From a virus: DNA of 64,000 nt. This document shows positions 1-64,000 of the stretch, piece after piece (within the stretch, counting starts at the first letter, position 1; the number at the start of each line of letters is the position of its first letter). The notes below the pieces were generated by a model, which was not told where the DNA came from, searched no databases, and saw only the letters and a list, made by a program, of their open reading frames with translations. Where the stretch lies: IMG/VR virus record IMGVR_UViG_3300034374_004935, positions 1-64,000 of that record; one strand, written 5' to 3'. Made by a program: the position numbers and the translations under genes.

Positions 1-592
1 TATCCCAACCAGAAATATTTATGTATCTTAAATTACTCATACTCAGAAAACAAGCTGTTGCTTGTCCAGTAACTGTAGAAACATCCCAATTTGTTAAGTC
101 TAAAGATGTTATTGAATAACAGTTTCTAAACATCCAGTAAAGTATACCATAAGTAGCATTAGTCATTTGACTTAAATTAGGAGCATCAGTAGCAGAGTAT
201 GTCATATTTTGACAGTTATTAAACATTTCTCTTACGCCATATATTATAACATTGCTTCCCCATTGTTTAAACTCAGTCCATTTAGATGCGTCAGTATTAG
301 ATTTTATATAAATTTCTCCTGTTAATTTAATTTCATGTACACCTGGAGTTACATAAGTATGTATTTTAGCATTAGTTGTTACATTTTCTATAGGAGTGCC
401 ATCTCCCCAATCTATATCATAGTTATAAGTAATACCTCCTCCAGTATTACCTCCTAATTGAAATGTTTCATTAGCTGTAGTGGTGGTAATAGTAAATATC
501 ATTTCTGAACCTGTATTTCCAGAAGGCAATACAATATTAGTAGCTTTTGAAGCTATTCCTAAAGTCTTATTAAAATTGATATTTGTAGGCAT
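1..592 (-). CDS. Partial tail adhesin: PKD-like plus BspA-like (DUF285) repeats
   Basis: The gene starts with ATG at 592 and is still open at the window edge, so only about 197 residues are visible. The first 25 residues (MPTNINFNKTLG..., then IVLPSG) match the opening of the three-LamG protein upstream, which suggests a common virion anchor. Residues around 60-80 (YDIDWGDGTP, then HTYVTPGVHEIKL) are a PKD-type beta-sandwich signature. The visible C-terminal part (MFNNC..., LDLTNWDVSTVT, FLSMSNL) is the BspA-like leucine-rich repeat of the DUF285 family, common on bacterial surface proteins. A receptor-binding fibre is inferred. It is last in the visible leftward late block, six bases after an 86-residue gene. 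The domain recognition is fairly secure; the ligand is unknown. Confidence 0.8.
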   Translation of the reverse strand, partial: MPTNINFNKTLGIASKATNIVLPSGNTGSEMIFTITTTTANETFQLGGNTGGGITYNYDIDWGDGTPIENVTTNAKIHTYVTPGVHEIKLTGEIYIKSNTDASKWTEFKQWGSNVIIYGVREMFNNCQNMTYSATDAPNLSQMTNATYGILYWMFRNCYSITSLDLTNWDVSTVTGQATACFLSMSNLRYINISGWD

Positions 593-597
593 AACAT

Positions 598-858
598 TTA
601 TTCTACAGGTATTGGTTCACTCCATTCTGCCGTTGCCATCAATGTCAATACTCCAGCGTGATCTAAAGATTGAGTTGGAACTATTGTGCCATCGGAAATA
701 AATGTTGGCTCGTGTCCTGATTCGTATTTCAAAACGAATAATGTTCCATCTAAGCTCTTGCGAATTGTTTGTTCACTTGTTTCCGCAACTTGACTAAAAT
801 CTACACTAGGTAAGTCTGAGATATTTACAATTATATATACGTCTGGTAAGTGTGTCAT
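598..858 (-). CDS. Small fibre-associated protein, unknown
   Basis: This 86-residue protein is tightly packed between two fibre genes, with 16 bases to the upstream gene and five to the downstream one. It has no signal peptide, membrane segment or cysteine. It alternates hydrophobic and polar stretches (VYIIVNISDLPSVDF, DGTLFVLKYESGH), which suggests a small beta-rich domain. The position suggests a fibre chaperone, cap or small decoration protein, but I do not recognise a family. It is judged real from tight packing and co-orientation in a late operon. Confidence 0.6.
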   Translation of the reverse strand: MTHLPDVYIIVNISDLPSVDFSQVAETSEQTIRKSLDGTLFVLKYESGHEPTFISDGTIVPTQSLDHAGVLTLMATAEWSEPIPVE

Positions 859-874
859 ATCTTTTTTTATTTAA

Positions 875-3076
875 TTATTTATTCGGTACATCATCAACTA
901 TTGATGCATTTGTCGTGTTTGTCATTGTTCCGTTATTGTTTCCTGAACCTCTATCAATTAGTGTTGGATATGAATCAAAGTCACCCATTCGCCACCACGA
1001 TATTGGATTCAATGATTCAAGTGATTGAGGAACACCATTGTTGAAAATGCTTGTAACATCACTTGCAGAAAGCTCCGAATTAAATATTGCTACTTCATCA
1101 ATGTTGCCATTAAAATATCTACCAAGACCATTGAATCTTCCTATGTCTAATTTACCATTACCATACGCTAAAGATGTAGGTAGCGTTGCACCCGTAAAAC
1201 TTTCAGAAATTCCATTTACATAAATATTCGCATTTCCTGAACTAAATGTAACCACTATGTGATTCCAAACATTCTCTATAAATGGATAATTTATAGTAGT
1301 AATTACTCTTGGCGTTCCACCTAACTCTCTAATAGCAAAATTTAATTTTGTAGTACTACCAAGTACATTTGCAGTTTGTATTGCAAAGTTTCCATTATTA
1401 TTGTAAATCCAATCAGTTATAAAACATTTTTGAGTTGTTGCAGTTGTTTGTTTTGCCCATAATGATACCGAAAAATCAGTTAAATTTTGAAGATAAGGTG
1501 CATTTCCACAATCAATGTAGTCATCAACACCATCAAACAATATTGACTTTGTATTGAATAAAGGAACATCATTTGTCCTTGATGCCAATGCCATATTTTG
1601 TGACGTTCCATTGTTACCTCCTGAACCATTATCAGGTAATGTCCAATTTGTTCCGTTCCATGTTGCATCCTCTCCCATGCGATAATATGTAGTAGGCGCA
1701 ATTAATCCATTTTCATTCAGATTGTTTGGAACTCCTTGATTAAAAATTGTTTGTACTGAAGTTGAATCTCTTAAATCTTGCCCACTCCAAATTGCAACCT
1801 CGTCTAAATATCCGTTATACCTATTGAATCCTCCATTTGCATCAATTCCAATATGTAAAACATCAGTTGCCGTATAAAAACTTGACAAAATACCCATGGC
1901 ACTTGTTGTCGTTTCATCTACACCATTTATAAAAATAGCTCCTTCCGTTCCTATTGTTCTTGATAAATCTACGCAAACAAGAATATGATTCCAATCACCA
2001 TAAGTAATTGCATTAATATTACCACTAACATATTGTGATGTTCGTGATTCTACATTAAAGGATATATCAATACCTTCATACAATACCAATGCAAATTGAC
2101 TATTGTTTGCAGTTGTATCTCTTGGATTACTAATAATGTACTCTAATAATGGTGAACCACTAATTGGTTTAATCCAAACACTTAAAGTTAATTTTGTTCC
2201 ACCATTTAATTGTGAATAAATTGAATTGGTTTCAAAAATATCATCAACCCCATCAAAACTGAATGACTTGTTTGAATATAAACTTGGAACATCATCCTCT
2301 CTGTTTGCTTCCAACATATTTTGACTTCGCATTTCAAATGATCCATTAACATCTGTCAATGTCCAAGCAAAACCATTCCATGAGGCTGTCTCACTTCTCC
2401 ACCAATTTGTTGGTTGTGGTGTTGTTGGTAGGTTATTCAAATCGTTTGCAAGTCCCTGATTAAATATCTCTAAAACTTGTGATGCAGTTAAAACAGTTCC
2501 CTGTCCCCAACAAGCCACCTCATTCAGGTTTCCGTTCATAGGTAACGAGCCATCAATATTTGCTAAAAATGAAAGGTTCGTTCCCCTTCCCATGTTTGCA
2601 GTATTAAAGTTGCTTATTCCTTGTTGAACACCGTCCAAATATATTTTCAATCTTGTATATCTATTTGATAATGTATTATCCAAAGTGACGCAAACGTGAT
2701 ACCATTTGTTGATTTGTTTAACTGAGCCACTTCCACTCCTTGTCCAATTTGCTGATGAACCCTCAACGAATGCCTCTAATTGTAAACTTGCTCCACCTGC
2801 AAAGTAAACGTGAAAACCTCGTGTTGATGTATCTGTGTTTAACCTAATCAATGTTTGATTTGGTACAATGGTATCTAATTTAAACCAAAATGACCATGAA
2901 AATTGTGTTCCGTTGTCAATGCTTTTAAAGTTACTTGTAGATAGTAATTGGTCATCAATACCATCACCAAACCATGATGTAGTATCAAGAAAAGGTTGCT
3001 CCGTAGAAGTAGGCAATACAATGCTAGTTCCGTTTATGAAACCTAGCTTTTTATCAAAATTTATACTAGTAGGCAC
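875..3076 (-). CDS. Three-LamG-domain tail adhesin
   Basis: A 733-residue protein built from three concanavalin A-like LamG domains at roughly 30-210, 270-450 and 515-690. Each opens with a version of FDGVDD (WFGDGIDD, FSFDGVDD, LFDGVDDYID) and contains W-hydrophobic strands and an IYVNG or IFINGV hairpin. Between and after the domains a linker recurs, with a WWR or YYRMG start, WNG, a GSG..N.GT segment and a DDVP end. Such lectin folds bind glycans, so a host-surface adhesin is inferred. The N-terminus (MPTSINFDKKLG, then IVLPTST) is shared with the partial gene downstream. No catalytic glycosidase residues could be identified. The internal repeats suggest growth by duplication. Confidence 0.85.
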   Translation of the reverse strand: MPTSINFDKKLGFINGTSIVLPTSTEQPFLDTTSWFGDGIDDQLLSTSNFKSIDNGTQFSWSFWFKLDTIVPNQTLIRLNTDTSTRGFHVYFAGGASLQLEAFVEGSSANWTRSGSGSVKQINKWYHVCVTLDNTLSNRYTRLKIYLDGVQQGISNFNTANMGRGTNLSFLANIDGSLPMNGNLNEVACWGQGTVLTASQVLEIFNQGLANDLNNLPTTPQPTNWWRSETASWNGFAWTLTDVNGSFEMRSQNMLEANREDDVPSLYSNKSFSFDGVDDIFETNSIYSQLNGGTKLTLSVWIKPISGSPLLEYIISNPRDTTANNSQFALVLYEGIDISFNVESRTSQYVSGNINAITYGDWNHILVCVDLSRTIGTEGAIFINGVDETTTSAMGILSSFYTATDVLHIGIDANGGFNRYNGYLDEVAIWSGQDLRDSTSVQTIFNQGVPNNLNENGLIAPTTYYRMGEDATWNGTNWTLPDNGSGGNNGTSQNMALASRTNDVPLFNTKSILFDGVDDYIDCGNAPYLQNLTDFSVSLWAKQTTATTQKCFITDWIYNNNGNFAIQTANVLGSTTKLNFAIRELGGTPRVITTINYPFIENVWNHIVVTFSSGNANIYVNGISESFTGATLPTSLAYGNGKLDIGRFNGLGRYFNGNIDEVAIFNSELSASDVTSIFNNGVPQSLESLNPISWWRMGDFDSYPTLIDRGSGNNNGTMTNTTNASIVDDVPNK

Positions 3077-3079
3077 AAA

Positions 3080-3346
3080 TTATTTTCTTAAACTAATAAT
3101 TAAAAGTTCTGATCCTGTAGCATCATATTCTATTCTACCAAGAGTACCATTAGATTCTGATGCAGAAAAAGAAATTGTTTCTCCTATTTTTAATGCTACT
3201 CCGTCGACTGTAGCATCATTTGCTGCGTCAACATTTGCAATAGAAACAGAATAAGCTCCAGATGCAATGTAACCTGGAGCATTTCTAGGTCTTTCTATAG
3301 TAGGTTTAAAAGTAACTGCCTCTGTTTGTACTTGTATTCTTCCCAT
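3080..3346 (-). CDS. Small beta-rich virion protein, unknown
   Basis: An 88-residue protein ending three bases before the LamG gene begins. The sequence is rich in Ala, Ser, Thr and Val with alternating strands (YSVSIANVDAANDATVDGV, then IGETISFSASE), typical of a single Ig-like or jelly-roll unit. It has no cysteines, signal peptide or membrane segment. Its place between a basic 286-residue protein and the LamG adhesin suggests a baseplate or fibre-attachment piece. No family is recognised. Confidence 0.6.
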   Translation of the reverse strand: MGRIQVQTEAVTFKPTIERPRNAPGYIASGAYSVSIANVDAANDATVDGVALKIGETISFSASESNGTLGRIEYDATGSELLIISLRK

Positions 3347-3351
3347 TTTTA

Positions 3352-4212
3352 TTATATTTTATATGTAATTGTGAAAGTAATATTTTTTTCTGTAACTATT
3401 TGCCAAGTATTTTCAACTAAATCAAAACCATCTATTCCTAAAATTATTGTGCCATTAAAAACAAGTCTAAATTGCCCAATTTTTCCTTCTATTGGTTCAA
3501 AAATATAAGATCCGTCTCCTGATTTACCTGTTAAAATAACTCTTCCATCTTTTTCAACTCCTTGAGTAAGTATAGTATCAACTTTTGTAGATCCATCATT
3601 TTTAGTTAATGTATAAGTTCCTTTAGTAAAAATATGAGACTCTACAGGCTTAGGTGGTTCTTCTTTTTTCTTTTCTTTTGTTTCAATTATTCTAAATACT
3701 TCTGATTCTACATTTTTAAATACTTCTATTTCTAACCAAATAGATACAATTTTTTCTCTAAAATTTAAAGGAACTCCTTCAGAATTAAAAACTACAAATA
3801 TTAATTGATTATCTGCAATTTTCCATCTTACGTGATATTCTGTAGCTGTTCCTTCAAAGAAATGATCAAAAGTAATTCTAGTAATATTCATGTCTGAAAA
3901 AACTTTGTTTCTTTGATTTTTTAAAACAAAGTTTATTTGTTCGTCTATTCCTGGTACTACACTAAGTTCAAATTGATAATCAGAAGGATTTAAGGTATTT
4001 TGTGCAGTAATCTTATTTACTTTAATACCATCTGTTCTAATTAAAAGAACACATTTATCTGACGGAGCATCTTCAGCTTTATTAAGAAGTCCTATTGATT
4101 TTCCATTTGTATCTAGATAAGCAACTGTTTCTTTTTCTAAATCGTAAAATAATTCTGCATTTGTTGCAGTAGCTTTATTAGCTTGTCTAGCAAATCTTTT
4201 TAAAATATTCAT
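3352..4212 (-). CDS. Structural protein in fibre cassette, unknown
   Basis: A 286-residue protein with a basic N-terminus (MNILKRFARQANKATATN) followed by beta-rich sequence. Residues about 90-110 (DYQFELSVVPGIDEQINFVL) and about 115-180 look like a sandwich domain. A charged hinge (ETKEKKKEEPPKPVES) near residue 190 separates a C-terminal beta domain starting FTKGTYTLTKNDGSTKVD. The Lys/Glu/Pro hinge suggests two folded modules on a tether. It sits in the late operon with six or fewer bases to both neighbours. No enzyme motif was found; a baseplate or fibre component is inferred from position only. Confidence 0.6.
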   Translation of the reverse strand: MNILKRFARQANKATATNAELFYDLEKETVAYLDTNGKSIGLLNKAEDAPSDKCVLLIRTDGIKVNKITAQNTLNPSDYQFELSVVPGIDEQINFVLKNQRNKVFSDMNITRITFDHFFEGTATEYHVRWKIADNQLIFVVFNSEGVPLNFREKIVSIWLEIEVFKNVESEVFRIIETKEKKKEEPPKPVESHIFTKGTYTLTKNDGSTKVDTILTQGVEKDGRVILTGKSGDGSYIFEPIEGKIGQFRLVFNGTIILGIDGFDLVENTWQIVTEKNITFTITYKI

Positions 4213-4218
4213 TAGTAA

Positions 4219-4824
4219 TTAGTTTAATAATTTTTTAATTTGTTTGTATGTTAAAATATTGTAATTAGTAGTTTCTTCTTCAATGTCTCTAGTATCGTAA
4301 CAATTTAAAATTTCTAAAACTCTTTTTTCGTTTTTGAGACATTCTAACACTTCTGGTTGAACGTATCCAAAAGATACTTGATTAACAAATTTTAAAACAT
4401 CTTTAGCAAAAGTACATTGTTTATCCCAAACTAATTTATCAAAACATTCTTTATTTTTTTCATTTGCAGTTTGTGCTAAACTTGTAAGAGTAATATCTCC
4501 TCGTCCTCCTCCTGTACCATTGTCAGGTTGTAAAAGAGTTCCGTTACTATCTATAATAATAAATCCGATCAAAGTTCTTCCTGATCCAGGAGATAAATGT
4601 AAATCAAAAGGAGGTGCGCCTCCACTTCCATATAAAAAGGATAATATAGATCCTACACCTGTACCTCCTTCTGTAGGAGGAGCGGCTAAATAAGTAATTT
4701 CTGTTACTTCTTGACCTACAACTAATTCTGATAATGCTGCAAAATCATTTATTCTAAATAGATATACATTCCAAGGAGAATTATAACTAGTAGATGGGGC
4801 GCTATATAATAATGATGTTGTCAT
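4219..4824 (-). CDS. Virion-cassette protein, unknown
   Basis: A 201-residue protein ending six bases before the 286-residue gene. The N-terminal half (about 1-105) is beta-rich and glycine-rich (TEGGTGVGSILSFLYGSGG, then DNGTGGGRGD). The C-terminal half is alpha-helical and carries three or four cysteines (NKECFDKLVWDKQC, ECLKNEK, LNCYD). This pattern, an attached helical Cys-containing tail with segments such as CFDKL and VLECL, resembles the end of the 273-residue protein at 7,473-8,294, which also finishes in a helical Cys-rich segment. A structural role is inferred from context; no family is recognised. Confidence 0.6.
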   Translation of the reverse strand: MTTSLLYSAPSTSYNSPWNVYLFRINDFAALSELVVGQEVTEITYLAAPPTEGGTGVGSILSFLYGSGGAPPFDLHLSPGSGRTLIGFIIIDSNGTLLQPDNGTGGGRGDITLTSLAQTANEKNKECFDKLVWDKQCTFAKDVLKFVNQVSFGYVQPEVLECLKNEKRVLEILNCYDTRDIEEETTNYNILTYKQIKKLLN

Positions 4825-4825
4825 A

Positions 4826-6706
4826 TTATTCTCGTATTACTATTTGCCAATCTGTTATTGTTATGTTTGCCGTTCCTGTATTGTTTTGAACATACCAAGT
4901 TAATTGGTTTGTTTCTTCAGCTAAACAAGCAAATGTCATAGTTACAGTTCCAGAAGTATTAGTTGCTCCTGTACTTAAATGACTATTTGCAAATTGGACT
5001 CCATTTTTATATATAAAAAAACTATATTCATCACTACCACCACCACTTTTAGTAAAAGTAATAGTAGCATGTATAGACACAAACACTTGTTTTCCTCCTA
5101 GATAGGTTGCAACTCCACTAGAACTACCGCTCCAACGTACTCTATCTTGTTGTGCATTGTTATTACCACAATTTACTTGTACTGGTGTTCCACTAGAAGC
5201 TATTGTAGTAGCAGTTGTGTTGTTAATCATAGTCATTAAAATACCAGCCGTAGAATTTAACAATCCTTGATTAGCTGCAACATCATAATAATATGTAGCA
5301 GGTTGAGTATAATCAGGTAAAAGTGCGATTGGAATTTCAGGTAAAAATAATTTTCCAGTAGTTAATCCGACATTTATAAAAGTATTTGAGCTTATAGTTC
5401 CAAAGACAGTTCTTGAAGAAGTATTAATATTAATTCCATTTTGTGTTTGTTCAGGATGAACAATACATGAATTAATATTAACTACTGCAAATCCAACATT
5501 ATCTGGTCCATTTGCAAGTAATTCAATCATTGACGCAGTTGAATAAGTTGTAGCCGTAGCTTCGTCATACCAGTTATATAATTCGCAACTTGACATTTCT
5601 AAATGCCTAACGTCTTTAAATTGAAAGCCTACACTTCCTGTAGTATACCAACAAATTGAGTTGTTTAAATCGACTAATTCAAAGCCTGTAATTGTCATGA
5701 GATCATAACAACCTCTAAACTCACAACCAAAAATCTGTAATACTTTTGTTCTGCCATAATTATTAGCACTAACACCAGCAGTATAATTAATAGCATCAAG
5801 TATTTTACCTGTAGTAGTAGTATTAAAACCTACATTTTGAATACTAAAATCTACATCTGTAATATCGAATAAAGTGCCTGTGCCTGTGTATTGAATTAAA
5901 TCTTTAGTTCTGTCAAGACCTACAATCTTTGAGCCGTCATTATTAACTGTAATAGTGCTACTTACTCTGATCAATCCACGAATAACATAAGTAGTGTTTG
6001 CCGCTAAAGTGCTTGGTAGATGCGCAGCATCTGTTACTTCGACAATATTAGTGCCATTAGCAATACGAATCATTTGCCCACTAGTAAAAGTTAAGCTATC
6101 TGTTAACGTAGCCGTTCTTGTAGTGCCTATTGTACTATCTCCAGTATATATTGTTGTTAATCCACCTCCATCTGCTCCATTTATTATATAAGAAATAGCG
6201 TATTCTTTAGTATTAGCTAAATTACCTGTTGCAACAACTACTGAAGATACAGTGAGCTCAACGTGACTTGCTTGAATACTTCCTGCGCTTATCTTATATA
6301 TTCCTATTACACTACTATCATCTAAACTTGCTATTTGAAGAATTACTTCTCTTCCTGCTAAAATAGCAATGCGAATATTTGTTGCCCAAGTTTGGTAAGC
6401 ATTTGGTGTGCCTACAATAGATTGATAGTTTATACTAATATTTCCTACAGTAGATAAAGTTAAACTATCTGTAATAAAAGTTTCTACATTAGGAGTATTA
6501 GGTGATACGATACCACTATCAAATCTCCACCTACCTCCATTAGCCCCATCTTCTCCTCTAGGTCCTGAAAAATCTTCTGTAGTATAAGAACTACCATCTG
6601 TTAAAAATATTGTAAAAGTTCCGTCTCCATTATTTACAATAGTTTGAATTCCGACACCATCTGTGCCTGATAATAATGTTACTTCGTTACAATCTTTACA
6701 ACTCAT
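4826..6706 (-). CDS. Tail spike/fibre candidate with parallel beta-helix-like region
   Basis: A 626-residue protein. Residues 1-45 (MSCKDCNEVTLLSGTDG, then NNGDGTFTIFL) form a Cys-pair N-terminal module shared with the 249-residue protein upstream. A short collagen-like stretch (GPRGEDGANGG) follows. The middle, roughly 190-460, has repeated short strands with N/G turns and runs such as NSCIVHP and ISSNTFINVG. This is the look of a right-handed beta-helix of the pectate-lyase type, frequent in phage tailspikes. The C-terminal 120 residues resemble a jelly-roll trimer tip (VFVSIHATITFTKSGGG, then WQIVIRE). Host-glycan binding or cleavage is inferred; no active-site residues can be assigned. 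Confidence 0.7.
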   Translation of the reverse strand: MSCKDCNEVTLLSGTDGVGIQTIVNNGDGTFTIFLTDGSSYTTEDFSGPRGEDGANGGRWRFDSGIVSPNTPNVETFITDSLTLSTVGNISINYQSIVGTPNAYQTWATNIRIAILAGREVILQIASLDDSSVIGIYKISAGSIQASHVELTVSSVVVATGNLANTKEYAISYIINGADGGGLTTIYTGDSTIGTTRTATLTDSLTFTSGQMIRIANGTNIVEVTDAAHLPSTLAANTTYVIRGLIRVSSTITVNNDGSKIVGLDRTKDLIQYTGTGTLFDITDVDFSIQNVGFNTTTTGKILDAINYTAGVSANNYGRTKVLQIFGCEFRGCYDLMTITGFELVDLNNSICWYTTGSVGFQFKDVRHLEMSSCELYNWYDEATATTYSTASMIELLANGPDNVGFAVVNINSCIVHPEQTQNGININTSSRTVFGTISSNTFINVGLTTGKLFLPEIPIALLPDYTQPATYYYDVAANQGLLNSTAGILMTMINNTTATTIASSGTPVQVNCGNNNAQQDRVRWSGSSSGVATYLGGKQVFVSIHATITFTKSGGGSDEYSFFIYKNGVQFANSHLSTGATNTSGTVTMTFACLAEETNQLTWYVQNNTGTANITITDWQIVIRE

Positions 6707-6712
6707 TTTATT

Positions 6713-7462
6713 TTATTTTTTAACAGATAAAGTGGCATTTACTTGGATAAACTCATTATCTGCAATAACGGTTCCGTCGTTAGTATAACTATATGATATA
6801 TATAATAAATCTCCTTTATTAAAAGTTATAGTACTTATAGGATAATCTACACATGCAGTATATAAACCAGAAGTTCCTGCTAAAGTTAATTGATATTCTA
6901 CAGGAATAGTTAATGCAGTTAAATCAGTATCTGATCCAGCATTACCTATATCTGAACAAGCTAATTTATACATTAAAAAATTAATAAATATTGTACTAGC
7001 ACTATGATTAGTAGCAAACGTTGCTCTTAAAGATAAAGTGTTTCCAGAAATTACATCTACAGGACTTGGTACTCCACAAGCTACTACTGTTTCAGTAGGA
7101 GTAAGTCTTGTTGCTCCTGAATAATCTATTAATACTGGAGTAGTTTTAATTTGTCCTTGTAAAGGTGTGGCTACTATTTTAGTAGTTCCAGAACCTGCAG
7201 CAGTGTAAGTATCTGTACGACCTATCATTTGATTACCTATTGCTGCTCCATTTTCTGAGTAAAAATCAGGACCTAATGTAAAAAAATTATGATGTAATAA
7301 AGGAACATCTCCTTGATCAGTCATAGTAATAGTTTGACTAGTGCCATTATCTAAAAATATAGTAAATGTACCATCGCCATTATCTACAATAGCAGAAATA
7401 CCTGTTCCATCATTACCTGCTAATAATGTGACATCTTTACAATCTTTACATCCGCATCCCAT
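6713..7462 (-). CDS. Fibre-cassette protein with Cys-pair N-terminal module
   Basis: A 249-residue protein beginning MGCGCKDCKDVTLLAGNDG and continuing NGDGTFTIFL. It is clearly homologous over about 40 residues to the start of the 626-residue protein downstream, with a CKDC motif in both. The rest (about 55-249) is a single beta-rich domain ending FIQVNATLSVKK, resembling a C1q/TNF-like or jelly-roll tip of the kind found at phage fibre ends. The shared N-terminus probably docks both proteins to one attachment site or lets them form mixed complexes. The fold assignment is inference; the homology is visible. Confidence 0.7.
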   Translation of the reverse strand: MGCGCKDCKDVTLLAGNDGTGISAIVDNGDGTFTIFLDNGTSQTITMTDQGDVPLLHHNFFTLGPDFYSENGAAIGNQMIGRTDTYTAAGSGTTKIVATPLQGQIKTTPVLIDYSGATRLTPTETVVACGVPSPVDVISGNTLSLRATFATNHSASTIFINFLMYKLACSDIGNAGSDTDLTALTIPVEYQLTLAGTSGLYTACVDYPISTITFNKGDLLYISYSYTNDGTVIADNEFIQVNATLSVKK

Positions 7463-7472
7463 AATTTAAGTT

Positions 7473-8294
7473 TTAACAGTTACCAGTATTACACTCGTCA
7501 AGTGTATTGCAATATGTTGTTGCCGCAGCAAGTATTGCTTCTGCAGTGTCGAAATCTCCGCAACTAAATGCTGATTGTATGCCGTATATATAAATTTCCA
7601 TTTGATCTACATATGTTTTTAATTTCTCTACGGTCTCTTCATCACATGCATCGATTAACTTAACAATTAAGTTATCTTTACAATTACATAGATTGCATAA
7701 AAATAAAACGTATTGTTTATCGTTTTCATAAGTATTAGATGCATCTTGTACTTTGTAAACTATTCTATATACTCCATCGTTACCTGACCAAGCAACTTCT
7801 GATAAAGCTGTAAAAGCTCCTGGAGTAGGAGCACCTGCTACGCCTGCGTAGACATCTGTAGTGCCATCTTTTAATATAAAATTTTGTGTAAGAACATTAC
7901 CGTTAATAGTAGTAGAAGATACTGTTTGAGCGATATTTACTGTATAAGTACCTCCGTTATTAGATCCTGTTCCTGTAAGTAATGCTGTGATTTTTGTTCC
8001 AGCTGCTACACCAACACCTGTAAGAGTTTGTCCTACTTTAAATGTTCCTGATATATGTGTAACGTCTGTGAACGTTGTTCCTGATATAGTGCCCGTACCC
8101 GAAGCTTGCACATCAGGAGTTTCGTCACTATTAAAAAATTGAACATCAGCATAAACAATTGCTGATGTATCAATATTTGGCGTTCCCCAACCTCCGTTAT
8201 TTGTAGATAATACATAAGGACCTGTTTCCTCTTGTATTGTAATCTTATCGCATTTATTATTTAAAGATGCGGAAATTTTAGGTTTGAGTGCCAT
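7473..8294 (-). CDS. Virion protein carrying a mobile GTISGTT-type module
   Basis: A 273-residue protein. Residues about 60-130 hold a [18 protein letters not shown] segment followed by [31 protein letters not shown] and a VSSTTI ending. This glycine/threonine-rich beta module recurs, in my recollection, in unrelated phage structural proteins, inserted at variable places. The flanks read as one interrupted domain ([14 protein letters not shown] ... [13 protein letters not shown]). The C-terminal 80 residues are helical and Cys-rich ([31 protein letters not shown]). It lies between the 249-residue fibre protein and the 411-residue structural gene. A tail or fibre component is inferred. Confidence 0.65.
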
Positions 8295-8326
8295 TTAGTT
8301 TTTTTTAGTTATTAATTAAAAAATAT

Positions 8327-8366
8327 AGTAGCCCGCCATAGACAGCAATTTTATGGCGGGACTACT
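8327..8366 (-). terminator. Strong hairpin after the 411-residue structural gene
   Basis: Arms 8,332-8,340 (CCCGCCATA) and 8,352-8,360 pair over nine bases. AGTAG at 8,327-8,331 pairs with CTACT at 8,362-8,366 across a one-base bulge, extending the stem to 14 pairs. In the leftward direction the stem is followed by TATATTTTTT. This fits an intrinsic terminator or a 3'-end stabiliser for the abundant structural transcript; some read-through to the fibre genes would be needed. Confidence 0.75.
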
Positions 8367-8383
8367 GTGGGTGGAGAATTTAC

Positions 8384-9619
8384 TTATTCTTCGAAATCAG
8401 AATCTGCAAATCCAAATACATCAACTACAAGTTCTTCACCTGTTGATTGAGTTGCTGGGAAAGCCCCGCTTGTACCTAAATCTACATAAACTAATACTGA
8501 TCCTTTACCTCCTTGAAGAGAAACTAATCCTCGAATATCTTCTGTCCAAGAGATTTCCATACATCCGTATTTGTTTCCTTCAATAACTGCTTGATCTCTC
8601 ATTCGTGGTGGAACACCTAACATGCTGTTTTCACCTTCAAATCCGTAGCTCATGTACTCATCCATAGCAACTTGTTGCCATACACCAGAACCTGTACGAG
8701 CTCCTGTTGTAGTAATCAAAGTTGACTCATCAGAGAAAGTTACAGTGAATCGGTTAACGTAGTAATCACGGAAAGCGTTTACATCAAAGTCAGCTTGTAC
8801 ACCTGTAAGTCTAACACCAAAGTTAGCAGCTGCTGTAAGTTTACCGTGGTTAGTAGCATAAGTAGTACCTGTTGCTAAAGCTGTTACAGTTGTTCCTTCA
8901 AAAGGAGTTGACAACGTTACAGTTGTAGTTGTAGGTACAGCTGCTACTTGATAAGTTGCTCCTGCAATAAATACTAAATCACCTACTGCTAAAGAGTGAG
9001 CTGCAGAGTAAGTTAAAGCTGTTGATCCATTAGTTGCTGCTAATGTAGCAGTACCAATAGCCGCGGTAGTACCGTCAGAAATTACATCAAACTTTAAATA
9101 ACCATTAGCGGGCTCTTTTGCAAAATTTGCTTGTCCGTTTTTAACTAAAGCAAAAGCAACTTCTTCTTGAGTAGCAGAAGCATCACTCTTAATAGGACCT
9201 GCAAAAAGGCTCATTGGTTGAGATCGGTTAGCTGCATCATTATCATTCTTACGAATTTTGATAAAGTAATCTGTTGAATTAGCTGCAGGAAGAGAACCAG
9301 TAGTTCCGTTAAATCCTACAATTGATACTTGTTGTACAGCTACTCGGTGAATACTAGTAGAAAGTGTAGCACTTGCTTTAGTAATCATAGGAGAAATCAT
9401 TAATTGTTTTCCTGTACCTTTTCCTTGTACGATTCGGTAACGATCAGCTGCTGCTAAAGCGGCTGCATCCATTCTGCGCATTCCTGCATCTACTGCAACA
9501 ATAGCGCCTTCTTCCAAGTTAGAATCAGATACAACTGTACCAACTGCTGGAAGGTTTCCTGCTTGTTTTGTGCTATCGTCTAATACGACACTAAACACAT
9601 TGTCTGCGGTTCTAAGCAT
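8384..9619 (-). CDS. Major structural protein with an inserted beta module
   Basis: A 411-residue Ala/Thr/Gly-rich protein. It has more G/C-ending codons than its neighbours, and a strong hairpin follows it; both fit high expression. Residues about 190-250 (ATLAATNGSTALTYSAAH, then VAAVPTTTTVTLSTPFEG) are a beta module similar in style to the one in the 273-residue protein. The C-terminal third (FTVTFSDESTLITTTGARTG, then WTEDIRG, VLVYVDLGTSGAF) is beta-rich. It follows the neck genes, so a tail, tail-barrel or decoration role is possible. I cannot assign it to a named crAss-like virion component. Being a real and abundant virion protein is the safer claim. Confidence 0.65.
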   Translation of the reverse strand: MLRTADNVFSVVLDDSTKQAGNLPAVGTVVSDSNLEEGAIVAVDAGMRRMDAAALAAADRYRIVQGKGTGKQLMISPMITKASATLSTSIHRVAVQQVSIVGFNGTTGSLPAANSTDYFIKIRKNDNDAANRSQPMSLFAGPIKSDASATQEEVAFALVKNGQANFAKEPANGYLKFDVISDGTTAAIGTATLAATNGSTALTYSAAHSLAVGDLVFIAGATYQVAAVPTTTTVTLSTPFEGTTVTALATGTTYATNHGKLTAAANFGVRLTGVQADFDVNAFRDYYVNRFTVTFSDESTLITTTGARTGSGVWQQVAMDEYMSYGFEGENSMLGVPPRMRDQAVIEGNKYGCMEISWTEDIRGLVSLQGGKGSVLVYVDLGTSGAFPATQSTGEELVVDVFGFADSDFEE

Positions 9620-9651
9620 TTGTTTTTGTTTTTAAAAATTAATATTCATTA

Positions 9652-10416
9652 TTATTCTAAGTCTCTAAAGTTCTCAATTGTTTGAACTTTTTGTTCTTTT
9701 ACTCTTTGTAACATTAAATCTGTTGCTATGCCGACTATTACTACATGAGTACTTTCGTCAAGCTCACAGTTTCTTTGATCATCAGGAACTGCTCTATCTA
9801 CTCTTATATTTTCTGGATTCTTAACGTATCTTATATGATAATTTGTTACGTTAAAAGTACCATCAGTAAATAGTTCGTGGCGTTTAGCTGTTTCAGTATC
9901 TCCAGGATTTAATGCTGAAGTTTCTCTACTAAACTCTGAACGCCAAACTCTACAATCTCCATTAGGTCTATAAAATGGTTTCTTGTATTTACTCCAATTA
10001 AATCTTTGCATTTCATTGTGAGCAACTACCATAACCCATCCTATAATACTATTGTTAGTGTCACATTCTGTTTTATCAATTGTACACTCTTCATAAATAG
10101 TATACATGTGATCACTTGGTAGGTCGTAGAATTTACCTGTTACATTATTATTTACTAGCACACCCGCTTGGTCTGCCGAAGCCGAAAGGTTGTTAGCATC
10201 TTTAACTAATGCTGACAACCCTTGGTTTCTAATTTCTGTCTCCTCAAAGCCTTTTTGTTTTCTGTTGTTTACTTCATCAAAAAACTTTTTAACGTATAAC
10301 TGCTGTGCCTCTGTTAGCACGGAAGATAAATCAAAATCTTCGTAACCAGGAGAGCCAAAGCTATCAGCTCTGTCTAGCTTCTCCTCTAACATATCGGCCA
10401 TTTCGTTTGCAGTCAT
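9652..10416 (-). CDS. Conserved crAss-like head-neck/ring protein candidate
   Basis: A 254-residue acidic protein. Its N-terminal helices (MADMLEEKLDRADSFGSPGY, then VLTEAQQLYVKKFFDE) resemble, from memory, a structural protein conserved in crAss-like phages downstream of the capsid gene. A beta region follows (VTGKFYDLPSDHMY, then VTNYHIRYVKNPENIRVD). The final helix (VVIVGIATDLMLQRVKEQK) is typical of head-tail connector or ring proteins. It overlaps the 313-residue gene by one base. Role as a neck or adaptor ring is inferred from place and helix layout; the exact ring identity is unknown. Confidence 0.6.
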   Translation of the reverse strand: MTANEMADMLEEKLDRADSFGSPGYEDFDLSSVLTEAQQLYVKKFFDEVNNRKQKGFEETEIRNQGLSALVKDANNLSASADQAGVLVNNNVTGKFYDLPSDHMYTIYEECTIDKTECDTNNSIIGWVMVVAHNEMQRFNWSKYKKPFYRPNGDCRVWRSEFSRETSALNPGDTETAKRHELFTDGTFNVTNYHIRYVKNPENIRVDRAVPDDQRNCELDESTHVVIVGIATDLMLQRVKEQKVQTIENFRDLE

Positions 10417-11357
10417 TAATTACGTTGTTTTAAATCTATTTTAGCTTTAATTCTCATTTTTACTTCTTGATTATCAGGGTTATTTAAATACATAATTGTA
10501 TCTGTTAAATCACCTAACTCTGATCCGTTATCAAGAGTATATCGTTTGTTTCCTTTTCTAATTATAGCTCCTGCTTCAGTAGCCTCTTGTACAAAGATAC
10601 GATCATTATACTGAGGATGAGTGACTATTTCTAAGAAATAATTAGGATCTTTTTCAAGAACATTTAATACTTCATTTTTAAGCCAATCTGTTGTAGCAGT
10701 TGCTGGAATAGTTCGTCCTAAAGATTTTATGAATCCGACGATTGCTTGTTTGCTATTAGTAATCTCTGCGAACTTAACATATGCATCTGCTTTTACATTT
10801 GCTTCTGCTAATTTTTGTACAGTTACTTTATCTTCGTCTACAATCATAAACTCGTATGTTGCTTTTAAAATTCTTTCATCATAAGACGGTGAAACCAACA
10901 TCTTATTAGAAAGAAGAATTAAATACTTCAACATATCTAAAGGACGATTAAGATTTAGAGTAGTTCCTTCTTTAGTTAGAATTACTCTACCTCTTCTATC
11001 TGATCTCCAGAAGTTTTTATCTGTTGGTAAAGTAGGATTTAAATCTACTCCCAACTCTGTTTCAAAGAACTCTTTTTGTGTCATCCCGTTTGGATAACTT
11101 TCCATATACTTTTGAATGCTCACTCTTTTTTGATCATCCAATATTACTTTAACTCCGCCACCTTTAATTTGGCTATTTAATGGTACTTGATAACTTCTTT
11201 TTACTTTGTTATACAAGAAAGGATCTTTCTTTTTATCCTGACCTTTTACAAGTAAGTTATTCCATTTTCCCGATGACTCTACAGGTTTAATAGAAATTAC
11301 TCTATCTTGTAGAAAGCTACCATATGTTATTTTTTCTTTTGCTGCTGTCTTTGCCAT
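10416..11357 (-). CDS. Capsid-proximal structural protein, unknown
   Basis: A 313-residue basic protein directly after the major capsid gene and its hairpin. It opens MAKTAAKEKITYGSFL and has a loop-rich N-terminal 110 residues, then a helical middle (LDMLKYLILLSNKM, KLAEANVKADAYVKFAEI). The stretch VQEATEAGAIIRKGNKRYTL near the end suggests a small beta domain. There are no cysteine clusters or membrane segments. Position suggests a capsid-associated or neck component; no family is recognised with confidence. Confidence 0.55.
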   Translation of the reverse strand: MAKTAAKEKITYGSFLQDRVISIKPVESSGKWNNLLVKGQDKKKDPFLYNKVKRSYQVPLNSQIKGGGVKVILDDQKRVSIQKYMESYPNGMTQKEFFETELGVDLNPTLPTDKNFWRSDRRGRVILTKEGTTLNLNRPLDMLKYLILLSNKMLVSPSYDERILKATYEFMIVDEDKVTVQKLAEANVKADAYVKFAEITNSKQAIVGFIKSLGRTIPATATTDWLKNEVLNVLEKDPNYFLEIVTHPQYNDRIFVQEATEAGAIIRKGNKRYTLDNGSELGDLTDTIMYLNNPDNQEVKMRIKAKIDLKQRN

Positions 11358-11393
11358 TTTATTATTATTTGCTGTCTTTTAAATTCTCTTTTT

Positions 11394-11435
11394 AAAAAGA
11401 GCTCCCTAGGCTATCAACTCTAAGGAGCCTTTTTT
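11394..11435 (-). terminator. Hairpin terminator after the major capsid gene
   Basis: GCTCC at 11,401-11,405 pairs with GGAGC at 11,424-11,428, extended by AAAAAG at 11,394-11,399 against CTTTTTT at 11,429-11,435 with an A bulge. Read leftward, the T-run complementary to 11,394-11,398 closes the hairpin, so the structure is an intrinsic terminator for the capsid transcript. It sits alone in the 110-base gap between the capsid gene and the next gene. Confidence 0.75.
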
Positions 11436-11467
11436 GTATTCAATTAACCTTATTTATGAACAAGATT

Positions 11468-12979
11468 CTATCTCTCAACTAGTAGTCTTAGATCTACAAC
11501 TTTTGTAGGATCTTCGATCATCATACCTCCCCATTTCTGGAAGTGTACTTCGTATCCGTCTACTCGTGAAGCTACCATTTTAGGACTGTTTTTTCCTCCT
11601 GGAGAGAATGGATCTCTCATACCTGGGATATACGCCCAATTGTAATCTGGAACTCCTTTTGGCTTAACTCGGTAGATACCTGCGTTATCGCCATAATCAA
11701 GTGCTAAAATTCTGTGAGATTCTACGATACCTTTTCCATCTGGATGTCTTTGTGGGAAGTATACATCATCATCGAAGAAATCAAGGATTTCAACCATAAT
11801 AGTAACTCCGTTGTACCACTCATATACATTCCATTGTGGCTCTTGTAAACTCTTAGTGTTTTTACCACCGATTGTTCCTGAAGAAGTATTTCCTAACAAG
11901 AATTTATCAGAAATTACAGTAAACTTACCAGAACCTGATTTTTCGTTAATCTGCTTAGAGATTTCGATAGCTCCGAATTCTCCTGTAAGCAAGTGAATTG
12001 TTCTTTTACCTCTTTCGATTTTACCAACACCCATATCAAGAAGTAATTCAAGATGCCAATCAAGGTCGTAAGTGTTATAATAGTGTACGTTAGAAGGAGC
12101 GATTTGCTCAAAGAAACCTGAACCTGACTCAACTGCATATTTAGTTTTGTCATCTTTGTTCAAGTATTTGTGATCAGATGTCCAGTTTTTCTTACCGTAC
12201 ATCAACATACGAGCAAACATTTCTTCACACTGGTGGTGAGCAACCATATCTTGATAGTTAATCCAGATAGATTCTGTTTGACCTTTGTAGTTAAATCCAA
12301 ACTCAAGAGGTTCGTTTTTACCTTTGTTAATAGTGTTACCAGCTACTTCATATTCCATTCTTAAAGTAGATGGACGGTTTTCCATTCTCCAAGGAGATGT
12401 GAAGTAAGGTTTAGAACCTTGGTAAGAAAGTGTAGATGGAGCAAGTGAGTAGAATTTAGACCAACGTGTACCAATTGCTAATTCCTCAGAAGGAATAGAT
12501 TTAGTAGGATTGTCAGTAACTAATTCAACTTCAAACTTAAATCGAGATCCTGCATCCATAGCTTTTTTAACTAATAGATGATAATCATCAACTTCACCAC
12601 GAAGAACGTTAGTTTCTTCAAATAAAGCTTCGTCGAAGATTAAATAGAATCGCTCTCCGTTTGCTCCTACGTTAGCAGGAAAGTTTCCTCCTGAGATAGA
12701 TGCTCCTGAAATAGTTTCAGCATCAACCAAAGGAAGGTTTTTGTCGTGTTGTCCTTGCAACATCCAGTTGTAGAATCCGTTCTCTTGTTCCACTTCTTTA
12801 ACAGGGAACCGATCACAGAACTCACGCAATTTACCTTGTAAATTAGTTTTGTAAATCTCACGAATTACATTACTAATCAATTGAGGCTTTTGTTGGTACA
12901 AAGCATGGAAATGGTTGTCAGTGACAAGACCATTGTAATCTTTAGCTTCATACTTTTGTAATGGAAGTAATTGTGCCAT
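11468..12979 (-). CDS. Major capsid protein (crAss-like, HK97 fold expected)
   Basis: A 503-residue protein, the usual size for crAss-like major capsid proteins (about 490-510). The N-terminus (MAQLLPLQKYEAKDYNGLV, then FHALYQQKPQLISNVIREIY) and the middle block with QGKLREFCDRFPV agree with the crAss-like capsid sequences I recall. Its place, after the portal and a scaffold-like gene, is the standard one. Comparatively even codon use and a dedicated downstream hairpin suit high expression. The HK97 fold is known for the family, not visible here. Identity is inferred from sequence style, length and synteny together. Confidence 0.85.
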   Translation of the reverse strand: MAQLLPLQKYEAKDYNGLVTDNHFHALYQQKPQLISNVIREIYKTNLQGKLREFCDRFPVKEVEQENGFYNWMLQGQHDKNLPLVDAETISGASISGGNFPANVGANGERFYLIFDEALFEETNVLRGEVDDYHLLVKKAMDAGSRFKFEVELVTDNPTKSIPSEELAIGTRWSKFYSLAPSTLSYQGSKPYFTSPWRMENRPSTLRMEYEVAGNTINKGKNEPLEFGFNYKGQTESIWINYQDMVAHHQCEEMFARMLMYGKKNWTSDHKYLNKDDKTKYAVESGSGFFEQIAPSNVHYYNTYDLDWHLELLLDMGVGKIERGKRTIHLLTGEFGAIEISKQINEKSGSGKFTVISDKFLLGNTSSGTIGGKNTKSLQEPQWNVYEWYNGVTIMVEILDFFDDDVYFPQRHPDGKGIVESHRILALDYGDNAGIYRVKPKGVPDYNWAYIPGMRDPFSPGGKNSPKMVASRVDGYEVHFQKWGGMMIEDPTKVVDLRLLVER

Positions 12980-13017
12980 TTTTGATTTGTATTATTTGTT
13001 AACGGTATAAATTTATT

Positions 13018-14175
13018 TTACTTTTTCATTGCTCTATCGAGCATATCTAATATATTACTTGTTTTCTGAGAAGTTTCTACGGAAGTATTTTTACCTACGT
13101 TTCTATCTTCTGATGCAATTATTTTATCTAATTCATTAATTGCTTTTGTTTTAGCTACTTGTTTTAGTTTAGAAATATCAGGTTTAAACTTACCTTCTTT
13201 ATCTAAATTAAACAGTCCTAAAGTATCATAGTAATTTATAAGCATTTCAAACTCTACTGGGTTTCTAGTTTGCTTATACATTAAACTATTATATTCTCTT
13301 CCTGTCTTATTATCTTTATAAACAGGGTTTAGAATATTCTGCTTAATTTTTTCCTTACTTATTTTATTAAGGTTGATACCATCTATAAAAGAACTTCTTT
13401 GATCTATATTATTAATTAAAGATTCAAAAGCTTTATTTTGTTCTTCTATTTGTTTCTTAGTTCTTGCTGCTTTATATTCTTTAGCTTCTGTAACTACTGC
13501 ATTAGCTTGGTTCTTTAACTCAGGTACTGCTTTAAGTGCTTTGTCTTGTAGCTTACCAACTTCTATTGCATCTTGCACTGCTTCAGCTGCTTCTTCATTA
13601 GAAAAATTCTTTGACTTTAAAAGATCGTAGTAAATCTCTTTTTGTAGATTTTCATCTTCTTTAATTGATTGCTCTGTTACAGAGTCAAAAAATTCTAACC
13701 TTTGTGCCATTATAATAGCTTGGTCAGTCTCATCAAATGCATCTTCAATTTCTAAGAATCTTTTTTTAGCAGCAGGCATGTTAGCTTTCCACTGTTCTTC
13801 AGCTGCTTTAAAATTAGTTTGAACCGTTTTAGTCATTAACTCTTTAATAGTATCTAATGACCCTTCTAATTCATCTAATTTATCAGCTTCTGCACTAGTG
13901 ATAATATTTGCATCAACTAATTCTTTAATCAATCCTTTATAAATTTCTTCACTCCTCTCGCTTGAGGCAGCGGTTTTAGACTCAGTTTGATTGTCAGTGT
14001 TTTCATAAGCACCTTCACCTTCTTCTGATTCTACAGGTTGAAACATTTCTGAGTTCTCCTCCTCAGTTTTTGTTTCTTCTTTTTCTTCGCTTTCTTCAGA
14101 CTCCACGACTGAATTAAGCTCTTCTGGTGACATTATTTGAAGTCCTTCAAATAGATCATCTTTTTCTTCACTCAT
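13018..14175 (-). CDS. Acidic helical scaffold-like protein
   Basis: A 385-residue protein with a strongly acidic, disordered-looking first 75 residues (EELNSVVESEESEEKEE and more). A mostly helical, coiled-coil-prone body follows (KAVPELKNQANAVVTEAKEY, then KQIEEQNKAFESLIN). It has no cysteines or catalytic motif. A gene of this composition between portal and major capsid protein is usually the internal scaffold. A maturation protease is not evident here or elsewhere in the window. The call is inference from composition and position. Confidence 0.65.
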   Translation of the reverse strand: MSEEKDDLFEGLQIMSPEELNSVVESEESEEKEETKTEEENSEMFQPVESEEGEGAYENTDNQTESKTAASSERSEEIYKGLIKELVDANIITSAEADKLDELEGSLDTIKELMTKTVQTNFKAAEEQWKANMPAAKKRFLEIEDAFDETDQAIIMAQRLEFFDSVTEQSIKEDENLQKEIYYDLLKSKNFSNEEAAEAVQDAIEVGKLQDKALKAVPELKNQANAVVTEAKEYKAARTKKQIEEQNKAFESLINNIDQRSSFIDGINLNKISKEKIKQNILNPVYKDNKTGREYNSLMYKQTRNPVEFEMLINYYDTLGLFNLDKEGKFKPDISKLKQVAKTKAINELDKIIASEDRNVGKNTSVETSQKTSNILDMLDRAMKK

Positions 14176-14265
14176 AATTGCTGTCTTTATTTGGTTACAA
14201 TATTAAAATTATTTTTATAATTAAACTCGATTATATTTATAGCTTTGTTCTATAGTGCTATAGCT

Positions 14266-16716
14266 TTATTTGTTTTTGATTGCTTTAGTTCTTTGCTTTT
14301 CTAGCTTCATTTTTTCTTTAGCAATTTCTTCTTTAGCTTGATTACTTCGAATAGTCTCGTCTAATTTAGCTTGATCTAGTTGTGTTTTTTGATCATTCCT
14401 TTTCTCTTCAACTTCTGTTCGTCGTAAATCTAATTCGTCAGCAATACCGTTACCGTCAGAATCTAATAAACCTGATTCTGTACGATAATTATTATTAGCT
14501 TCTCTCATAGCTGCTATTTGTATATCTGCTTGAATCTTTTCTCTCTTAACAGCTATATCATCATCATGCTTCTTAATTTCGAATTCTCTTTCAGCTTCTG
14601 CTTGTTGTGCTTGAGCTTGTTGCATTTCTTGTTGTTGTTGCATTTGTTGCTCTTGCATTTTATTATTTTCTTCTCTAATTCTTTCTGCAGAATTTTGAAG
14701 TTTTTTAGCAATATCTTGTACAGAGTCAGATTGCGATATAGCTACTAAATCCGAAATAGTTGCTTGACCATTTTGAATAGCTGCTTGAGATAACGCTCTA
14801 ATGTCGTTATACAATTGCGTATCATTGCTAGAATTAGAAAGATGTAAATCATACTCTGTAGAGGCAAACTCATCGAAATGAGTAATAAATTGCTGACTAA
14901 GGTCATCAAGTAAGAATTGCCCTTTTTGAGGATTAGTTTTATATGCATATTTACAACATTCTAAAAATTTAGTTAATGCTCTTTTTCTAAAGTTTTGGTC
15001 TATAGCAAACCATTTTTCTGTAATGTGAGATGTCTGTGCAACTTCTCTTTCAACATTGCCTACTGCTTCTCTATTTTGTATTTGTCCTTCCCGTGCTCCA
15101 GAAACACCAGCTAGCTTGCCTAGTGTATTTTCTATGTCGACTAGTAAATTAGTATACATGCCTATTGCATTAGGATCTCCTATATTAACTTGTTGCGCAG
15201 TAAGCTGATTAAATTGTCCTGCAGACTTACCTTGGGCAGGGCCTTTAAGGATTTCATTAGTAGGATCTAACCAAGCAAACTTATTTACAGTTACGTATCT
15301 CATCCACTCTTTTGGATCCCATCCTGAGGGTACAAGTGCAGAGTTAATAGCAGTAAAGGACCCCTTATACGTGGCAATTTCGAGCTCTCTTTTGTAGTAA
15401 GCTATGTCATAAGAATAAGCGAGAGGTTTCATAACGTCCATAAGAGATTGGACTTTATAATCGTTTGTGGAATTAACAGAGCCAATATATGGTGGGGTCC
15501 CTTTAGATTTATTTACTAATGATTTGCTAGCAAATGGTACAGGACGCATTACTGTGTAAATGTGGTCAGCTATCTTAGTTCCTTCTAACCATTCGTTTAC
15601 CCATATCCATTTTACTTTTTCTCCAAGTTCTTTATTGGGTCTGTAGTCTTCAGGAACCCAATCTTTTTGCTCCACACCTTCTTCATCAAAATAAGTTAGC
15701 TCTCCAATCTTACGTCTAGAACGCCAACATACTTTCATAACCCTTACATTGCCGTATGTATCAAATGCACCTGCAAAAGTTCTAACACCTGCTTCATTAG
15801 GATGAAATATATCTAATGCTCCAGCTTCTCCATAGAAATCAAATATTGATATATCTCTATTTAAGCCAACACCTCCACCACCATCCATAGCAGTGTCTAC
15901 TTTTCCTTTTTCTAGGAAGTCTATATCTTTTGGTTTAAGAGTATCCCAATAATCATCGATTACTTGGCCTACAGATTTGTATCCGTATTCTACAATAATA
16001 TCTGCATCTTCAATATACATAGAGCTGCCGCCAAGAGTATATAAGTTCATTGGATTTACTCGTCGCATTACAGGTTCTCCTCCTAATACACCGCAATATA
16101 CTATTTCTTCACCTGCTGTAAGTAAGTCTTCAAATGTTCTTAAGAATTCAAAATCAAAGTTTTGTTCTTTGTATTCTTTTTTTAAGATTTTATTAGCTAC
16201 GATTTCACTTATATCTTGGAACTCGTAATTTTTATATCTTTCAAGATTTTGTAATCTTTTTTGTATTTCTTCTTCGGAAATAGATTCCATCTGGATGATT
16301 CCCATCATCTCTTGTTTAATCTGTTCCATTAAAATTTGCTCTTTTCTAGAAATACCTTCTTGATCGCCTGAAGAAATATAAGCTTTAAACTCTTTCTTAC
16401 GCTTTGCGTATTCTCCTAATAATAAATTAATTTTTGTGTTTTCAATACCGATGTGTTGAAAAGTCGCAGGCAGTGAATCGAGATCTAAATTATCAGGATT
16501 AATAAATTTTTCAAAATCTCTAGGAGAGATTACATTAGAACGTAGATTATAATTAATACGTTTATTTCTAAAACTGTTTCTAAGATTGACATCAGATGTT
16601 AAAAGATGTTCTGCGAAGTCTATATTCTTTTTATACCACTTATCTGTCTTTTGTGTATCAGATAATTTTTGTCGTGGAAAATTTATATAACCTTGATTAT
16701 CTAGAGCGTCGGCCAT
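14266..16716 (-). CDS. Portal protein
   Basis: An 816-residue protein next to TerL, matching the large portals of crAss-like phages. Residues about 1-120 include the portal-type start (YINFPRQKLSDTQKTDKWY). The middle contains a wing-like beta region (EEIVYCGVLGGEPVMRRVNP, IIVEYGYKSVGQVI). The stem-helix region follows around 530-620 (LAGVSGAREGQIQNREAVGN). The last 150 residues are a Gln/Glu-rich coiled coil (a QMQQQQEMQQAQAQQAEAER stretch) probably forming a barrel or internal extension. It forms the dodecameric DNA channel at the packaging vertex and docks TerL. Synteny and length make this secure. Confidence 0.88.
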   Translation of the reverse strand: MADALDNQGYINFPRQKLSDTQKTDKWYKKNIDFAEHLLTSDVNLRNSFRNKRINYNLRSNVISPRDFEKFINPDNLDLDSLPATFQHIGIENTKINLLLGEYAKRKKEFKAYISSGDQEGISRKEQILMEQIKQEMMGIIQMESISEEEIQKRLQNLERYKNYEFQDISEIVANKILKKEYKEQNFDFEFLRTFEDLLTAGEEIVYCGVLGGEPVMRRVNPMNLYTLGGSSMYIEDADIIVEYGYKSVGQVIDDYWDTLKPKDIDFLEKGKVDTAMDGGGGVGLNRDISIFDFYGEAGALDIFHPNEAGVRTFAGAFDTYGNVRVMKVCWRSRRKIGELTYFDEEGVEQKDWVPEDYRPNKELGEKVKWIWVNEWLEGTKIADHIYTVMRPVPFASKSLVNKSKGTPPYIGSVNSTNDYKVQSLMDVMKPLAYSYDIAYYKRELEIATYKGSFTAINSALVPSGWDPKEWMRYVTVNKFAWLDPTNEILKGPAQGKSAGQFNQLTAQQVNIGDPNAIGMYTNLLVDIENTLGKLAGVSGAREGQIQNREAVGNVEREVAQTSHITEKWFAIDQNFRKRALTKFLECCKYAYKTNPQKGQFLLDDLSQQFITHFDEFASTEYDLHLSNSSNDTQLYNDIRALSQAAIQNGQATISDLVAISQSDSVQDIAKKLQNSAERIREENNKMQEQQMQQQQEMQQAQAQQAEAEREFEIKKHDDDIAVKREKIQADIQIAAMREANNNYRTESGLLDSDGNGIADELDLRRTEVEEKRNDQKTQLDQAKLDETIRSNQAKEEIAKEKMKLEKQRTKAIKNK

Positions 16717-16745
16717 AATAATAATTATTTTCTATTTTTACAAAT

Positions 16746-18917
16746 CTATGAATAAAAATTTGAATCTATAGTTCCAGTAGGTTTCTTTTTTAAAACGCCC
16801 ATCTGAGAAAAATAATCATTATCTAGAAATGTTTTAACTTCTTCTACACGTTTTTCTGTCTGTTTATACATAGTAGAATCTAACCACATAAGCATTATTA
16901 ACGCAGATACTCTATCAAAGTTGCCTTGTGGGTTCCACATAACTAGCTCTGTTAAAAGTGCAGGAGAATATATAGTTTCGTAAATTTTAGTTTCTGAATT
17001 AATCGACGTAGTTTCTTGTAACCAAGACTTAACCATATTACGTCCTTCTGAGTTAACAGTTGCTGATGCGTTAATTCCTTTAGATGTGTTACCAGTTTGT
17101 TTATATGTATCAGAAGACCGCAATTGATAAGGCGTGTCTGCAAGTAAATATGTGCACTTATGGCGATCAAAGTAATTAAATAAACCGATAAGGTTTTTCT
17201 CATACATACCTATAGCGTTATAATATAACAGAAGTTTTCTACAGATTTCATAAAAATCTTTTGCTTCAGAAGTTCTACCTGTATATTCTGCTACAAGTTG
17301 TCTTGTTAATCTATTCATTATAAATATAGACGGAAGAGAGTCAGTAGTAGACTTATCTTTATCTACAACGTCTATTCCTGCTATGTATACATTTCTAGGA
17401 ACTACGCCCTCATCATTTTTTTGAGGCTTTACCCATATTTCTACGCATCCTCGCTTATCGTCATTACGTTGCAATGGGAATTTTCTTATTGGTTTTAGAT
17501 CCTGAATGGTACTAAACTCTACTTCGTTTCTATCGTTAAATGATAATATACCTTTAAAACTTGCATCTTGGAACTTAGCATATTTACCTCCTTCAACTTC
17601 TGCTAGCTGCTCTTTTAATTGTAGTGTTGGGAAAAATGCTCCTTCTAAAATTAAGAAAGCTTCCGACGGCAACATCGGTCCGTTAATTATTTCAGTTTGG
17701 TATACTGTTGGATCAGGAGACTTTTTAGCTACGTCTCTTTTACTTTCTATAAATACTCTAGACAGCTCTTCATTAGTAATAAGGTTAGGGCCTTTTTTAA
17801 ATTCATTGAGTGTTAGAGAGTATGGTACAAAGTATCCTATAGTTCCTCTATTTTCAAATATGTCCTCAAACTCTACGCAATTGTAATCATGAGGATTTCT
17901 AAATATAGTTTCTGCGTATAGTGCAGCTTTTCCAGATACTAATCCTCCTGTCCCTAGGGCCCATATTACAAGATTCTTTTTTGCTTTAGATGCTTGTGTT
18001 GCTTCAATTGCTCCCCAAGATTCTTTTATATTATACATGAAACCAACCTCATCTAGTGCTACTAAGTTAGGCCGTGTTCCGTTAGCTGCTAGCGGGTTAT
18101 CTTTAAATGTACGATGTCGCATCACAGAGCCTGTTCTTGTAGTTGCTTCTCTGTTAGCCATAAAAGAACCTGTGTGAGATATTGATAGTGGCGACGGATA
18201 ATATTCGTCTCCTAGTTGAAAATCTCCCGCTAATAAATCTAATGCAGTTGTAACTTTTTTCATAAGAGGTATCGAATACTTAGTATCAATAGCCCCAATA
18301 ATTGTATCAGATGCTAAAAAGTTTTTAGTTTTCTTTCTAGCTAAATAATCGTTATAATCTGTAGCCCCATCAAATAAAAAATTATGGTTGGCTATCCCCG
18401 ATGTCGAATAACTCTTACCAGATCCCCGTGCCTGGATACTTATAAAGTGTTTTGCAGAATTTTTATACAGAGGCTTTCCTAGATTCTTACCGTGGTTCTT
18501 TCTAAGATATTCTCGTGCAGGTACGTATTCTAGTTTCTTTAATTCTTCTTTAGTTATACGTTGTAGCTTAAGAGCTAATTCTTTTTCAGGACCGTATTTA
18601 CGATCACATGTATATTTCTTGTCATTAGTAAAGCCTGAGAATCCTCGGCATTCTTCGTAGATTAAAAATAGTTCCCAATCTATATCACGTAAGAACGGTA
18701 AGCCAAATGCTTGCGATACAGATGAATCATCTTCAAATTGTATGTTATGGAAATTTATGTAATAGTATAGCGGCCCAGGCATCCATTTGCCTTGTTGCCA
18801 ATATCCTTCTATACATTTACGTTTTTCTTCTTTCCAAAATGAAAGTCTCTCATAATGTTCTAGTATAGGATGGAATTGTGGTATCTCATCTAATCTAAAG
18901 TTCTTATTGTTTATCAT
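16746..18917 (-). CDS. terL: Large terminase subunit, ATPase-nuclease
   Basis: A 723-residue packaging motor. The ATPase half has a Walker A motif QARGSGKS with Lys168, preceded by a typical adenine-binding strand, and a Walker B LVALDE with Asp289-Glu290. The RNase H-like nuclease half has IAGIDVVDKDKS with a likely metal-binding Asp516 and further acids downstream (LLADTPYQ). It overlaps the zinc-ribbon gene upstream by 14 bases and is followed by portal 29 bases on. It cuts concatemers and pumps DNA through the portal. The motif set makes this the most secure late-gene call. Confidence 0.95.
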   Translation of the reverse strand: MINNKNFRLDEIPQFHPILEHYERLSFWKEEKRKCIEGYWQQGKWMPGPLYYYINFHNIQFEDDSSVSQAFGLPFLRDIDWELFLIYEECRGFSGFTNDKKYTCDRKYGPEKELALKLQRITKEELKKLEYVPAREYLRKNHGKNLGKPLYKNSAKHFISIQARGSGKSYSTSGIANHNFLFDGATDYNDYLARKKTKNFLASDTIIGAIDTKYSIPLMKKVTTALDLLAGDFQLGDEYYPSPLSISHTGSFMANREATTRTGSVMRHRTFKDNPLAANGTRPNLVALDEVGFMYNIKESWGAIEATQASKAKKNLVIWALGTGGLVSGKAALYAETIFRNPHDYNCVEFEDIFENRGTIGYFVPYSLTLNEFKKGPNLITNEELSRVFIESKRDVAKKSPDPTVYQTEIINGPMLPSEAFLILEGAFFPTLQLKEQLAEVEGGKYAKFQDASFKGILSFNDRNEVEFSTIQDLKPIRKFPLQRNDDKRGCVEIWVKPQKNDEGVVPRNVYIAGIDVVDKDKSTTDSLPSIFIMNRLTRQLVAEYTGRTSEAKDFYEICRKLLLYYNAIGMYEKNLIGLFNYFDRHKCTYLLADTPYQLRSSDTYKQTGNTSKGINASATVNSEGRNMVKSWLQETTSINSETKIYETIYSPALLTELVMWNPQGNFDRVSALIMLMWLDSTMYKQTEKRVEEVKTFLDNDYFSQMGVLKKKPTGTIDSNFYS

Positions 18918-19158
18918 TTAATGCTGGCCATTTATCTATTGGACAAGAAGATTCTAATGAGCGTGTTTTAAATTTTAAAGAACATCCACAGATTGAACAA
19001 CAAGAAGAAATAAGAGCTGCACAGTTTGTAGACTTATGTTCACAGTCTGAGCAGATAGTATTTCTAGCCTCAGCTACTTCTTCTATAAATTCATTTTTTA
19101 ATATCAGGTTTTTAATTCCTGATAATATTTTTTGTTTATTTTCCCAAATGTTATCCAT
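18904..19158 (-). CDS. Small zinc-ribbon protein next to terminase
   Basis: An 84-residue protein whose C-terminal half holds a dense cysteine array (CSDCEHKSTNC, SSCCSICGCSLK, SSCPIDKW). This gives at least two CxxC knuckles, so one or two zinc ions are likely. The N-terminal 30 residues form a helix. It ends inside the TerL start (14-base overlap), suggesting translational coupling. Small zinc-ribbon proteins with a C-terminal CPxxKW motif are widespread in phages of Bacteroidota, but their function is unknown. Terminase accessory or DNA binding is only a guess. Confidence 0.65.
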   Translation of the reverse strand: MDNIWENKQKILSGIKNLILKNEFIEEVAEARNTICSDCEHKSTNCAALISSCCSICGCSLKFKTRSLESSCPIDKWPALNDKQ

Positions 19159-19160
19159 AA

Positions 19161-19697
19161 CTATATTTCTCCTGATTCAGTTAAAGATACTATATTCTTT
19201 CCTTTCTTGGTTATTTTTTCTTCTTCGTAATCTTTTTTAATCTTTTTATAATCATCAAATAACTTAGCTGTATTAGCCAACATAGTATCTATTTCTTTTA
19301 AAATTTTTGTGTCGACTTCTGCTATATGTTGTACATCTAAAGCTTGTTTGTATAGTTTCTTTAGTGACTTATCTCTCATCGTCATTATTTCGTTCCAATT
19401 AACTAATGCTCGCTCTGCATCTGAAAGGACCATAGATTTGTATAAGTCTACTACGTCAGTCACATCTTCCCATTTAAATTTGGGATCTTTAAGAAAATCT
19501 TTTTTAATTATATCTAACTTATCAGGTATATTAAAAAACTTTGATTCAGGATTGTGTGCAAAGTCAATAGCCCACATTAATCGTGAGCTATTAGATTTAG
19601 ACTTAGATTTATCTTTTGTATATATTTCATTAAACTCTTTAATGATTTTTAACTCAGGATACATGTCCCAGAAATTATTTTCGTATAGTGCTTTCAT
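19161..19697 (-). CDS. Candidate small terminase subunit
   Basis: A 178-residue, mostly helical, lysine-rich protein two genes upstream of TerL. Residues 40-110 hold several short helices (MWAIDFAHNPESKFFN, then WEDVTDVVDLYKSMV). Residues 120-165 form a probable coiled coil (LKEIDTMLANTAKLFDDYKK). Small terminases combine a DNA-binding start with a helical oligomerisation core, which this could be. No clear helix-turn-helix is seen. The call is based mostly on position and size; a general DNA-binding protein remains possible. Confidence 0.45.
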   Translation of the reverse strand: MKALYENNFWDMYPELKIIKEFNEIYTKDKSKSKSNSSRLMWAIDFAHNPESKFFNIPDKLDIIKKDFLKDPKFKWEDVTDVVDLYKSMVLSDAERALVNWNEIMTMRDKSLKKLYKQALDVQHIAEVDTKILKEIDTMLANTAKLFDDYKKIKKDYEEEKITKKGKNIVSLTESGEI

Positions 19698-19872
19698 AAT
19701 TTAATTTCTTAAGCTTTTCCCACATCTCGTTATAAGGAACTTCAGAATGATATTCTCTACTTCCTAAAATTATAATAGAACTTCCATTATGATGTTTAGC
19801 TAATGCATCTATTTTATAGAAAGTCACTAACATTAATTTATTGTCTACAACTACTTCAAGTGTTAGATTCAT
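19675..19872 (-). CDS. Small protein, unknown
   Basis: A 65-residue protein overlapping both neighbours: 17 bases into the end of the IHF-like gene and 23 bases over the start of the 178-residue gene. Chained overlaps like these suggest translational coupling. Sequence: a short beta region (LEVVVDNKLMLVTFYKI), SSIIILGSREYHS, and a C-terminal helix (YNEMWEKLKKLNYES). No motif is recognised. It is retained because it fills the coding chain with co-oriented frames. Confidence 0.5.
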   Translation of the reverse strand: MNLTLEVVVDNKLMLVTFYKIDALAKHHNGSSIIILGSREYHSEVPYNEMWEKLKKLNYESTIRK

Positions 19873-20116
19873 TTTGTTTCTTTTTTATGCAATAGTTTGC
19901 ATGATTTATTTTTCTTTTATTAGGAACAAACTTTCCAAAGTTATCTATGTGTATTATAGGAAACTTGTTCTCATCAAATAATCCTTCTGTCTTATGATCG
20001 CTACTAATTACCTCTGATATTTTAGAACCTAATAAGTTCCATATTTCTTCTGCCTGGGAAACTTTTATACCGTGAGCAGCTGCTATCTTTTTTAAAATCT
20101 CTTTTTGTTTATTCAT
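19856..20116 (-). CDS. IHF/HU-like DNA-bending protein
   Basis: The start is taken at 20,116 (MNKQKEILKKIAAAHG) because an upstream in-frame ATG would overlap the previous gene more deeply; this gives 86 residues, near the family's 90-100. Helices 1-2 (EILKKIAAAHGIKVSQAEEI) are followed by the beta-arm region IIHIDNFGKFVPNKRKIN, which matches the HU/IHF pattern of F-x-F with basic residues on the arm. crAss-like phages commonly encode such proteins near their late-gene start. Roles could be genome compaction, packaging-site bending or regulation. The sequence is divergent, so the call rests on the arm signature. Confidence 0.65.
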   Translation of the reverse strand: MNKQKEILKKIAAAHGIKVSQAEEIWNLLGSKISEVISSDHKTEGLFDENKFPIIHIDNFGKFVPNKRKINHANYCIKKKQNESNT

Positions 20117-20639
20117 CAGGGATCTCGATAGTAAAATCAAATTCTTGTTCTTCCACTACAGGTGCTTTAGAAGCATCATGTTTATATTCTTTAGGAGGCT
20201 TTACCTCTTCTTTCTTTTCTTTTTCTTTAATAACAGGCTTTTCTTCTTTAGGAGGATTAGCAGTCATAACTAAATTCACTTCAATTCGATAGCCATCAGT
20301 ATCAGGTTTATATCTCAGCTCAGGATGTAATATGTTTTTATCGTCTATTAACGGCTTATTAAACATAGTCTTCTTTCTAAGCTTAGATATGATTACATTA
20401 AATTGTTTTTCAGCAATGCCCAAATCTTCTCTGATCTCTTTACGTACATCAGTAGACAAAATAAACTTAGCTCGTTTCTCTTCAGGCAGTGCTTCGTATT
20501 CGTTATTTAAACTTATCAGTTCAGCTAATACATCTCGCTCCTGGGGAGTAAGTCCAAGCATAAAATTCATAAACGCCAATATCTGACGATATATAATTTT
20601 ATTATTTGTCGGTAATGATAGGACCTTTCGTTGCTTCAT
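20109..20639 (-). CDS. Putative winged-helix regulatory protein
   Basis: The start is set at 20,639 (MKQRKVLSLPTNNK); an earlier in-frame ATG at 20,675 lies further inside the preceding gene. Residues 20-120 read as a winged helix: LTPQERDVLAELISL, then VRKEIREDLGIAEKQF as recognition region, then NVIISKLRKK and a wing. A long charged Pro/Lys/Glu tail follows (KEEKPVIKEKEKKEEVKPPK), ending acidic (FDFTIEIPDE). A DNA-binding regulator or late-transcription factor is plausible. The family is not recognised; the HTH assignment is by eye. Confidence 0.55.
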   Translation of the reverse strand: MKQRKVLSLPTNNKIIYRQILAFMNFMLGLTPQERDVLAELISLNNEYEALPEEKRAKFILSTDVRKEIREDLGIAEKQFNVIISKLRKKTMFNKPLIDDKNILHPELRYKPDTDGYRIEVNLVMTANPPKEEKPVIKEKEKKEEVKPPKEYKHDASKAPVVEEQEFDFTIEIPDE

Positions 20640-21003
20640 GAATAATTGTTTTCTGCATTTCTTTATCAGTAGCAAGCATCTTAGCTACTTCATACCAAGT
20701 AATAAGCGCTCCCTGTGTAAGAGTAGCAAGTACTTCTATAATTGCATGGTACTCCATAGTCTTTGCATCTATGTTATTTGGTCTAGGTAATCTAAACTGT
20801 TGTACAGTTCTTTCACCGTGACCGAGTTCAGCAACTATGATGTCTACATGCCATGCTTTAAATATATGTTTTTCTTCTTTTATTTCTTCAGGATATGACT
20901 TATACTTAAACGTAAGTCCTGAAGCTGTAGATTTTTCTGATGCTACTACAAAAGCTGTAGCTAATAATTCTTTAGCTACTTTTAATTTCTCTGCTGTCTT
21001 CAT
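20602..21003 (-). CDS. Conserved-looking small cytosolic protein, unknown
   Basis: A 133-residue protein with an N-terminal helix (AEKLKVAKELLATAFVVASE), central beta strands (HIFKAWHVDIIVAELGHGER, then VQQFRLPRPNN) and C-terminal helices (YHAIIEVLATLTQGALITWY). The frame overlaps the 65-residue gene upstream by 32 bases and the HTH-like gene downstream. No cysteines or known motif are seen. Function is unknown; the neighbourhood is DNA-binding and packaging genes. Confidence 0.55.
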   Translation of the reverse strand: MKTAEKLKVAKELLATAFVVASEKSTASGLTFKYKSYPEEIKEEKHIFKAWHVDIIVAELGHGERTVQQFRLPRPNNIDAKTMEYHAIIEVLATLTQGALITWYEVAKMLATDKEMQKTIIHEATKGPIITDK

Positions 21004-21169
21004 TGTTTATTAAATAACATTTCATTATTACTTTGTCAGGGCCTAAGAATAATTTAGAATAAAAGAATTTATTCTGCTGTCTACAATAATCCTTAAATCT
21101 ATCTTCTAAGACCCGTGACTTTTCTAATATTTCTCCCAGATCCTCTGACCTTAATTCTCCAATTTCCAT
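20972..21169 (-). CDS. Small protein, unknown
   Basis: A 65-residue mixed-charge protein (EIGELRSEDLGEILEKSRVL, then FFYSKLFLGPDKVIMKCYLI). Its start codon touches the stop of the winged-helix gene upstream (one-base overlap), and its end overlaps the next gene by 32 bases. That chain supports translation as part of the same message. One helix and two strands are suggested; no family is recognised. Confidence 0.5.
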   Translation of the reverse strand: MEIGELRSEDLGEILEKSRVLEDRFKDYCRQQNKFFYSKLFLGPDKVIMKCYLINNEDSREIKSS

Positions 21170-21435
21170 CAGTAATCCTCTTTTAATTCATCTGATAATG
21201 TGTATTTGCCTCTTGATATCTTAACTAGCAGTTTTCTTTCAGTCAATGAGCTTAACATCTTTTCAAGAGCAGCTCTAGAGATATTCAACTCGTCACAGAT
21301 CTCTTGTTTGTTTACACCGTCACTGTACCAAACCTCATTAGGCATTTGTCGTATTATATAGAATAATGCATGGAAACTTCTGTCTTTAGACTTTAGAAGA
21401 ATACTGTCATTAGTATCTAGGCTAACACATATCAT
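21169..21435 (-). CDS. Small winged-helix DNA-binding protein
   Basis: An 88-residue protein with a clear winged-helix layout: helix 1 (SFHALFYIIRQMPNEVW), helix-turn-helix NKQEICDELNISRAALEKML, and a wing hairpin RKLLVKISRGKYTLS. This resembles small MarR/replication-initiator type regulators. It is second in the leftward block, 57 bases after the 171-residue gene, so it may act in the early-to-late switch together with it. The fold call is fairly secure; the target is unknown. Confidence 0.65.
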   Translation of the reverse strand: MICVSLDTNDSILLKSKDRSFHALFYIIRQMPNEVWYSDGVNKQEICDELNISRAALEKMLSSLTERKLLVKISRGKYTLSDELKEDY

Positions 21436-21492
21436 AACGCAAATATAATAATTTTATAATAACTTGTACAATATTATTAATTATTATAATAT

Positions 21493-22008
21493 TTATATAA
21501 AAGGATGAAATACATTAAATACTTCTTTATCGATGGTTTTTCTTTTTCTAGCTATGTATGGGTTTAACATGTAGATTACTCTAACCTCATCTCTAATTTT
21601 TCCTTTAAGCTGATAGATTACTCCTACTTTCATAAGCTTACTAAGTAACTTTAGAAACATAGCCTTAGAACTATAGTTTAAAAACTTCTGTAGTGACTTA
21701 TTGCTATGAGGCTGTGAGCCATTCCACACTATATTTAGAGGCGTTTTAAGATCTGTAGCCATCATAAGCATAGAATTAATCTCTGTACGTGATAACTCAT
21801 TAGATAAATACTTAACTGTTTTAGCATCTAGTACAATATAATCGTCAGAAGTAATGACTACCATCTCTCCTTCTTCTGTTATATTAACTGACATCTTATC
21901 TTTACCAAGTTCTGATGATAATAATTCACCAGTCTCTGCGTTTACATACTTACCCACATCAAACTGTTGTTTCTTAGTACTGCGCTTCTTAATTATTCTG
22001 TTTCCCAT
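21493..22008 (-). CDS. Winged-helix regulator or RepL-like protein, first gene of leftward block
   Basis: A 171-residue basic protein at the head of the late block. After a flexible N-terminus (MGNRIIKKRSTKKQQF), residues 40-75 are beta-rich. Residues 75-150 form a winged helix (LSRTEINSMLMMATDL, then SLQKFLNYSSKAMFLKLLSK) with a wing KVGVIYQLKGKIRDEVRVIY. The order and the closing phrase MLNPYIARKRK recall plasmid RepL-type proteins. Three palindromes lie 34-92 bases upstream of its start, so autoregulation or origin binding is plausible. Whether it acts as regulator or replication initiator cannot be told from sequence. Confidence 0.6.
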   Translation of the reverse strand: MGNRIIKKRSTKKQQFDVGKYVNAETGELLSSELGKDKMSVNITEEGEMVVITSDDYIVLDAKTVKYLSNELSRTEINSMLMMATDLKTPLNIVWNGSQPHSNKSLQKFLNYSSKAMFLKLLSKLMKVGVIYQLKGKIRDEVRVIYMLNPYIARKRKTIDKEVFNVFHPFI

Positions 22009-22318
22009 AATACAAAGATATTATAAATATATTACAATAACTAGTACAAAAGTACTATTTTTAGTACCTATAGGGCGTTTTAGGTACTATTTTTAGTACC
22101 ACCCTAAATCCTCTGTGTGTCAGTAGTAGTCTAGTCTATAGCCTGATATTTTATTTTTTACACTTATTCTTATTTGGTAGTCTTTTTCTAATTGGTGAAT
22201 ATACCCCCCGTATTTTTATATGAGCTATAAAATTTTGTAAGAGTGGTAACTAGCACAGTCAACGACCTGGGTTGAAAGTGAGCGGGGGCAAACCATTCCC
22301 TACGTTCAATTTTCAATT
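22009..22318. other. Divergent intergenic region between leftward and rightward blocks
   Basis: This 310-base gap separates the leftward virion block from the rightward block. It holds three palindromes at 22,042-22,100, listed separately. The right half has a run of C (ATACCCCCCGTA at 22,200-22,211) and a GAGCGGGGGCAAACC segment near 22,280-22,294. TTGAA and TTCAA flank the latter. No perfect Bacteroidota -7 element (TAnnTTTG) was found by eye; AAAATTTTG near 22,231 is close. A promoter pair, and possibly the replication origin, are expected here by layout only. Confidence 0.6.
22042..22100. promoter_or_regulatory. Cluster of three TAGTAC/GTACTA palindromes (operator candidate)
   Basis: TAGTAC-AAAA-GTACTA lies at 22,042-22,057. 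GTACTA-TTTT-TAGTACC at 22,052-22,068 shares its left arm with the first site's right arm. A second copy, GGTACTA-TTTT-TAGTACC, lies at 22,083-22,100. The last two share 17 identical bases and repeat at a spacing of 32 bases, about three helical turns. Dyad symmetry at helical spacing next to a winged-helix gene is typical of a dimeric repressor operator, and overlapping arms suggest competing occupancy. The A/T spacers could also form hairpins in RNA. Confidence 0.7.
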
Positions 22319-22585
22319 ATGGCAAAAGCTAAAAAAGCAAAGATTAAATTCCAACGTTTTGTTGAATCCTCTAAGGGCACGCGAATGTTGATGTTCTCTA
22401 AAGTCACGGGAGATGAAGTCGTGGCTTCTCAATGTCTAACGGGATTCGAGTTCGTCTTGGACGGTGTTACTCAAGCGAAAGCTGAGCAGTACGGCAAGTC
22501 CAAGGAGGATTGGAGCGACGAGTTGGACATCATCCCACAGGAGTACGATGGTCGTGTCGTGGGCAAGGTGGTGCGTATCAAATGA
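22319..22585 (+). CDS. Small basic protein with foreign codon use
   Basis: An 88-residue protein, lysine-rich at the start (MAKAKKAKIKFQRF) and acidic in the middle (SKEDWSDELDIIPQEYDG), ending basic (VVGKVVRIK). It has no known motif. Its second half uses GC-ending codons (GAG, AAG, GTC, CAG) far more than any neighbour, which use AT-ending codons. That points to a recent arrival or to strong translational selection as the first rightward gene. The preceding leader is long and GC-rich for this genome. Function is unknown; an early host-takeover protein is a positional guess. Confidence 0.65.
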   Translation: MAKAKKAKIKFQRFVESSKGTRMLMFSKVTGDEVVASQCLTGFEFVLDGVTQAKAEQYGKSKEDWSDELDIIPQEYDGRVVGKVVRIK

Positions 22586-22632
22586 TGCGTACCACACGAG
22601 TGTTAGTTATCTGACACTCTTTTCTCTTTCTG

Positions 22633-22709
22633 TCTTCATCATAATAGTAAGGATCTTCACGCAGGTGATAGCGCTGTGAACATCTAGAATGGATCTATTA
22701 TGATGAAGA
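22633..22709 (+). ncRNA. Structured RNA candidate A, closed by a perfect 15-bp stem
   Basis: TCTTCATCATAATAG at 22,633-22,647 is exactly complementary to 22,695-22,709. The 47 bases between contain a nested pairing (TTCA..CAG with CTG..TGAA, about 22,655-22,680) and GGATC/GATCT ends beside the main stem. The element is 77 bases long and lies 47 bases downstream of the 88-residue gene. Its strand cannot be told from the stem; + is assumed from flanking genes. No Rfam-type family is recognised. It contains no sensible reading frame. Confidence 0.6.
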
Positions 22710-22752
22710 AATAATCTTTTAGTTTAATAATAACATAATTACTTATAACATT

Positions 22753-22821
22753 ATGTATCAGTTAGTCATTATTGATGGAGTTCTAACGGAGTTAGACAAC
22801 ATCGCCAACCCTAATGCTTAA
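22753..22821 (+). CDS. Possible 22-residue peptide
   Basis: ATG at 22,753 opens a 22-codon frame (MYQLVIIDGVLTELDNIANP, then NA) ending TAA at 22,821. It lies between structured RNA A and a 13-bp hairpin. The peptide is hydrophobic-acidic and could be a leader peptide or a small real protein. It may equally be chance; the A/T-rich leader TAACATT before the ATG resembles other starts here but is not decisive. Confidence 0.25.
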   Translation: MYQLVIIDGVLTELDNIANPNA

Positions 22822-22830
22822 AGCATTGAT

Positions 22831-22860
22831 GAGCCATAGCGATTTATATTGTTATGGCTC
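22831..22860 (+). terminator. 13-bp hairpin, terminator candidate
   Basis: GAGCCATAGCGAT at 22,831-22,843 pairs with 22,848-22,860 over 13 pairs, including two or three G-U pairs, around a TTAT loop. It is followed by AATTTTATAATT, a weak T-tract. It closes the segment containing the 22-residue frame. It may work as a terminator or as an RNA processing or stability element. Because of G-U pairs, the + strand RNA is the better-paired strand. Confidence 0.55.
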
Positions 22861-22936
22861 AATTTTATAATTACCTGTAGTATCATAAGAATAGGGTCTA
22901 AAATCAGGAGACAATGCTATCTTATGTTTCGCTTTT

Positions 22937-23033
22937 GGCAATGAGCGACAAGTTAGGCATACTAAATATAGCTTCGGCTTTAGTATGTAGTATCCTATTG
23001 GTGGAGCTGACTAACCTAATCATTGCCTTTTTT
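22937..23033 (+). ncRNA. Structured RNA candidate B ending in a T-tract
   Basis: GGCAATGA (22,937-22,944) pairs with TCATTGCC (23,020-23,027), followed at once by TTTTTT. Nested inside, GTTAG (22,952-22,956) pairs with CTAAC (23,011-23,015). A hairpin, CATACTAA with TTAGTATG (22,958-22,965 and 22,980-22,987), is capped by AGC-TTCG-GCT, a UUCG tetraloop. The fold is compact and ends like an intrinsic terminator 26 bases before the next gene's ATG. It could be an independent small RNA or an attenuator/riboswitch-like leader; no known class is recognised. Confidence 0.65.
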
Positions 23034-23058
23034 ATTTTATAACTTAATACATATTATT

Positions 23059-23289
23059 ATGACTGTTTTCAATACAATAAAAAAAGCTGAACACTACGTT
23101 GATTATAAAAACAAAAGTAAAGGTGTTCGTAATCATAATTGGTTCAGCGGATATATGTGGCAATATCTTGAGTATAAAATTGATTATGATAATAAACGTG
23201 TCATTAAAATGGGCGGATCTGATGGTTGTGGTTGTGGATGTGATATGTATACTTTTCATTATCGTGAAGTAGTTGGTAGAATTAAATAA
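23059..23289 (+). CDS. Small Gly/Cys-motif protein, unknown
   Basis: The start is placed at 23,059 (MTVFNTIKKAEHYVDYKNKS), because an earlier in-frame ATG lies inside the terminator of RNA B. The 76-residue product has several aromatic residues (NWFSGYMWQYLEYKID) and a central GGSDGCGCGCDMY motif, three cysteines separated by single glycines, which could bind a metal. The rest is charged. It follows RNA B by 26 bases, so its expression may be attenuated by that element. No family is recognised. Confidence 0.6.
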   Translation: MTVFNTIKKAEHYVDYKNKSKGVRNHNWFSGYMWQYLEYKIDYDNKRVIKMGGSDGCGCGCDMYTFHYREVVGRIK

Positions 23290-23299
23290 ATTAATAATT

Positions 23300-23416
23300 A
23301 TGAAAAAGATTGTAGTAACACAACAAGAAATTCAAGAGGCTTGCAAAAAGCAAGTCTATCGTGATAAGTCTAAGTACTATCGCAAGAAGAAGCATAAAAA
23401 TGGCAGTACCACATAG
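23300..23416 (+). CDS. 38-residue basic peptide overlapping a tRNA-like element
   Basis: ATG at 23,300, ten bases after the previous stop, opens a 38-codon frame ending TAG at 23,416. The product (MKKIVVTQQEIQEACKKQVY, then RDKSKYYRKKKHKNGSTT) has 14 Lys/Arg residues, mostly in the C-terminal half, suggesting nucleic-acid binding. An AATAATT leader before the ATG resembles neighbours. Its last five codons overlap the 5' acceptor arm of the tRNA-like element at 23,402. Processing of that element would cut this message. Small size leaves some doubt. Confidence 0.55.
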   Translation: MKKIVVTQQEIQEACKKQVYRDKSKYYRKKKHKNGSTT

Positions 23417-23473
23417 GAATGATAGCTCTTATGATGGGTCTGGAATGTATAGGTTCGAATCCTATTACTGCCA
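23402..23473 (+). tRNA. Degenerate tRNA or tRNA-like element 1
   Basis: A 72-base element with a perfect seven-pair acceptor stem (GGCAGTA at 23,402-23,408 with TACTGCC at 23,466-23,472). It also has a perfect five-pair T arm (ATAGG, TTCGAAT loop, CCTAT). The interior is weak: a three-pair D stem CAT/ATG around AGGA, and an anticodon stem of about four pairs with two G-U pairs. A TTATGAT loop at 23,429-23,435 would give anticodon AUG (His). An alternative long pairing of the middle (CATAGGA with TCTTATG) competes. No CCA is encoded. It may be a decayed tRNA or a tRNA mimic. Confidence 0.4.
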
Positions 23474-23479
23474 CTAAAT

Positions 23480-23502
23480 CATTTACTGCTGAATGGTAAA
23501 TG
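23480..23502 (+). repeat. 7-bp hairpin next to tRNA-like element 1
   Basis: CATTTAC at 23,480-23,486 pairs with GTAAATG at 23,496-23,502 around the loop TGCTGAATG. It sits six bases after the tRNA-like element and one base before the 14-bp stem of RNA C. This placement makes it a probable spacer helix of one longer structured transcript. Confidence 0.5.
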
Positions 23503-23503
23503 T

Positions 23504-23642
23504 ATAGTACACAAGAATGTTAAGAATTGAATTTCTTGTATCAATAGATCTGTAAATTAAGAAGCACACTCTATACTTATTTAATTAAGAATGATATCGA
23601 CTCCAGATGAGCATGAATTCCTGGATAGTTCTTGTGTACTAT
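23504..23642 (+). ncRNA. Structured RNA candidate C, closed by a perfect 14-bp stem
   Basis: ATAGTACACAAGAA at 23,504-23,517 is exactly complementary to 23,629-23,642. The 111 bases inside can branch: AAGAA/TTCTT near 23,525-23,540, AATTAAG with a later TTTAATT (about 23,555-23,590), and TCCAG/CTGGA near 23,602-23,625. The whole gap up to 23,675 has no plausible gene. The stem arms contain TAGTAC and GTACTA, the half-sites of the operators at 22 kb, which may be coincidence. No known RNA class is recognised. Confidence 0.6.
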
Positions 23643-23675
23643 TAAACTGTAATTATAAATTAAAAATCATATATT

Positions 23676-24107
23676 ATGAACATTTTAAATCGAAAGTTTA
23701 CATTAAGCATAACAACTTTTCCTATTATAGGATTAGCAATTGGAAGAACTTCTTATAAAAAAGTAGATTCTACAAGAAAAGCAATTAAAACTACAACGTT
23801 TTTACTACACATTATATGTTTTAGTATAGAACTTAGTTCTAAAAAACTTATTGCTAGACAAGAAAACGAATTTATTCCTAAAAAGAAAACAAAGAAAAAG
23901 ACATTTATAGCTAAATTGATAGCTATGATTACTTTATTTTGCGGTCTTATGGCAGGAACAGCTTTGTATGAAGCTGCTAGACCTAGTACCGATATTTATG
24001 GAGCAAATGCTTTGATAATGGTATCAGTATTATTTACAACATTGTTTATAGTATTAGGAATATCTTATCTTTCTATGGATCCAAATGAAAAGTATAAATA
24101 TGTTTAG
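23676..24107 (+). CDS. Small membrane protein, unknown
   Basis: A 143-residue basic membrane protein. Hydrophobic segments are visible around residues 8-25 (LSITTFPIIGLAIG), 40-55 (TTFLLHIICFSIEL), 77-98 (AKLIAMITLFCGLMAGTALY) and 110-130 (ALIMVSVLFTTLFIVLGISY). A Lys-rich loop (FIPKKKTKKKTF) between the second and third segments probably faces the cytosol. Candidates are a holin-like or superinfection-exclusion protein, given the cell-wall enzyme gene nearby. This is positional inference; no family is recognised. Confidence 0.6.
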   Translation: MNILNRKFTLSITTFPIIGLAIGRTSYKKVDSTRKAIKTTTFLLHIICFSIELSSKKLIARQENEFIPKKKTKKKTFIAKLIAMITLFCGLMAGTALYEAARPSTDIYGANALIMVSVLFTTLFIVLGISYLSMDPNEKYKYV

Positions 24108-24113
24108 AAAAGA

Positions 24114-24185
24114 ACATAGGTTAGAGTATATAGTGGGAAGCATTTATTTGCTCCTTGTTATACTCTTAGCGAATGACCTGTATGT
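24114..24185 (+). ncRNA. Structured RNA candidate D
   Basis: ACATA (24,114-24,118) with TATGT (24,181-24,185), helped by GGT/ACC beside a two-base bulge, closes the element. Inside, GAGTATA (24,124-24,130) pairs with TATACTC (24,159-24,165). That arm is capped by GGAAGCA/TGCTCC around TTTATT. The element is 72 bases long and starts seven bases after the membrane-protein gene. It could be a 3' stabiliser or a stand-alone RNA. It has no T-tract directly after it, so a simple terminator is less likely. Confidence 0.5.
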
Positions 24186-24215
24186 ATTAAATAAAATACT
24201 AAATCTATTTTAAAT

Positions 24216-24231
24216 CTAACTTCCGAGTTAG
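24216..24231 (+). repeat. Short stable hairpin with TCCG loop
   Basis: CTAACT (24,216-24,221) pairs with AGTTAG (24,226-24,231) around TCCG, a stable tetraloop class related to UUCG. It lies between structured RNA candidates D and E and may be a helix of the same leader transcript ahead of the 86-residue gene. Confidence 0.5.
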
Positions 24232-24262
24232 GCTCTGTAAAGTCAGGGGTATTAAGCAGACA

Positions 24263-24324
24263 AACAAGGTATGGTGTCATCATCGCATGAATAAAACCTA
24301 CTAAGACATCTAGCGCACCTTGTT
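24263..24324 (+). ncRNA. Structured RNA candidate E or leader terminator
   Basis: AACAAGGT (24,263-24,270) pairs with ACCTTGTT (24,317-24,324), followed by ATTTTATTTATTT. Inside, GGTGTC (24,273-24,278) pairs with GACATC (24,305-24,310). The element ends 24 bases before the next ATG, as RNA B does before its gene. The repeated layout, closed stem plus T-rich tail just upstream of a start, suggests leader attenuators or excised small RNAs. Confidence 0.55.
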
Positions 24325-24348
24325 ATTTTATTTATTTAAATCAAAATT

Positions 24349-24609
24349 ATGTTATTAAAATTAATCTTTACCCATTTATTGGGTCTAGGTATAGTCACGC
24401 CTATGAATGAGAAAAATGATGACCGCGATTTGTATTATCTTTATGTAATAAAAGATAAAACAGCTGAAGTATTTGTCTATGAACATTGCTACGAAGAAGA
24501 AATATTATATTATATTCAAACTAATGGAAACTTCCAGTATAATGAATGTTTTAGATTAGTAGATAATGAAGTTGTAGATGACTGTAGAATAGTAGCTAAT
24601 ACTGAATGA
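24349..24609 (+). CDS. Small acidic protein, unknown
   Basis: An 86-residue protein. A hydrophobic first 17 residues (MLLKLIFTHLLGLGIVT) could be a short signal or membrane anchor. The remainder is acidic and beta-like (YYLYVIKDKTAEVFVYEHCY, then NECFRLVDNEVVDDC) with three cysteines. Its stop overlaps the following gene's ATG (ATGA), so the two are probably translationally coupled. That partner is a predicted secreted cell-wall enzyme, so an inhibitor, chaperone or membrane partner for it is conceivable. Confidence 0.6.
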   Translation: MLLKLIFTHLLGLGIVTPMNEKNDDRDLYYLYVIKDKTAEVFVYEHCYEEEILYYIQTNGNFQYNECFRLVDNEVVDDCRIVANTE

Positions 24610-25235
24610 TTATGAAAAATATATTGCTTATAGTAATGATGGGAATAGGATTGATATCTTATTCCCAATCTTCCATTGATTGGGGAGAATACGAAAAATC
24701 AAAAATCAGTAAAGTATGTGCAAATGCTAAATGGCAGACTACACAAAATGTAACTTATGATGGAAGCTATAGAATTATAGATTATCCTTGGGGAGATGTT
24801 CCTGAGAATATTGGTGTATGTACTGATGTAATTATTAGAGCTTTTAGAGCTGTTGGTATAGATTTACAAGAACACGTACATAAATCTGTAGTTAAAAATC
24901 ATAAATATTATTATCCTAAACCTAAACCAGGATATGGATTGAAACCTGATGCTAATATTGATCACAGACGTGTAAAAATATTACATAAATATTTTAAATT
25001 ACATTTTCCTGAAGCTGAATTAGGACTATATGACACTTGGATGCCAGGTGATGTAATAATTTGGCAGGATTGGCATATTGGTATACTAATTGACGAAAAG
25101 GTTGAAGATACTGATAGATATTATTGTGTTCACAATATGGGATTAGGACCTGTTAAAGAAGATTTATATTACGATGTAATTGTTCCTAGTGAATATAATA
25201 TAAAAGTGTTTAGAGTTTTAAAATTTTATTTATGA
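24606..25235 (+). CDS. DUF1287-type secreted NlpC/P60-fold cell-wall hydrolase candidate
   Basis: A 209-residue protein with a signal peptide (KNILLIVMMGIGLISYS, cleavage near residue 20). Family hallmarks of DUF1287 are visible: YPWGDVPENIGVCTDVIIRA with the presumed nucleophile Cys72, NIDHRRV with His120, and GDVIIWQDWHIGIL with His157 as the likely catalytic histidine. DUF1287 belongs to the NlpC/P60-like papain-fold group, so peptide or amide cleavage in peptidoglycan is expected in the periplasm. Either ATG (24,606 or 24,612) may start it. It may serve lysis or DNA entry; it is the only clear lysis-type enzyme in the window. Confidence 0.8.
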   Translation: MIMKNILLIVMMGIGLISYSQSSIDWGEYEKSKISKVCANAKWQTTQNVTYDGSYRIIDYPWGDVPENIGVCTDVIIRAFRAVGIDLQEHVHKSVVKNHKYYYPKPKPGYGLKPDANIDHRRVKILHKYFKLHFPEAELGLYDTWMPGDVIIWQDWHIGILIDEKVEDTDRYYCVHNMGLGPVKEDLYYDVIVPSEYNIKVFRVLKFYL

Positions 25236-25360
25236 TTGAAGAGAGAAGTTATTTGTATACGTACTATAGAAATGGAGAAGAATTTGTAACTACTAATAGA
25301 GATGTAGCTTACATTAGAACGGATGAGCCTGATAATATTACTGCTCGTCTTATTGTTTAA
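25232..25360 (+). CDS. 42-residue protein, unknown
   Basis: ATG at 25,232 overlaps the stop of the DUF1287 gene (ATGA), a sign of coupled translation. The 42-residue product (MIEERSYLYTYYRNGEEFVT, then TNRDVAYIRTDEP...) is polar and rich in Tyr, with likely beta hairpins. It has no signal or membrane segment. It is short, but the overlap and position between two exported-protein genes support it. Confidence 0.5.
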   Translation: MIEERSYLYTYYRNGEEFVTTNRDVAYIRTDEPDNITARLIV

Positions 25361-25376
25361 TTTAAATTTTCGAAAA

Positions 25377-25544
25377 ATGAAAAATTTAGTTATGAAAAAT
25401 CCAGCAGTTGTTGTTATTAGCTGGTTTGCAATTATATTTATAGTTGCAAGTTTATTGACATCGTGTGGTACAGGATATGTAACATGTGATGCATACGGTG
25501 ACTCTGGGGAGAGTGTCACAGTATTGGAAGATGATAACGTTTAA
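25377..25544 (+). CDS. Small lipoprotein
   Basis: The start is taken at 25,377 (MKNLVMKNPAVVVISW); the second ATG at 25,392 would leave a more compact signal. A hydrophobic segment AVVVISWFAIIFIVASLLTS leads to a lipobox (LLTSC-G), giving a lipidated Cys about 20 residues before the end. The mature part is short and acidic (GTGYVTCDAYGDSGESVTVL). Small outer-membrane lipoproteins in phages often block superinfection or assist lysis as spanins. Which applies here cannot be judged. Confidence 0.65.
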   Translation: MKNLVMKNPAVVVISWFAIIFIVASLLTSCGTGYVTCDAYGDSGESVTVLEDDNV

Positions 25545-25572
25545 TTTATTATCTTAGTACTTATAGTACAGA

Positions 25573-25606
25573 AAGACCTAGGAGTAAAATCCTAGGTCTT
25601 ATTTAA
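25573..25606 (+). terminator. Intrinsic terminator after the lipoprotein gene
   Basis: AAGACCTAGGA at 25,573-25,583 pairs perfectly with 25,590-25,600 around GTAAAA, followed by ATTTAAA. An 11-pair stem, 28 bases after the lipoprotein stop, makes a good terminator, although the T-tract is short. Just upstream, TAGTAC-TTATA-GTAC at 25,555-25,569 resembles the operator half-sites of the 22-kb cluster. Confidence 0.7.
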
Positions 25607-25618
25607 AAACTTGATACT

Positions 25619-25867
25619 ATGTTGATATATCAATATAAAATAACAGCAGTATTAGACGACTCCCACGTAATAATAGTAAATCTATTTACAGAATCGGATA
25701 TGGAAAATAATATCCTAGAAAAAGAAAACTATATGATGAATCTATTAGACGAAGGTCTAATACCTGAAGAAATCGAATTTGAAAAAGTTGGAACCTTTGA
25801 TAGTTCCAGTAAATATTTCCAGTTAGCATGCCAAGGAATAATGCGTGCTGTTGAATACCCTAACTAA
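25619..25867 (+). CDS. Small acidic protein, unknown
   Basis: An 82-residue protein: an N-terminal beta hairpin (LIYQYKITAVLDDSHVIIVN), an acidic helix (MENNILEKENYMMNLLDEG), and a final strand-helix (SSKYFQLACQGIMRAVEY). It stands alone between a terminator and the second tRNA-like element. No family is recognised. Small acidic early proteins of phages often bind host enzymes, but there is no direct sign of that. Confidence 0.55.
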   Translation: MLIYQYKITAVLDDSHVIIVNLFTESDMENNILEKENYMMNLLDEGLIPEEIEFEKVGTFDSSSKYFQLACQGIMRAVEYPN

Positions 25868-25895
25868 ATTTTTAAGTTTAAAGTTGAGGTAGGTA

Positions 25896-25986
25896 AGCCA
25901 AGTAGTTTAACGGTAAAACATATACACAAAAAATGGTAAATAAAGTTTTGTTGTATAAATTTTAGGTTCGAGTCCTAATTTGGCTT
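25896..25986 (+). tRNA. tRNA-like element 2 with oversized anticodon arm
   Basis: The acceptor AGCCAAG (25,896-25,902) pairs with TTTGGCT (25,979-25,985; one G-U). The D arm GTTT-AACGGTA-AAAC has the conserved GG, and the T arm TTAGG-TTCGAGT-CCTAA is perfect. The anticodon stem TATAC/GTATA (25,921-25,925 and 25,953-25,957) encloses 27 bases instead of seven, and ACAAAA/TTTTGT inside extends the stem with one bulge. No anticodon can be read. Either a 20-base insert is removed, or this is a tRNA mimic. No CCA is encoded. Position 8-9 is TA and the discriminator is T. Confidence 0.55.
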
Positions 25987-25990
25987 CGAT

Positions 25991-26029
25991 ATACTTGAAA
26001 GACCATACATTGAATTGAGTCTTTAGTAT
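25991..26029 (+). repeat. 11-bp hairpin directly after tRNA-like element 2
   Basis: ATACT (25,991-25,995) with AGTAT (26,025-26,029), and AAAGAC (25,998-26,003) with GTCTTT (26,019-26,024), form 11 pairs with a TG bulge and a 15-base loop. It starts five bases after the tRNA-like element, so it may be its 3' trailer. No T-tract follows. Confidence 0.55.
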
Positions 26030-26085
26030 AACATTTTAATAAGCTATTGCTATTAGCATCGTCAAAAAAATAATAGTAGGCAATT

Positions 26086-26145
26086 GTATAAGTATGTGTG
26101 AACTTATACTCTTATGGACTTTATAAGTCTGATCTAAAACACACA
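26086..26145 (+). promoter_or_regulatory. Possible H-type pseudoknot in the leader of the 171-residue gene
   Basis: GTATAAGT (26,086-26,093) pairs with ACTTATAC (26,102-26,109) around the loop ATGTGTGA. Loop bases TGTGTG (26,095-26,100) are exactly complementary to CACACA at 26,140-26,145, giving a six-pair pseudoknot. A GACTT-TAT-AAGTC mini-hairpin (26,117-26,129) lies in the connecting loop. The element ends 38 bases before the start at 26,184. It may control translation or protect the 5' end of an abundant message. Confidence 0.5.
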
Positions 26146-26183
26146 AAAATCTATATTTATTAATTATTAAAAACTATCCAAAA

Positions 26184-26699
26184 ATGGACAAGATTGTTTT
26201 AGAAAGCGCCAGAGGCGTAAGAAATGGAAAAGTACAATTAACTTTTTCTCAAATTGTTAACACAGGAGTTGCTCCTAAAAATGTACTAGGTTTACTTAAT
26301 GCATCAGATGACAGATTTAACCAACAAAAACCAAGATATGCTTGGGTTACTGGTCAAAAGTCTGATATCGAAAAGCAGTTTGGTATTAGCCTAGAAGGAT
26401 TAAGTGAGGGTGATACATTGGAAATAGGTCAAGTTGATCCTCGTTTAGCAGCTCACCCTGATGTAGCTCTTAATATTCAAATTACAGAGTCTACTGAAGG
26501 TTCAGAATATGATGTGGCTAACTTTGAAACTCGTGCAAAACGAGCTGGAAAAGATGGTGACTTCATTATGTTTGACGGAATGTATATTTATGTAACGTCA
26601 AGTGTAGTTGCTGGTGAACCACAACACAAAGTTTATTCGGAAACTACTCGTAAAGCACCAAGTGCGGGTGCTGCAATTGCAGATGCACTTAACGGGTAA
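26184..26699 (+). CDS. Abundant-looking early protein, unknown
   Basis: A 171-residue protein with balanced codon use, a structured leader upstream and a strong terminator after it, all consistent with a highly expressed single-gene unit. The sequence mixes strands (VRNGKVQLTFSQIVNTGVAP, then DTLEIGQVDPRL, LNIQITESTEG) and a C-terminal Ala/Gly tail (KAPSAGAAIADALNG). The beta-barrel look (QVDPRL, then MYIYVTSSVVAGE) would suit an OB-fold single-strand DNA-binding or decoy protein. A separate SSB candidate exists at 36.3 kb, so this assignment is only a suggestion. Confidence 0.6.
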   Translation: MDKIVLESARGVRNGKVQLTFSQIVNTGVAPKNVLGLLNASDDRFNQQKPRYAWVTGQKSDIEKQFGISLEGLSEGDTLEIGQVDPRLAAHPDVALNIQITESTEGSEYDVANFETRAKRAGKDGDFIMFDGMYIYVTSSVVAGEPQHKVYSETTRKAPSAGAAIADALNG

Positions 26700-26723
26700 T
26701 AGCCTATAAACTATTTATTGGAC

Positions 26724-26757
26724 AAAGACAGAGTTCTCAGGAGCTCTGTCTTTTTTT
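26724..26757 (+). terminator. Intrinsic terminator after the 171-residue gene
   Basis: AAAGACAGAG (26,724-26,733) pairs perfectly with CTCTGTCTTT around TTCTCAGGAG, and the run TTTTTTT ends at 26,757. It is a textbook rightward terminator 24 bases after the stop. It separates this unit from the long chain of small genes that follows. Confidence 0.9.
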
Positions 26758-26775
26758 GTTTTAAGTAAAAAATTT
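26755..26775 (+). repeat. 21-base repeat, copy 1
   Basis: TTTGTTTTAAGTAAAAAATT plus T at 26,755-26,775 is identical to 46,757-46,777. Copy 1 lies directly ahead of the small-gene chain on the + strand, overlapping the terminator's T-run. It begins TTTG, the Bacteroidota -33 hexamer core, so a phage promoter is possible. The sequence is AT-rich, so chance is not excluded. Confidence 0.5.
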
Positions 26776-26782
26776 AACCTTA

Positions 26783-26980
26783 ATGTTTATGAATAAGAAT
26801 AATAAAACCTCTCAAAAAATTGCTAATGATATTATCACAGATTTAGCAGATATAGCAGAAATAATAGATGAAATCCAAGCTGAAATGGATAAAAATAAAG
26901 CTGATTTATATGATAAAATAAATCAAGTTGATGAAGAACCAGATTATGAATGGCTAAGTGATGTAGCAAGAGGTAGATAA
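26783..26980 (+). CDS. Small acidic helical protein, unknown
   Basis: A 65-residue protein, almost entirely helical, with heptad-like spacing (IITDLADIAEIIDEIQAEMD) and an acidic end. A coiled coil is likely. It may start at 26,783 or at the second ATG at 26,789. It is first in a chain of small overlapping genes after a strong terminator and the repeat at 26,755. No family is recognised. Confidence 0.5.
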   Translation: MFMNKNNKTSQKIANDIITDLADIAEIIDEIQAEMDKNKADLYDKINQVDEEPDYEWLSDVARGR

Positions 26981-26981
26981 T

Positions 26982-27197
26982 ATGGCAAGATATGAATATA
27001 AGTGTTCAGAATGTGAAGAAATAGAAGTGTTCGATGAACATCCTAAAGCTCTTACAGAATGTATAGAGTGTAATGGAGAATTAAGATTACTATCTGTAGA
27101 TAGTAGTTATCAATGGGAGTGCTCCGAATGTGGAGCTCCCGTTGATAAGATGAACGAAGTATGTAGTAATAACTGTTTTAAAGCAATGATGAGATGA
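26982..27197 (+). CDS. Small zinc-ribbon protein
   Basis: A 71-residue protein with three or four Cys pairs: YKCSECEE, TECIECNG, WECSECGAP and VCSNNC. The first part (MARYEYKCSECEEIEVFDEH) matches the FmdB-type putative regulatory zinc-ribbon start (M..Y.Y.C..C). Two zinc sites are likely. It begins one base after the previous stop and overlaps the next gene by four bases (ATGA). Such ribbons often bind nucleic acid or RNA polymerase; no specific partner is evident. Confidence 0.65.
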   Translation: MARYEYKCSECEEIEVFDEHPKALTECIECNGELRLLSVDSSYQWECSECGAPVDKMNEVCSNNCFKAMMR

Positions 27198-27445
27198 AAA
27201 TAACAGATTTAAAAGTAGAAAAAATAGTAATACAAGCTCACATAAATACTTTAGTGAGCTATTACGAAAAAAGATTACCTGAAATAGAACAGGAATATGA
27301 AAAAGCAACAAAAGAAGGAGCATCAATAGCTGCTTCTATAGGTAGTTTAGCAGGTTCTTATAAAGCTTGTAGTGAAGCTATGTTAATAGAATTAAAAGAA
27401 ATTAAACAAAGATTAGAAAAACTAAATAAAGATGAAGTCGGATAA
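27194..27445 (+). CDS. Small coiled-coil protein
   Basis: An 83-residue helical protein (VEKIVIQAHINTLVSYYEKR, then LPEIEQEYEKATKEG) with an Ala/Ser-rich kink (ASIAASIGSLAGSY) and a second helix (MLIELKEIKQRLEKLNK). Two helices around a small-residue turn suggest an antiparallel hairpin that oligomerises. It overlaps neighbours on both sides by 4 and 14 bases. Function unknown. Confidence 0.5.
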   Translation: MKITDLKVEKIVIQAHINTLVSYYEKRLPEIEQEYEKATKEGASIAASIGSLAGSYKACSEAMLIELKEIKQRLEKLNKDEVG

Positions 27446-27881
27446 TTATAAATTAGAAGATATTATTAAAGAATTTCAAAAAATAAATACTTCTTCACGT
27501 TTACGTGAATTAGTAGATAAAAGATCTTACTTAATAGCATTAATGTATTTTAAATTCGGATTAAAAGAAGAAAAAATAGCTAGTAAAGTAAATATTAGTC
27601 GTGCTAAAGTACAATATAATAAGCATTTACCTGCAAAATATAAAGGTCAGCCTGATTATATGTATAATATAGAAAGTCTTGCATTAAAATATCCTTTTGA
27701 ATTTCCTCCTTATAAAGTAAAAAAGAAGAAAAGAAATGGAGATTTTGTTAAAGTAAGATTTACTAATGATCAAAGAAATAAATTAGTAGAAATTCGTAAA
27801 GAATTAGAACATACTGATGTAGCTATAACAATCAGATATTTAATAAGAAAAGCATTAAAAGATAAGATATGGGAAAAATGA
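27432..27881 (+). CDS. Putative HTH DNA-binding protein
   Basis: A 149-residue basic protein. Residues 40-65 (LIALMYFKFGLKEEKIASKV, then NISRAKVQY) read as a helix-turn-helix. A Lys-rich linker (YKVKKKKRNGD) leads to a C-terminal part (FVKVRFTNDQRNKLVEIRKE, then TIRYLIRKALK) that resembles a ribbon-helix-helix. Having both would suit a transcription regulator of the early block. It overlaps both flanking genes. The assignment is by pattern only. Confidence 0.5.
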   Translation: MKSDNYKLEDIIKEFQKINTSSRLRELVDKRSYLIALMYFKFGLKEEKIASKVNISRAKVQYNKHLPAKYKGQPDYMYNIESLALKYPFEFPPYKVKKKKRNGDFVKVRFTNDQRNKLVEIRKELEHTDVAITIRYLIRKALKDKIWEK

Positions 27882-28111
27882 AAGATTTGCATATAGATAT
27901 ATGTAACGCAAATAATGGGGAAATACCTAAAAATTTAACTTTAGATGATGCTGTATTAATGCGTAAATGGAATATATATAACTGGGAAGATTTTCAAGAA
28001 AAATGTAAAGAATATTCTTGTATGGGAGATTTTGTTATAGAACAATATTTTGAAAAGTTTGATGTATATGAAGATTTGAGATCTTCAAAAGATGAGTTAG
28101 ATAAATTTTAA
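27869..28111 (+). CDS. Small acidic protein, unknown
   Basis: An 80-residue acidic protein (LHIDICNANNGEIPKNLTLD, then WNIYNWEDFQEKCKEYSCMG) with a helical C-terminus ending SKDELDKF. It overlaps the preceding HTH gene by 13 bases. The start of the next gene is preceded by a leader that is duplicated 112 bases downstream. No motif is recognised. Confidence 0.45.
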   Translation: MGKMKDLHIDICNANNGEIPKNLTLDDAVLMRKWNIYNWEDFQEKCKEYSCMGDFVIEQYFEKFDVYEDLRSSKDELDKF

Positions 28112-28129
28112 ACCAAAACGAAGATGAGT
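28107..28129 (+). repeat. Duplicated translation-start leader, copy 1
   Basis: TTTAAACCAAAACGAAGATG followed by AGT, at 28,107-28,129, recurs with one change at 28,219-28,241. Each copy ends in ATGAGT, the start of a small gene (Met-Ser). A duplicated initiation region suggests a segmental duplication or a conserved ribosome-recruiting leader. Confidence 0.6.
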
Positions 28130-28243
28130 AAAGAAGAATTAATAGAGTGGATTTATAATCTACCACTACAAACTTTAACTGATGAGTTAAAAGATGATAT
28201 TGTAGAAAAGATTGATGATTTAAACCAAAACAAAGATGAGTGA
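28124..28243 (+). CDS. 39-residue acidic peptide
   Basis: ATG at 28,124 within the first leader copy opens a 39-codon frame (MSKEELIEWIYNLPLQTLTD, then ELKDDIVEKIDDLNQNKDE). It ends at 28,243, overlapping the next start by eight bases. The product is one or two amphipathic acidic helices. The repeated leader and overlap support translation. Its final codons (LNQNKDE) are encoded by the second leader copy, so the coding sequence and the next gene's initiation signal are fused. Confidence 0.5.
   Translation: MSKEELIEWIYNLPLQTLTDELKDDIVEKIDDLNQNKDE
28219..28241 (+). repeat. Duplicated translation-start leader, copy 2
   Basis: TTTAAACCAAAACAAAGATG followed by AGT differs from the copy at 28,107 by one base. 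It provides the start of the 63-residue gene at 28,236 while also coding the tail of the previous peptide. Confidence 0.6.
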
Positions 28244-28427
28244 AGCGTATGAAAACTCCTATAAGTTATTGATGGGAGAAACAACGTATGATGAATTAGG
28301 TAGAGATGGGCCGTTCTTGTTACCAAAGAACCATGAAGATCCTTTAGTTACACTGGAGTATTTTATAGATATAGAAGACTATGAAAAGTGTAGTAATATC
28401 AGAAATAAAATAAAAGAGAATGAATAA
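28236..28427 (+). CDS. Small acidic protein, unknown
   Basis: A 63-residue protein (MSEAYENSYKLLMGETTYDE, then LVTLEYFIDIEDYEKCSNIR) predicted helical, resembling a short TPR-like or helical-hairpin protein. It starts inside the previous peptide's end and overlaps the lipoprotein gene by eight bases. No family is recognised. Confidence 0.5.
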   Translation: MSEAYENSYKLLMGETTYDELGRDGPFLLPKNHEDPLVTLEYFIDIEDYEKCSNIRNKIKENE

Positions 28428-28668
28428 ATTATTATTAGTAGCACTCTTATTAGTAGGGTGTGGAGAGAAAGGAAGATTAGAGCAGCATGAAAAAGATTGG
28501 TCAAATGCAAAACCTCTCAAGGTAGAAAGGTACATAGATGAATCAAATTACCATGAAGCAAAAGTAAGTACGTTTATAATAGATGACCATAAGATTATTG
28601 TATATCATAGTAGTTATGGTGGTAGATTAGTAGCAATACCCTTAAATAAAACAGAAATAAAAGAATAA
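28420..28668 (+). CDS. Small lipoprotein
   Basis: An 82-residue protein with a short lipoprotein signal: MNKLLLVALLLVGCGEKGR, lipidated Cys at position 14. The mature domain is beta-rich (AKVSTFIIDDHKIIVYHSSY, then GGRLVAIPLNK), which resembles phage-encoded entry-exclusion lipoproteins in size. A role in blocking superinfection or protecting the infected cell is inferred only from localisation. It overlaps the preceding gene by eight bases. Confidence 0.65.
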   Translation: MNKLLLVALLLVGCGEKGRLEQHEKDWSNAKPLKVERYIDESNYHEAKVSTFIIDDHKIIVYHSSYGGRLVAIPLNKTEIKE

Positions 28669-28671
28669 ATT

Positions 28672-28803
28672 ATGAAAAGAAGAATTAAACATGAACTCCA
28701 CTGGAATTGGAGAAGAATTAAACTTTATGGAATATTTGCATGGGTTTTTTATGGATTAATGATTTTACGTTTAGTAGAAATAATTTTTAAGTTAGGCTTA
28801 TGA
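28672..28803 (+). CDS. 43-residue single-pass membrane protein
   Basis: ATG at 28,672 begins a 43-codon frame: a strongly basic start (MKRRIKHELHWNWRRIKLY) and one membrane helix (GIFAWVFYGLMILRLVEIIF). The basic flank predicts the N-terminus inside. Its stop overlaps the next ATG (ATGA). It could be a holin-like or membrane-targeting peptide; no family is recognised. Confidence 0.5.
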   Translation: MKRRIKHELHWNWRRIKLYGIFAWVFYGLMILRLVEIIFKLGL

Positions 28804-29003
28804 GTGAAGATTTAAATAAACACAGACAGGTAAAAAGTGTAGATAGTAATCAACATGATTATGATCGTATAAAAGAAACTATAATGGAAAATAAGTTTAC
28901 TCTCTGTCATTTAGGAGAATCAGTAATGGAATTACATGAAAAATATCCTAATGATACAGAGTTTGGTAAACAAGTTAGACAATTAATACTTTTAAAAAAA
29001 TGA
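28800..29003 (+). CDS. Small helical protein, unknown
   Basis: A 67-residue polar protein (SEDLNKHRQVKSVDSNQHDY, then LCHLGESVMELHEKYPND) with mainly helical propensity. It is coupled by ATGA overlaps to genes on both sides. No motif is recognised. Confidence 0.45.
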   Translation: MSEDLNKHRQVKSVDSNQHDYDRIKETIMENKFTLCHLGESVMELHEKYPNDTEFGKQVRQLILLKK

Positions 29004-29245
29004 GTAGACACGTAATAGAAAAAAGCGATCAAGTTATAGCATATGGCTTTGATCATGCAGAAGGGTATTTCTTTCAATTAATGGATATAGACCCGAAAAC
29101 AAATGAAGTAGAAGAATATGTTATTGATGAATCCAGTTTATTAACCAAAATGAGCAATGGAAAGATGCTTGAGCTTATGACTAAGTATAACTTGCCCAAA
29201 TCTCATATACAAGCTGTAGCAATGGATTTACCAATTGAACAATAA
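29000..29245 (+). CDS. Small acidic protein, unknown
   Basis: An 81-residue protein with a beta N-terminal half (DQVIAYGFDHAEGYFFQLMD, then EEYVIDESSLLTKMS) and a helical end (MLELMTKYNLPKSHIQAVAM). A repeated D/E-rich pattern suggests a protein-binding domain. It starts four bases inside the previous gene. No family is recognised. Confidence 0.45.
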   Translation: MSRHVIEKSDQVIAYGFDHAEGYFFQLMDIDPKTNEVEEYVIDESSLLTKMSNGKMLELMTKYNLPKSHIQAVAMDLPIEQ

Positions 29246-29256
29246 ACCTTAAAATT

Positions 29257-29439
29257 ATGATAACATTATTAATAATATCGTGGCTATATATAGGAATATA
29301 TGGCTATATTTACTGGATAAGTAAGCGTAATAGATACTACCATAAAAGATGGAGAACAAGAGAAGTAAATGCTATCCCAATGATGGCAATATTCGGGCCT
29401 CTATGCTTTGCAGTAGGCTATATTTTATATAATGAATAG
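29257..29439 (+). CDS. Small two-pass membrane protein
   Basis: A 60-residue protein with two hydrophobic segments (ITLLIISWLYIGIYGYIYWI and AIFGPLCFAVGYILYN) separated by a basic loop (SKRNRYYHKRWRTREVN). The loop would face the cytosol, giving an N-out/C-out hairpin. It precedes the DNA polymerase gene by 37 bases. A role in membrane association or superinfection immunity is possible; no family is recognised. Confidence 0.5.
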   Translation: MITLLIISWLYIGIYGYIYWISKRNRYYHKRWRTREVNAIPMMAIFGPLCFAVGYILYNE

Positions 29440-29476
29440 ACAATTTATTGTCTGATTTAAGTTAACCTTATAATTT

Positions 29477-31486
29477 ATGATATATTTAGTAAGCAATCAG
29501 CAGAGTATGTTTAACTCTGCTGGTTATTCTATGTCTTCTATAGAGGAGTCACTAGAATATTTAGAAACATTAGACATAATCGGTTTTGACACCGAGACTA
29601 TGGGTATGGATCCTTATACCTGTGAGCTGTTATCTATGCAGCTAGGCGATAATGACAAACAATATGTAATCGATTGTACTACTATTGACCCTAAAGAATA
29701 TAAGGATATTCTTGAGAAGAAAGAACTAATAATGCATAATGCTAAGTTTGACTTAAGATTTTTGTATTATCATGGAATAGTTCCGAAGAAAGTATATGAT
29801 AGTTTTCTTGTAGAAAGAATATTATTTACTGGTATAGATACAGTAAGAAAATCTCTTGATGCAGTGACTTATAAATACTGTAAAATAGAGCTTGATAAAA
29901 CTGTACGAGGTTATATACACAAAGAAGGACTGAGCTCTAGAGTAATAAAATATGCAGCTGACGACGTAAAATATCTCCACGAGATAAGACGAAAGCAAAT
30001 AGTAGCCCTAGAAGAGAAAGGGCTAAAAAGAACAGCAAGTTTAGACAATGAGTTTGTGAAAGTACTAGCTTATATAGAATTCTGTGGCTTTTATATGAAT
30101 CCTGAAGATTGGCAAAACAAGTGTAATCAAGATTATAGCGATCTTATGGAAATAACAAGAAAGCTTAATCTATTTATACTAGAGAATCCTGAGACATATA
30201 GTGGCTTTATAGACTCACAGCTTGATTTATTTCAAGACGGTGTTAAGTGTAATATAAACTGGTCTTCGTCTCAACAAGTTATACCTTTTATGCAATCTCT
30301 TGGTGTAGATACTAAGATTAAAGATAAAAAGTCAGGCTTGATGAAAGATTCTGTAGATAAGAAAGTTCTTGTTAAGCAAAAAGATAAACATCCTATTATT
30401 AGTACTTATTTAGAATACACTGAAAAACATAAAGTTGTAAGTACATATGGTGAAAATTGGTTTAATTATATAAATCCTATAACAGGAAGAATACATTCTA
30501 ATTTTACACAAATAATGAATACGGGTCGTTTATCTTCTGGTCAAAAAGCTAATAAAAAATACAATCTTCCTCAAATGCCTAATATGCAAAATATACCTTC
30601 TGATACAAGAACAAGAAGTTGTTTTCAATCAGAGAAAGGTAATACATTAATAGTTAGTGACTATAGTGGTCAAGAGCAAATAGTATTAGCTAATAAATCT
30701 AAAGATACGGACTTATTAAATTTCTATGCTCAAGGCTTAGGTGATATGCATTCATTTGTAGCATCTAAGATATTTCCTGAGCTAGCTGATTTAGCTCTTA
30801 ATGATATTAAAAGTGATCATAAAGAGAAAAGACAGATAGCAAAAGGTGCAGGCTTTGCAATTAACTATGGTGGTACAGGTATAACTATATCTCAAAATCT
30901 TAACATCTCTATGACTAGAGGCGAAGAAGTATATAAAGCATATTTTAAAGCTTTTCCTGGTCTTGCTAATTATTTTAAGCAAGAAAAGACTAAAGCATTA
31001 AAATCAGGTTATATACAATTTAATGAGGTAAGTGGTCGTAAGTGCTATATACCATTCTTTGAAGACTTTCAAAGATTAACTGCTGAGATAGAAGAAGATC
31101 CAGAGTTCTGGTCGGATTATAGAGACCATAAAGCAAGAAACACTGAGAAATTTAAAGAATATTATAAACCAAAAGTACGTCAATATTTTATTAAGAAAGG
31201 TGATATAGAAAGAATGTCACTTAATTATCCTATTCAAGGTTCATCTGCAGATATCACTAAACTAGCAGGTATATATTTCTTTAGGTATCTAGAAGAAAAT
31301 GATTTAGTATTTAAAGTTAAAATGCCTAATGTAGTTCATGACGAGTGGGTTGTAGAATGCAGTGAGGATATCAAGAATGAGATAAGTAAAGTACTTCAAG
31401 TATGTATGGAAAAAGCAGGTGATGTTTTCTGTAAAACAGTAAAACTAAAAGCTGAACCTGAAATAACAAAATATTGGCAACATTAA
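29477..31486 (+). CDS. polA: Family A DNA polymerase with 3'-5' exonuclease
   Basis: A 669-residue replicative polymerase. The exonuclease has DEDD residues: FDTET (Asp38, Glu40), NAKFD (Asp92) and ADDVKYLH (Asp162/163 with the Tyr). Polymerase motif A is VSDYSGQE with Asp395, motif B is RQIAKGAGFAINYGG starting at Arg452, and motif C is VVHDEW (His621-Asp622-Glu623). There is no 5'-3' exonuclease domain, as is usual in phage replicases of this class. It opens the core replication genes. The length and motif order agree with the polymerase I-like enzymes of many crAss-like phages. Confidence 0.96.
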   Translation: MIYLVSNQQSMFNSAGYSMSSIEESLEYLETLDIIGFDTETMGMDPYTCELLSMQLGDNDKQYVIDCTTIDPKEYKDILEKKELIMHNAKFDLRFLYYHGIVPKKVYDSFLVERILFTGIDTVRKSLDAVTYKYCKIELDKTVRGYIHKEGLSSRVIKYAADDVKYLHEIRRKQIVALEEKGLKRTASLDNEFVKVLAYIEFCGFYMNPEDWQNKCNQDYSDLMEITRKLNLFILENPETYSGFIDSQLDLFQDGVKCNINWSSSQQVIPFMQSLGVDTKIKDKKSGLMKDSVDKKVLVKQKDKHPIISTYLEYTEKHKVVSTYGENWFNYINPITGRIHSNFTQIMNTGRLSSGQKANKKYNLPQMPNMQNIPSDTRTRSCFQSEKGNTLIVSDYSGQEQIVLANKSKDTDLLNFYAQGLGDMHSFVASKIFPELADLALNDIKSDHKEKRQIAKGAGFAINYGGTGITISQNLNISMTRGEEVYKAYFKAFPGLANYFKQEKTKALKSGYIQFNEVSGRKCYIPFFEDFQRLTAEIEEDPEFWSDYRDHKARNTEKFKEYYKPKVRQYFIKKGDIERMSLNYPIQGSSADITKLAGIYFFRYLEENDLVFKVKMPNVVHDEWVVECSEDIKNEISKVLQVCMEKAGDVFCKTVKLKAEPEITKYWQH

Positions 31487-31491
31487 TAATA

Positions 31492-31633
31492 CCCAATGTC
31501 ACTAATGTACATAGTTCTGGATTAGGTTGGCGAAAGCTAGAAAATGTTGGTGAAAATATCCGTAAAAATAATCGATCCTAGTACCTCAAATATCTGAAAT
31601 ATAGTTGGCGGGGCATAAAGTTAAGACATTGGG
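31492..31633 (+). ncRNA. Structured RNA candidate F between polymerase and helicase
   Basis: CCCAATGTC at 31,492-31,500 is exactly complementary to GACATTGGG at 31,625-31,633. Inside, CTAAT/ATTAG (31,502-31,506 and 31,521-31,525) and a GNRA-type hairpin GGC-GAAA-GCT (31,529-31,538) are visible. The 174-base gap between two closely spaced replication genes has no gene, which is unusual in this compact block. No T-tract follows, so a terminator is unlikely. No known RNA family is recognised. Confidence 0.6.
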
Positions 31634-31660
31634 ATATTATTAAAAATTAAAAACAATTAA

Positions 31661-32911
31661 ATGACAAGAACAGAAAGACAAATAGAAGTACTAAAAAAAT
31701 GGCGAGCGAATAACTTTAGAGGTATATTCCAAGCTGCTACAGGCTTCGGTAAAACCTATACTGCTATTATGGCTATTAAAGGTATGGTAGATAGAGCAGG
31801 TATAGAATCCTGTCTAGTTGTTGTGCCTACTATTACATTAAAAGCACAATGGGAAGCAGAACTAGCTAAAAATAAAGTAAAGTTTGCCGATGTGTTAGTA
31901 ATTAATACTGCTATAAAGCAACCTCGTAACTATGACATGTTAGTTTTAGACGAATGTCATAGATATGCTGCTGATAGTTTCAAAAGAATATTTGAAGTAG
32001 CAGATTGTGAGTATGTATTAGGTCTAACAGCAACTTTAGAACGTGAAGACGGACTTCATGATATTATTCTAGATTATCTAGAAGTAATTGATGAAGTTAC
32101 TGTAGATGATTGCTTAGAAGCAGGATGGATAGCACCGTATACTGTGTACAATGTAGCTGTGCCTTTGCCTAAAGATGAGCAAGAATCATATGATAAAGCT
32201 AATAATACTTTTAAGCATTTTGCTGCAGTTTTAGGATTTGGTGGAGATGCATTTAGAAAAGCACAACAGCATCTTAAAAGCGGTACTAGTGAACAGAAAG
32301 GTAAAGCGGCTCAATATTATGCATCTATGAGAAAGCGTAAGACTATATGTTTAAATAATAGCAATAAAGCGCAAGCTACTCATGATATTATCCAAGCTGT
32401 AGGTAAACGTAACGGCCTTATATTTAGTGGCACTGTGGAATTTGCAGAATTGTTGCAAGAAAAGCTTGGTGATATATGTATGAGCTTTCACAGCAAAATA
32501 ACCAAGAAACAACAGAAAGACATAGTAGCAAGGTTCAAAGACAAACGCACCAAGGTGCGATATATCAGCAGTGTACAAGCACTAAACGAGGGTTTCAACG
32601 TTCCTGATTGTTCGCTAGCAATTATAGCTGGTTCTAATTCTACTAAACGTACTTTTATACAGCAATTAGGTAGAGTTGTCCGTATGCAACCTGATAAAGA
32701 AGCAATCATTGTAAACCTTTATTCTCCTGGGACTCAAGAAGAAGTTTGGATGAAAAAAAGGTTAGGTGATATAGATAAAAATAAGGTAATTATTTGTAAC
32801 TTAGAAGACTTTTTAAATCAGTTAAATTATGGAAATATCGATGAATCTGGAGTTGCTCCAGCGGTCATCCCTGACTCCGAATCAGCTAGTTCTACTACAA
32901 CTTCTGTATAA
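31661..32911 (+). CDS. SF2 DEAD/H-type helicase (UvsW/XPB-like)
   Basis: A 416-residue helicase. Motif I is AATGFGKT (Lys31), motif II is VLDECHRY (Asp97-Glu98-Cys-His100), motif III is GLTATLER, and motif VI is QQLGRVVRMQ. The core is similar to T4 UvsW and the Ssl2/XPB group. It likely unwinds branched DNA and joins recombination or fork restart. The tail (DESGVAPAVIPDSESASSTT) is low-complexity. It overlaps the following gene by about 80 bases. Helicase identity is firm; the exact subfamily is inferred. Confidence 0.93.
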   Translation: MTRTERQIEVLKKWRANNFRGIFQAATGFGKTYTAIMAIKGMVDRAGIESCLVVVPTITLKAQWEAELAKNKVKFADVLVINTAIKQPRNYDMLVLDECHRYAADSFKRIFEVADCEYVLGLTATLEREDGLHDIILDYLEVIDEVTVDDCLEAGWIAPYTVYNVAVPLPKDEQESYDKANNTFKHFAAVLGFGGDAFRKAQQHLKSGTSEQKGKAAQYYASMRKRKTICLNNSNKAQATHDIIQAVGKRNGLIFSGTVEFAELLQEKLGDICMSFHSKITKKQQKDIVARFKDKRTKVRYISSVQALNEGFNVPDCSLAIIAGSNSTKRTFIQQLGRVVRMQPDKEAIIVNLYSPGTQEEVWMKKRLGDIDKNKVIICNLEDFLNQLNYGNIDESGVAPAVIPDSESASSTTTSV

Positions 32912-33389
32912 TAAAGACTATACTAATATTGAGAAAATTTTCGGTAAAGATCAAGCAATTGATATAAGAGAATCCTTAAAAGATACCCCATATATATTAT
33001 CCCAAGGGGGTTTATTTATGGATACGATTATTTCTACAGACAAGATTGAAAAATTGTTTGGAATACGTGGAGATCAAATTAACTTTTGGGAATTTTATCA
33101 ATGTTATCCTGTAAGAGTAGGAACCAGAGTGTTACGTGCCTCTGGTTCCATTGCTCAAGTTGCTAAGAAACATGAAAAGAAATATCTTGCTAGAGTCAAA
33201 AGAATTGCTCAACATGAATTAGCAATTAAAGCAACTGAAGCTTTTATAGCTCAACAAAAAAGAGCTAATAAACTTCAATACTTGCCTAACATGGAAACTG
33301 TTCTTAACAATTCTATGTGGGAACAATGGGAAGTCTTTATACAACCTGAAGGAGTGGAAGAACAAGATTGGAATTCGGATCAAATTTAA
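32829..33389 (+). CDS. Replication-block protein, unknown
   Basis: A 186-residue basic protein. ATGs at 32,829 and 32,841 are both possible; either overlaps the helicase end by 71 or 83 bases. The N-terminal half (TPNQLVLLQLLYNKDYTNIE, then DIRESLKDTPYILSQGG) looks helical, possibly winged-helix. The C-terminal part (VAKKHEKKYLARVKRIAQHE) is a basic helix. Its place before the DnaB-like helicase gene suggests a helicase loader or accessory. No family is recognised. Confidence 0.55.
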   Translation: MEISMNLELLQRSSLTPNQLVLLQLLYNKDYTNIEKIFGKDQAIDIRESLKDTPYILSQGGLFMDTIISTDKIEKLFGIRGDQINFWEFYQCYPVRVGTRVLRASGSIAQVAKKHEKKYLARVKRIAQHELAIKATEAFIAQQKRANKLQYLPNMETVLNNSMWEQWEVFIQPEGVEEQDWNSDQI

Positions 33390-33396
33390 ATATTAT

Positions 33397-34470
33397 ATGA
33401 CAGCAAAAATTAAGTATTGGGATAAACTAAAAGAATCAATAGAACGTGGTAAGAGAGGATTAAATACAGGTATACCTTTTCAAGGGTTTACAACCTTAAG
33501 TAATCATATAAAAAATATACAGCCAGGTAGATACGATTTAGTTTTCGCAGGTACAAGTGTCGGTAAAACGTCATTTGTAAATTCAACTTATGTTTATGGC
33601 GCTATAGATTTTTTGCAATCAAACCCTGGGTACATCCATGACATAGAGATTATATATTATTCTCTAGAGATACCTCCGCCTCATCAGATAGCAAAACATA
33701 TTGCTAATCTTATGTGGCGTGAACACGGAGTATTGACTAATTTAAATGAAATACTAAGTTTAGGTGGAGAAACACTACGTCCTGAAGTAGCAGAGCTAAT
33801 ACCACAATACGAAGATAGAATGAGACAAATACAAGATAAGTATTTGCACTATCGTAGTACACTTAGTCCAGAGTTTTTGTATAAAGATCTTATGGATTAT
33901 GCAGAAAAACGTGGTAAAGTTATTAGAGATAACAATAAGCTTATTGTAGGCTATGAACCTAATAATCCTGGTTTAATTACTCTTGTAGTAATAGATCATA
34001 TAGGTTTAATAAACTACAATAATTATAGCTCTCTAAAAGAAGCTATCGACAAAGCATCTAGAACTCTAGTGTTCTTTAGAAATATGTTCAACTTTAGTCC
34101 TGTGGTTATATCACAGATTAATCGTTCATCAGAAGCTATGGACCGTAGAGAAAGAGATAATTGGATGCCTATGTTAAGTGACATCAAAAACACTGGTAAT
34201 GTCTCAGAGGATGCTAATACTGTAATAGGTTTAGCAAGTCCGTTTTATTATGGTGTAGATAAGTGTCTCGGATTTGACATAACAAAATACAAAAATCGTT
34301 ATAGACTAGCTAAGATTTGTAAGAACCGTGACGGTGATGTAAATCTACTAGCAAGCTTCCTATTTGTAGGCGAGATAGGTGCTTATTATCAATTACCAAA
34401 AGCTAATGAAGTTTATGGTAAGCCTGAAGAACTTAAGAAAGTTCACGATTATTATTCTAAATTAAATTAA
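33397..34470 (+). CDS. DnaB-like RecA-fold replicative helicase
   Basis: A 357-residue protein with Walker A AGTSVGKTSF (Lys57-Thr58) and Walker B LVVIDHIGLI. A DnaB-type H4-like motif SQINRSSEAMDRRERDN is followed by MLSDIKNTGNVSEDANTVIG, strongly typical of the hexameric family. It lacks the long N-terminal primase-binding domain of cellular DnaB, which is normal for phage forms. It should be the replication fork helicase, with the primase gene 2.5 kb downstream. The motif set is secure. Confidence 0.93.
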   Translation: MTAKIKYWDKLKESIERGKRGLNTGIPFQGFTTLSNHIKNIQPGRYDLVFAGTSVGKTSFVNSTYVYGAIDFLQSNPGYIHDIEIIYYSLEIPPPHQIAKHIANLMWREHGVLTNLNEILSLGGETLRPEVAELIPQYEDRMRQIQDKYLHYRSTLSPEFLYKDLMDYAEKRGKVIRDNNKLIVGYEPNNPGLITLVVIDHIGLINYNNYSSLKEAIDKASRTLVFFRNMFNFSPVVISQINRSSEAMDRRERDNWMPMLSDIKNTGNVSEDANTVIGLASPFYYGVDKCLGFDITKYKNRYRLAKICKNRDGDVNLLASFLFVGEIGAYYQLPKANEVYGKPEELKKVHDYYSKLN

Positions 34471-34476
34471 TCAATT

Positions 34477-34932
34477 ATGCCAATTGTAAAAAAAGAAAAA
34501 GGAAGCATTAGTAAAGCTTTCGAAGAAGGTAAAATACTTCTATTAGTTAACAATATTAATTGTTCAAAAGAACCAGCTGAAGAAGAAAGGCCTGAGTTAT
34601 CTAAAAAGTTGTATGAAAAGTTTGAAATTATAGAAGAAGTGCATAAAGCATTTCCTCTACCAGCTTTATATAAACTAGGAGATTATTCTGTTGCTAATAT
34701 AGCACAGTCGGCTAGTGTATTAAACTTTTATACATCTTTAAAAAATAATGAATTTGAGTATTCTGCTTTAAAGTCTTGTCTTAAAAAATTATCTATGGAA
34801 GGCTTAAGCAATGGTCACTATATAGAGCTTGCTTTTTGTAAGAAAAATATAGGAGATGCTGAATGGAAAACAGTAGAGCAAATTCTACATTTTCAAGAGC
34901 AGTTATTAGTAACTGTGTATGATAAAATTTAA
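34477..34932 (+). CDS. Replication-block protein, unknown
   Basis: A 151-residue protein with mixed helices (SKKLYEKFEIIEEVHKAFPL, LGDYSVANIAQSASVLNFYT, FQEQLLVTVYDKI). A possible small alpha-helical domain would suit a helicase or primase partner. It sits seven bases after the DnaB-like gene and before a 132-base gap. No family is recognised. Confidence 0.5.
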   Translation: MPIVKKEKGSISKAFEEGKILLLVNNINCSKEPAEEERPELSKKLYEKFEIIEEVHKAFPLPALYKLGDYSVANIAQSASVLNFYTSLKNNEFEYSALKSCLKKLSMEGLSNGHYIELAFCKKNIGDAEWKTVEQILHFQEQLLVTVYDKI

Positions 34933-35001
34933 TCTAATATTAACCCTTTAAAAACAGAAAAACGTATGAAATAAATTAAGCAATTTTAACTCTCTATCCC
35001 T

Positions 35002-35033
35002 TGTAAATACAGGGAAAAATGACTATATTTACA
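35002..35033. promoter_or_regulatory. Inverted repeat upstream of the Sak4-like gene
   Basis: TGTAAATA (35,002-35,009) is repeated inverted as TATTTACA (35,026-35,033), 31 bases before the ATG at 35,065. The gap contains CAGGGAAAAATGACTA. A CCCT/AGGG pairing (34,998-35,014) overlaps the left arm. A dimer operator or an RNA hairpin is possible. The 132-base gap is otherwise featureless to my reading and may hold a promoter for the recombination genes. Confidence 0.45.
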
Positions 35034-35064
35034 TAGTAGTAATTAATCAAAAAACAATAACTTT

Positions 35065-35739
35065 ATGGCACAATTAGTGTTCCTGGTTGGTAAATCAGGT
35101 ATGGGTAAATCTACCTCATTACGTAAGCTAAATCCCGAAGAAACTGTAATAATTAACACCGATCAAAAGGCGTTACCTTTTAAACAGTTTAGCAAAAATT
35201 ATAATGAGGAAAAGCGTAATTATCGCAAAACGTCTGACATTAGTATAGTATTAGCTACTTTGAAAAAAGTAAACGAACTAAAAAATGTTAAGACGGTAGT
35301 TATCGACACTTGGTCTCGTATTATGACTGATACAGTTATGAGTCAAAAATTTAGATCCGAGAAAGGTTTCGATAAATGGTCAAAAATGGCTGCTAACCAA
35401 TATGACCTAATCAATTTTATTAATGACTCTATGCGTGATGATATCATAGTATATCTTATGGCGCATCCTGAAACACATTATGATGAATCAGGTTTTGCAT
35501 CTGAACGTATTGGAGTTCAAGGTAAAATGTTAGAAAGATTTGTTCCTGAGTCTTTTAGCACTATAGTTCTGTACACAGAGATTATTAAATCTCCTGGCAA
35601 GCCTAACAGGCATATATTTAGAACTGTATCATCAGGTTCCGACACTTGTAAAACACCTCTCGAAATGTTTGAAAACGATGAGATCGACAACGATCTCACT
35701 GTCGTTAACAATGCAATAAGAGAGTATTATTCAATTTAA
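35065..35739 (+). CDS. Sak4-like RecA-fold ATPase (single-strand annealing/recombination)
   Basis: A 224-residue P-loop ATPase. Walker A GKSGMGKSTSL (Lys15) begins at residue 9, and Walker B is TVVIDTWSRI (Asp81). There is a conserved ending seen in the AAA_24 family (QGKMLERFVPESF, then VLYTEII). Sak4 proteins are reduced RecA-like recombinases of phages, usually beside an SSB, as here (36.3 kb). It likely promotes annealing for recombination-dependent replication or repair. The family call is by motif and neighbour; a packaging or other P-loop role is less likely. Confidence 0.78.
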   Translation: MAQLVFLVGKSGMGKSTSLRKLNPEETVIINTDQKALPFKQFSKNYNEEKRNYRKTSDISIVLATLKKVNELKNVKTVVIDTWSRIMTDTVMSQKFRSEKGFDKWSKMAANQYDLINFINDSMRDDIIVYLMAHPETHYDESGFASERIGVQGKMLERFVPESFSTIVLYTEIIKSPGKPNRHIFRTVSSGSDTCKTPLEMFENDEIDNDLTVVNNAIREYYSI

Positions 35740-35762
35740 TTTTTAATTTATAAACAACAGAA

Positions 35763-36287
35763 ATGGAAAATTTCGTATGGGATGCTGTGCCCTCACAAAG
35801 ACAGCGAAAAGTAGAAAAGTATGATTATCCTGTAATGACTATGGCAGCATTGTCAAAGCCTGGTGCAGGTAGAAAGTTTAGCTTTAATAAAGCTGCACAA
35901 GAATTACTAAATATTCAAGGAGAAGATAGAATTTCTTTTGGCTTTAATGCTGATAGAACTATTGTAGCTGTTCGTAAAGCAGACGGAGATGCAGGTTTTA
36001 AATTAACTAAAACTTGTACTCTTAGTGATAAGAAAACTTTTGAATTTATTTCTAAAATATTAAAATTATCTAATAATGTAGAAAATGAATTTAAAATTGT
36101 TTCTGATATTCCTGGCCTTAATACTTTAGTATTAATAAAAGAAGAAGCTTCTATAGAAAATTATCAAGAAAACAATTCTTCTACTGAAGAAATTTTAGAT
36201 GATTCTACAGGTAATGTAAATTATCCAACTGTAGAAGAAGGATTAGAATTAACTCCTTCTGAAGATGTAAGTAATAATCAATGGTAA
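35763..36287 (+). CDS. Recombination-block protein, unknown
   Basis: A 174-residue protein. The N-terminal 95 residues (RKVEKYDYPVMTMAALSKPG, then RISFGFNADRTIVAVRKADG) are a beta-rich domain. The rest is helical then acidic and disordered (NSSTEEILDDSTGNVN, ending EDVSNNQW). The acidic C-terminal tail, as in many SSB-type proteins, may dock partners. It lies between the Sak4-like and SSB-like genes. No family is recognised. Confidence 0.5.
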   Translation: MENFVWDAVPSQRQRKVEKYDYPVMTMAALSKPGAGRKFSFNKAAQELLNIQGEDRISFGFNADRTIVAVRKADGDAGFKLTKTCTLSDKKTFEFISKILKLSNNVENEFKIVSDIPGLNTLVLIKEEASIENYQENNSSTEEILDDSTGNVNYPTVEEGLELTPSEDVSNNQW

Positions 36288-36306
36288 TAATTTTTAAAAA
36301 CAATTT

Positions 36307-36909
36307 ATGTACGATTTAAATGACAGCGGTTTTGATGCCGCAACTGGAGGAAATGCCGTAATATTTAACGGTGGTGTAGCAGGTTTAGTAAACGATGTTA
36401 AAATGTCTGTTTACAAAAAGAAACCAGATGATAAGGAAAACGCTCCTGATTATAAAATCACTTTTACAGATGATAATGGTGGCGAGTGTTCTACTTCATA
36501 TTGGTATGTTACTAAAGACACACAGTATAGTACTGTGGATGAACAAGTAAAAAAGCAAGGTAAATCTATGAAGCACATTATACACGCTGTATATGGTGCT
36601 GACCATCAGATTGGCTTTAAGGCTAATAACCCTAAAGAATTGCTTGACCAAGCTATGAAGTATATTAAAGACGGACTAGCTAATGCTGGTAAGTTTAGAG
36701 TTTTCGCTACTTATGGTACTGTAAATGCTCCTAAACAATATATTCAGCCTCGTAGCTGGGTTCCATTTGTAGAATCTATGAGTGTTGATGTAAATCAAAC
36801 ACGTTTAAAACTAGCCGTCAGCATCGACGCTATGGATAGAATAGTGAAAGATGAAGTAGAAGTTGCAACTGCTAAAGCAGATGAGCTTCTAGAAGGCGAC
36901 GACTGGTAG
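36307..36909 (+). CDS. Candidate single-stranded DNA-binding protein
   Basis: A 200-residue protein ending in an acidic tail (KADELLEGDDW) typical of SSBs that recruit partners. The body is beta-rich with aromatic and basic residues (VKMSVYKKKPDDKENAPDYK, then DDNGGECSTSYWYVTKDTQY) and would suit an OB fold. The place next to a Sak4-like ATPase and before primase matches phage recombination-replication modules. A strong terminator follows 20 bases after the stop. The fold itself is inferred. Confidence 0.65.
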   Translation: MYDLNDSGFDAATGGNAVIFNGGVAGLVNDVKMSVYKKKPDDKENAPDYKITFTDDNGGECSTSYWYVTKDTQYSTVDEQVKKQGKSMKHIIHAVYGADHQIGFKANNPKELLDQAMKYIKDGLANAGKFRVFATYGTVNAPKQYIQPRSWVPFVESMSVDVNQTRLKLAVSIDAMDRIVKDEVEVATAKADELLEGDDW

Positions 36910-36929
36910 ACTATCTAAACTATAAAAAC

Positions 36930-36958
36930 AGAGAGGGTGTAAAAGCCCTCTCTTTTTT
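36930..36958 (+). terminator. Intrinsic terminator after the SSB-like gene
   Basis: AGAGAGGG (36,930-36,937) pairs perfectly with CCCTCTCT (36,946-36,953) around TGTAAAAG and runs into TTTTT. It ends three bases before the primase start, so the primase message either starts within the hairpin region or relies on read-through. Confidence 0.88.
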
Positions 36959-36961
36959 ATT

Positions 36962-37963
36962 ATGGAAAACATAGATTTAAATTCAATAATATTTAATGAT
37001 CTTATTACAAGAGATGATATCTTAAAACATGTTACGCAAGAACAGATATATAGTTTTTATATGGGAGAAAAAATAGATAGACTTGGTGTTTATCATTCAC
37101 CTCTTCGTGAAGACAATATTCCTTCTTTTGCGTTATTTTTTCATCAAGCAAATAGAGATATACTAATGTTTAAAGATTTTGCTACAAGTGATTGTGGTGA
37201 TTTTATCATGTTAGTTAGAAAATTATTTAGTTTAAATTATTATGAAGCGCTAGAAAAAGTAGCATATGATATGGGGTTATCTAACTTTAATGTCAATGCT
37301 GTAAAACAGAATGTAGAATATACAAGGATAACACGTAAAGAATCTGTAGAATTAGGAATAAAGAAAAGACCTTGGTTAACAATAGATAAAAAATATTGGC
37401 AATCATTTGGTATTAAAAAAGCTACGTTAGAAAAGTTTAATGTGTTTCCTATTAGCCATGTATTTTATAATGACAATGCTGTTAAAACTGCTAATCATGC
37501 TTATGCATATGTCGAGCACAAAGACGGTAAAGTTACTTATAAGATATATCAACCATTTGAGAATAAACTTAAAAAATGGATTAACAATGCTAATTATTCT
37601 GTACACCAAGGTTATAGGCAATTGCCTAAATCAGGTGAGCTGTTAGTAATTACTAAGTCTTTAAAAGATGTCATGAGCCTCCATGATGTAGTAGGTGTTC
37701 CTGCTATAGGCTTACAATCAGAATCTGTTATGATGAAAGATTCTGTAATGGACGAATATAAATCTAGATTTAAAAAAGTTGTATGTCTCTTTGACAACGA
37801 CGACGCAGGTATGAAACTCGCTAAAGAGTTTTCTAAAAGATATGATGTGCCTAGTTTCATTGTATTGCCTTTAGGTGGATCTAAAGATTTCAGTGACTTA
37901 GTAAAAAATACTACTAAAGAATTTAGTGTAGAACATTTTAATAAAAAATTAGAAAAATTATGA
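36962..37963 (+). CDS. DnaG-type primase
   Basis: A 333-residue primase. Residues 35-110 resemble a CHC2-like zinc-binding domain without obvious zinc ligands (VYHSPLREDNIPSFALFF, then FKDFATSDCGDFIMLVR). The TOPRIM domain has a motif 1 Glu replaced or displaced (ITKSLKDVMSLHDVVG) and a clear DxD motif CLFDNDDAG with Asp278, Asp280 and Asp281. It makes primers for the family A polymerase. The absence of the Cys ligands is notable and also seen in other phage primases of this type. It overlaps the next gene by four bases. Confidence 0.85.
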   Translation: MENIDLNSIIFNDLITRDDILKHVTQEQIYSFYMGEKIDRLGVYHSPLREDNIPSFALFFHQANRDILMFKDFATSDCGDFIMLVRKLFSLNYYEALEKVAYDMGLSNFNVNAVKQNVEYTRITRKESVELGIKKRPWLTIDKKYWQSFGIKKATLEKFNVFPISHVFYNDNAVKTANHAYAYVEHKDGKVTYKIYQPFENKLKKWINNANYSVHQGYRQLPKSGELLVITKSLKDVMSLHDVVGVPAIGLQSESVMMKDSVMDEYKSRFKKVVCLFDNDDAGMKLAKEFSKRYDVPSFIVLPLGGSKDFSDLVKNTTKEFSVEHFNKKLEKL

Positions 37964-39204
37964 CAAAACATGAATCTCTAAGTAAAATTAGCAAGAAGCT
38001 AATGTTAGAAGAACCGTTCTACGGTTTCTATCTATTATCATTAAATAAAATATGGGATGTGCGAGTAGGCACAGCTGGTGTTTGTAAGAATGGAATCAAC
38101 TATCAATTGATGATAAGCGAACCTTTTTGGGATACTCTAAGTGAGGACCATAAAACAGGTTTACTTAAACATGAATTATTACATATTGCTTTTGGCCATC
38201 TATTGACTTTTACTAAGTTCTCTGATAAAAAACTTGCTAACATAGCAATGGATATGGAAATCAATCAATATATAGATGAAAATCGATTGCCTGAAGGAGG
38301 TATAAATATCAATGATTATGGTGATCTTAATCTAAGAAGAAAAGCTGGTACTCAATATTATTATGAAGAGTTAGAAAAAGCTCAAAAGAAGAAAAAAGAA
38401 CAAGGTAGTAGTGGAGATAGTAATATGGATAAACTTTTAGATGGTCTAGATCAAAGTCAAGAAGTTGTATTAATTGGACCAGCAGATAGTGATGACGGAG
38501 AAGGAGGATTAGGTTCAAAAAAAGAAGTTAAAATTCCTAAACATGATTGGGAAGAATTTGAAAACTTGCCTGAAGCAGAAAAACAATTGATAGATATGCA
38601 ACTCCAACGTGTGTTGGAACAATGTAAAAAACAAACTGAAAAGAAACAAGGACATGTTCCTGGTGAGATGAAAGGTTTGATTAAGATTCAGGAAATAATT
38701 CCTCCTAAATTTAATTGGAAGAATTATCTCCGACGATTTACTGGCATTAGCACTAAAATATTTACTAAGAAAATTCGTAGAAAAGAAAACGTTAAGTTTC
38801 CTGATATGCCTGGTATGAAAGTTAAAATGAAACAAAAACTTTTATTAGCCATAGACACATCTGGATCTGTACGTGATCATGAAGTAAAAGAGTTTATGAA
38901 TGAAATGCACCATATATATAAAACTGGTGTAGATATAACTCTTGTACAATGTGATACTTATATACGAGATGTTAGTGAATATACTGGTACCTATGAACTA
39001 AAGATACACGGACGCGGTGGTACTGACTTTACACCTGTAATAAAATATTTTAATGAGAATACTAGTTATACTAGTCTTATATATTTTACAGATGGTGAGG
39101 CACATACACACGTAAATCCTAGAGCTAGAGTTTTATGGGTTCACTCGGAAGAATCAGAAATTAATGAAGACCTACCTGGTCTTAAGATAAAATTAGAATT
39201 ATAA
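37960..39204 (+). CDS. Zincin-like plus VWA-domain protein (DUF2201-like), MoxR partner
   Basis: A 414-residue protein. The N-terminal domain carries a zinc-peptidase motif KHELLHIAFGH (His71-Glu72, His75), of the DUF2201_N kind. A charged middle (about 140-240) follows. The C-terminal part is a VWA-like domain with MIDAS residues AIDTSGSVRD (Asp299, Ser301, Ser303) and HGRGGTDFTP, then YFTDGEAH. With the neighbouring MoxR-type ATPase (39,217) it forms a pair analogous to RavA-ViaA and MoxR-VWA chaperone systems, which remodel or activate metal-containing or multi-protein targets. Its role in infection is unknown. Confidence 0.83.
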   Translation: MTKHESLSKISKKLMLEEPFYGFYLLSLNKIWDVRVGTAGVCKNGINYQLMISEPFWDTLSEDHKTGLLKHELLHIAFGHLLTFTKFSDKKLANIAMDMEINQYIDENRLPEGGININDYGDLNLRRKAGTQYYYEELEKAQKKKKEQGSSGDSNMDKLLDGLDQSQEVVLIGPADSDDGEGGLGSKKEVKIPKHDWEEFENLPEAEKQLIDMQLQRVLEQCKKQTEKKQGHVPGEMKGLIKIQEIIPPKFNWKNYLRRFTGISTKIFTKKIRRKENVKFPDMPGMKVKMKQKLLLAIDTSGSVRDHEVKEFMNEMHHIYKTGVDITLVQCDTYIRDVSEYTGTYELKIHGRGGTDFTPVIKYFNENTSYTSLIYFTDGEAHTHVNPRARVLWVHSEESEINEDLPGLKIKLEL

Positions 39205-39216
39205 AATTAAATACTA

Positions 39217-40386
39217 ATGAATCAATTACAATTAAACGTAGATGAATTAAAAGGATTCATCAAACATATGGTAAGCAATAACCAACATATACAGGAAGAC
39301 GGTAAAGTTCCTGTTGCTGTAAATATTGAAGGTGAAGCTGGCCTTGGTAAAACTTCTGCTATTATGCAGTTAGGCAGTGAGCTTGACATGCAAGTAGTAA
39401 AGCTAAACTTAGCACAGCTAGAAGAGTTAGGCGATTTAGTAGGTTTTCCTGTTAAAGAATTCCAAGTTAAAAATAACGAGGGTAAGTCTTTATGGATTAC
39501 TGAGCAAGAAATTGATACTGCTAACAAGAAAGGCTATAAAGTTGTAGATAAAAGAATGTCTCATGCTGCACCTGAATGGATTCAGGGTCGTGGTGAAGGC
39601 GGTTTCTTAGTTCTAGATGACTATACTCGTGCTGATCATAGATTTATGCAAGCTTGTATGGAATTGATAGATAAACAAGAATATGTTAGCTGGCGACTTC
39701 CTAGAAACTGGCATGTTATCTTAACTACTAATCCTGACAATGGTGATTATAATGTTACTAGTCTAGATAATGCGCAGAAAACTCGTTTCATATCTGTTGA
39801 GACTAAGTTTGATGCTAATGTATGGGCACGGTGGGCAGAGAATATGAGAATAGATGGTCGTTGTATTAATTTCTTATTAATGCATCCTGAAATAATAACT
39901 CAAGAAATTAATCCTAGGTCTATTACTACATTCTTTAATTCTATTAGTTCTATTAAAGACTTTAGTAAAGAATTACCCCTTATACAAATGGTAGGCGAAG
40001 GTTCTATTGGTCCAGAAGCAGCAAGTTTATTTGTTATGTTTATTAATAATCAGCTAGATAAGATTCTTACTCCTCAAGAATTAATTCAAAAAGATGAGAA
40101 AGAGTTATTAGAAGCTCTTGATGATTGTGTCGGAGTTAATGATACATATCGTGCTGACATAGCAAGTGTCTTGGCTACTAGATTAATTAATTATTGTTTG
40201 CGTACTGCTTCTGAAGGACATGTTCCTGAATCAATGATTAATAGATTAATTAAGCTTACGACTAAATTCAACACTTTTACTGAAGATTTAAAATATTATA
40301 TAGTAAAAGAATTATTAGGCGGTCATAAAGCTAAGTTTTCTAAGATGATGCTAGATCAAAATGTTTTACAAATGAGTACTAAATAA
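39217..40386 (+). CDS. MoxR-type AAA+ ATPase, partner of the VWA/zincin protein
   Basis: A 389-residue AAA+ ATPase with Walker A EGEAGLGKTS (Lys45-Thr46) and Walker B FLVLDDYTRAD (Asp134-Asp135). A sensor-like segment (HVILTTNPDNGDYN) and a likely arginine finger (AQKTRF) follow. Helices after 200 fit the MoxR lid. It begins 12 bases after the VWA gene, so the two are probably translated together. MoxR ATPases drive conformational change in partner complexes. Pairing with a VWA/zincin protein is the reason to call it MoxR-like rather than a generic ATPase. Confidence 0.85.
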   Translation: MNQLQLNVDELKGFIKHMVSNNQHIQEDGKVPVAVNIEGEAGLGKTSAIMQLGSELDMQVVKLNLAQLEELGDLVGFPVKEFQVKNNEGKSLWITEQEIDTANKKGYKVVDKRMSHAAPEWIQGRGEGGFLVLDDYTRADHRFMQACMELIDKQEYVSWRLPRNWHVILTTNPDNGDYNVTSLDNAQKTRFISVETKFDANVWARWAENMRIDGRCINFLLMHPEIITQEINPRSITTFFNSISSIKDFSKELPLIQMVGEGSIGPEAASLFVMFINNQLDKILTPQELIQKDEKELLEALDDCVGVNDTYRADIASVLATRLINYCLRTASEGHVPESMINRLIKLTTKFNTFTEDLKYYIVKELLGGHKAKFSKMMLDQNVLQMSTK

Positions 40387-40392
40387 AAAAAA

Positions 40393-41574
40393 ATGACAAA
40401 AAAAATATTAGATTTATCAGATTGTTTTGATTCAAATATGGATCATAGATCAGGAGAAGTAGATTATCTCTACTATAGTAGCAGACATAGCTATGTGTAT
40501 ATTTATGACAAAGAAGTATTAAGTAATGTTACAGATTCTATATCAAAAAATAGTTATACTCCAAATATTGGAGATGTTCTTTATATTGGTGCAGGTGCTA
40601 ATGTTCCTAGAGTAAAATTAAAAAATCTTTTACTAGATAATGCTTCTAAAACTACTAATAAGTTTAAAGATGCTACTCATATATTTGTAGATCCAAGTCT
40701 CGGTAAATTAAGAGATTATGAGTGGAAATATCATGTTACTAAAGAACAAGTTGTGACTTTTGTAACTCAAGCTGAAGTTCATAATTATATAGACATAAAA
40801 GAACGAGATGAATTATTAAAACTTTTAGAGCCATATAAAGATGAAGACAATATAATCGTTAATTCTTATATATCTAGAATGATTAGTAATAGACCTAGTG
40901 GATTATATGGAGGTGTTCCTGTATCTAAAAATGTACATACATATCGAAGTTATAGTTATTATTTTATTAAAGAAGATTACGTAGAGTTATATGAATATAT
41001 TTTAAATAATCTCGATAAAGTATATAATTATACAGAATTGCTCCCTCATATTAACGGTGAAGAAACTATTACTATGGATGAAAATGTATATAAGCAAGTT
41101 CATAATATGTTTAATAGTGATGATACTGATAATCATGTACTAGCTATGGAGATTATGGCTAATTGTAATTATAAAGAATCTATGATGTATCTTTTGTTGT
41201 TACTAAATGATTGGACCCATCAAATAGATAAAAATCCTACTAAAAGACATGTTAATTTTAAATCTTTCTTAGGTTATTTTAATATGACTCCTAGTAATTT
41301 CTATTTAGACCACAATTCAATAATTAGTATGCTACTTGATAGAAAAGTTTTAACTGTAGATATGTTGGATTATATTCTTAATAAATATAAAGACCAATTT
41401 GTATATCATAATGATCATTTTAAAGTTCAGAATATTACTCTAAGTCCTGAGATAGCTGAAGCATTAAATATAGATTATGTGAGAGAAATTACTCCTAGAT
41501 ATACAGTTAAAGAAGTAGAAATAAAAGATGAAGTAGAAACCGAAATACCTGACGAATTTCGTTGGATTGAATAA
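40393..41574 (+). CDS. Protein downstream of the MoxR/VWA pair, unknown
   Basis: A 393-residue protein six bases after the MoxR gene. It includes a possible beta-rich N-terminal domain (NIGDVLYIGAGANVPRVKLK) and a helical body (TYRSYSYYFIKEDYVELYE, then MNVY-like helices after 230). The C-terminus is acidic. It may be a dedicated target or regulator of the MoxR/VWA pair because of its position. No family is recognised and no catalytic motif is visible. Confidence 0.5.
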   Translation: MTKKILDLSDCFDSNMDHRSGEVDYLYYSSRHSYVYIYDKEVLSNVTDSISKNSYTPNIGDVLYIGAGANVPRVKLKNLLLDNASKTTNKFKDATHIFVDPSLGKLRDYEWKYHVTKEQVVTFVTQAEVHNYIDIKERDELLKLLEPYKDEDNIIVNSYISRMISNRPSGLYGGVPVSKNVHTYRSYSYYFIKEDYVELYEYILNNLDKVYNYTELLPHINGEETITMDENVYKQVHNMFNSDDTDNHVLAMEIMANCNYKESMMYLLLLLNDWTHQIDKNPTKRHVNFKSFLGYFNMTPSNFYLDHNSIISMLLDRKVLTVDMLDYILNKYKDQFVYHNDHFKVQNITLSPEIAEALNIDYVREITPRYTVKEVEIKDEVETEIPDEFRWIE

Positions 41575-41586
41575 AAACAAAACGCT

Positions 41587-42084
41587 ATGGTAAGTGAGAT
41601 TAAATTAGAATTTCCTGAATTCATAACTCATATACCTGTTAGTAAGAAAAACTGGGTCAAGATTGGTTATAATAAGATTCATGCATCTGTGCACTATACA
41701 ACTAGGGCAGCTCTTGTAGCTGCCATGCACGGATATATTGAAAAACATATACCAGACAATCTAAGTATTGACACCCCCGTAGAAACAAAACTAACAGTAT
41801 ATGCGCCTATAAATTATGGAGTTATGAAAATGATAAAAGATAAAGAAACAGGAAAAAGAAAGACGAGTTGGAAACCAGCAGCCGATGATTACAAACCTAA
41901 TTGGGATATAGGCAACCTAGCTCTCATATGGATTAAATGTCTAGATGATGTGTTAATAAAGAAAGGTATATTACCTGATGACACTGTAGAATTCTTAAGA
42001 CGTACTCAATATGAGTTTGTGCCTGTTAGAAATTTGAAGAACAGAAAATTAGTTTATAAAATTAAATCAATTAAAAGAAGATGA
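41587..42084 (+). CDS. RusA-like Holliday-junction endonuclease
   Basis: A 165-residue nuclease. The RusA-type metal site is visible as KPNWDIGNLALIWIKCLDD (Asp107, Asn110, Lys117, Asp120/121) followed by LPDDTVEF (Asp131-Asp132). An N-terminal strand region precedes (THIPVSKKNWVKIGYNKIHA). RusA resolves four-way junctions left by recombination, agreeing with the Sak4-like and nuclease neighbours. The size is close to the family's 120-150. It overlaps the next gene by four bases. Confidence 0.8.
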   Translation: MVSEIKLEFPEFITHIPVSKKNWVKIGYNKIHASVHYTTRAALVAAMHGYIEKHIPDNLSIDTPVETKLTVYAPINYGVMKMIKDKETGKRKTSWKPAADDYKPNWDIGNLALIWIKCLDDVLIKKGILPDDTVEFLRRTQYEFVPVRNLKNRKLVYKIKSIKRR

Positions 42085-43100
42085 TCGATTACCAAACAAT
42101 AAGTGCTCTTAATCAAAGCACTCTAAAAAAGATTTTGATTAGTCCACAAGAATATATTAAAGCTAAAGAAAGACAGCTAGCAAAAGATGAATCTACTGAG
42201 CAGCATTTTGTCTTTGGTTCTTTAGTAGACTCATTGCTTACAGAGACTAAACAAGATTTTGATAACAAGTATGCTGTGATTCCTGATACAACAGGAGTTA
42301 CTGACACAATTAGTAGAATAGTGCAAGGTGTGTATCAAGATAGAGTAGCTACTGGGCTAGAAATTTTAGATCTAGAAGAATACTATGATGATATATTACA
42401 ACATTGTCAATATGAGAATTATCAAAGTAATTGGAAAGAAGAGACTAGAGTTAATAAAATCATAGCTCAAGGTTCTAAATATTTTGAAATTCTTAAAGAG
42501 ACAGATGGTAAAACTATTGTTACTGAGACTGACTATGCTAAAGCAGTTAATTGTGTTATGGCACTTCGATCAGACAAATTTACTGGACCTTATTGTCAAA
42601 AGAAATCTAGCGACGATCATATTGAAATCATAGATAAACATGTTGTACAATTTAAGTATAGCGGTCTAGAATTCAAAGGTGAAATAGATAGAATTATTGT
42701 TGATCATAAAAATCAAACAATAACTCCAATTGACTTTAAGACTACAGGTAAATCTGTTCTTAATTTTGAAAATAGTTTCTGGCATTTTAGGTATGATTTT
42801 CAAGCAGCTGTTTATGACTTAGGTTTGCATTTAGACAAATCTGAAAGATTGCAAAAATATTACCAAAACGGTTATTCTATAAATAGATTTCTATATATTG
42901 TTGTAGAAACACATTTAAATAATAATCCTATGGTATTTGAAATTACTAAAACTGTACTCGAAGTTGGCATCAAAGGCAACAAAGAGTATGAAGGTTTTAA
43001 TAAAGCAATCGAAAGGTATAAATATGCTACAGAAAATGATGCTTGGGATTACCCAATGGAATATTATAAACAAGGTAAAAATGTAATAAGCGTAGAGTAA
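42081..43100 (+). CDS. PD-(D/E)XK nuclease (RecE/exonuclease VIII-like)
   Basis: A 339-residue nuclease with the motif GLEFKGEIDRII (Glu201, Asp203) and PIDFKTTGKS (Asp218, Lys220), the PD-(D/E)XK core of RecB/RecE-like nucleases. The N-terminal LNQSTLKKILISPQEYIKA helix and the FVFGSLVDSLL motif with a G-x-x-x-D pattern are also found in phage exonucleases. A conserved Gln-like segment (FRYDFQAAVYDLGL, motif QxxxY) completes it. It likely resects DNA ends for the annealing protein. Start ATG overlaps the RusA gene. Confidence 0.85.
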   Translation: MIDYQTISALNQSTLKKILISPQEYIKAKERQLAKDESTEQHFVFGSLVDSLLTETKQDFDNKYAVIPDTTGVTDTISRIVQGVYQDRVATGLEILDLEEYYDDILQHCQYENYQSNWKEETRVNKIIAQGSKYFEILKETDGKTIVTETDYAKAVNCVMALRSDKFTGPYCQKKSSDDHIEIIDKHVVQFKYSGLEFKGEIDRIIVDHKNQTITPIDFKTTGKSVLNFENSFWHFRYDFQAAVYDLGLHLDKSERLQKYYQNGYSINRFLYIVVETHLNNNPMVFEITKTVLEVGIKGNKEYEGFNKAIERYKYATENDAWDYPMEYYKQGKNVISVE

Positions 43101-43102
43101 TT

Positions 43103-43711
43103 ATGAAGTATACAAAAACTGCAACTTTTTTGTTCCCTCTTCTAAACGTACCAAAGTCTTTGTTTGATTGTCATATTACAGATAGCTGGGGTCGACTTAA
43201 ACATAAGTCTCGATTCTTAAATGCTTTTCTAGCTAATACTACAATTAGTAAATACAAAGAAGAAAATTATATACACGTATTAGTAAGAGGTTATAGAGAT
43301 ACAGATTTTGAAAAATTTCATAGTACTATTCAAGCTTTTCCAAACTTTATAGACGAGTATGATATTAAAGAATGCACTGTGTTTATCTTTAGTATACCTA
43401 CTGATTATCAACGTGATTTTGATTTATTAATTAACGGTAAGTATTCAGAGATAACAGCCAATAGTAAGAAGCTAATTCTAGCTAATCACTATTTTTCTGG
43501 TAAGTCTTATACATTACCGTTAATATTAAACAAAGCAATTGTTTTAAAAGAAAGTTGGGAAGAGCGCTTAAGTAACCCTACTTCTCCTGCATATTTATAT
43601 GATCAAGAAGTATGGCCTATTATTAACTGCGCTAAAGAAATCTTAACAAATGAAGTAATTTCTAATTATACACAAAAAAACAAACTAACCCCGACGGGAG
43701 ACTTCTTTTAG
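43103..43711 (+). CDS. Replication-block protein, unknown
   Basis: A 202-residue protein with alternating strands and helices (SRFLNAFLANTTISKYKEEN, then IHVLVRGYRDTDFEKFHSTI). A short turn YDIKECTVFIFSIPTDYQRD is beta-rich. No cysteine cluster or nuclease motif. The gene's stop is embedded in a hairpin (43,696-43,717), so the end is defined. It may belong with the nuclease genes, but the family is not recognised. Confidence 0.5.
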   Translation: MKYTKTATFLFPLLNVPKSLFDCHITDSWGRLKHKSRFLNAFLANTTISKYKEENYIHVLVRGYRDTDFEKFHSTIQAFPNFIDEYDIKECTVFIFSIPTDYQRDFDLLINGKYSEITANSKKLILANHYFSGKSYTLPLILNKAIVLKESWEERLSNPTSPAYLYDQEVWPIINCAKEILTNEVISNYTQKNKLTPTGDFF

Positions 43712-43717
43712 TCTCCC
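43696..43717 (+). terminator. Hairpin spanning the stop codon of the 202-residue gene
   Basis: GGGAGACT (43,696-43,703) pairs with AGTCTCCC (43,710-43,717) around TCTTTT, with the TAG stop inside the 3' arm boundary. There is no T-tract after it. It may affect ribosome release or act as a processing or stability element. Confidence 0.65.
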
Positions 43718-43754
43718 ATAGTGGTTATGCAGTTTAGATTATATTAATCTGATG

Positions 43755-43780
43755 GGGCTCTAGAAATAGGGCCCTTTTTA
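43755..43780 (+). terminator. Intrinsic terminator before the radical SAM gene
   Basis: GGGCTCT (43,755-43,761) pairs with AGGGCCC (43,768-43,774; one G-U) around AGAAAT, followed by TTTTTATTTTT. A smaller AGATT/AATCT hairpin precedes it near 43,736. It marks the end of the nuclease unit. Confidence 0.82.
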
Positions 43781-43791
43781 TTTTTAATCCT

Positions 43792-44655
43792 ATGACAAAA
43801 CTTATAAAGAAAATTAATAGAAAATCTATGTTGATTAGACCTTCTGGTAGATCAACAGATTTTATTTCACCTAGCTTCGGCTATGGCTGCTTGTATGATT
43901 GCAGCTATTGCTACATGAAGCGTCATAAACCAAAAGGTTTAGACATTGCAGAAAATATAGAAGATATATTAACTGTTGTAAATAATCATGCATATTTTAC
44001 ACCTGTCGATAAACCTAATCAAACACATCCTGTGTTGACTACTTATGACATCAGCTGTAACGAAGACTTCGCTCTGCATGCTAAGTTCTATGATTGGCAA
44101 AAGATATTTGAATTCTTTAAGAACCATCCTTTGGCTATGGGTTCATTCGCTACTAAATATGTTAATCCTGACTTTATTAGTTATGATCCTAATAAGAAGA
44201 TTAGAATTAGATATAGTCTTATGCCTCAACATATGAGCGATAAACATGAGCCTAATACATCTAAGATACTTGACAGGATTAAAGCTGTTGACGCATTTAT
44301 AGATGCAGGTTATGAGGTACATCTTAATTTTAGTCCCGTGATTGTATACAAAGGTTGGCGTAAAGATTATAAAGAATTGTTTGAGATGGTAAATGAGTAT
44401 ATCGATTACAAGGACGAAGTACTCGCAGAAGTTATCTTTCTTACTCATAATAAAAAGAAACATTTGGCTAATCTTAAGAATCACGCTGAAGCAGAAAAAG
44501 ATTTATGGATTCCCGAAATTCAGCAAAATAAAATATCGCAATATGGTGGCGAAAATCTAAGATATGAGTTATCTTTAAAGAAGAAATTCATAGAACAATT
44601 TACTGCTATCCACGACAGTATAATTCCTTGGAATAAAATTAGGTACATCTTTTAA
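43792..44655 (+). CDS. Radical SAM protein, spore photoproduct lyase-like
   Basis: A 287-residue radical SAM enzyme with the iron-sulfur motif GYGCLYDCSYCYMKR (Cys33, Cys37, Cys40; CX3CX2C). The GXGC start, the following YCYMKRH and the ending IPWNKIRYIF agree with SplB-type spore photoproduct lyases, which repair thymine dimers by radical chemistry. The family is also found in non-spore-formers. It needs the host's SAM and iron-sulfur supply. It lies between two terminators, so it is a unit with the 96-residue gene after it. Repair of UV-damaged phage DNA is the likely use; peptide modification is an alternative. Confidence 0.78.
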   Translation: MTKLIKKINRKSMLIRPSGRSTDFISPSFGYGCLYDCSYCYMKRHKPKGLDIAENIEDILTVVNNHAYFTPVDKPNQTHPVLTTYDISCNEDFALHAKFYDWQKIFEFFKNHPLAMGSFATKYVNPDFISYDPNKKIRIRYSLMPQHMSDKHEPNTSKILDRIKAVDAFIDAGYEVHLNFSPVIVYKGWRKDYKELFEMVNEYIDYKDEVLAEVIFLTHNKKKHLANLKNHAEAEKDLWIPEIQQNKISQYGGENLRYELSLKKKFIEQFTAIHDSIIPWNKIRYIF

Positions 44656-44668
44656 AATTAAAAAACTC

Positions 44669-44959
44669 ATGACAGAAAACAGGAACGTTGAAGACACAAA
44701 CATTGATCTCGTAATTAAAGGAGAAAACCATGAAAAAGATTTTAATCTAGAACAGTTTTATAACAGCAAAAATAAACAGATTGCTGCTAAAGACGTTAAT
44801 GCTGAAATTCAAAGATTAAAAAGTACTCTTACTGGTAATCTTTTAGATGATGCAGAAATCCAACAACAAATCTATGCATTAAAATTAATTGTTAATCCTC
44901 AGATAGCATTTAAACCTGAGTTAGATGAAGATGATGATTGCTTATATTGTGGATCATAA
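44669..44959 (+). CDS. Small acidic protein with C-terminal CxxC
   Basis: A 96-residue acidic protein, helical in the middle (VNAEIQRLKSTLTGNLLDD) and ending in LDEDDDCLYCGS with a CxxC pair. It follows the radical SAM gene by 13 bases and precedes a bidirectional terminator. A partner or small metal-binding cofactor of the radical SAM enzyme is a guess from position. No family is recognised. Confidence 0.55.
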   Translation: MTENRNVEDTNIDLVIKGENHEKDFNLEQFYNSKNKQIAAKDVNAEIQRLKSTLTGNLLDDAEIQQQIYALKLIVNPQIAFKPELDEDDDCLYCGS

Positions 44960-44962
44960 AAG

Positions 44963-44990
44963 AAGGGGACTAATATGTCCCCTTTTTTAT
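44963..44990. terminator. Bidirectional terminator between convergent blocks
   Basis: AAGGGGAC (44,963-44,970) pairs perfectly with GTCCCCTT (44,977-44,984) around TAATAT, and is followed by TTTTAT. The rightward gene ends at 44,959 and the leftward secreted-protein gene ends at 44,987, so the stem serves the rightward unit and the A-run opposite (AAAAG) could serve the leftward one. Confidence 0.85.
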
Positions 44991-45832
44991 TTGTGTTTGT
45001 AGTGAATCTTTCCTCGGTAGATCACGAAGCCTTTCTGAGATTCTTTGACTTCTTGTCCCGATAAGTTGTAGTAATTAAAAGATTCTGGTTTGCGATAAAC
45101 ATACACAGGATACCAAGATTGTGTAGTGCCGTCTATATCGGTTTCTTTAAGTTGATAGTAAGTAGTATTATATAAGATACTATTATCTATATATTCATAT
45201 TCTTGCAAGCTTGTAGAAAAACCTGCAGCTGGTATATGAGCTATCTTATTCCAATTTGAAGTATCCATTGCTCTATATAACGAAAAATAATCAGAATTGT
45301 TTTCAGATGCTGTGGACCAAGTTAACTTTGTTCCGTCGTCTAATAACTCTGCTTTAAAATCTAAAAGTTCTACAGGCAATGGAGTTACGTTTAATATGTC
45401 AAAGAAATCTACATGTGCGTATTTATTCTTAAGACCTCCGTTACCGTACGTAAGTAAATCAAATGTTATACGAGTAACAGTATTAGGAATGGTAAGCTGA
45501 TAAAGGCCGTTAAGATTAGTAATGTCATAGAAAGACCAAGCACCATCGAAAAGGTAGAGTCTAAACTCATCCCCGTTACGGATAGAACACTCCTGATACC
45601 AGAGTATATCCACTTGTCCATACGAAGTAAGATCGTATATAGGCGATTCAAAAATGTACCAAGTATCTGTGACATAAGTCCCACTAATATTATAACACAA
45701 AGAGCCACTATGCGAACCAGTATTACCGCCAGGGCTAGTCCACTCACCAGGCTGATCAAAGCTATCAAACGGTTCTGATATTTGGCCATAAGCTGTAAAT
45801 GTAGATAATAATATAATTAATAACAACCTCAT
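44987..45832 (-). CDS. Secreted protein with type IX secretion-like C-terminal domain
   Basis: A 281-residue protein with a signal peptide (MRLLLIILLSTFTAYGQ). Residues 20-150 form a galactose-binding-like or CBM-like beta domain (SGTYVTDTWYIFESPIYDLT). Residues about 150-250 match the pre-tail module common in exported Bacteroidota proteins, opening PLPVELLDFKAELLDDGTKL, then TWSTASENNSDYF and YYQLKETDIDGT. The end (YYNLSGQEVKESQKGFVIYR, then GKIHYKHK) resembles a type A T9SS sorting domain. It would be exported across the outer membrane by the host. It overlaps the upstream phosphoesterase gene by four bases. A phage-coded surface protein is unusual. Confidence 0.75.
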   Translation of the reverse strand: MRLLLIILLSTFTAYGQISEPFDSFDQPGEWTSPGGNTGSHSGSLCYNISGTYVTDTWYIFESPIYDLTSYGQVDILWYQECSIRNGDEFRLYLFDGAWSFYDITNLNGLYQLTIPNTVTRITFDLLTYGNGGLKNKYAHVDFFDILNVTPLPVELLDFKAELLDDGTKLTWSTASENNSDYFSLYRAMDTSNWNKIAHIPAAGFSTSLQEYEYIDNSILYNTTYYQLKETDIDGTTQSWYPVYVYRKPESFNYYNLSGQEVKESQKGFVIYRGKIHYKHK

Positions 45833-46719
45833 AATGGAAATTTACATGAATCTACTTGTCTGTCGTGTCTATCTATATTCTCTGCTCTAATTCTTTTATA
45901 ATCTATAGTAAGAATTCTACCTCCTGTAGGTTTAACTGGAGCTCCTCTTTCTACATGCCACCCCTTGCTACCTGCTCCATATTCCTCTTTGTACGTGCCT
46001 GTGAGCATCATGTGAAGTTGTTTTTGACAATGTCTATATACACTAGATCCTTGGACACAAACATCTCTTACATCATTCCTAGCTGCATTCTCATGTATAT
46101 GACCCATAGTAAATACATCAAAGTCTTCATACATTTCTAAAGCTCTAGTAAGGTTAAGTGCTCCTTTAGTTACAACACCTCCTCCACCTGATCCGTGGAA
46201 ATACTTTATCTTAATAGCTCTTGTAGAGTCTCTACCATTTTCTTTTTTTCTAAGAGCTTGATTTATAATAAACCATCCACCATATCCTCCTGTCATTACA
46301 TTGGTGTTATTCTTAAGATTAAGCATCTTAACAAATCTAGCTAATATGTCTGTTTCTTGCCATTTGATAATGGCAGTTTCATGATTTCCATAGCCTATTA
46401 CTGTAAGAAGATGTGCATAAGGACTCCACCATTCTACAGCTGTCTCTACTATTGAATCTAAGTATTTAGCATTATTGTGTTCAGGGCGTATATCAGATTT
46501 GTTTCTTCTGTTATCTCCTCTACCTTGCATTAAACAAAAGAAATCCCCATTAACCATAATAGGGATTGAGTTGTCTAAGCAAAAGTCTAAATCATTTTTT
46601 AAAAGTTTCCAATCACATTTAGGATTATCCCAATGGATGTCTGATAACATAGCAATTTTTGCCCTAGTACCATCGAGTTTTAACTCATGGATATTATCAG
46701 CATGTTTAATAAGTTTCAT
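45829..46719 (-). CDS. Calcineurin-like metallophosphoesterase
   Basis: A 296-residue phosphoesterase with the usual dimetal motifs: MLSDIHWDN (Asp27, His29), VNGDFF, VIGYGNHET and FTMGHIHENAA. The family covers protein phosphatases, nucleases and cyclic-nucleotide enzymes, so the substrate cannot be told. Many phages encode such genes next to recombination genes. Here the gene heads a short leftward unit with the secreted protein. A non-secreted cytosolic enzyme is expected, as there is no signal peptide. Confidence 0.85.
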   Translation of the reverse strand: MKLIKHADNIHELKLDGTRAKIAMLSDIHWDNPKCDWKLLKNDLDFCLDNSIPIMVNGDFFCLMQGRGDNRRNKSDIRPEHNNAKYLDSIVETAVEWWSPYAHLLTVIGYGNHETAIIKWQETDILARFVKMLNLKNNTNVMTGGYGGWFIINQALRKKENGRDSTRAIKIKYFHGSGGGGVVTKGALNLTRALEMYEDFDVFTMGHIHENAARNDVRDVCVQGSSVYRHCQKQLHMMLTGTYKEEYGAGSKGWHVERGAPVKPTGGRILTIDYKRIRAENIDRHDRQVDSCKFPL

Positions 46720-46756
46720 TGTGTTTTGTATTTATCGCGTCCCTAATATACGAAAC

Positions 46757-46777
46757 TTTGTTTTAAGTAAAAAATTT
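46757..46777 (+). repeat. 21-base repeat, copy 2
   Basis: Identical on the + strand to 26,755-26,775 (TTTGTTTTAAGTAAAAAATT plus T). Here it lies in the 60-base gap between two leftward genes, antisense to them, so its orientation relative to genes differs from copy 1. A regulatory site or chance AT-rich match are both possible. Confidence 0.5.
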
Positions 46778-46779
46778 GC

Positions 46780-49700
46780 CTAGTTCCACCCATTATACAT
46801 GTCTTGTTCATTTTCTAGCTCTTCTATACCTTGTAATAGAATCTCCTCTCTTTCTCCTTCTGTATAAGCATCCCAATTTCTAACAGGAGACGGTCCTAAA
46901 GTTTGCTTTAACCATTTTATAAGAGAGTATTGCTTTTCAGGGTCATTAGAAAGAACGTTAGCAAAGAATCCATCACCTACTAATTGCTTGTAGAATTTGT
47001 TTTTCTCTCCAGGATATTGAAATTCATATATATTTTTCCATCCAAAAGGTATTTTCTTTTGAGCCCATTTAGATCTTCTAGATTGCCCTTCGTAAGGTCC
47101 ACTTTCAATTGCTGTACCATCAAATAAATCTGTAAGGTCTGTCCAACCTTTAAGCATTTTTGTACCTACCACAGGCTCATCTATAAGGTCTGTAAGAGTT
47201 GCAGGACTCCAAGGAGCTGACTGTTCCATTAATACCCTGTTCATGATTAATGAAGTAAATTGTATAACAAATTGATCTTCATCATCTTCGTCTGCAAACT
47301 TCTGTGCTAATCCTGCTAAGAACGAGACTAGTATTGCAGCAAACATATCTATTACAGATTTTTTAACTCCTCTTCTTTGTGCTTTAGTCATTCCGTCATA
47401 CACAGAATGTGCTGCCATAAGATCTCCTCCTTTCATAGCTTTAAAAACACTAGGAAGATATTGTCCAAAAAATGCTCTATAGTGTCCTATTTCTTCTTCA
47501 CCTGTTATCCAACTTGTTTTTTGAGTCTGCATCTTAGCATCGATTAAGTTAACGAACCAACCACGGTGCATTAAAAGGAAGTCTCCTGCAGAAGTTCTTG
47601 CTAGCTTACCTTTATCAGTAGCTCCTAGTAAACCGTCTATATTATTACTAACATATTCTATCTTACCCTTTACTGCATTTAATAGTCCATCATTAATGTA
47701 CTGTTTCATGCCTTTTTTTATCCTCAATTGATTGTTAACAACTTCATAAGCATTGTATAGACTTTTTTCTCTAAGAGCTTCCCATTCTTTTTGTACAGAT
47801 TTCTCATGGGCTTTGTCGGCTTTTCTAGATTTTCCGTATTCTATTCCTTTTTTAGTAGCTGTTTTTCTTAAGAATTGTTCTTTAGTAATAAAATTGCCAT
47901 CGTATAATCTGTAGTTATCATATACTCCTAAAGAGATTCTAGATTTTAATCCGTAATCTCCTGTAGCATATGTAACATACATTAAATCTCCGCTAGCTAA
48001 TTTTTTTGTTAACCTAGATTTATCTGTCTCATATAACATAGAATCTAAACTAACAACTCCCATATCCTGGTTAAGAAGATGCATCTTGCTACTTTGTTTA
48101 TTAGACCCTATTTCTCCTATAACAGTTCCTATTTCTTTTAAGAATTCTATTCTTGACCAATTTTTACTTTCAGCAGTAATATATAAACCAGTAGAACCTT
48201 CTATAATAGAATCGATAGATCCTTTAATGTAACCTGCTAAAGATGTAGGCACATTAAATGCAAGGTTATTGTTTCTAATATATGAAGCTATACCTGATGT
48301 TAGTTTTGTAATACTTACAGTTTTATTTGTGCCTGGTATAGTATACTCAGCAGTCTGCCTTTGTTGACCATAAACTAAACTGTCAATCATTTCTTTAACA
48401 GTAGCGTATTCCATACTTGCTTCAGATGCTACCTTTTCTTTTATGTTTCCTCTTCTAACACTATAGTATTCTTTATCTTTTAAAGAAAATAGTATGTTGT
48501 TTACATCAGGAGAAATTTTTGTCATCTGATAAAAATTCTCTGCCATCTCTGCAAACATTACAAAAGCTCTTCCGAAATCAGTAGTTAATTTAGAAGGGTC
48601 ATCTAATTCTCTTGTAAAGTAAATTGGAACTGTTTCTTTATCAAGTTCTCTTAACTCACCGAATTGAGTATCATCTTGTTCAATCATTACTCCTTCTCTA
48701 GCAACTTCTTTTATTCTAGTAAGAATATTTCCGTCTGCTCTAAATAATCTATCTAAAGTACTCTTCATCATAGAAGGACGCATGTAAAGCAACTGATCCG
48801 TTTGAAATCCTGCAGGTAATTTTGCAAGAGCTTCTCTTTTTACTCTCATCAAAGTTTCATAATGAAGTCTGAATTTCTCATCTTTCATTAATTTTGCAAA
48901 ATTCTTATTCTTATAACTATCGTTAGGAACTTGTTTATACTCTTGTCTGATATAATATCCTTGTTTTTTTTTCTCAGCTATATCACTTTCATTTACCCAA
49001 ATAGGATCTCTATTTGAATTTCTAAGTTTCATTAATACTTGAGTAGTTAAATTGCCTTCTTCATTTATTATATCTTTTTTAGCATCTACTTTAATACTAA
49101 CAGCATTTTTAATATACCAACCTTCCCACATCTTAGCATATGCGGCAGCTTGTTCTGCTGTAAAGAAATTTTTATTTATTAAACTAGGATCTCCTTCTCC
49201 AGTTTCTGGGTCTACGTAACCTAATTTCTCAGCTACTTTTTTTCTAAACTTTTCTCTTTCTTTATAAAATTTAGAATAGTTATAATCTGCTACCATATAA
49301 TGGGTAGGCTTATTGCCGTCCATCTCTATGAGATCTTCTTGTTTATATTTACTTAAGAATAAAGTCTGGGAAGCTAATACATCTCTAGCAGTACTTACGG
49401 CAAATCTTTTAACATTATTATAAGCATCATAAATAAATTTATGTACTGATCTAATAACAGCTGACTTAGCATTTTTAAAGTTACCTGTATAATATTTAAA
49501 CCAATCAAAGAATTTTGTTTGCATAGCTTCAAAAGCACTCTCTTCATCAAAATCTTTATCTATAACTTCACCATCAGGTGTTCTATTTATTTCTCTAAAC
49601 TTTTCTTTATTTTTTTCTAATCTTAAAGGTTTTAATCTGGTTCTAGATTTAGTTATTAAATCTCTTAAACTAGCTACTGCTTCCTCTATATCTGCTCCTT

Positions 49701-51249
49701 CTTCTCTAGTAACAGTAGATACTCTTACATCTTCTATCAAAGTATTGATAAGAGAATTATAACTATCTAAGAATAGCTCATAATTATATAATGTTCGTCC
49801 ACCTAAAGTAACGTCTCCTCTTTCTGCAGAATCTAATACTTTAAATATTTCATATACTTCTTCTTTAGAAGAGTAAATCCATTTAGTAATACCAGTATTA
49901 TACCTAGCATTTTCAAGGTCTCTTTGTAGACCTTCTATCTCAGCTGTAACTGCAGCAATTGCTTTTTTACTTTTCTGACTTCTAGTATCTCTTTGAGCTT
50001 CTTTAAGTCTTTGTTTCTTCTTTAAAAGCTGCTGCTCTACTTTTTTAAGAAACTTTTCTTTTTCAGTCAGTTTCCTTTCATCGCTTCTTTTTTCTTTTTG
50101 ATATTTAATATCATCTTTTGTAAAAGGTCTTTTGCCTTCGTGTTTCTTCAGCTGTTTATAGGACTCAAACTTTTCATATTTTCCTACTTGCTCTTGATTT
50201 AATATATCTCTAGCCAAAGGAATAACAACATTTTCTATATCATTTCTACCTGCACTATCTATTCCTAGAGCCCAATCTAACCAGGCAGTAAAATCTTGCC
50301 ATACTTTCTTAAGACTTTGCCAGAATCCTGATACATCTTCTTCAATAAATTGATCAGTCTGTTTAAACTGATTAACTATTTCAGCTGCTAATATCTTACC
50401 TAAAGCTTCTTTTCTAAAGTCTTCTTCATTCTCATAGATATCTTTATACTCTTCTTTTACTTGTGCGTAAGTCTCAGTCTCTGTGACTTGTTCTAAAGCT
50501 TGTTTTATAGTAGTAGGACCTAAAATATAATTAGCCTCCCCTTGGCTCATCAACTGCATCTCAATAGCAAAGTGAGCGACTTCTTCTGCAAGAGTATCTA
50601 TCTTAGCTCCATCAGCAATAGCGATAAGAGAATTCATAAAGTCAGCAACTCCTAAAGCATTTTCTTCAAATCTATTAGGGAATTTTTCCATCACAGATTT
50701 TAAAGACTCTATAGCTACTCCATGTTTTCTTGCCCAAGCTCCTAATATTCTATCTAATTTAGCATTTGCTTTTTCAGTATTCTTAACACTCATTTGTCTA
50801 AACATACCGTTAGCATATGGTGAGTAGTAAGTATCTTCTTTCTGGGCTACATTAGCATTTTTATAACCTGCTATATAATAAGTGCCATCAAACTTTTCTT
50901 TAAGTCTCCAAGGCTGATCCCCTATTCTATCAGAAATTTGTCTAAGCTTAGTATTAATTCTTCTGACATCATTTTCTGATAAATCTTTTTGATATACTTC
51001 ATTAAAGAATATATCACGAGCTTCTTTTATAACAGCTCTAGCTCTAGAAGGACCTCCTTGATATAATACTTGTTTTTCTTGAGTATTTTGTATAGAAGTT
51101 AGACCTATTTGTTCTATAGTAGGAAAATCTTCTGTATTATTTTGTTCCATCCATATACCAACTTTAGCAGCTACTATAAGAGGATTTACTTCTGTATCTA
51201 GTAACAGCTGTTTAAATTCAGGATGAGATTTATTTATACATTTACTCAT
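46780..51249 (-). CDS. Giant virion-associated protein, 1,489 residues
   Basis: This 1,489-residue protein directly follows the RNA polymerase gene, whose stop overlaps its ATG by one base. The N-terminus (MSKCINKSHPEFKQLLLDTE) is ordered. Around residue 225 the segment TLAEEVAHFAIE looks like a decayed HExxH site. Residues 375-430 are a Lys/Glu-rich coiled coil. A hydrophobic stretch near 1,310 (IDMFAAILVSFLAGLAQ) could insert into membrane. In crAss-like phages, large proteins beside the polymerase are packaged with the genome and injected. Function beyond that is unknown. Confidence 0.75.
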   Translation of the reverse strand: MSKCINKSHPEFKQLLLDTEVNPLIVAAKVGIWMEQNNTEDFPTIEQIGLTSIQNTQEKQVLYQGGPSRARAVIKEARDIFFNEVYQKDLSENDVRRINTKLRQISDRIGDQPWRLKEKFDGTYYIAGYKNANVAQKEDTYYSPYANGMFRQMSVKNTEKANAKLDRILGAWARKHGVAIESLKSVMEKFPNRFEENALGVADFMNSLIAIADGAKIDTLAEEVAHFAIEMQLMSQGEANYILGPTTIKQALEQVTETETYAQVKEEYKDIYENEEDFRKEALGKILAAEIVNQFKQTDQFIEEDVSGFWQSLKKVWQDFTAWLDWALGIDSAGRNDIENVVIPLARDILNQEQVGKYEKFESYKQLKKHEGKRPFTKDDIKYQKEKRSDERKLTEKEKFLKKVEQQLLKKKQRLKEAQRDTRSQKSKKAIAAVTAEIEGLQRDLENARYNTGITKWIYSSKEEVYEIFKVLDSAERGDVTLGGRTLYNYELFLDSYNSLINTLIEDVRVSTVTREEGADIEEAVASLRDLITKSRTRLKPLRLEKNKEKFREINRTPDGEVIDKDFDEESAFEAMQTKFFDWFKYYTGNFKNAKSAVIRSVHKFIYDAYNNVKRFAVSTARDVLASQTLFLSKYKQEDLIEMDGNKPTHYMVADYNYSKFYKEREKFRKKVAEKLGYVDPETGEGDPSLINKNFFTAEQAAAYAKMWEGWYIKNAVSIKVDAKKDIINEEGNLTTQVLMKLRNSNRDPIWVNESDIAEKKKQGYYIRQEYKQVPNDSYKNKNFAKLMKDEKFRLHYETLMRVKREALAKLPAGFQTDQLLYMRPSMMKSTLDRLFRADGNILTRIKEVAREGVMIEQDDTQFGELRELDKETVPIYFTRELDDPSKLTTDFGRAFVMFAEMAENFYQMTKISPDVNNILFSLKDKEYYSVRRGNIKEKVASEASMEYATVKEMIDSLVYGQQRQTAEYTIPGTNKTVSITKLTSGIASYIRNNNLAFNVPTSLAGYIKGSIDSIIEGSTGLYITAESKNWSRIEFLKEIGTVIGEIGSNKQSSKMHLLNQDMGVVSLDSMLYETDKSRLTKKLASGDLMYVTYATGDYGLKSRISLGVYDNYRLYDGNFITKEQFLRKTATKKGIEYGKSRKADKAHEKSVQKEWEALREKSLYNAYEVVNNQLRIKKGMKQYINDGLLNAVKGKIEYVSNNIDGLLGATDKGKLARTSAGDFLLMHRGWFVNLIDAKMQTQKTSWITGEEEIGHYRAFFGQYLPSVFKAMKGGDLMAAHSVYDGMTKAQRRGVKKSVIDMFAAILVSFLAGLAQKFADEDDEDQFVIQFTSLIMNRVLMEQSAPWSPATLTDLIDEPVVGTKMLKGWTDLTDLFDGTAIESGPYEGQSRRSKWAQKKIPFGWKNIYEFQYPGEKNKFYKQLVGDGFFANVLSNDPEKQYSLIKWLKQTLGPSPVRNWDAYTEGEREEILLQGIEELENEQDMYNGWN

Positions 51250-54200
51250 TAGTTACATTTTATAACATTATATTTTTCTTCAGGAGAAAGAGTGTCCCAT
51301 TCTTGTTGAGTCATTATATCTCTAGTAGATGTACCGTTAGCAGTTTTTATTCCATAAAGATAATTAGTTATACTTGGACCATTTTGATATATCTCTTCTA
51401 CTATATAATTTTGGTTATCTCTTAACCATTTATCTCCTTCACTTATCTGTTCTCTTTCACGCTGTATCGTTTCTCTGTAATCCTTAGTTACATTTTCTAC
51501 TATTGCGTTTATAAGTTCCATAGATTCTTCGTAAATTTCTTCTCCTCTACCTTTTTTAGGTACTTCATAAAATATCGAAGTTAACCAATCTATAAATTTT
51601 TGCCAAATACTTTTTGATTCTTGTGGAGCTCTTAAGCTTTTAACATGATTTGCAAAGTCAGGATTAGTAAAAATTTCTGCTACAAATTCAAATTCATCTG
51701 TAAAACCGTAAAGATCTTGCTTCGGAGATTCACTCTTTTTATCTAAATTTTTTGCTTCCTTAAATAAATTTGTTAGCTCAGTATTCTTTTGTCTTAACTC
51801 TTTGTCTATAATATCTTGAGTAACTCTTTTACCATCTTTTACAGTAGTTTGTTTTCCTTTAACAACTAAATCAATAGTAAAAGCATGGGTTACTTCATGG
51901 AGGAAAGCATATAAATAAAATGCTCCACTATCTACTTGTCGTATTGTTTCTTCATTTAAATATATTGTGTCATTATAGTAGAACATGTAAGTACCTCTAC
52001 CTCTTGTTTGCTCTGCCCACTCTTCATTATTTAAAAATTTAACTTCAAAATTAACTCTTCCTAGTTTAGTAACTAGCTGTGATATATTAGAGTCTTTTTC
52101 TAGATAAGGCCAAAAAGCTCTGAGTACATCTTGACTGCCTTTAATTTTTTCTGGATCAAAAAAGCTTCTATCAAAATTCACAGCTAATTGTTCCCAAGAA
52201 ACACTATCATGATAATTGTCTACAAGCGTCTCTGAGATACCTGAAACCTTTAGCTTAAACATTTCGTAAAGTTCTTTAACCACTGGGTCATTTTCAGGAG
52301 TCTTATCTACAAACTTTTGCTCCATATTCTTAGCATTGAATATTTGGAATTTCCCATTCTTAATCTCTGCTATAAACTCAGCATCTTTATACTGAAGTCT
52401 ATACATTTCTGTATCGGTAGAAAGATCTACTGGAGCTGTTTTCTTTGTTAAATCTACTTTAGGTTTAATTGTACTCGGTACTTCTCCCTCTGCTGATTTA
52501 ATATTTTGTGTGATTTCATTATCGACTGCTTGGTCTGCTAATCTTTGAGCTTCTGTTTTGCCGTCTTTTATAGTGTCTGGTGCAGGAGATACAGAGTTTT
52601 CTATTGCTCCTAATGCATTAAATTCTAAAGCGACATTACTAATCCCTAAATTAGGTACTCTATTATATTTATAAACAACAATTTCTTGGTTATTACTATT
52701 GTATTCTATAATTGTATCTGTTAATTTATAGATAGAAGTTGCATAATGATTATTTATTTTAGTATCATATGCTTTTATATACGGTACAGGTTCGTCGAAT
52801 CTGTCTCTAAGATTAGTTGTAGCATAATTACCTATGACAACTAAATTGCCTTTTAAGTCTTTTATTATATTAGCATCTGCTTCGTAGAAAGTTGATGTAA
52901 TTCTTCCTGTAGGAGTCAGGTAATTCCCAGCATCTTCTTCTGATAATGTTCTATCTATTTTAGCAGTAGGAATAAAATTATGACGATTAGAATAGTTACG
53001 AATAAATTGTTCTATAAATCTTCCATTATACTCAGAATCATAATTCTCTACCATTAATCTTTTCTGAAGAAGTTCGTTCATAGTAAGCTGTCCTCCTCCA
53101 TCTTGTATCATTAAGTCTGGTTGAGTAGACTGATACTCATTAGTAAAGAACATGACGGGAATAACATTAGCAAATGTATAAGGACCGAAATTAAATCCGT
53201 TAGCAAAGAACGAATACTTTATTAATTTTTTTGCTATCTCTCTAATTTCAGGATCAGGGTCTAATAACATTCTTTCCCAAGAATCTGATAATGCTTCTAT
53301 ATCTTCAGCAAACTTTCCTGTTTGATAGAATTGAATTCTGCTAATAGGAGAAGTTAAATCTGGACGTACTATATGAAGTTGGTCCATTAATGGTTTAAAT
53401 GGAGAATTCTCAGGTAAGTTTCTTTTAAACGTTAAAAATTCTCCAGGGAATTTCTTTAATATATCGTCTATCTGATCGTGGTGGAAAAACTTAAATTCAC
53501 TAGCAATGTAATTTAAATAGTTACTATTAATTAATTGCGCTTCTTCTTCTCTTAAAACTCCTGTACCTTTAAACTCAGTAAACTTTTCTTTAATTAATCC
53601 TAAAGGAGAGAACTTAGTTTCTGTAGGATTATTTTCATTTATATTACCAATAGTTGGAAACACCTTTTCGTAAATACCAATAGGCTTATATAAACCGTAT
53701 GTTGTAAATGCGGGGCTTTGTTTTTGTTTAGGATTTTTATATAAGAAAATTTCTTCTAAACCTGATATTTTATTAGCTCCTCTTTGATTGTCTACTAATA
53801 TTCTTGTTTGATTGTTTAAGAATACATAGTCAGCTGCACCAGTAGATCCGTAAGCAGTAACAGAATCTGTTTTAGAAGCTCGTATTCCTCTAGATAATTC
53901 TTCTGCTATAGTATCTAATTCTTCAAATAAAGCAAGTGCTGCTTTTTGGATAAAAGCATTTTTAACACCTTTCTTACCACTTAGAGTTTTTTCTAACATC
54001 TCAGTAGTTAAGTCTTTTATATTTACTGGTTTCACAGTAGTTCCACTAGGAATCTGTTCTTGAAGATTAGCTATAATCTCTTTCTTTATTTGAGAAACAA
54101 GATTTTGTTTACTCATAGACCCTTGTTCATTTTGAACTCTATTTGTTAGTTCTAATATTGCAGGCTGATTTAGTAAAGCAAACATAAAGGCTTCGTCGAC

Positions 54201-57200
54201 ACCAAGTCTATCTGCAAGTGCTACTACATTAGCAGTAAACATGTTGAAGTTTAAGAATGCTGAAATAGGTTCTTTCGCATTATCCACAACAGCTGCTAAT
54301 TTAGTCGCAAGTATTCTTGAAATTCTTTTACCAGTTCTACTTCTAATTTGATTTAATGCTTGATAAGTTTGTTTATTAAATTCTAATTGGTCTACTAATT
54401 TAAGATTTGTATACTGAGCTTTAGCATGGTGAGTATTATGATTCGCCATAATACCAATAAGATCGTTACCGTCCATGTTACGTCGGAATAACTCTAATTG
54501 AGTAGAAGGATAAGCAATGTTAAAGTCGGCATCATCATCTAGTTTATCTGCAGCTGCTAATAATTCTTTTCCTTTTAAATTAGCTTCTTTAGTTTTGCCT
54601 GCTTTTAATAATCTAATTCTAGCACCTGCATATTTTAAAGAATCAAAGTTACCTGGATTAATAATTGCAGCAGCAGTATTTCTATTTTCTAGAATAGACT
54701 TCATAATATTTATTTTCATATTATCTCTAGCTGCTCTAGTATTGTAACTTGATATATTTATGCCAAGATTTTTAGCATCAAGAAGTGCACTAGCTATTAC
54801 ATCAATAATTACATTTTTACCTTCTTCTGCTTCTTGAAGCGCTATACTTTTTTCAACAAGCTCTTCGTCCCATTCTTGTCCATTTAAAATATTATAAAAA
54901 GAATCGATTGTTTCTTGAAGTTCTTTTTTTAGAGCTTTAGCATCTTCAGTATTTAATTGTTTAGACTTTTTTAATTCTCTTTCACTTTCTCTAATTTCTC
55001 TTTTAATATCTGAAAGGCTACGATTTTTATCTTTTGTGGCTAGAGCTACTTCTTGTATTGAAGTTTCTACTCTTTTTAAAAACTCTTCTCTTTCTTTTTC
55101 ATTTTTTATAGTATCCTCTGCAAATTTTTTAATTAATATTTTATTTCTATAAATATTTTCAGCAAGATCATTTGCTTGTTCTTGGTTATCTATAGTACTG
55201 TAGTATTGAGTTATTTTGGGAATATTATCTATAACTCTAAAATGTTTAGATAAGAAATACAATTTATCAATATCGAAGTCAAGACCTGCAATAGTAGTTA
55301 CTTCAGGAGGCATTATAATAGTATTAGCCATAGACGGAGGAGTAAATCCTATAATTCTAATATTAAACATAGAGTATTTATCTTCCGTCGGAATCCTGTT
55401 AGCTATAATTTCTAATAGCTCAGAAGCATACATGTTTATGTATTCAAAGTCAACTTCTCCGTCTTTAGTAGGAAAAAATTTCTTTGATGTATGAGGCATT
55501 AATACTTCCCAAATAATTTTACCATCTTCAATTTTTAATTTAGGATGGTATCTTTCTCCTACAAGATCTGCATCTTCTTCTCTTTGAAGAGTACTTACAC
55601 CGTAAGAAGGCGTGTTAATTACCCCTCCCCCTTTAATTTTTTGTTTAACTACATTGTTTTTAAAGATAGAATGCAAAAGAGTTTCTGTTTGATATAAAAT
55701 TCTAGGATGGAATAAAGGCAAAGCTGTAGTAATTGTTTTTTTTGATCCTAATGATGCATCATTAACAGTGACTTCTACTGGAGAAATAGCTTGAAGATAT
55801 TGGTCTCCCATATTTCTTTCAACAGCATGTTCTCTTAATAAAGGAATCAGCTTTACATAATTAAGAGTACCGTCAGGATTTACCATATCTTTTTCTAATG
55901 ACTCGAAAGATTCTTTTAAGTCGTCGAAAATAATATCTTGATATAATGAAACTACTTCATATCCTTTTAATGAAGTTCTAGTATCGCCTATAAATAAATC
56001 ATAATCCTGGTCCATTGCTATATCACCAGTAATAAGAGTTCTTAGCTGTGATCCAAAATTACTTCTTTCATCAATATGGTGAGCAGGAGTTTCTTGCTGT
56101 TTTCTGTAATCAGATATATCTAAATTAAATACTTTAACACTATCATATCCTACAGAAGGTATGTAGCTTCCGTCAGCTTGCTTTTCATAGTGAGTAAACC
56201 TACTATCTTTTCCATTTGTTATTCCTCCTACTTTAACAGCTGATTCAAAAAGAGCTACTTCATATGCGCCTCTTTCCATATCTTCATATATTGCAGCAAG
56301 TTTAGGATAAACTAGATTACCTTGCTTATCTTTTTTAAGAGCAAAAGATTTAGTAAGTACTGTTTCAGAGTTCTTAATCTGCATAGGAACTCTTACACCA
56401 TCAACATACATTTGTGTAAATGTAAATGGTTTTAATGGAGATGCAGGAGGATCTATAATTCTTAAATCTTCTATAGTTTCTTTTCCTTTTTTAATTCTAT
56501 CATAGGCTTTATCATGGGCTTCTCCCCACTCTCCTAAACCTTTTAATATTTTTTTACGGAAATCTAAAGATACAAAAGTACCACCATCTGATTCATTATT
56601 TTGATCTCCTACTTTTTTAGCATTAGCCTTTTCTTTCCACATTATTTTCAATGCTTCTTTTTCTACAGGAGTCATATTAGACTTATCAATAATATCATTG
56701 ATATGTTTTAGATTTTCTTTAGAGGTAGGAACCATCGAGTCTTCTAAAATAATAGCGCTATAACTTCCTGTTAAAGTAGTGTATGTACCAGGACTAAAGA
56801 TTTGCTTAAAACGTTTTTGATAATCTGTAGTACCTTTATAAAAACTAGGATCTCCTGCAAATAAAACATTTGTTTGAGCATTATAATAAAAAGTATTCAT
56901 AAGGTAATCTATAAATACTTCGTTTTGTGCTTGAGTAGTTTCTAGACTTTTGTCTAAAATATTAGGATTAAATGTCATTAATCCTTCTGCTGTTTTTCCT
57001 TCAACAATTCCTGATTCTTTATATTTAAGATATTGTTGTCTAAAGAAAGTATCTTTTTCTAAATTAAACTCAAAGAATTTTTGAATTTCTTTTTTAATAC
57101 CTTGTTTAGTTTTAAGATTTTTAGCAGGAACTTTATTTAAAAAAGTAAGTAATTGAAAGTTCTTTCCTCTTTTTACATAGTTCTTATTTAATAATAATGG

Positions 57201-60200
57201 ATGAGGAACAGCATCTTTATTTTCTTTCTTTTCTTTTTTATACTGTTCTTCCAAGCCTTTGATAAACTTCATTCTTTCCATTTCTGCGATAGCAGTATCT
57301 GTAAGTTTATCTATAATTTCATCTTTACTAAGTCTCTTTACTTTTAAATAATGGGCAGTAGGAGAGTTTGAAGGTATACCTAATTTAATACCCACATTAC
57401 CTTGTTGGTATTCTCTTTTACCTCTTCTATAATATAAACCAAAAGAAGTTGCTTCTAATTCTATATCAGACATCTTACCATAAGTAACAGCTTTGTTTTG
57501 TCCTTTTCTAGTAAGTCCGTCTAATATAATAGATTTAAGATTATTTCTTAAACCGTCGTCATTTTTTAAATCTTGTAAGAAAGGCAAGTTACTTACTAAT
57601 AAATCATTTCCTGCTACATTATCTATAAGCTTCTGAAGACTATCTTCATCTTTAACTTCTTCTAACATTTTATTAATCTGTCCTGAAAGAATAATGTTAT
57701 ACTTAGTTTTACCTCCTATACCTCTAAAACTAGAAACTAATTCGGTGTCTAGTGCAGGCTCTATAGCTTCTGCTAATTGTTGTACTAAACTTTTTCCTGA
57801 AGCTTTACTTTTTCCGTACTGAATATCTGTTTCAGGAGTTAGTTTAGTAAATGGATTAACTCTTGCTTTTGCGTCTCTTTTATATTTAGGAGTCTTAACT
57901 GTTCTTTTCTTTCCGTCTTCGCCAACAACAGTTCGACTTTCCATCGCTGTTCTATCTGTTCCAACTAGTTTTTTACCTACCTCTTGGAGAACACGTAATA
58001 GATTTCCAATCTTTCCTCTTTTATATAAGAATTTTGCTCCTCCACTATTATAGATTTTATCTAATTGTTCAGGAGTTAAGAAAAGATTTACAGTAGCTAA
58101 GTGATCAGAAAGTAGTTTAAAGAATTTTCCGTTTTCAAAAAAGTCTACACTTTTTTCAGCTACTTTTTCATCAGCACTAACATCATTTTGTCTATATAAA
58201 AAATCTAATTTTAGTAAACCATCTAAGAAAGCTTTGGCTTTAGCTGCGTCTATATTATCTGTCCAAAGAGCATCTTGTTTACCTACTTTATATAATGAGT
58301 TAGTACTAGATAAGAAGTTAGCTATAAGATCTTCTGAAATAATATCTTTGATAGTTTTAGAGTTAGAACTAAATACTCTAAATTCTCCATTTACTTCATA
58401 GACACTTTCAAACTCTGCAAAGTTTTTACTAGCAAAATTGGCAAAGAACAATGTTCTTAGTCTTGGATTCTGAGCAAATAAATCTATAACATCTTGTTTC
58501 CAAGGTTTATTTAGAGTAGCTAGTTTTGCGTCAAAGTTTTCTAAAGTATAACTATTAGCTACTTTAGATACTAAAGCAGCAAATACTACATTAGAATCTT
58601 CTACATCTTGAATACCAAAAGGAGAAATTGCTTTTGAACCATCAGAATTATATTTAGGAATATTAGCAAAGAAACTAATAAGCTGTTGCTTCATTCCCTG
58701 CTTAGGATTTCTTTCAATACTATTTATCTGTGCTACTCTATCTGGAGTATCTTCTCCTTCTTCAATAGCATTTATATAATCTTGTTCTGTAACTTGACCG
58801 TTAGTGCCTTCTTGAGGAGATCTACTCTCTGCTTCAAATCCTCCATAACTAATTTCAATACCTTCATTACTTTTTAAGAATCTATTAAACTGTTCTAATA
58901 AATCAGAAGACTTCATAAATTCTATTCTACCTTTTGGATTCTTCCTAACAATCTTTTGATTATTAGTTATGATTTTATAGAACTTACTAAAGTGATGAAT
59001 TAAGTTTTTAAACTTAGCAACTTTTTTAGTATCTCCAGCTGCCTCTGCTTGTGCAAGAAGTTGTTTTGCGACTGCTATATCTCGAACAACATCAGTAATA
59101 GCATTACTAAATATAATATGAGGACCTGAGTTCTTAGACTTCTTACCTACTAAATTTATTATTTCAGGTACAGATAATTTATTTTCTGGGTCTAATTGTT
59201 GGCGGAATCCTTCAATGGCTTTTTTAATCTTACTGTTAAAATATCTTAACGCCCATTTTTTCTCAACTGGATTTATATACTTTCTGTTAGGAGCAGTAGT
59301 TCTTACAGATTGTCCGATAGATTGTCTAATAGATCTTTTTAATACAGTGTTTTTAAATTTTATAGAATCCGCATACACTCCTAAGTTTATATTCTCAAAT
59401 AAGTTATCTATGTTTAGAACTTTATTCTTTTTAAAGAAAACTCGTAACATTCTAGAAAGACCTTTAAAAAAAGCATTAGTCTCTTTAAAATTTTCTTTAC
59501 CTGCTAATATATCTTTAGTTTTTTGTTGCCCCGTTCTTTTATCTTCAGGGACAGGTTGCTTGCTTACAGGCTTAAGCTTATCAACTTCTTGGCTTTGTTC
59601 ATAAGCCATAAACTTATCTGCTAAGAATTCTTCTAACTCAATAAAAGTAGGTCTAACATATTGAACTTCTTTAGTACCGTCTTCTAGAGTAACTTCTTTT
59701 CTTGTTAAAGGAATCTCTTCTTGATACTTATAAAAGATCTCATTTAAGATTTTAACTCTTTGTTCTATAGGCAGAACTAAATTAAAAATAACATGAAATG
59801 CTTCGTGAGCTTCTGTTCCTGCTGGAGCTAACTCTGATATTAATACTGCAGCAGTAGTAAATAATCCATATAACTCATCTCCGTTTTTTAATGCTTGTTG
59901 CAGCATCTCAAAAGATTCTTTAGGAAGGTAGTGGCGTAAAGAATCAAAATCTTTAATGACTCTAACAGTGCCTTTCTTTCCTGACTGTCTTTTAAAAGAC
60001 TCTCCTAATATTCTTTTAAGAGTTTCTAATCCTTGTTCTCTAGCTTTCTTAGCATCTTCTTTAGCAAGTTCAGGGTCCATCTTAGGGCCCATTTTTGTTT
60101 TAAGATTACTATCTCCAAAAGGATCTCCTATTATATCATCGCTAGAAGATACATCAGTATCTATATCGTCACCAGTCTCTGATTCTGAATCAAGAAGAGT

Positions 60201-61592
60201 ACTTTCATTACTTCTAGTTTCTTCCATTGCTGCTACACCTGCAGAGATGCCTTGTTCTTCTGCAGCTTTTATTATATCATCAAGATCTTGTGCAGATAAT
60301 TCTTGGTCAGAGTCTATAATCTCTTCTCTTGTCGGAGCTCTTTCACCTGGCTCTTCTTTTTTTACTGGTTCTCCTTTTTGTTGTTTCTTTCCTTCTTCTG
60401 TAGCTTGTGCTGAAAGAAGTGCTAACTCTTCATCAAACTCAAATTCAAAATCATCGGGAGGTATTTGATCATCAAAGTATTCTGCTTCGTCTTTCTTAGT
60501 ACTAGTTTGATTAGGATTAGGCTCATAAGCTTCGTTAGATGTAGGACCAAATTCCTCATTGAAATTTTTCTCATCACTTTTATCAAAGTCTAATACTTGC
60601 TGCTCATAAGCTTTTTTCTCAGACTCACTTAATTGATAAGTTTCTAAAAAGAAAGAACTTGAATGAAAGAAGTTACCGTCTTCATGAAATAAGTCAGTAG
60701 TAATAGCTCCGCTTTCTGCAACTTGTTGATTATAGTTTCCTTCGTTGATTCTAGCAAAATCTATTTTTCTAATTCTTTTTCCTAAAAAATCAATAGCTGC
60801 ATCTATTTGATCTCCTGGAATTTTTATTTCTTGAGGGACAATTACTTCTCCTTCTACTTCTGTCCACTTAAATTCGAAATAAGAATCTTTTTTAGTATTG
60901 CCTCTTTTGTATTCAATATTAAATCTATAAGTAATATCTTCAAGAACTTCTCTAATTTTTTTGATATCATCAATATTAGTAGCTTCTTGTAATTCTTTTA
61001 GTTTAGTTTTTACAGTGTCAAAATCATTTGTATCTGCTATCTTATGGGTAAATAACTTAACAGGATATAAACCATATGCAGAAGGAACTAACATGTAAAC
61101 ATATCCAGGTTCTAAACTTTCACTGAGATTTACTTTAGAGTTTTCTAGTTTTTCTCTTAATGCTTTTGCTTTTTCTGACCCCGCTCTCCCTGTATGAATA
61201 GTACTCATGACTGTATCTCCTTGTCCATCTTGTCCAATGTTAACACGATCAATAGTTTTAATAACTAATAGTAGTTCATTATTTTTATCGCCTCTAGCAT
61301 CAGCTGCTTTTTTTAATAAAACAGCAGGATTATTTTTTAAAGGCTCTCCATTGTTTTGTGGATCTGTACCAACATTAAGATTTCTTTGAATCTTTCTTTT
61401 AATTCTAACTCTTACAGGAGCTTGCTGTACAGTTTCTTTAGGTTTGTTGATTATTTTAGTTTCATCTAACTGAAACTCTTTTAGAGAAATCGCTTCACCT
61501 CTTAATAGCTGATCTAATAAACCATTATTAAGAATAGATTTAAACTCTTCCTCACTTCGCCAATTACCGTCGTACCAATACTTACAAGCCAT
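51249..61592 (-). CDS. Giant crAss-like virion RNA polymerase with two HExxH motifs
   Basis: A 3,447-residue protein. The segment IIANRIPTEDKYSMFN, followed by the nearby FTPPSMANTIIMPPE and then AGLDFDIDKLYF, reproduces the order R-x-P-T ... P ... DxDxD of the beta' active site; Asp2105, Asp2107 and Asp2109 would hold the Mg ions. This fits the crAss-like phage polymerase family (phi14:2-type, single-chain, injected). HEAFH (His596-His600) and HEVTH (His3232-His3236) are zincin-type motifs near the two ends, suggesting self-processing. The N-terminus (about 1-450) is acidic. It likely transcribes early genes after injection. Confidence 0.88.
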   Translation of the reverse strand: MACKYWYDGNWRSEEEFKSILNNGLLDQLLRGEAISLKEFQLDETKIINKPKETVQQAPVRVRIKRKIQRNLNVGTDPQNNGEPLKNNPAVLLKKAADARGDKNNELLLVIKTIDRVNIGQDGQGDTVMSTIHTGRAGSEKAKALREKLENSKVNLSESLEPGYVYMLVPSAYGLYPVKLFTHKIADTNDFDTVKTKLKELQEATNIDDIKKIREVLEDITYRFNIEYKRGNTKKDSYFEFKWTEVEGEVIVPQEIKIPGDQIDAAIDFLGKRIRKIDFARINEGNYNQQVAESGAITTDLFHEDGNFFHSSSFFLETYQLSESEKKAYEQQVLDFDKSDEKNFNEEFGPTSNEAYEPNPNQTSTKKDEAEYFDDQIPPDDFEFEFDEELALLSAQATEEGKKQQKGEPVKKEEPGERAPTREEIIDSDQELSAQDLDDIIKAAEEQGISAGVAAMEETRSNESTLLDSESETGDDIDTDVSSSDDIIGDPFGDSNLKTKMGPKMDPELAKEDAKKAREQGLETLKRILGESFKRQSGKKGTVRVIKDFDSLRHYLPKESFEMLQQALKNGDELYGLFTTAAVLISELAPAGTEAHEAFHVIFNLVLPIEQRVKILNEIFYKYQEEIPLTRKEVTLEDGTKEVQYVRPTFIELEEFLADKFMAYEQSQEVDKLKPVSKQPVPEDKRTGQQKTKDILAGKENFKETNAFFKGLSRMLRVFFKKNKVLNIDNLFENINLGVYADSIKFKNTVLKRSIRQSIGQSVRTTAPNRKYINPVEKKWALRYFNSKIKKAIEGFRQQLDPENKLSVPEIINLVGKKSKNSGPHIIFSNAITDVVRDIAVAKQLLAQAEAAGDTKKVAKFKNLIHHFSKFYKIITNNQKIVRKNPKGRIEFMKSSDLLEQFNRFLKSNEGIEISYGGFEAESRSPQEGTNGQVTEQDYINAIEEGEDTPDRVAQINSIERNPKQGMKQQLISFFANIPKYNSDGSKAISPFGIQDVEDSNVVFAALVSKVANSYTLENFDAKLATLNKPWKQDVIDLFAQNPRLRTLFFANFASKNFAEFESVYEVNGEFRVFSSNSKTIKDIISEDLIANFLSSTNSLYKVGKQDALWTDNIDAAKAKAFLDGLLKLDFLYRQNDVSADEKVAEKSVDFFENGKFFKLLSDHLATVNLFLTPEQLDKIYNSGGAKFLYKRGKIGNLLRVLQEVGKKLVGTDRTAMESRTVVGEDGKKRTVKTPKYKRDAKARVNPFTKLTPETDIQYGKSKASGKSLVQQLAEAIEPALDTELVSSFRGIGGKTKYNIILSGQINKMLEEVKDEDSLQKLIDNVAGNDLLVSNLPFLQDLKNDDGLRNNLKSIILDGLTRKGQNKAVTYGKMSDIELEATSFGLYYRRGKREYQQGNVGIKLGIPSNSPTAHYLKVKRLSKDEIIDKLTDTAIAEMERMKFIKGLEEQYKKEKKENKDAVPHPLLLNKNYVKRGKNFQLLTFLNKVPAKNLKTKQGIKKEIQKFFEFNLEKDTFFRQQYLKYKESGIVEGKTAEGLMTFNPNILDKSLETTQAQNEVFIDYLMNTFYYNAQTNVLFAGDPSFYKGTTDYQKRFKQIFSPGTYTTLTGSYSAIILEDSMVPTSKENLKHINDIIDKSNMTPVEKEALKIMWKEKANAKKVGDQNNESDGGTFVSLDFRKKILKGLGEWGEAHDKAYDRIKKGKETIEDLRIIDPPASPLKPFTFTQMYVDGVRVPMQIKNSETVLTKSFALKKDKQGNLVYPKLAAIYEDMERGAYEVALFESAVKVGGITNGKDSRFTHYEKQADGSYIPSVGYDSVKVFNLDISDYRKQQETPAHHIDERSNFGSQLRTLITGDIAMDQDYDLFIGDTRTSLKGYEVVSLYQDIIFDDLKESFESLEKDMVNPDGTLNYVKLIPLLREHAVERNMGDQYLQAISPVEVTVNDASLGSKKTITTALPLFHPRILYQTETLLHSIFKNNVVKQKIKGGGVINTPSYGVSTLQREEDADLVGERYHPKLKIEDGKIIWEVLMPHTSKKFFPTKDGEVDFEYINMYASELLEIIANRIPTEDKYSMFNIRIIGFTPPSMANTIIMPPEVTTIAGLDFDIDKLYFLSKHFRVIDNIPKITQYYSTIDNQEQANDLAENIYRNKILIKKFAEDTIKNEKEREEFLKRVETSIQEVALATKDKNRSLSDIKREIRESERELKKSKQLNTEDAKALKKELQETIDSFYNILNGQEWDEELVEKSIALQEAEEGKNVIIDVIASALLDAKNLGINISSYNTRAARDNMKINIMKSILENRNTAAAIINPGNFDSLKYAGARIRLLKAGKTKEANLKGKELLAAADKLDDDADFNIAYPSTQLELFRRNMDGNDLIGIMANHNTHHAKAQYTNLKLVDQLEFNKQTYQALNQIRSRTGKRISRILATKLAAVVDNAKEPISAFLNFNMFTANVVALADRLGVDEAFMFALLNQPAILELTNRVQNEQGSMSKQNLVSQIKKEIIANLQEQIPSGTTVKPVNIKDLTTEMLEKTLSGKKGVKNAFIQKAALALFEELDTIAEELSRGIRASKTDSVTAYGSTGAADYVFLNNQTRILVDNQRGANKISGLEEIFLYKNPKQKQSPAFTTYGLYKPIGIYEKVFPTIGNINENNPTETKFSPLGLIKEKFTEFKGTGVLREEEAQLINSNYLNYIASEFKFFHHDQIDDILKKFPGEFLTFKRNLPENSPFKPLMDQLHIVRPDLTSPISRIQFYQTGKFAEDIEALSDSWERMLLDPDPEIREIAKKLIKYSFFANGFNFGPYTFANVIPVMFFTNEYQSTQPDLMIQDGGGQLTMNELLQKRLMVENYDSEYNGRFIEQFIRNYSNRHNFIPTAKIDRTLSEEDAGNYLTPTGRITSTFYEADANIIKDLKGNLVVIGNYATTNLRDRFDEPVPYIKAYDTKINNHYATSIYKLTDTIIEYNSNNQEIVVYKYNRVPNLGISNVALEFNALGAIENSVSPAPDTIKDGKTEAQRLADQAVDNEITQNIKSAEGEVPSTIKPKVDLTKKTAPVDLSTDTEMYRLQYKDAEFIAEIKNGKFQIFNAKNMEQKFVDKTPENDPVVKELYEMFKLKVSGISETLVDNYHDSVSWEQLAVNFDRSFFDPEKIKGSQDVLRAFWPYLEKDSNISQLVTKLGRVNFEVKFLNNEEWAEQTRGRGTYMFYYNDTIYLNEETIRQVDSGAFYLYAFLHEVTHAFTIDLVVKGKQTTVKDGKRVTQDIIDKELRQKNTELTNLFKEAKNLDKKSESPKQDLYGFTDEFEFVAEIFTNPDFANHVKSLRAPQESKSIWQKFIDWLTSIFYEVPKKGRGEEIYEESMELINAIVENVTKDYRETIQREREQISEGDKWLRDNQNYIVEEIYQNGPSITNYLYGIKTANGTSTRDIMTQQEWDTLSPEEKYNVIKCN

Positions 61593-61624
61593 GAATTAAA
61601 ATTTATCAAAGTTACGGATTTTTA

Positions 61625-64000
61625 CTAACATTGTTTTTCTCCTATATAGTTATTGCCGTCTAAGATATCAACGTACCCTTCACCGAATCTATTACTAAGC
61701 TGTTCAATTATATCATCGAAATTTTCTTCTATTACTTTTTCTCTAGCAGTCTGTTCTACTTCTGTTTCTGGCGAAGTAGTTTTTATTAGTTTACTATCTT
61801 CTAATGTACCTGTTTTTGAAATTCTTACTATTCCTCCTTCATCAGGAAATAAAATTTCTACTTGATCAAATCTAACACCGTTTGGATCTACAATAATATT
61901 AACTATTGTTCCTTTTCCAAATTTTGGATGTATAATATTATCACCTTTTTTAAGTGTATCAAGTAATCCTAAATCAGATGCTATATCTACTGTAGTAGTT
62001 TGTTCTTGTTTGAAATATAATCCTTGTTTTATAGCCTCATCTACAACAGCTCGTCCTAAAGGAGAAGAATAATTTCCTACTACTTTACCTGTTTCTAGAT
62101 TAATTACTTCACCTTCCCCAAAAACTAAATCTACATTAGTAGAATATTTAACTCCTTTATACTCAACAATAATAGGAGGCAGATCTTTCTGTTCTACGTA
62201 CTTTGATGTAGTAGTTTCTTTAGTTTCTGTTTTAAAAGCAACAGTAGCTTGATATCCTTCATAAGATTCTATAGAGTCTTTAGTTGTTGATGATATAAAT
62301 CCTCCGTCAGTTTCTTTTGTAGAATTATATAAAGCCTCTCTTAAACCTTTTACACTAGGGTTTCTAGAAGTTGTTTGAAGTCTTCCTATAAAAGTATCTC
62401 CATGATATACATTAATACCGATGTTATCAGCATCATATACACTTTTATCTCCGTAAGAATTTCCGTTCTCATCTAACTCAGTAGCAAATTTAAATTCAGC
62501 TGTCTCTTCGTATTTTTCTAAATCTTCATTATTTAACCAATCAGGGCTATTAACTTTCTTCATGTCGTACCCATCTATTTCTGTTTGAGTAGTTGGTCTA
62601 CCTTGACTATCTTCCCAAGGATAAGGTTTACCTGTTTGTGGATTTATTGGCGTTTTTATTAATTTGCCGTCTTCGTCAAATCTTAATTGCTTTTCGTTAA
62701 TAGTAGGAATGTTACCACTAGTAGATTGTTCGACAGCTTCTTCGAACATGTCATCAATAGTAAAAGCTTCTTTCTTCTCGTCTTTAAACTCTGATGTACT
62801 TTGTACAGGTTCAGGAGTTACGTTTTCTTTCTTTGAATTAGCAAAGTTAGTATTACGTTTAGAAATCTCTGAAACTATATCTTCATAGTTATTTAGAATA
62901 GTATTGAATGCATTTAAAAAACTAGTTTTAAAATCCTCGTTATCTTTAAAGTTATCTATATTATCTAATGAGTAATCTAATCCATTAGGAAGCTCGTCTC
63001 GGCTTTCCATAACTTCAAAAATATGTTCTACTAGATTAGCATTCTTTCCATCTTTTAATGCCTCAACTACTTCTTCATATGGAGCAGTTTCTGGGTCAGA
63101 TAATTTTGATTTTACAGTATTTAATTGGCTTATAACATTTTCAGAATGAGCAGGAACATCTTTTCCAAAAAGTTCTCTATAAGAATCAAGATTTGTTTTT
63201 ACACTAGAACCATCTTGTTTTTTATTGACAGCTTCTTCTGCTCGTTTTTTTATGCCATCTATAAGCTCTTCAGCAAATTGTTTTTCAAAATCTTCTTTTA
63301 ATTTAAACCAGGTATTGGCTCCTTTATTTGTAAAGAGAGTAGAATAGATTTCAGAAACTTTAGCTTGCTTAGTTTTAATTTGAAATATATCTTTAACAAT
63401 ACCTTCTATTTCAGATTTATTAAAGTTATATGATTCAAAATTATCTTCTTTTATTTGACCTAAGATCTCTTTAATAAAACTATCTAGTTTTTTCTTGCCT
63501 TCTTCTTGTGCAAAATAAATTACGTCTCCTTTTTCTACAGCTGCTAGTACTTCTCTATAATTTTCATCTTTATATAAAACATCTAGATTACTATTAGGAG
63601 CTAATTCATTTAGTTTTTCTCTTAGTTCTTTTTCTCTTTCTTTTAGATTGTCTCTACTAGATAATAAATAAACAGCTTGTTTTTTAAGAGCGTTTTGTTT
63701 ATTTCTTATAAAGTTTGCTTTTGCTCGCATATAATCCTGCTGATCCATTTCGAGCTCAGGATTCTTACTTGGGTCAAGTTCTTCTAATTGATCTAATCCT
63801 TTATAATTTTTAAGAAAGAATTTATCTATCCAGGTTTTTCTATCACTAGCTATAGAATCAAATGTATCTTGATTCTTAACAATTGTGTCAACTCTTTTAC
63901 GAAGAGTTTCTAAATTCTTCTTTTTAGTTTCTTCTGTAAATTGAAGAGCTTCATCTTTGTGAGCAAACTGTTCGTTAAACTCTTCTAGAGACATATTCTC
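61625..64000 (-). CDS. Large virion-associated protein, partial at window edge
   Basis: At least 789 residues, starting at a candidate ATG at 63,994; the frame stays open to the window end, so a longer N-terminus is possible. The visible part is rich in Glu/Lys/Asp. The first 250 residues are helical (ETKKKNLETLRKRVDTIVKN). Residues about 685-735 (GDNIIHPKFGKGTIVNII) match a UvrD/CarD-type SH3-like nucleic-acid or polymerase-binding tail. A phage-type linker of Glu/Ser/Thr precedes it. It lies directly upstream of the polymerase gene, 32 bases away, so a co-injected transcription partner is plausible. Confidence 0.7.
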   Translation of the reverse strand, partial: ENMSLEEFNEQFAHKDEALQFTEETKKKNLETLRKRVDTIVKNQDTFDSIASDRKTWIDKFFLKNYKGLDQLEELDPSKNPELEMDQQDYMRAKANFIRNKQNALKKQAVYLLSSRDNLKEREKELREKLNELAPNSNLDVLYKDENYREVLAAVEKGDVIYFAQEEGKKKLDSFIKEILGQIKEDNFESYNFNKSEIEGIVKDIFQIKTKQAKVSEIYSTLFTNKGANTWFKLKEDFEKQFAEELIDGIKKRAEEAVNKKQDGSSVKTNLDSYRELFGKDVPAHSENVISQLNTVKSKLSDPETAPYEEVVEALKDGKNANLVEHIFEVMESRDELPNGLDYSLDNIDNFKDNEDFKTSFLNAFNTILNNYEDIVSEISKRNTNFANSKKENVTPEPVQSTSEFKDEKKEAFTIDDMFEEAVEQSTSGNIPTINEKQLRFDEDGKLIKTPINPQTGKPYPWEDSQGRPTTQTEIDGYDMKKVNSPDWLNNEDLEKYEETAEFKFATELDENGNSYGDKSVYDADNIGINVYHGDTFIGRLQTTSRNPSVKGLREALYNSTKETDGGFISSTTKDSIESYEGYQATVAFKTETKETTTSKYVEQKDLPPIIVEYKGVKYSTNVDLVFGEGEVINLETGKVVGNYSSPLGRAVVDEAIKQGLYFKQEQTTTVDIASDLGLLDTLKKGDNIIHPKFGKGTIVNIIVDPNGVRFDQVEILFPDEGGIVRISKTGTLEDSKLIKTTSPETEVEQTAREKVIEENFDDIIEQLSNRFGEGYVDILDGNNYIGEKQC

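Follow-up and report, generated by a model that had tools for sequence, protein, structure and literature searches.

The window, a stretch of 64,000 nucleotides, is part of an 83,638-base (83.6 kb) record of a crAss-like phage. Its major capsid protein matches the Pfam family Crass_capsid (PF23898, Crassvirus major capsid protein; E 1.9e-83), and the product of 9652-10416 matches the ring 3/4 (R3/4) protein (Pfam, E 2.1e-21). Matches to R2 (E 2.1e-31), R1 (E 2e-51) and the muzzle protein (E 3.3e-144) lie in the record outside the window. Judged by these sequence matches to capsid, R1, R2, R3/4 and muzzle, the phage belongs to Crassvirales.

Two adjacent genes on the minus strand, at 6713-7462 and 4826-6706, encode a 249-aa fibre-like protein and a 626-aa fibre/tailspike-like protein. 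Both start with a candidate cysteine anchor followed by a passenger of their own. They are flanked on the same strand by genes for a 273-aa protein (7473-8294) and a 201-aa protein (4219-4824). A 411-aa protein (8384-9619, minus strand) tentatively occupies the slot of the auxiliary capsid protein. The assignment follows from position: the 411-aa family matches AUX weakly (hhalign E 0.014, probability 3.1%), and no Pfam AuxCP match was observed in the 14 members scanned.

The gene order is conserved. Among 80 contigs retrieved via the capsid protein, all 14 loci listed in full have the order capsid, 313 aa, ring 3/4, approximately 411 aa, approximately 273 aa, one or two CKDC genes, approximately 201 aa, other anchors. 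A single additional gene was observed 5' of the 273 gene in L078, where the order is otherwise standard.

The cysteine anchor and its passengers

Residues 5-44 of the 249-aa protein align with residues 3-42 of the 626-aa protein over 40 residues with 70% identity (E 3e-15), which confirms the similarity of about 40 residues reported in the initial annotation. The Smith-Waterman score of the two proteins is 155, and 500 shuffles gave a mean of 49.5, a standard deviation of 7.6 and a maximum of 81. Taken together, the E-value and the shuffle test exclude a chance origin. Past the anchor, the two passengers show no similarity to each other (score 40, shuffled mean 45). The shared cysteine pair described initially is correct for the 626-aa protein, which has two N-terminal cysteines (MSCKDC), whereas the 249-aa protein has three (MGCGCKDC). 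Of 58 non-nested window ORFs with a length of at least 80 aa, no other has two cysteines or more within the first 14 residues, and a search of the entire record with the 249-aa protein found no place besides the 249 and 626 genes. A phage DNA search, tblastn of the 249-, 273- and 626-aa proteins in phages, and PDB sequence searches returned nothing informative.

By sequence comparison, the common stretch consists of two modules. A specific peptide of approximately 15 residues comes first, with the pattern C-x-x-C followed by [VI]TL[LF]xG. It covers residues 1-16 of the 249-aa protein (MGCGCKDCKDVTLLAG, 7415-7462, minus strand) and residues 1-14 of the 626-aa protein (MSCKDCNEVTLLSG, 6665-6706, minus strand). 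The second is a predicted beta-hairpin stalk module, DGxGI..NGDGTFT..TDG, at residues 17-46 of the former (7325-7414, minus strand) and residues 15-43 of the latter (6578-6664, minus strand). The hairpin is generic: it was detected in 42 of 66 anchors with a regular expression, which overlooks some variants, its profile has weak matches to filamin-type Ig repeats, and the same hairpin with the NGDGTFT turn, without cysteines, occurs inside g086 of phage phi14:2 and inside the Bacteroidota proteins L293 and L294. Because of these occurrences without cysteines, the whole 40 residues cannot be one specific docking domain. Of the docking unit of that length proposed initially, only the cysteine peptide is specific.

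A search with the profile of the 273-aa protein widened the sample to 68 distinct proteins of this family, 66 of which are followed by a visible ORF. Of these 66 next ORFs, 65 have at least two cysteines among the first 14 residues, and 64 have the core [VIL]T..G (regular expression); these distinct sequences are often close relatives and the counts are not numbers of independent events. Lack of conservation of the cysteines in relatives had been named beforehand as the observation that would speak against a docking role; the cysteines are kept. The sole exception is L145, where the CKDC gene is absent from the 26-kb fragment. In the set selected by the capsid protein, the motif opens the ORF after the 273 gene in all 42 visible loci, the window included. 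The number of anchor cysteines ranges from two to three among relatives, and the most deeply conserved part is C-x(0-3)-C-x(1-3)-[VIL]T[LF].G. In the examined loci the peptide is confined to N-termini in this gene slot, in a single copy or two neighbouring ones.

The passengers are much more diverse. In the 59 complete distinct anchor proteins (154-647 aa; L145 and proteins truncated at contig ends excluded), 58 anchors form one similarity cluster, whereas the masked passengers carried by these 58 fall into 15 clusters. Runs of at least five consecutive Gly-X-X triplets follow the anchor in 28 of the 59 proteins and are absent from 31. In the 626-aa protein, the passenger (residues 186-626; 4829-6151, minus strand) is 47% identical over 452 columns to the C-terminal part of L165:8753-11311, whose N-terminal anchor is different and, by reading, resembles that of the window 286-aa gene (the 286-slot). 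The passenger of L007 is up to 52% identical over 164 positions to MST-type proteins, and the C-terminal approximately 100 aa of the L148 CKDC fibre match Flavobacterium isolate proteins named structural or tail fibre. Passengers common to CKDC, MST-type and 286-slot anchors are what exchangeable anchors predict. At the sequence level, a constant anchor with swapped passengers is what receptor-binding proteins mounted on exchangeable anchors look like.

These data bear out the initial annotation of the CKDC N-terminus as a docking family distinct from the MPT/MST anchor, since the anchor is constant and its passengers are swapped and shared with MST-type proteins and the 286-slot anchor. Its estimate of two attachment sites is not supported by the data, in which three or four types of anchor can be distinguished at a minimum.

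The neighbouring genes as candidate tail hub

The 273-aa protein is a candidate tail hub protein A (THA-like) by predicted fold and position, with an N-terminal beta domain and a cysteine-rich three-helix C-terminal domain (7476-7706, minus strand). In 65 full members of the family (three truncated proteins of the 68 excluded), seven cysteine positions are filled in at least 64, and four further positions in 50 to 57. Residues 64-131 (7902-8105, minus strand) form a 68-residue inserted domain, which is present in most relatives of 268-293 aa and absent from relatives of approximately 200 aa. The insert matches PHROG 38233 (tail fiber protein).

An initial AF2 model of the window protein from 14 sequences was poor (pLDDT 62 overall, the helical part poor). 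The fold search was therefore done without it, and the fold result rests on L148, a family member lacking the insert, whose model from a 50-sequence alignment has a pLDDT of 90.1. VIA-align matches residues 4-185 of this model to chain 7qol_W of the crAss001 tail assembly (153 of 174 residues aligned, Z 8.4, rmsd 4.7). Among the matches listed, this chain alone covers most of both domains; the others, of similar Z, align over approximately 87-104 residues that fall almost entirely within the beta domain, and unrelated chains among them score as high (Z 8.6). From its residue range, 7qol_W appears to be gp38. In the PDB, no Foldseek match reached E <= 0.001; the comparison with 7qoj_H is non-significant (TM 0.44/0.46, E 0.065). 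This chain is presumably a second copy of gp38, as it stands between 7qoj_G (gp38, tail hub protein A) and 7qoj_I (gp39). Against predicted structures, Foldseek matched S0A0T4 of phi14:2 (E 1.9e-4), a protein of 186 aa, the same length as g087. The latter is a structural protein whose record cites mass-spectrometric proteomics, and its gene directly follows that of a Pfam auxiliary capsid protein.

By its predicted fold, the 273-aa protein may share with crAss001 gp38 (PF25724) a beta N-terminal and a helical C-terminal domain with a cysteine-bearing C-terminal tail, and it may also share the slot after the auxiliary capsid protein (tentative for the 411-aa gene). It differs in the 68-residue insert of most family members and in that no sequence similarity to gp38 was detected. 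Indeed, the window protein has no Pfam family at E <= 0.1, and crAss_THA (PF25724), which is matched by gp38 and by a Dulem virus 41 protein, is not among the 25 families listed out of 26 obtained with 50 scanned members. Comparison of the family with THA by hhalign gave E 0.13, in register; profile comparison with THB and the 201 family found nothing. Since the sequence tests are negative, we go no further than to say that the 273-aa protein probably works as a THA-like tail hub, as the model suggests; we do not regard its membership of the THA family as proven.

Position alone makes the 201-aa protein a candidate for tail hub protein B. It has a variable N-terminus and a constant cysteine-bearing C-terminal domain. 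None of the 14 members scanned matched PF25711 or any other Pfam family; the comparison with the gp39 family by hhalign gave E 0.06 over 16 columns, and profile comparison with THB and THA found nothing. In proteins of this slot the C-terminal domain (LEILNCYDTRDI...) is kept and the N-terminal part is swapped, often opening with a cysteine pair of its own (MCDC, MACNC, MECNC). In L143:1019-2374 one protein fuses a CKDC-type N-terminus to a 201-like C-terminal domain.

Proposed docking and possible role of the cysteines

With the 273-aa protein as the probable tail hub, the most plausible role of the cysteine anchor is that of a plug by which fibres attach to this hub. The proposed reading is that the 249- and 626-aa proteins are fibres or tailspikes whose cysteine peptide plugs into a tail hub made of the 273-aa and probably the 201-aa proteins; we estimate its probability at roughly 0.6. 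That the attachment site is the tail-hub-like protein encoded next door has a fair likelihood, given the structural model. The C-x-x-C...[VI]TL[LF]xG peptide would be the conserved plug seated in the hub, and the socket would be the THA-like 273-aa protein, perhaps with the 201-aa protein, by analogy with crAss001. The hairpin, together with the collagen-like repeats of many relatives, would form a presumably trimeric stalk, and the variable C-terminal part would bind the host surface. After lysis, the plug cysteines may form disulfides with the cysteine-rich hub. In support of this reading, the two candidate hub genes flank the fibre genes, and cysteines are concentrated in this group: the 273-, 249-, 626- and 201-aa proteins have 9, 6, 9 and 4 cysteines, respectively, and each of the remaining genes listed from 598 to 16,716 has 0-4. 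Elsewhere in the window, an 84-aa ORF beside the terminase (18904-19158, minus strand) has eight cysteines and a zinc-finger-like look, and a 71-aa ORF (26982-27197, plus strand) has four cysteine pairs and a zinc-ribbon-like look.

The published description of crAss001 (Bayfield 2023, PMC10172136) gives its hub as THA2-THB, disulfide-stabilised and docking residues 1-26 of the trimeric fibre gp22. Docking of the fibre to the hub in the window phage is proposed by analogy with this system, which would have in common with ours a short N-terminal docking segment and a hub stabilised by disulfides. Moreover, gp22 is a fibre or tailspike with a beta-helix domain, assigned by Pfam in gp22 and only by sequence reading in the 626-aa passenger. 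However, gp22 starts with MFFTQEDYRKIEKWL and has no cysteines in its first 120 residues, whereas the window anchor has C-x-x-C, and by inspection no N-terminal docking segment similar to that of gp22 was observed. The gp22 gene is near the portal gene, whereas the window fibre genes lie between the candidate hub genes. As the N-termini of both gp22 and phi14:2 g086 are devoid of cysteines, docking to the hub does not require cysteines in relatives.

Disulfide bonding of the anchor cysteines is likely. A stronger version, in which the cysteine-rich domain of the hub is a redox-locked universal socket joined to the CxCxxC plug by disulfides or a shared metal site outside the reducing cytoplasm, so that the passenger is fixed covalently, is possible but doubtful. 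If it is true, any passenger with the 15-residue plug would be covalently fixed, which would help explain the free exchange of passengers. Co-variation of cysteines between hub and anchor is weak in the sequences. The hub of L145, which lacks the CKDC gene, has lost C203 and C245, both retained in the related CKDC-bearing L254; this apparent co-loss is weakened by L257, which lost C245, and L226, in which C245 is shifted, as both still carry CKDC genes. An apparent link between the number of anchor cysteines (two or three) and those of the hub tail was set aside: it tracks clades and does not hold for the window 249-aa protein.

The cysteines could instead connect the three fibre chains with each other, forming a cystine knot at the stalk head without contact to the hub. 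Collagen-like trimers are often knotted by cysteine pairs, and the Gly-X-X runs behind 28 of 59 anchors are in line with this; but the cysteine peptide and the ITLF core are retained in the 31 proteins without repeats, and the cysteines stand at the extreme N-terminus beside a cysteine-rich neighbour gene in 65 of 66 cases, so that we regard a knot as rather unlikely. We consider it slightly less likely still that the cysteines bind a metal ion (zinc or iron), either along the fibre axis or jointly with the hub. CxCxxC would supply up to nine thiols per trimer, and the hub-like protein has its seven filled cysteine positions, but there is no four-ligand motif per chain and no match to a metal-binding family, and the cysteine number varies between two and three.

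We consider it improbable that the proteins are head fibres plugged into the hexon pockets of the capsid, like crAss001 gp21 and gp29. Their genes do come after the capsid and auxiliary-protein slots, and crAss001 head fibres too are docked by short N-termini, as stated in PMC10172136. However, the adjoining gene is hub-like rather than capsid-like, and one passenger matches isolate proteins named tail fibre. By inspection, the N-termini are unlike those of gp21 or gp29 and have no similar capsid-binding segment, and a head fibre of the gp21/gp29 type was rejected.

A cultured phage may use the same kind of cysteine plug as that proposed here for the tail hub. Flavobacterium phage Fpv20 (NC_031912) has a 411-aa gene in the auxiliary slot, then cysteine-rich gp19, a 13-Cys protein in the hub slot, and long gp20 (gp19 and gp20 at L179:16211-18952), a 663-aa protein starting with MCKQQNCGCNDPC (MCKQQNCGC). 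Fpv20 differs in having no detectable match to the CKDC profile, and the relation is one of position and cysteines only.

Among the papers listed by literature searches, none was shown to describe a cysteine-tipped fibre anchor in crAss-like phages. The anchor described here is real, conserved and open to a functional interpretation, probably as part of a cysteine-bearing variant of hub-docked tail fibres. It would provide a short tag by which receptor-binding fibres can be recognised in uncultured crAss-like phages of environmental metagenomes. The tag would also direct attention to the hub-like protein as the partner of these fibres, so that fibre genes may be found by position and motif even though the remainder of the protein is novel. 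If the cysteine lock is true, it would be a covalent plug for exchangeable tail fibres.
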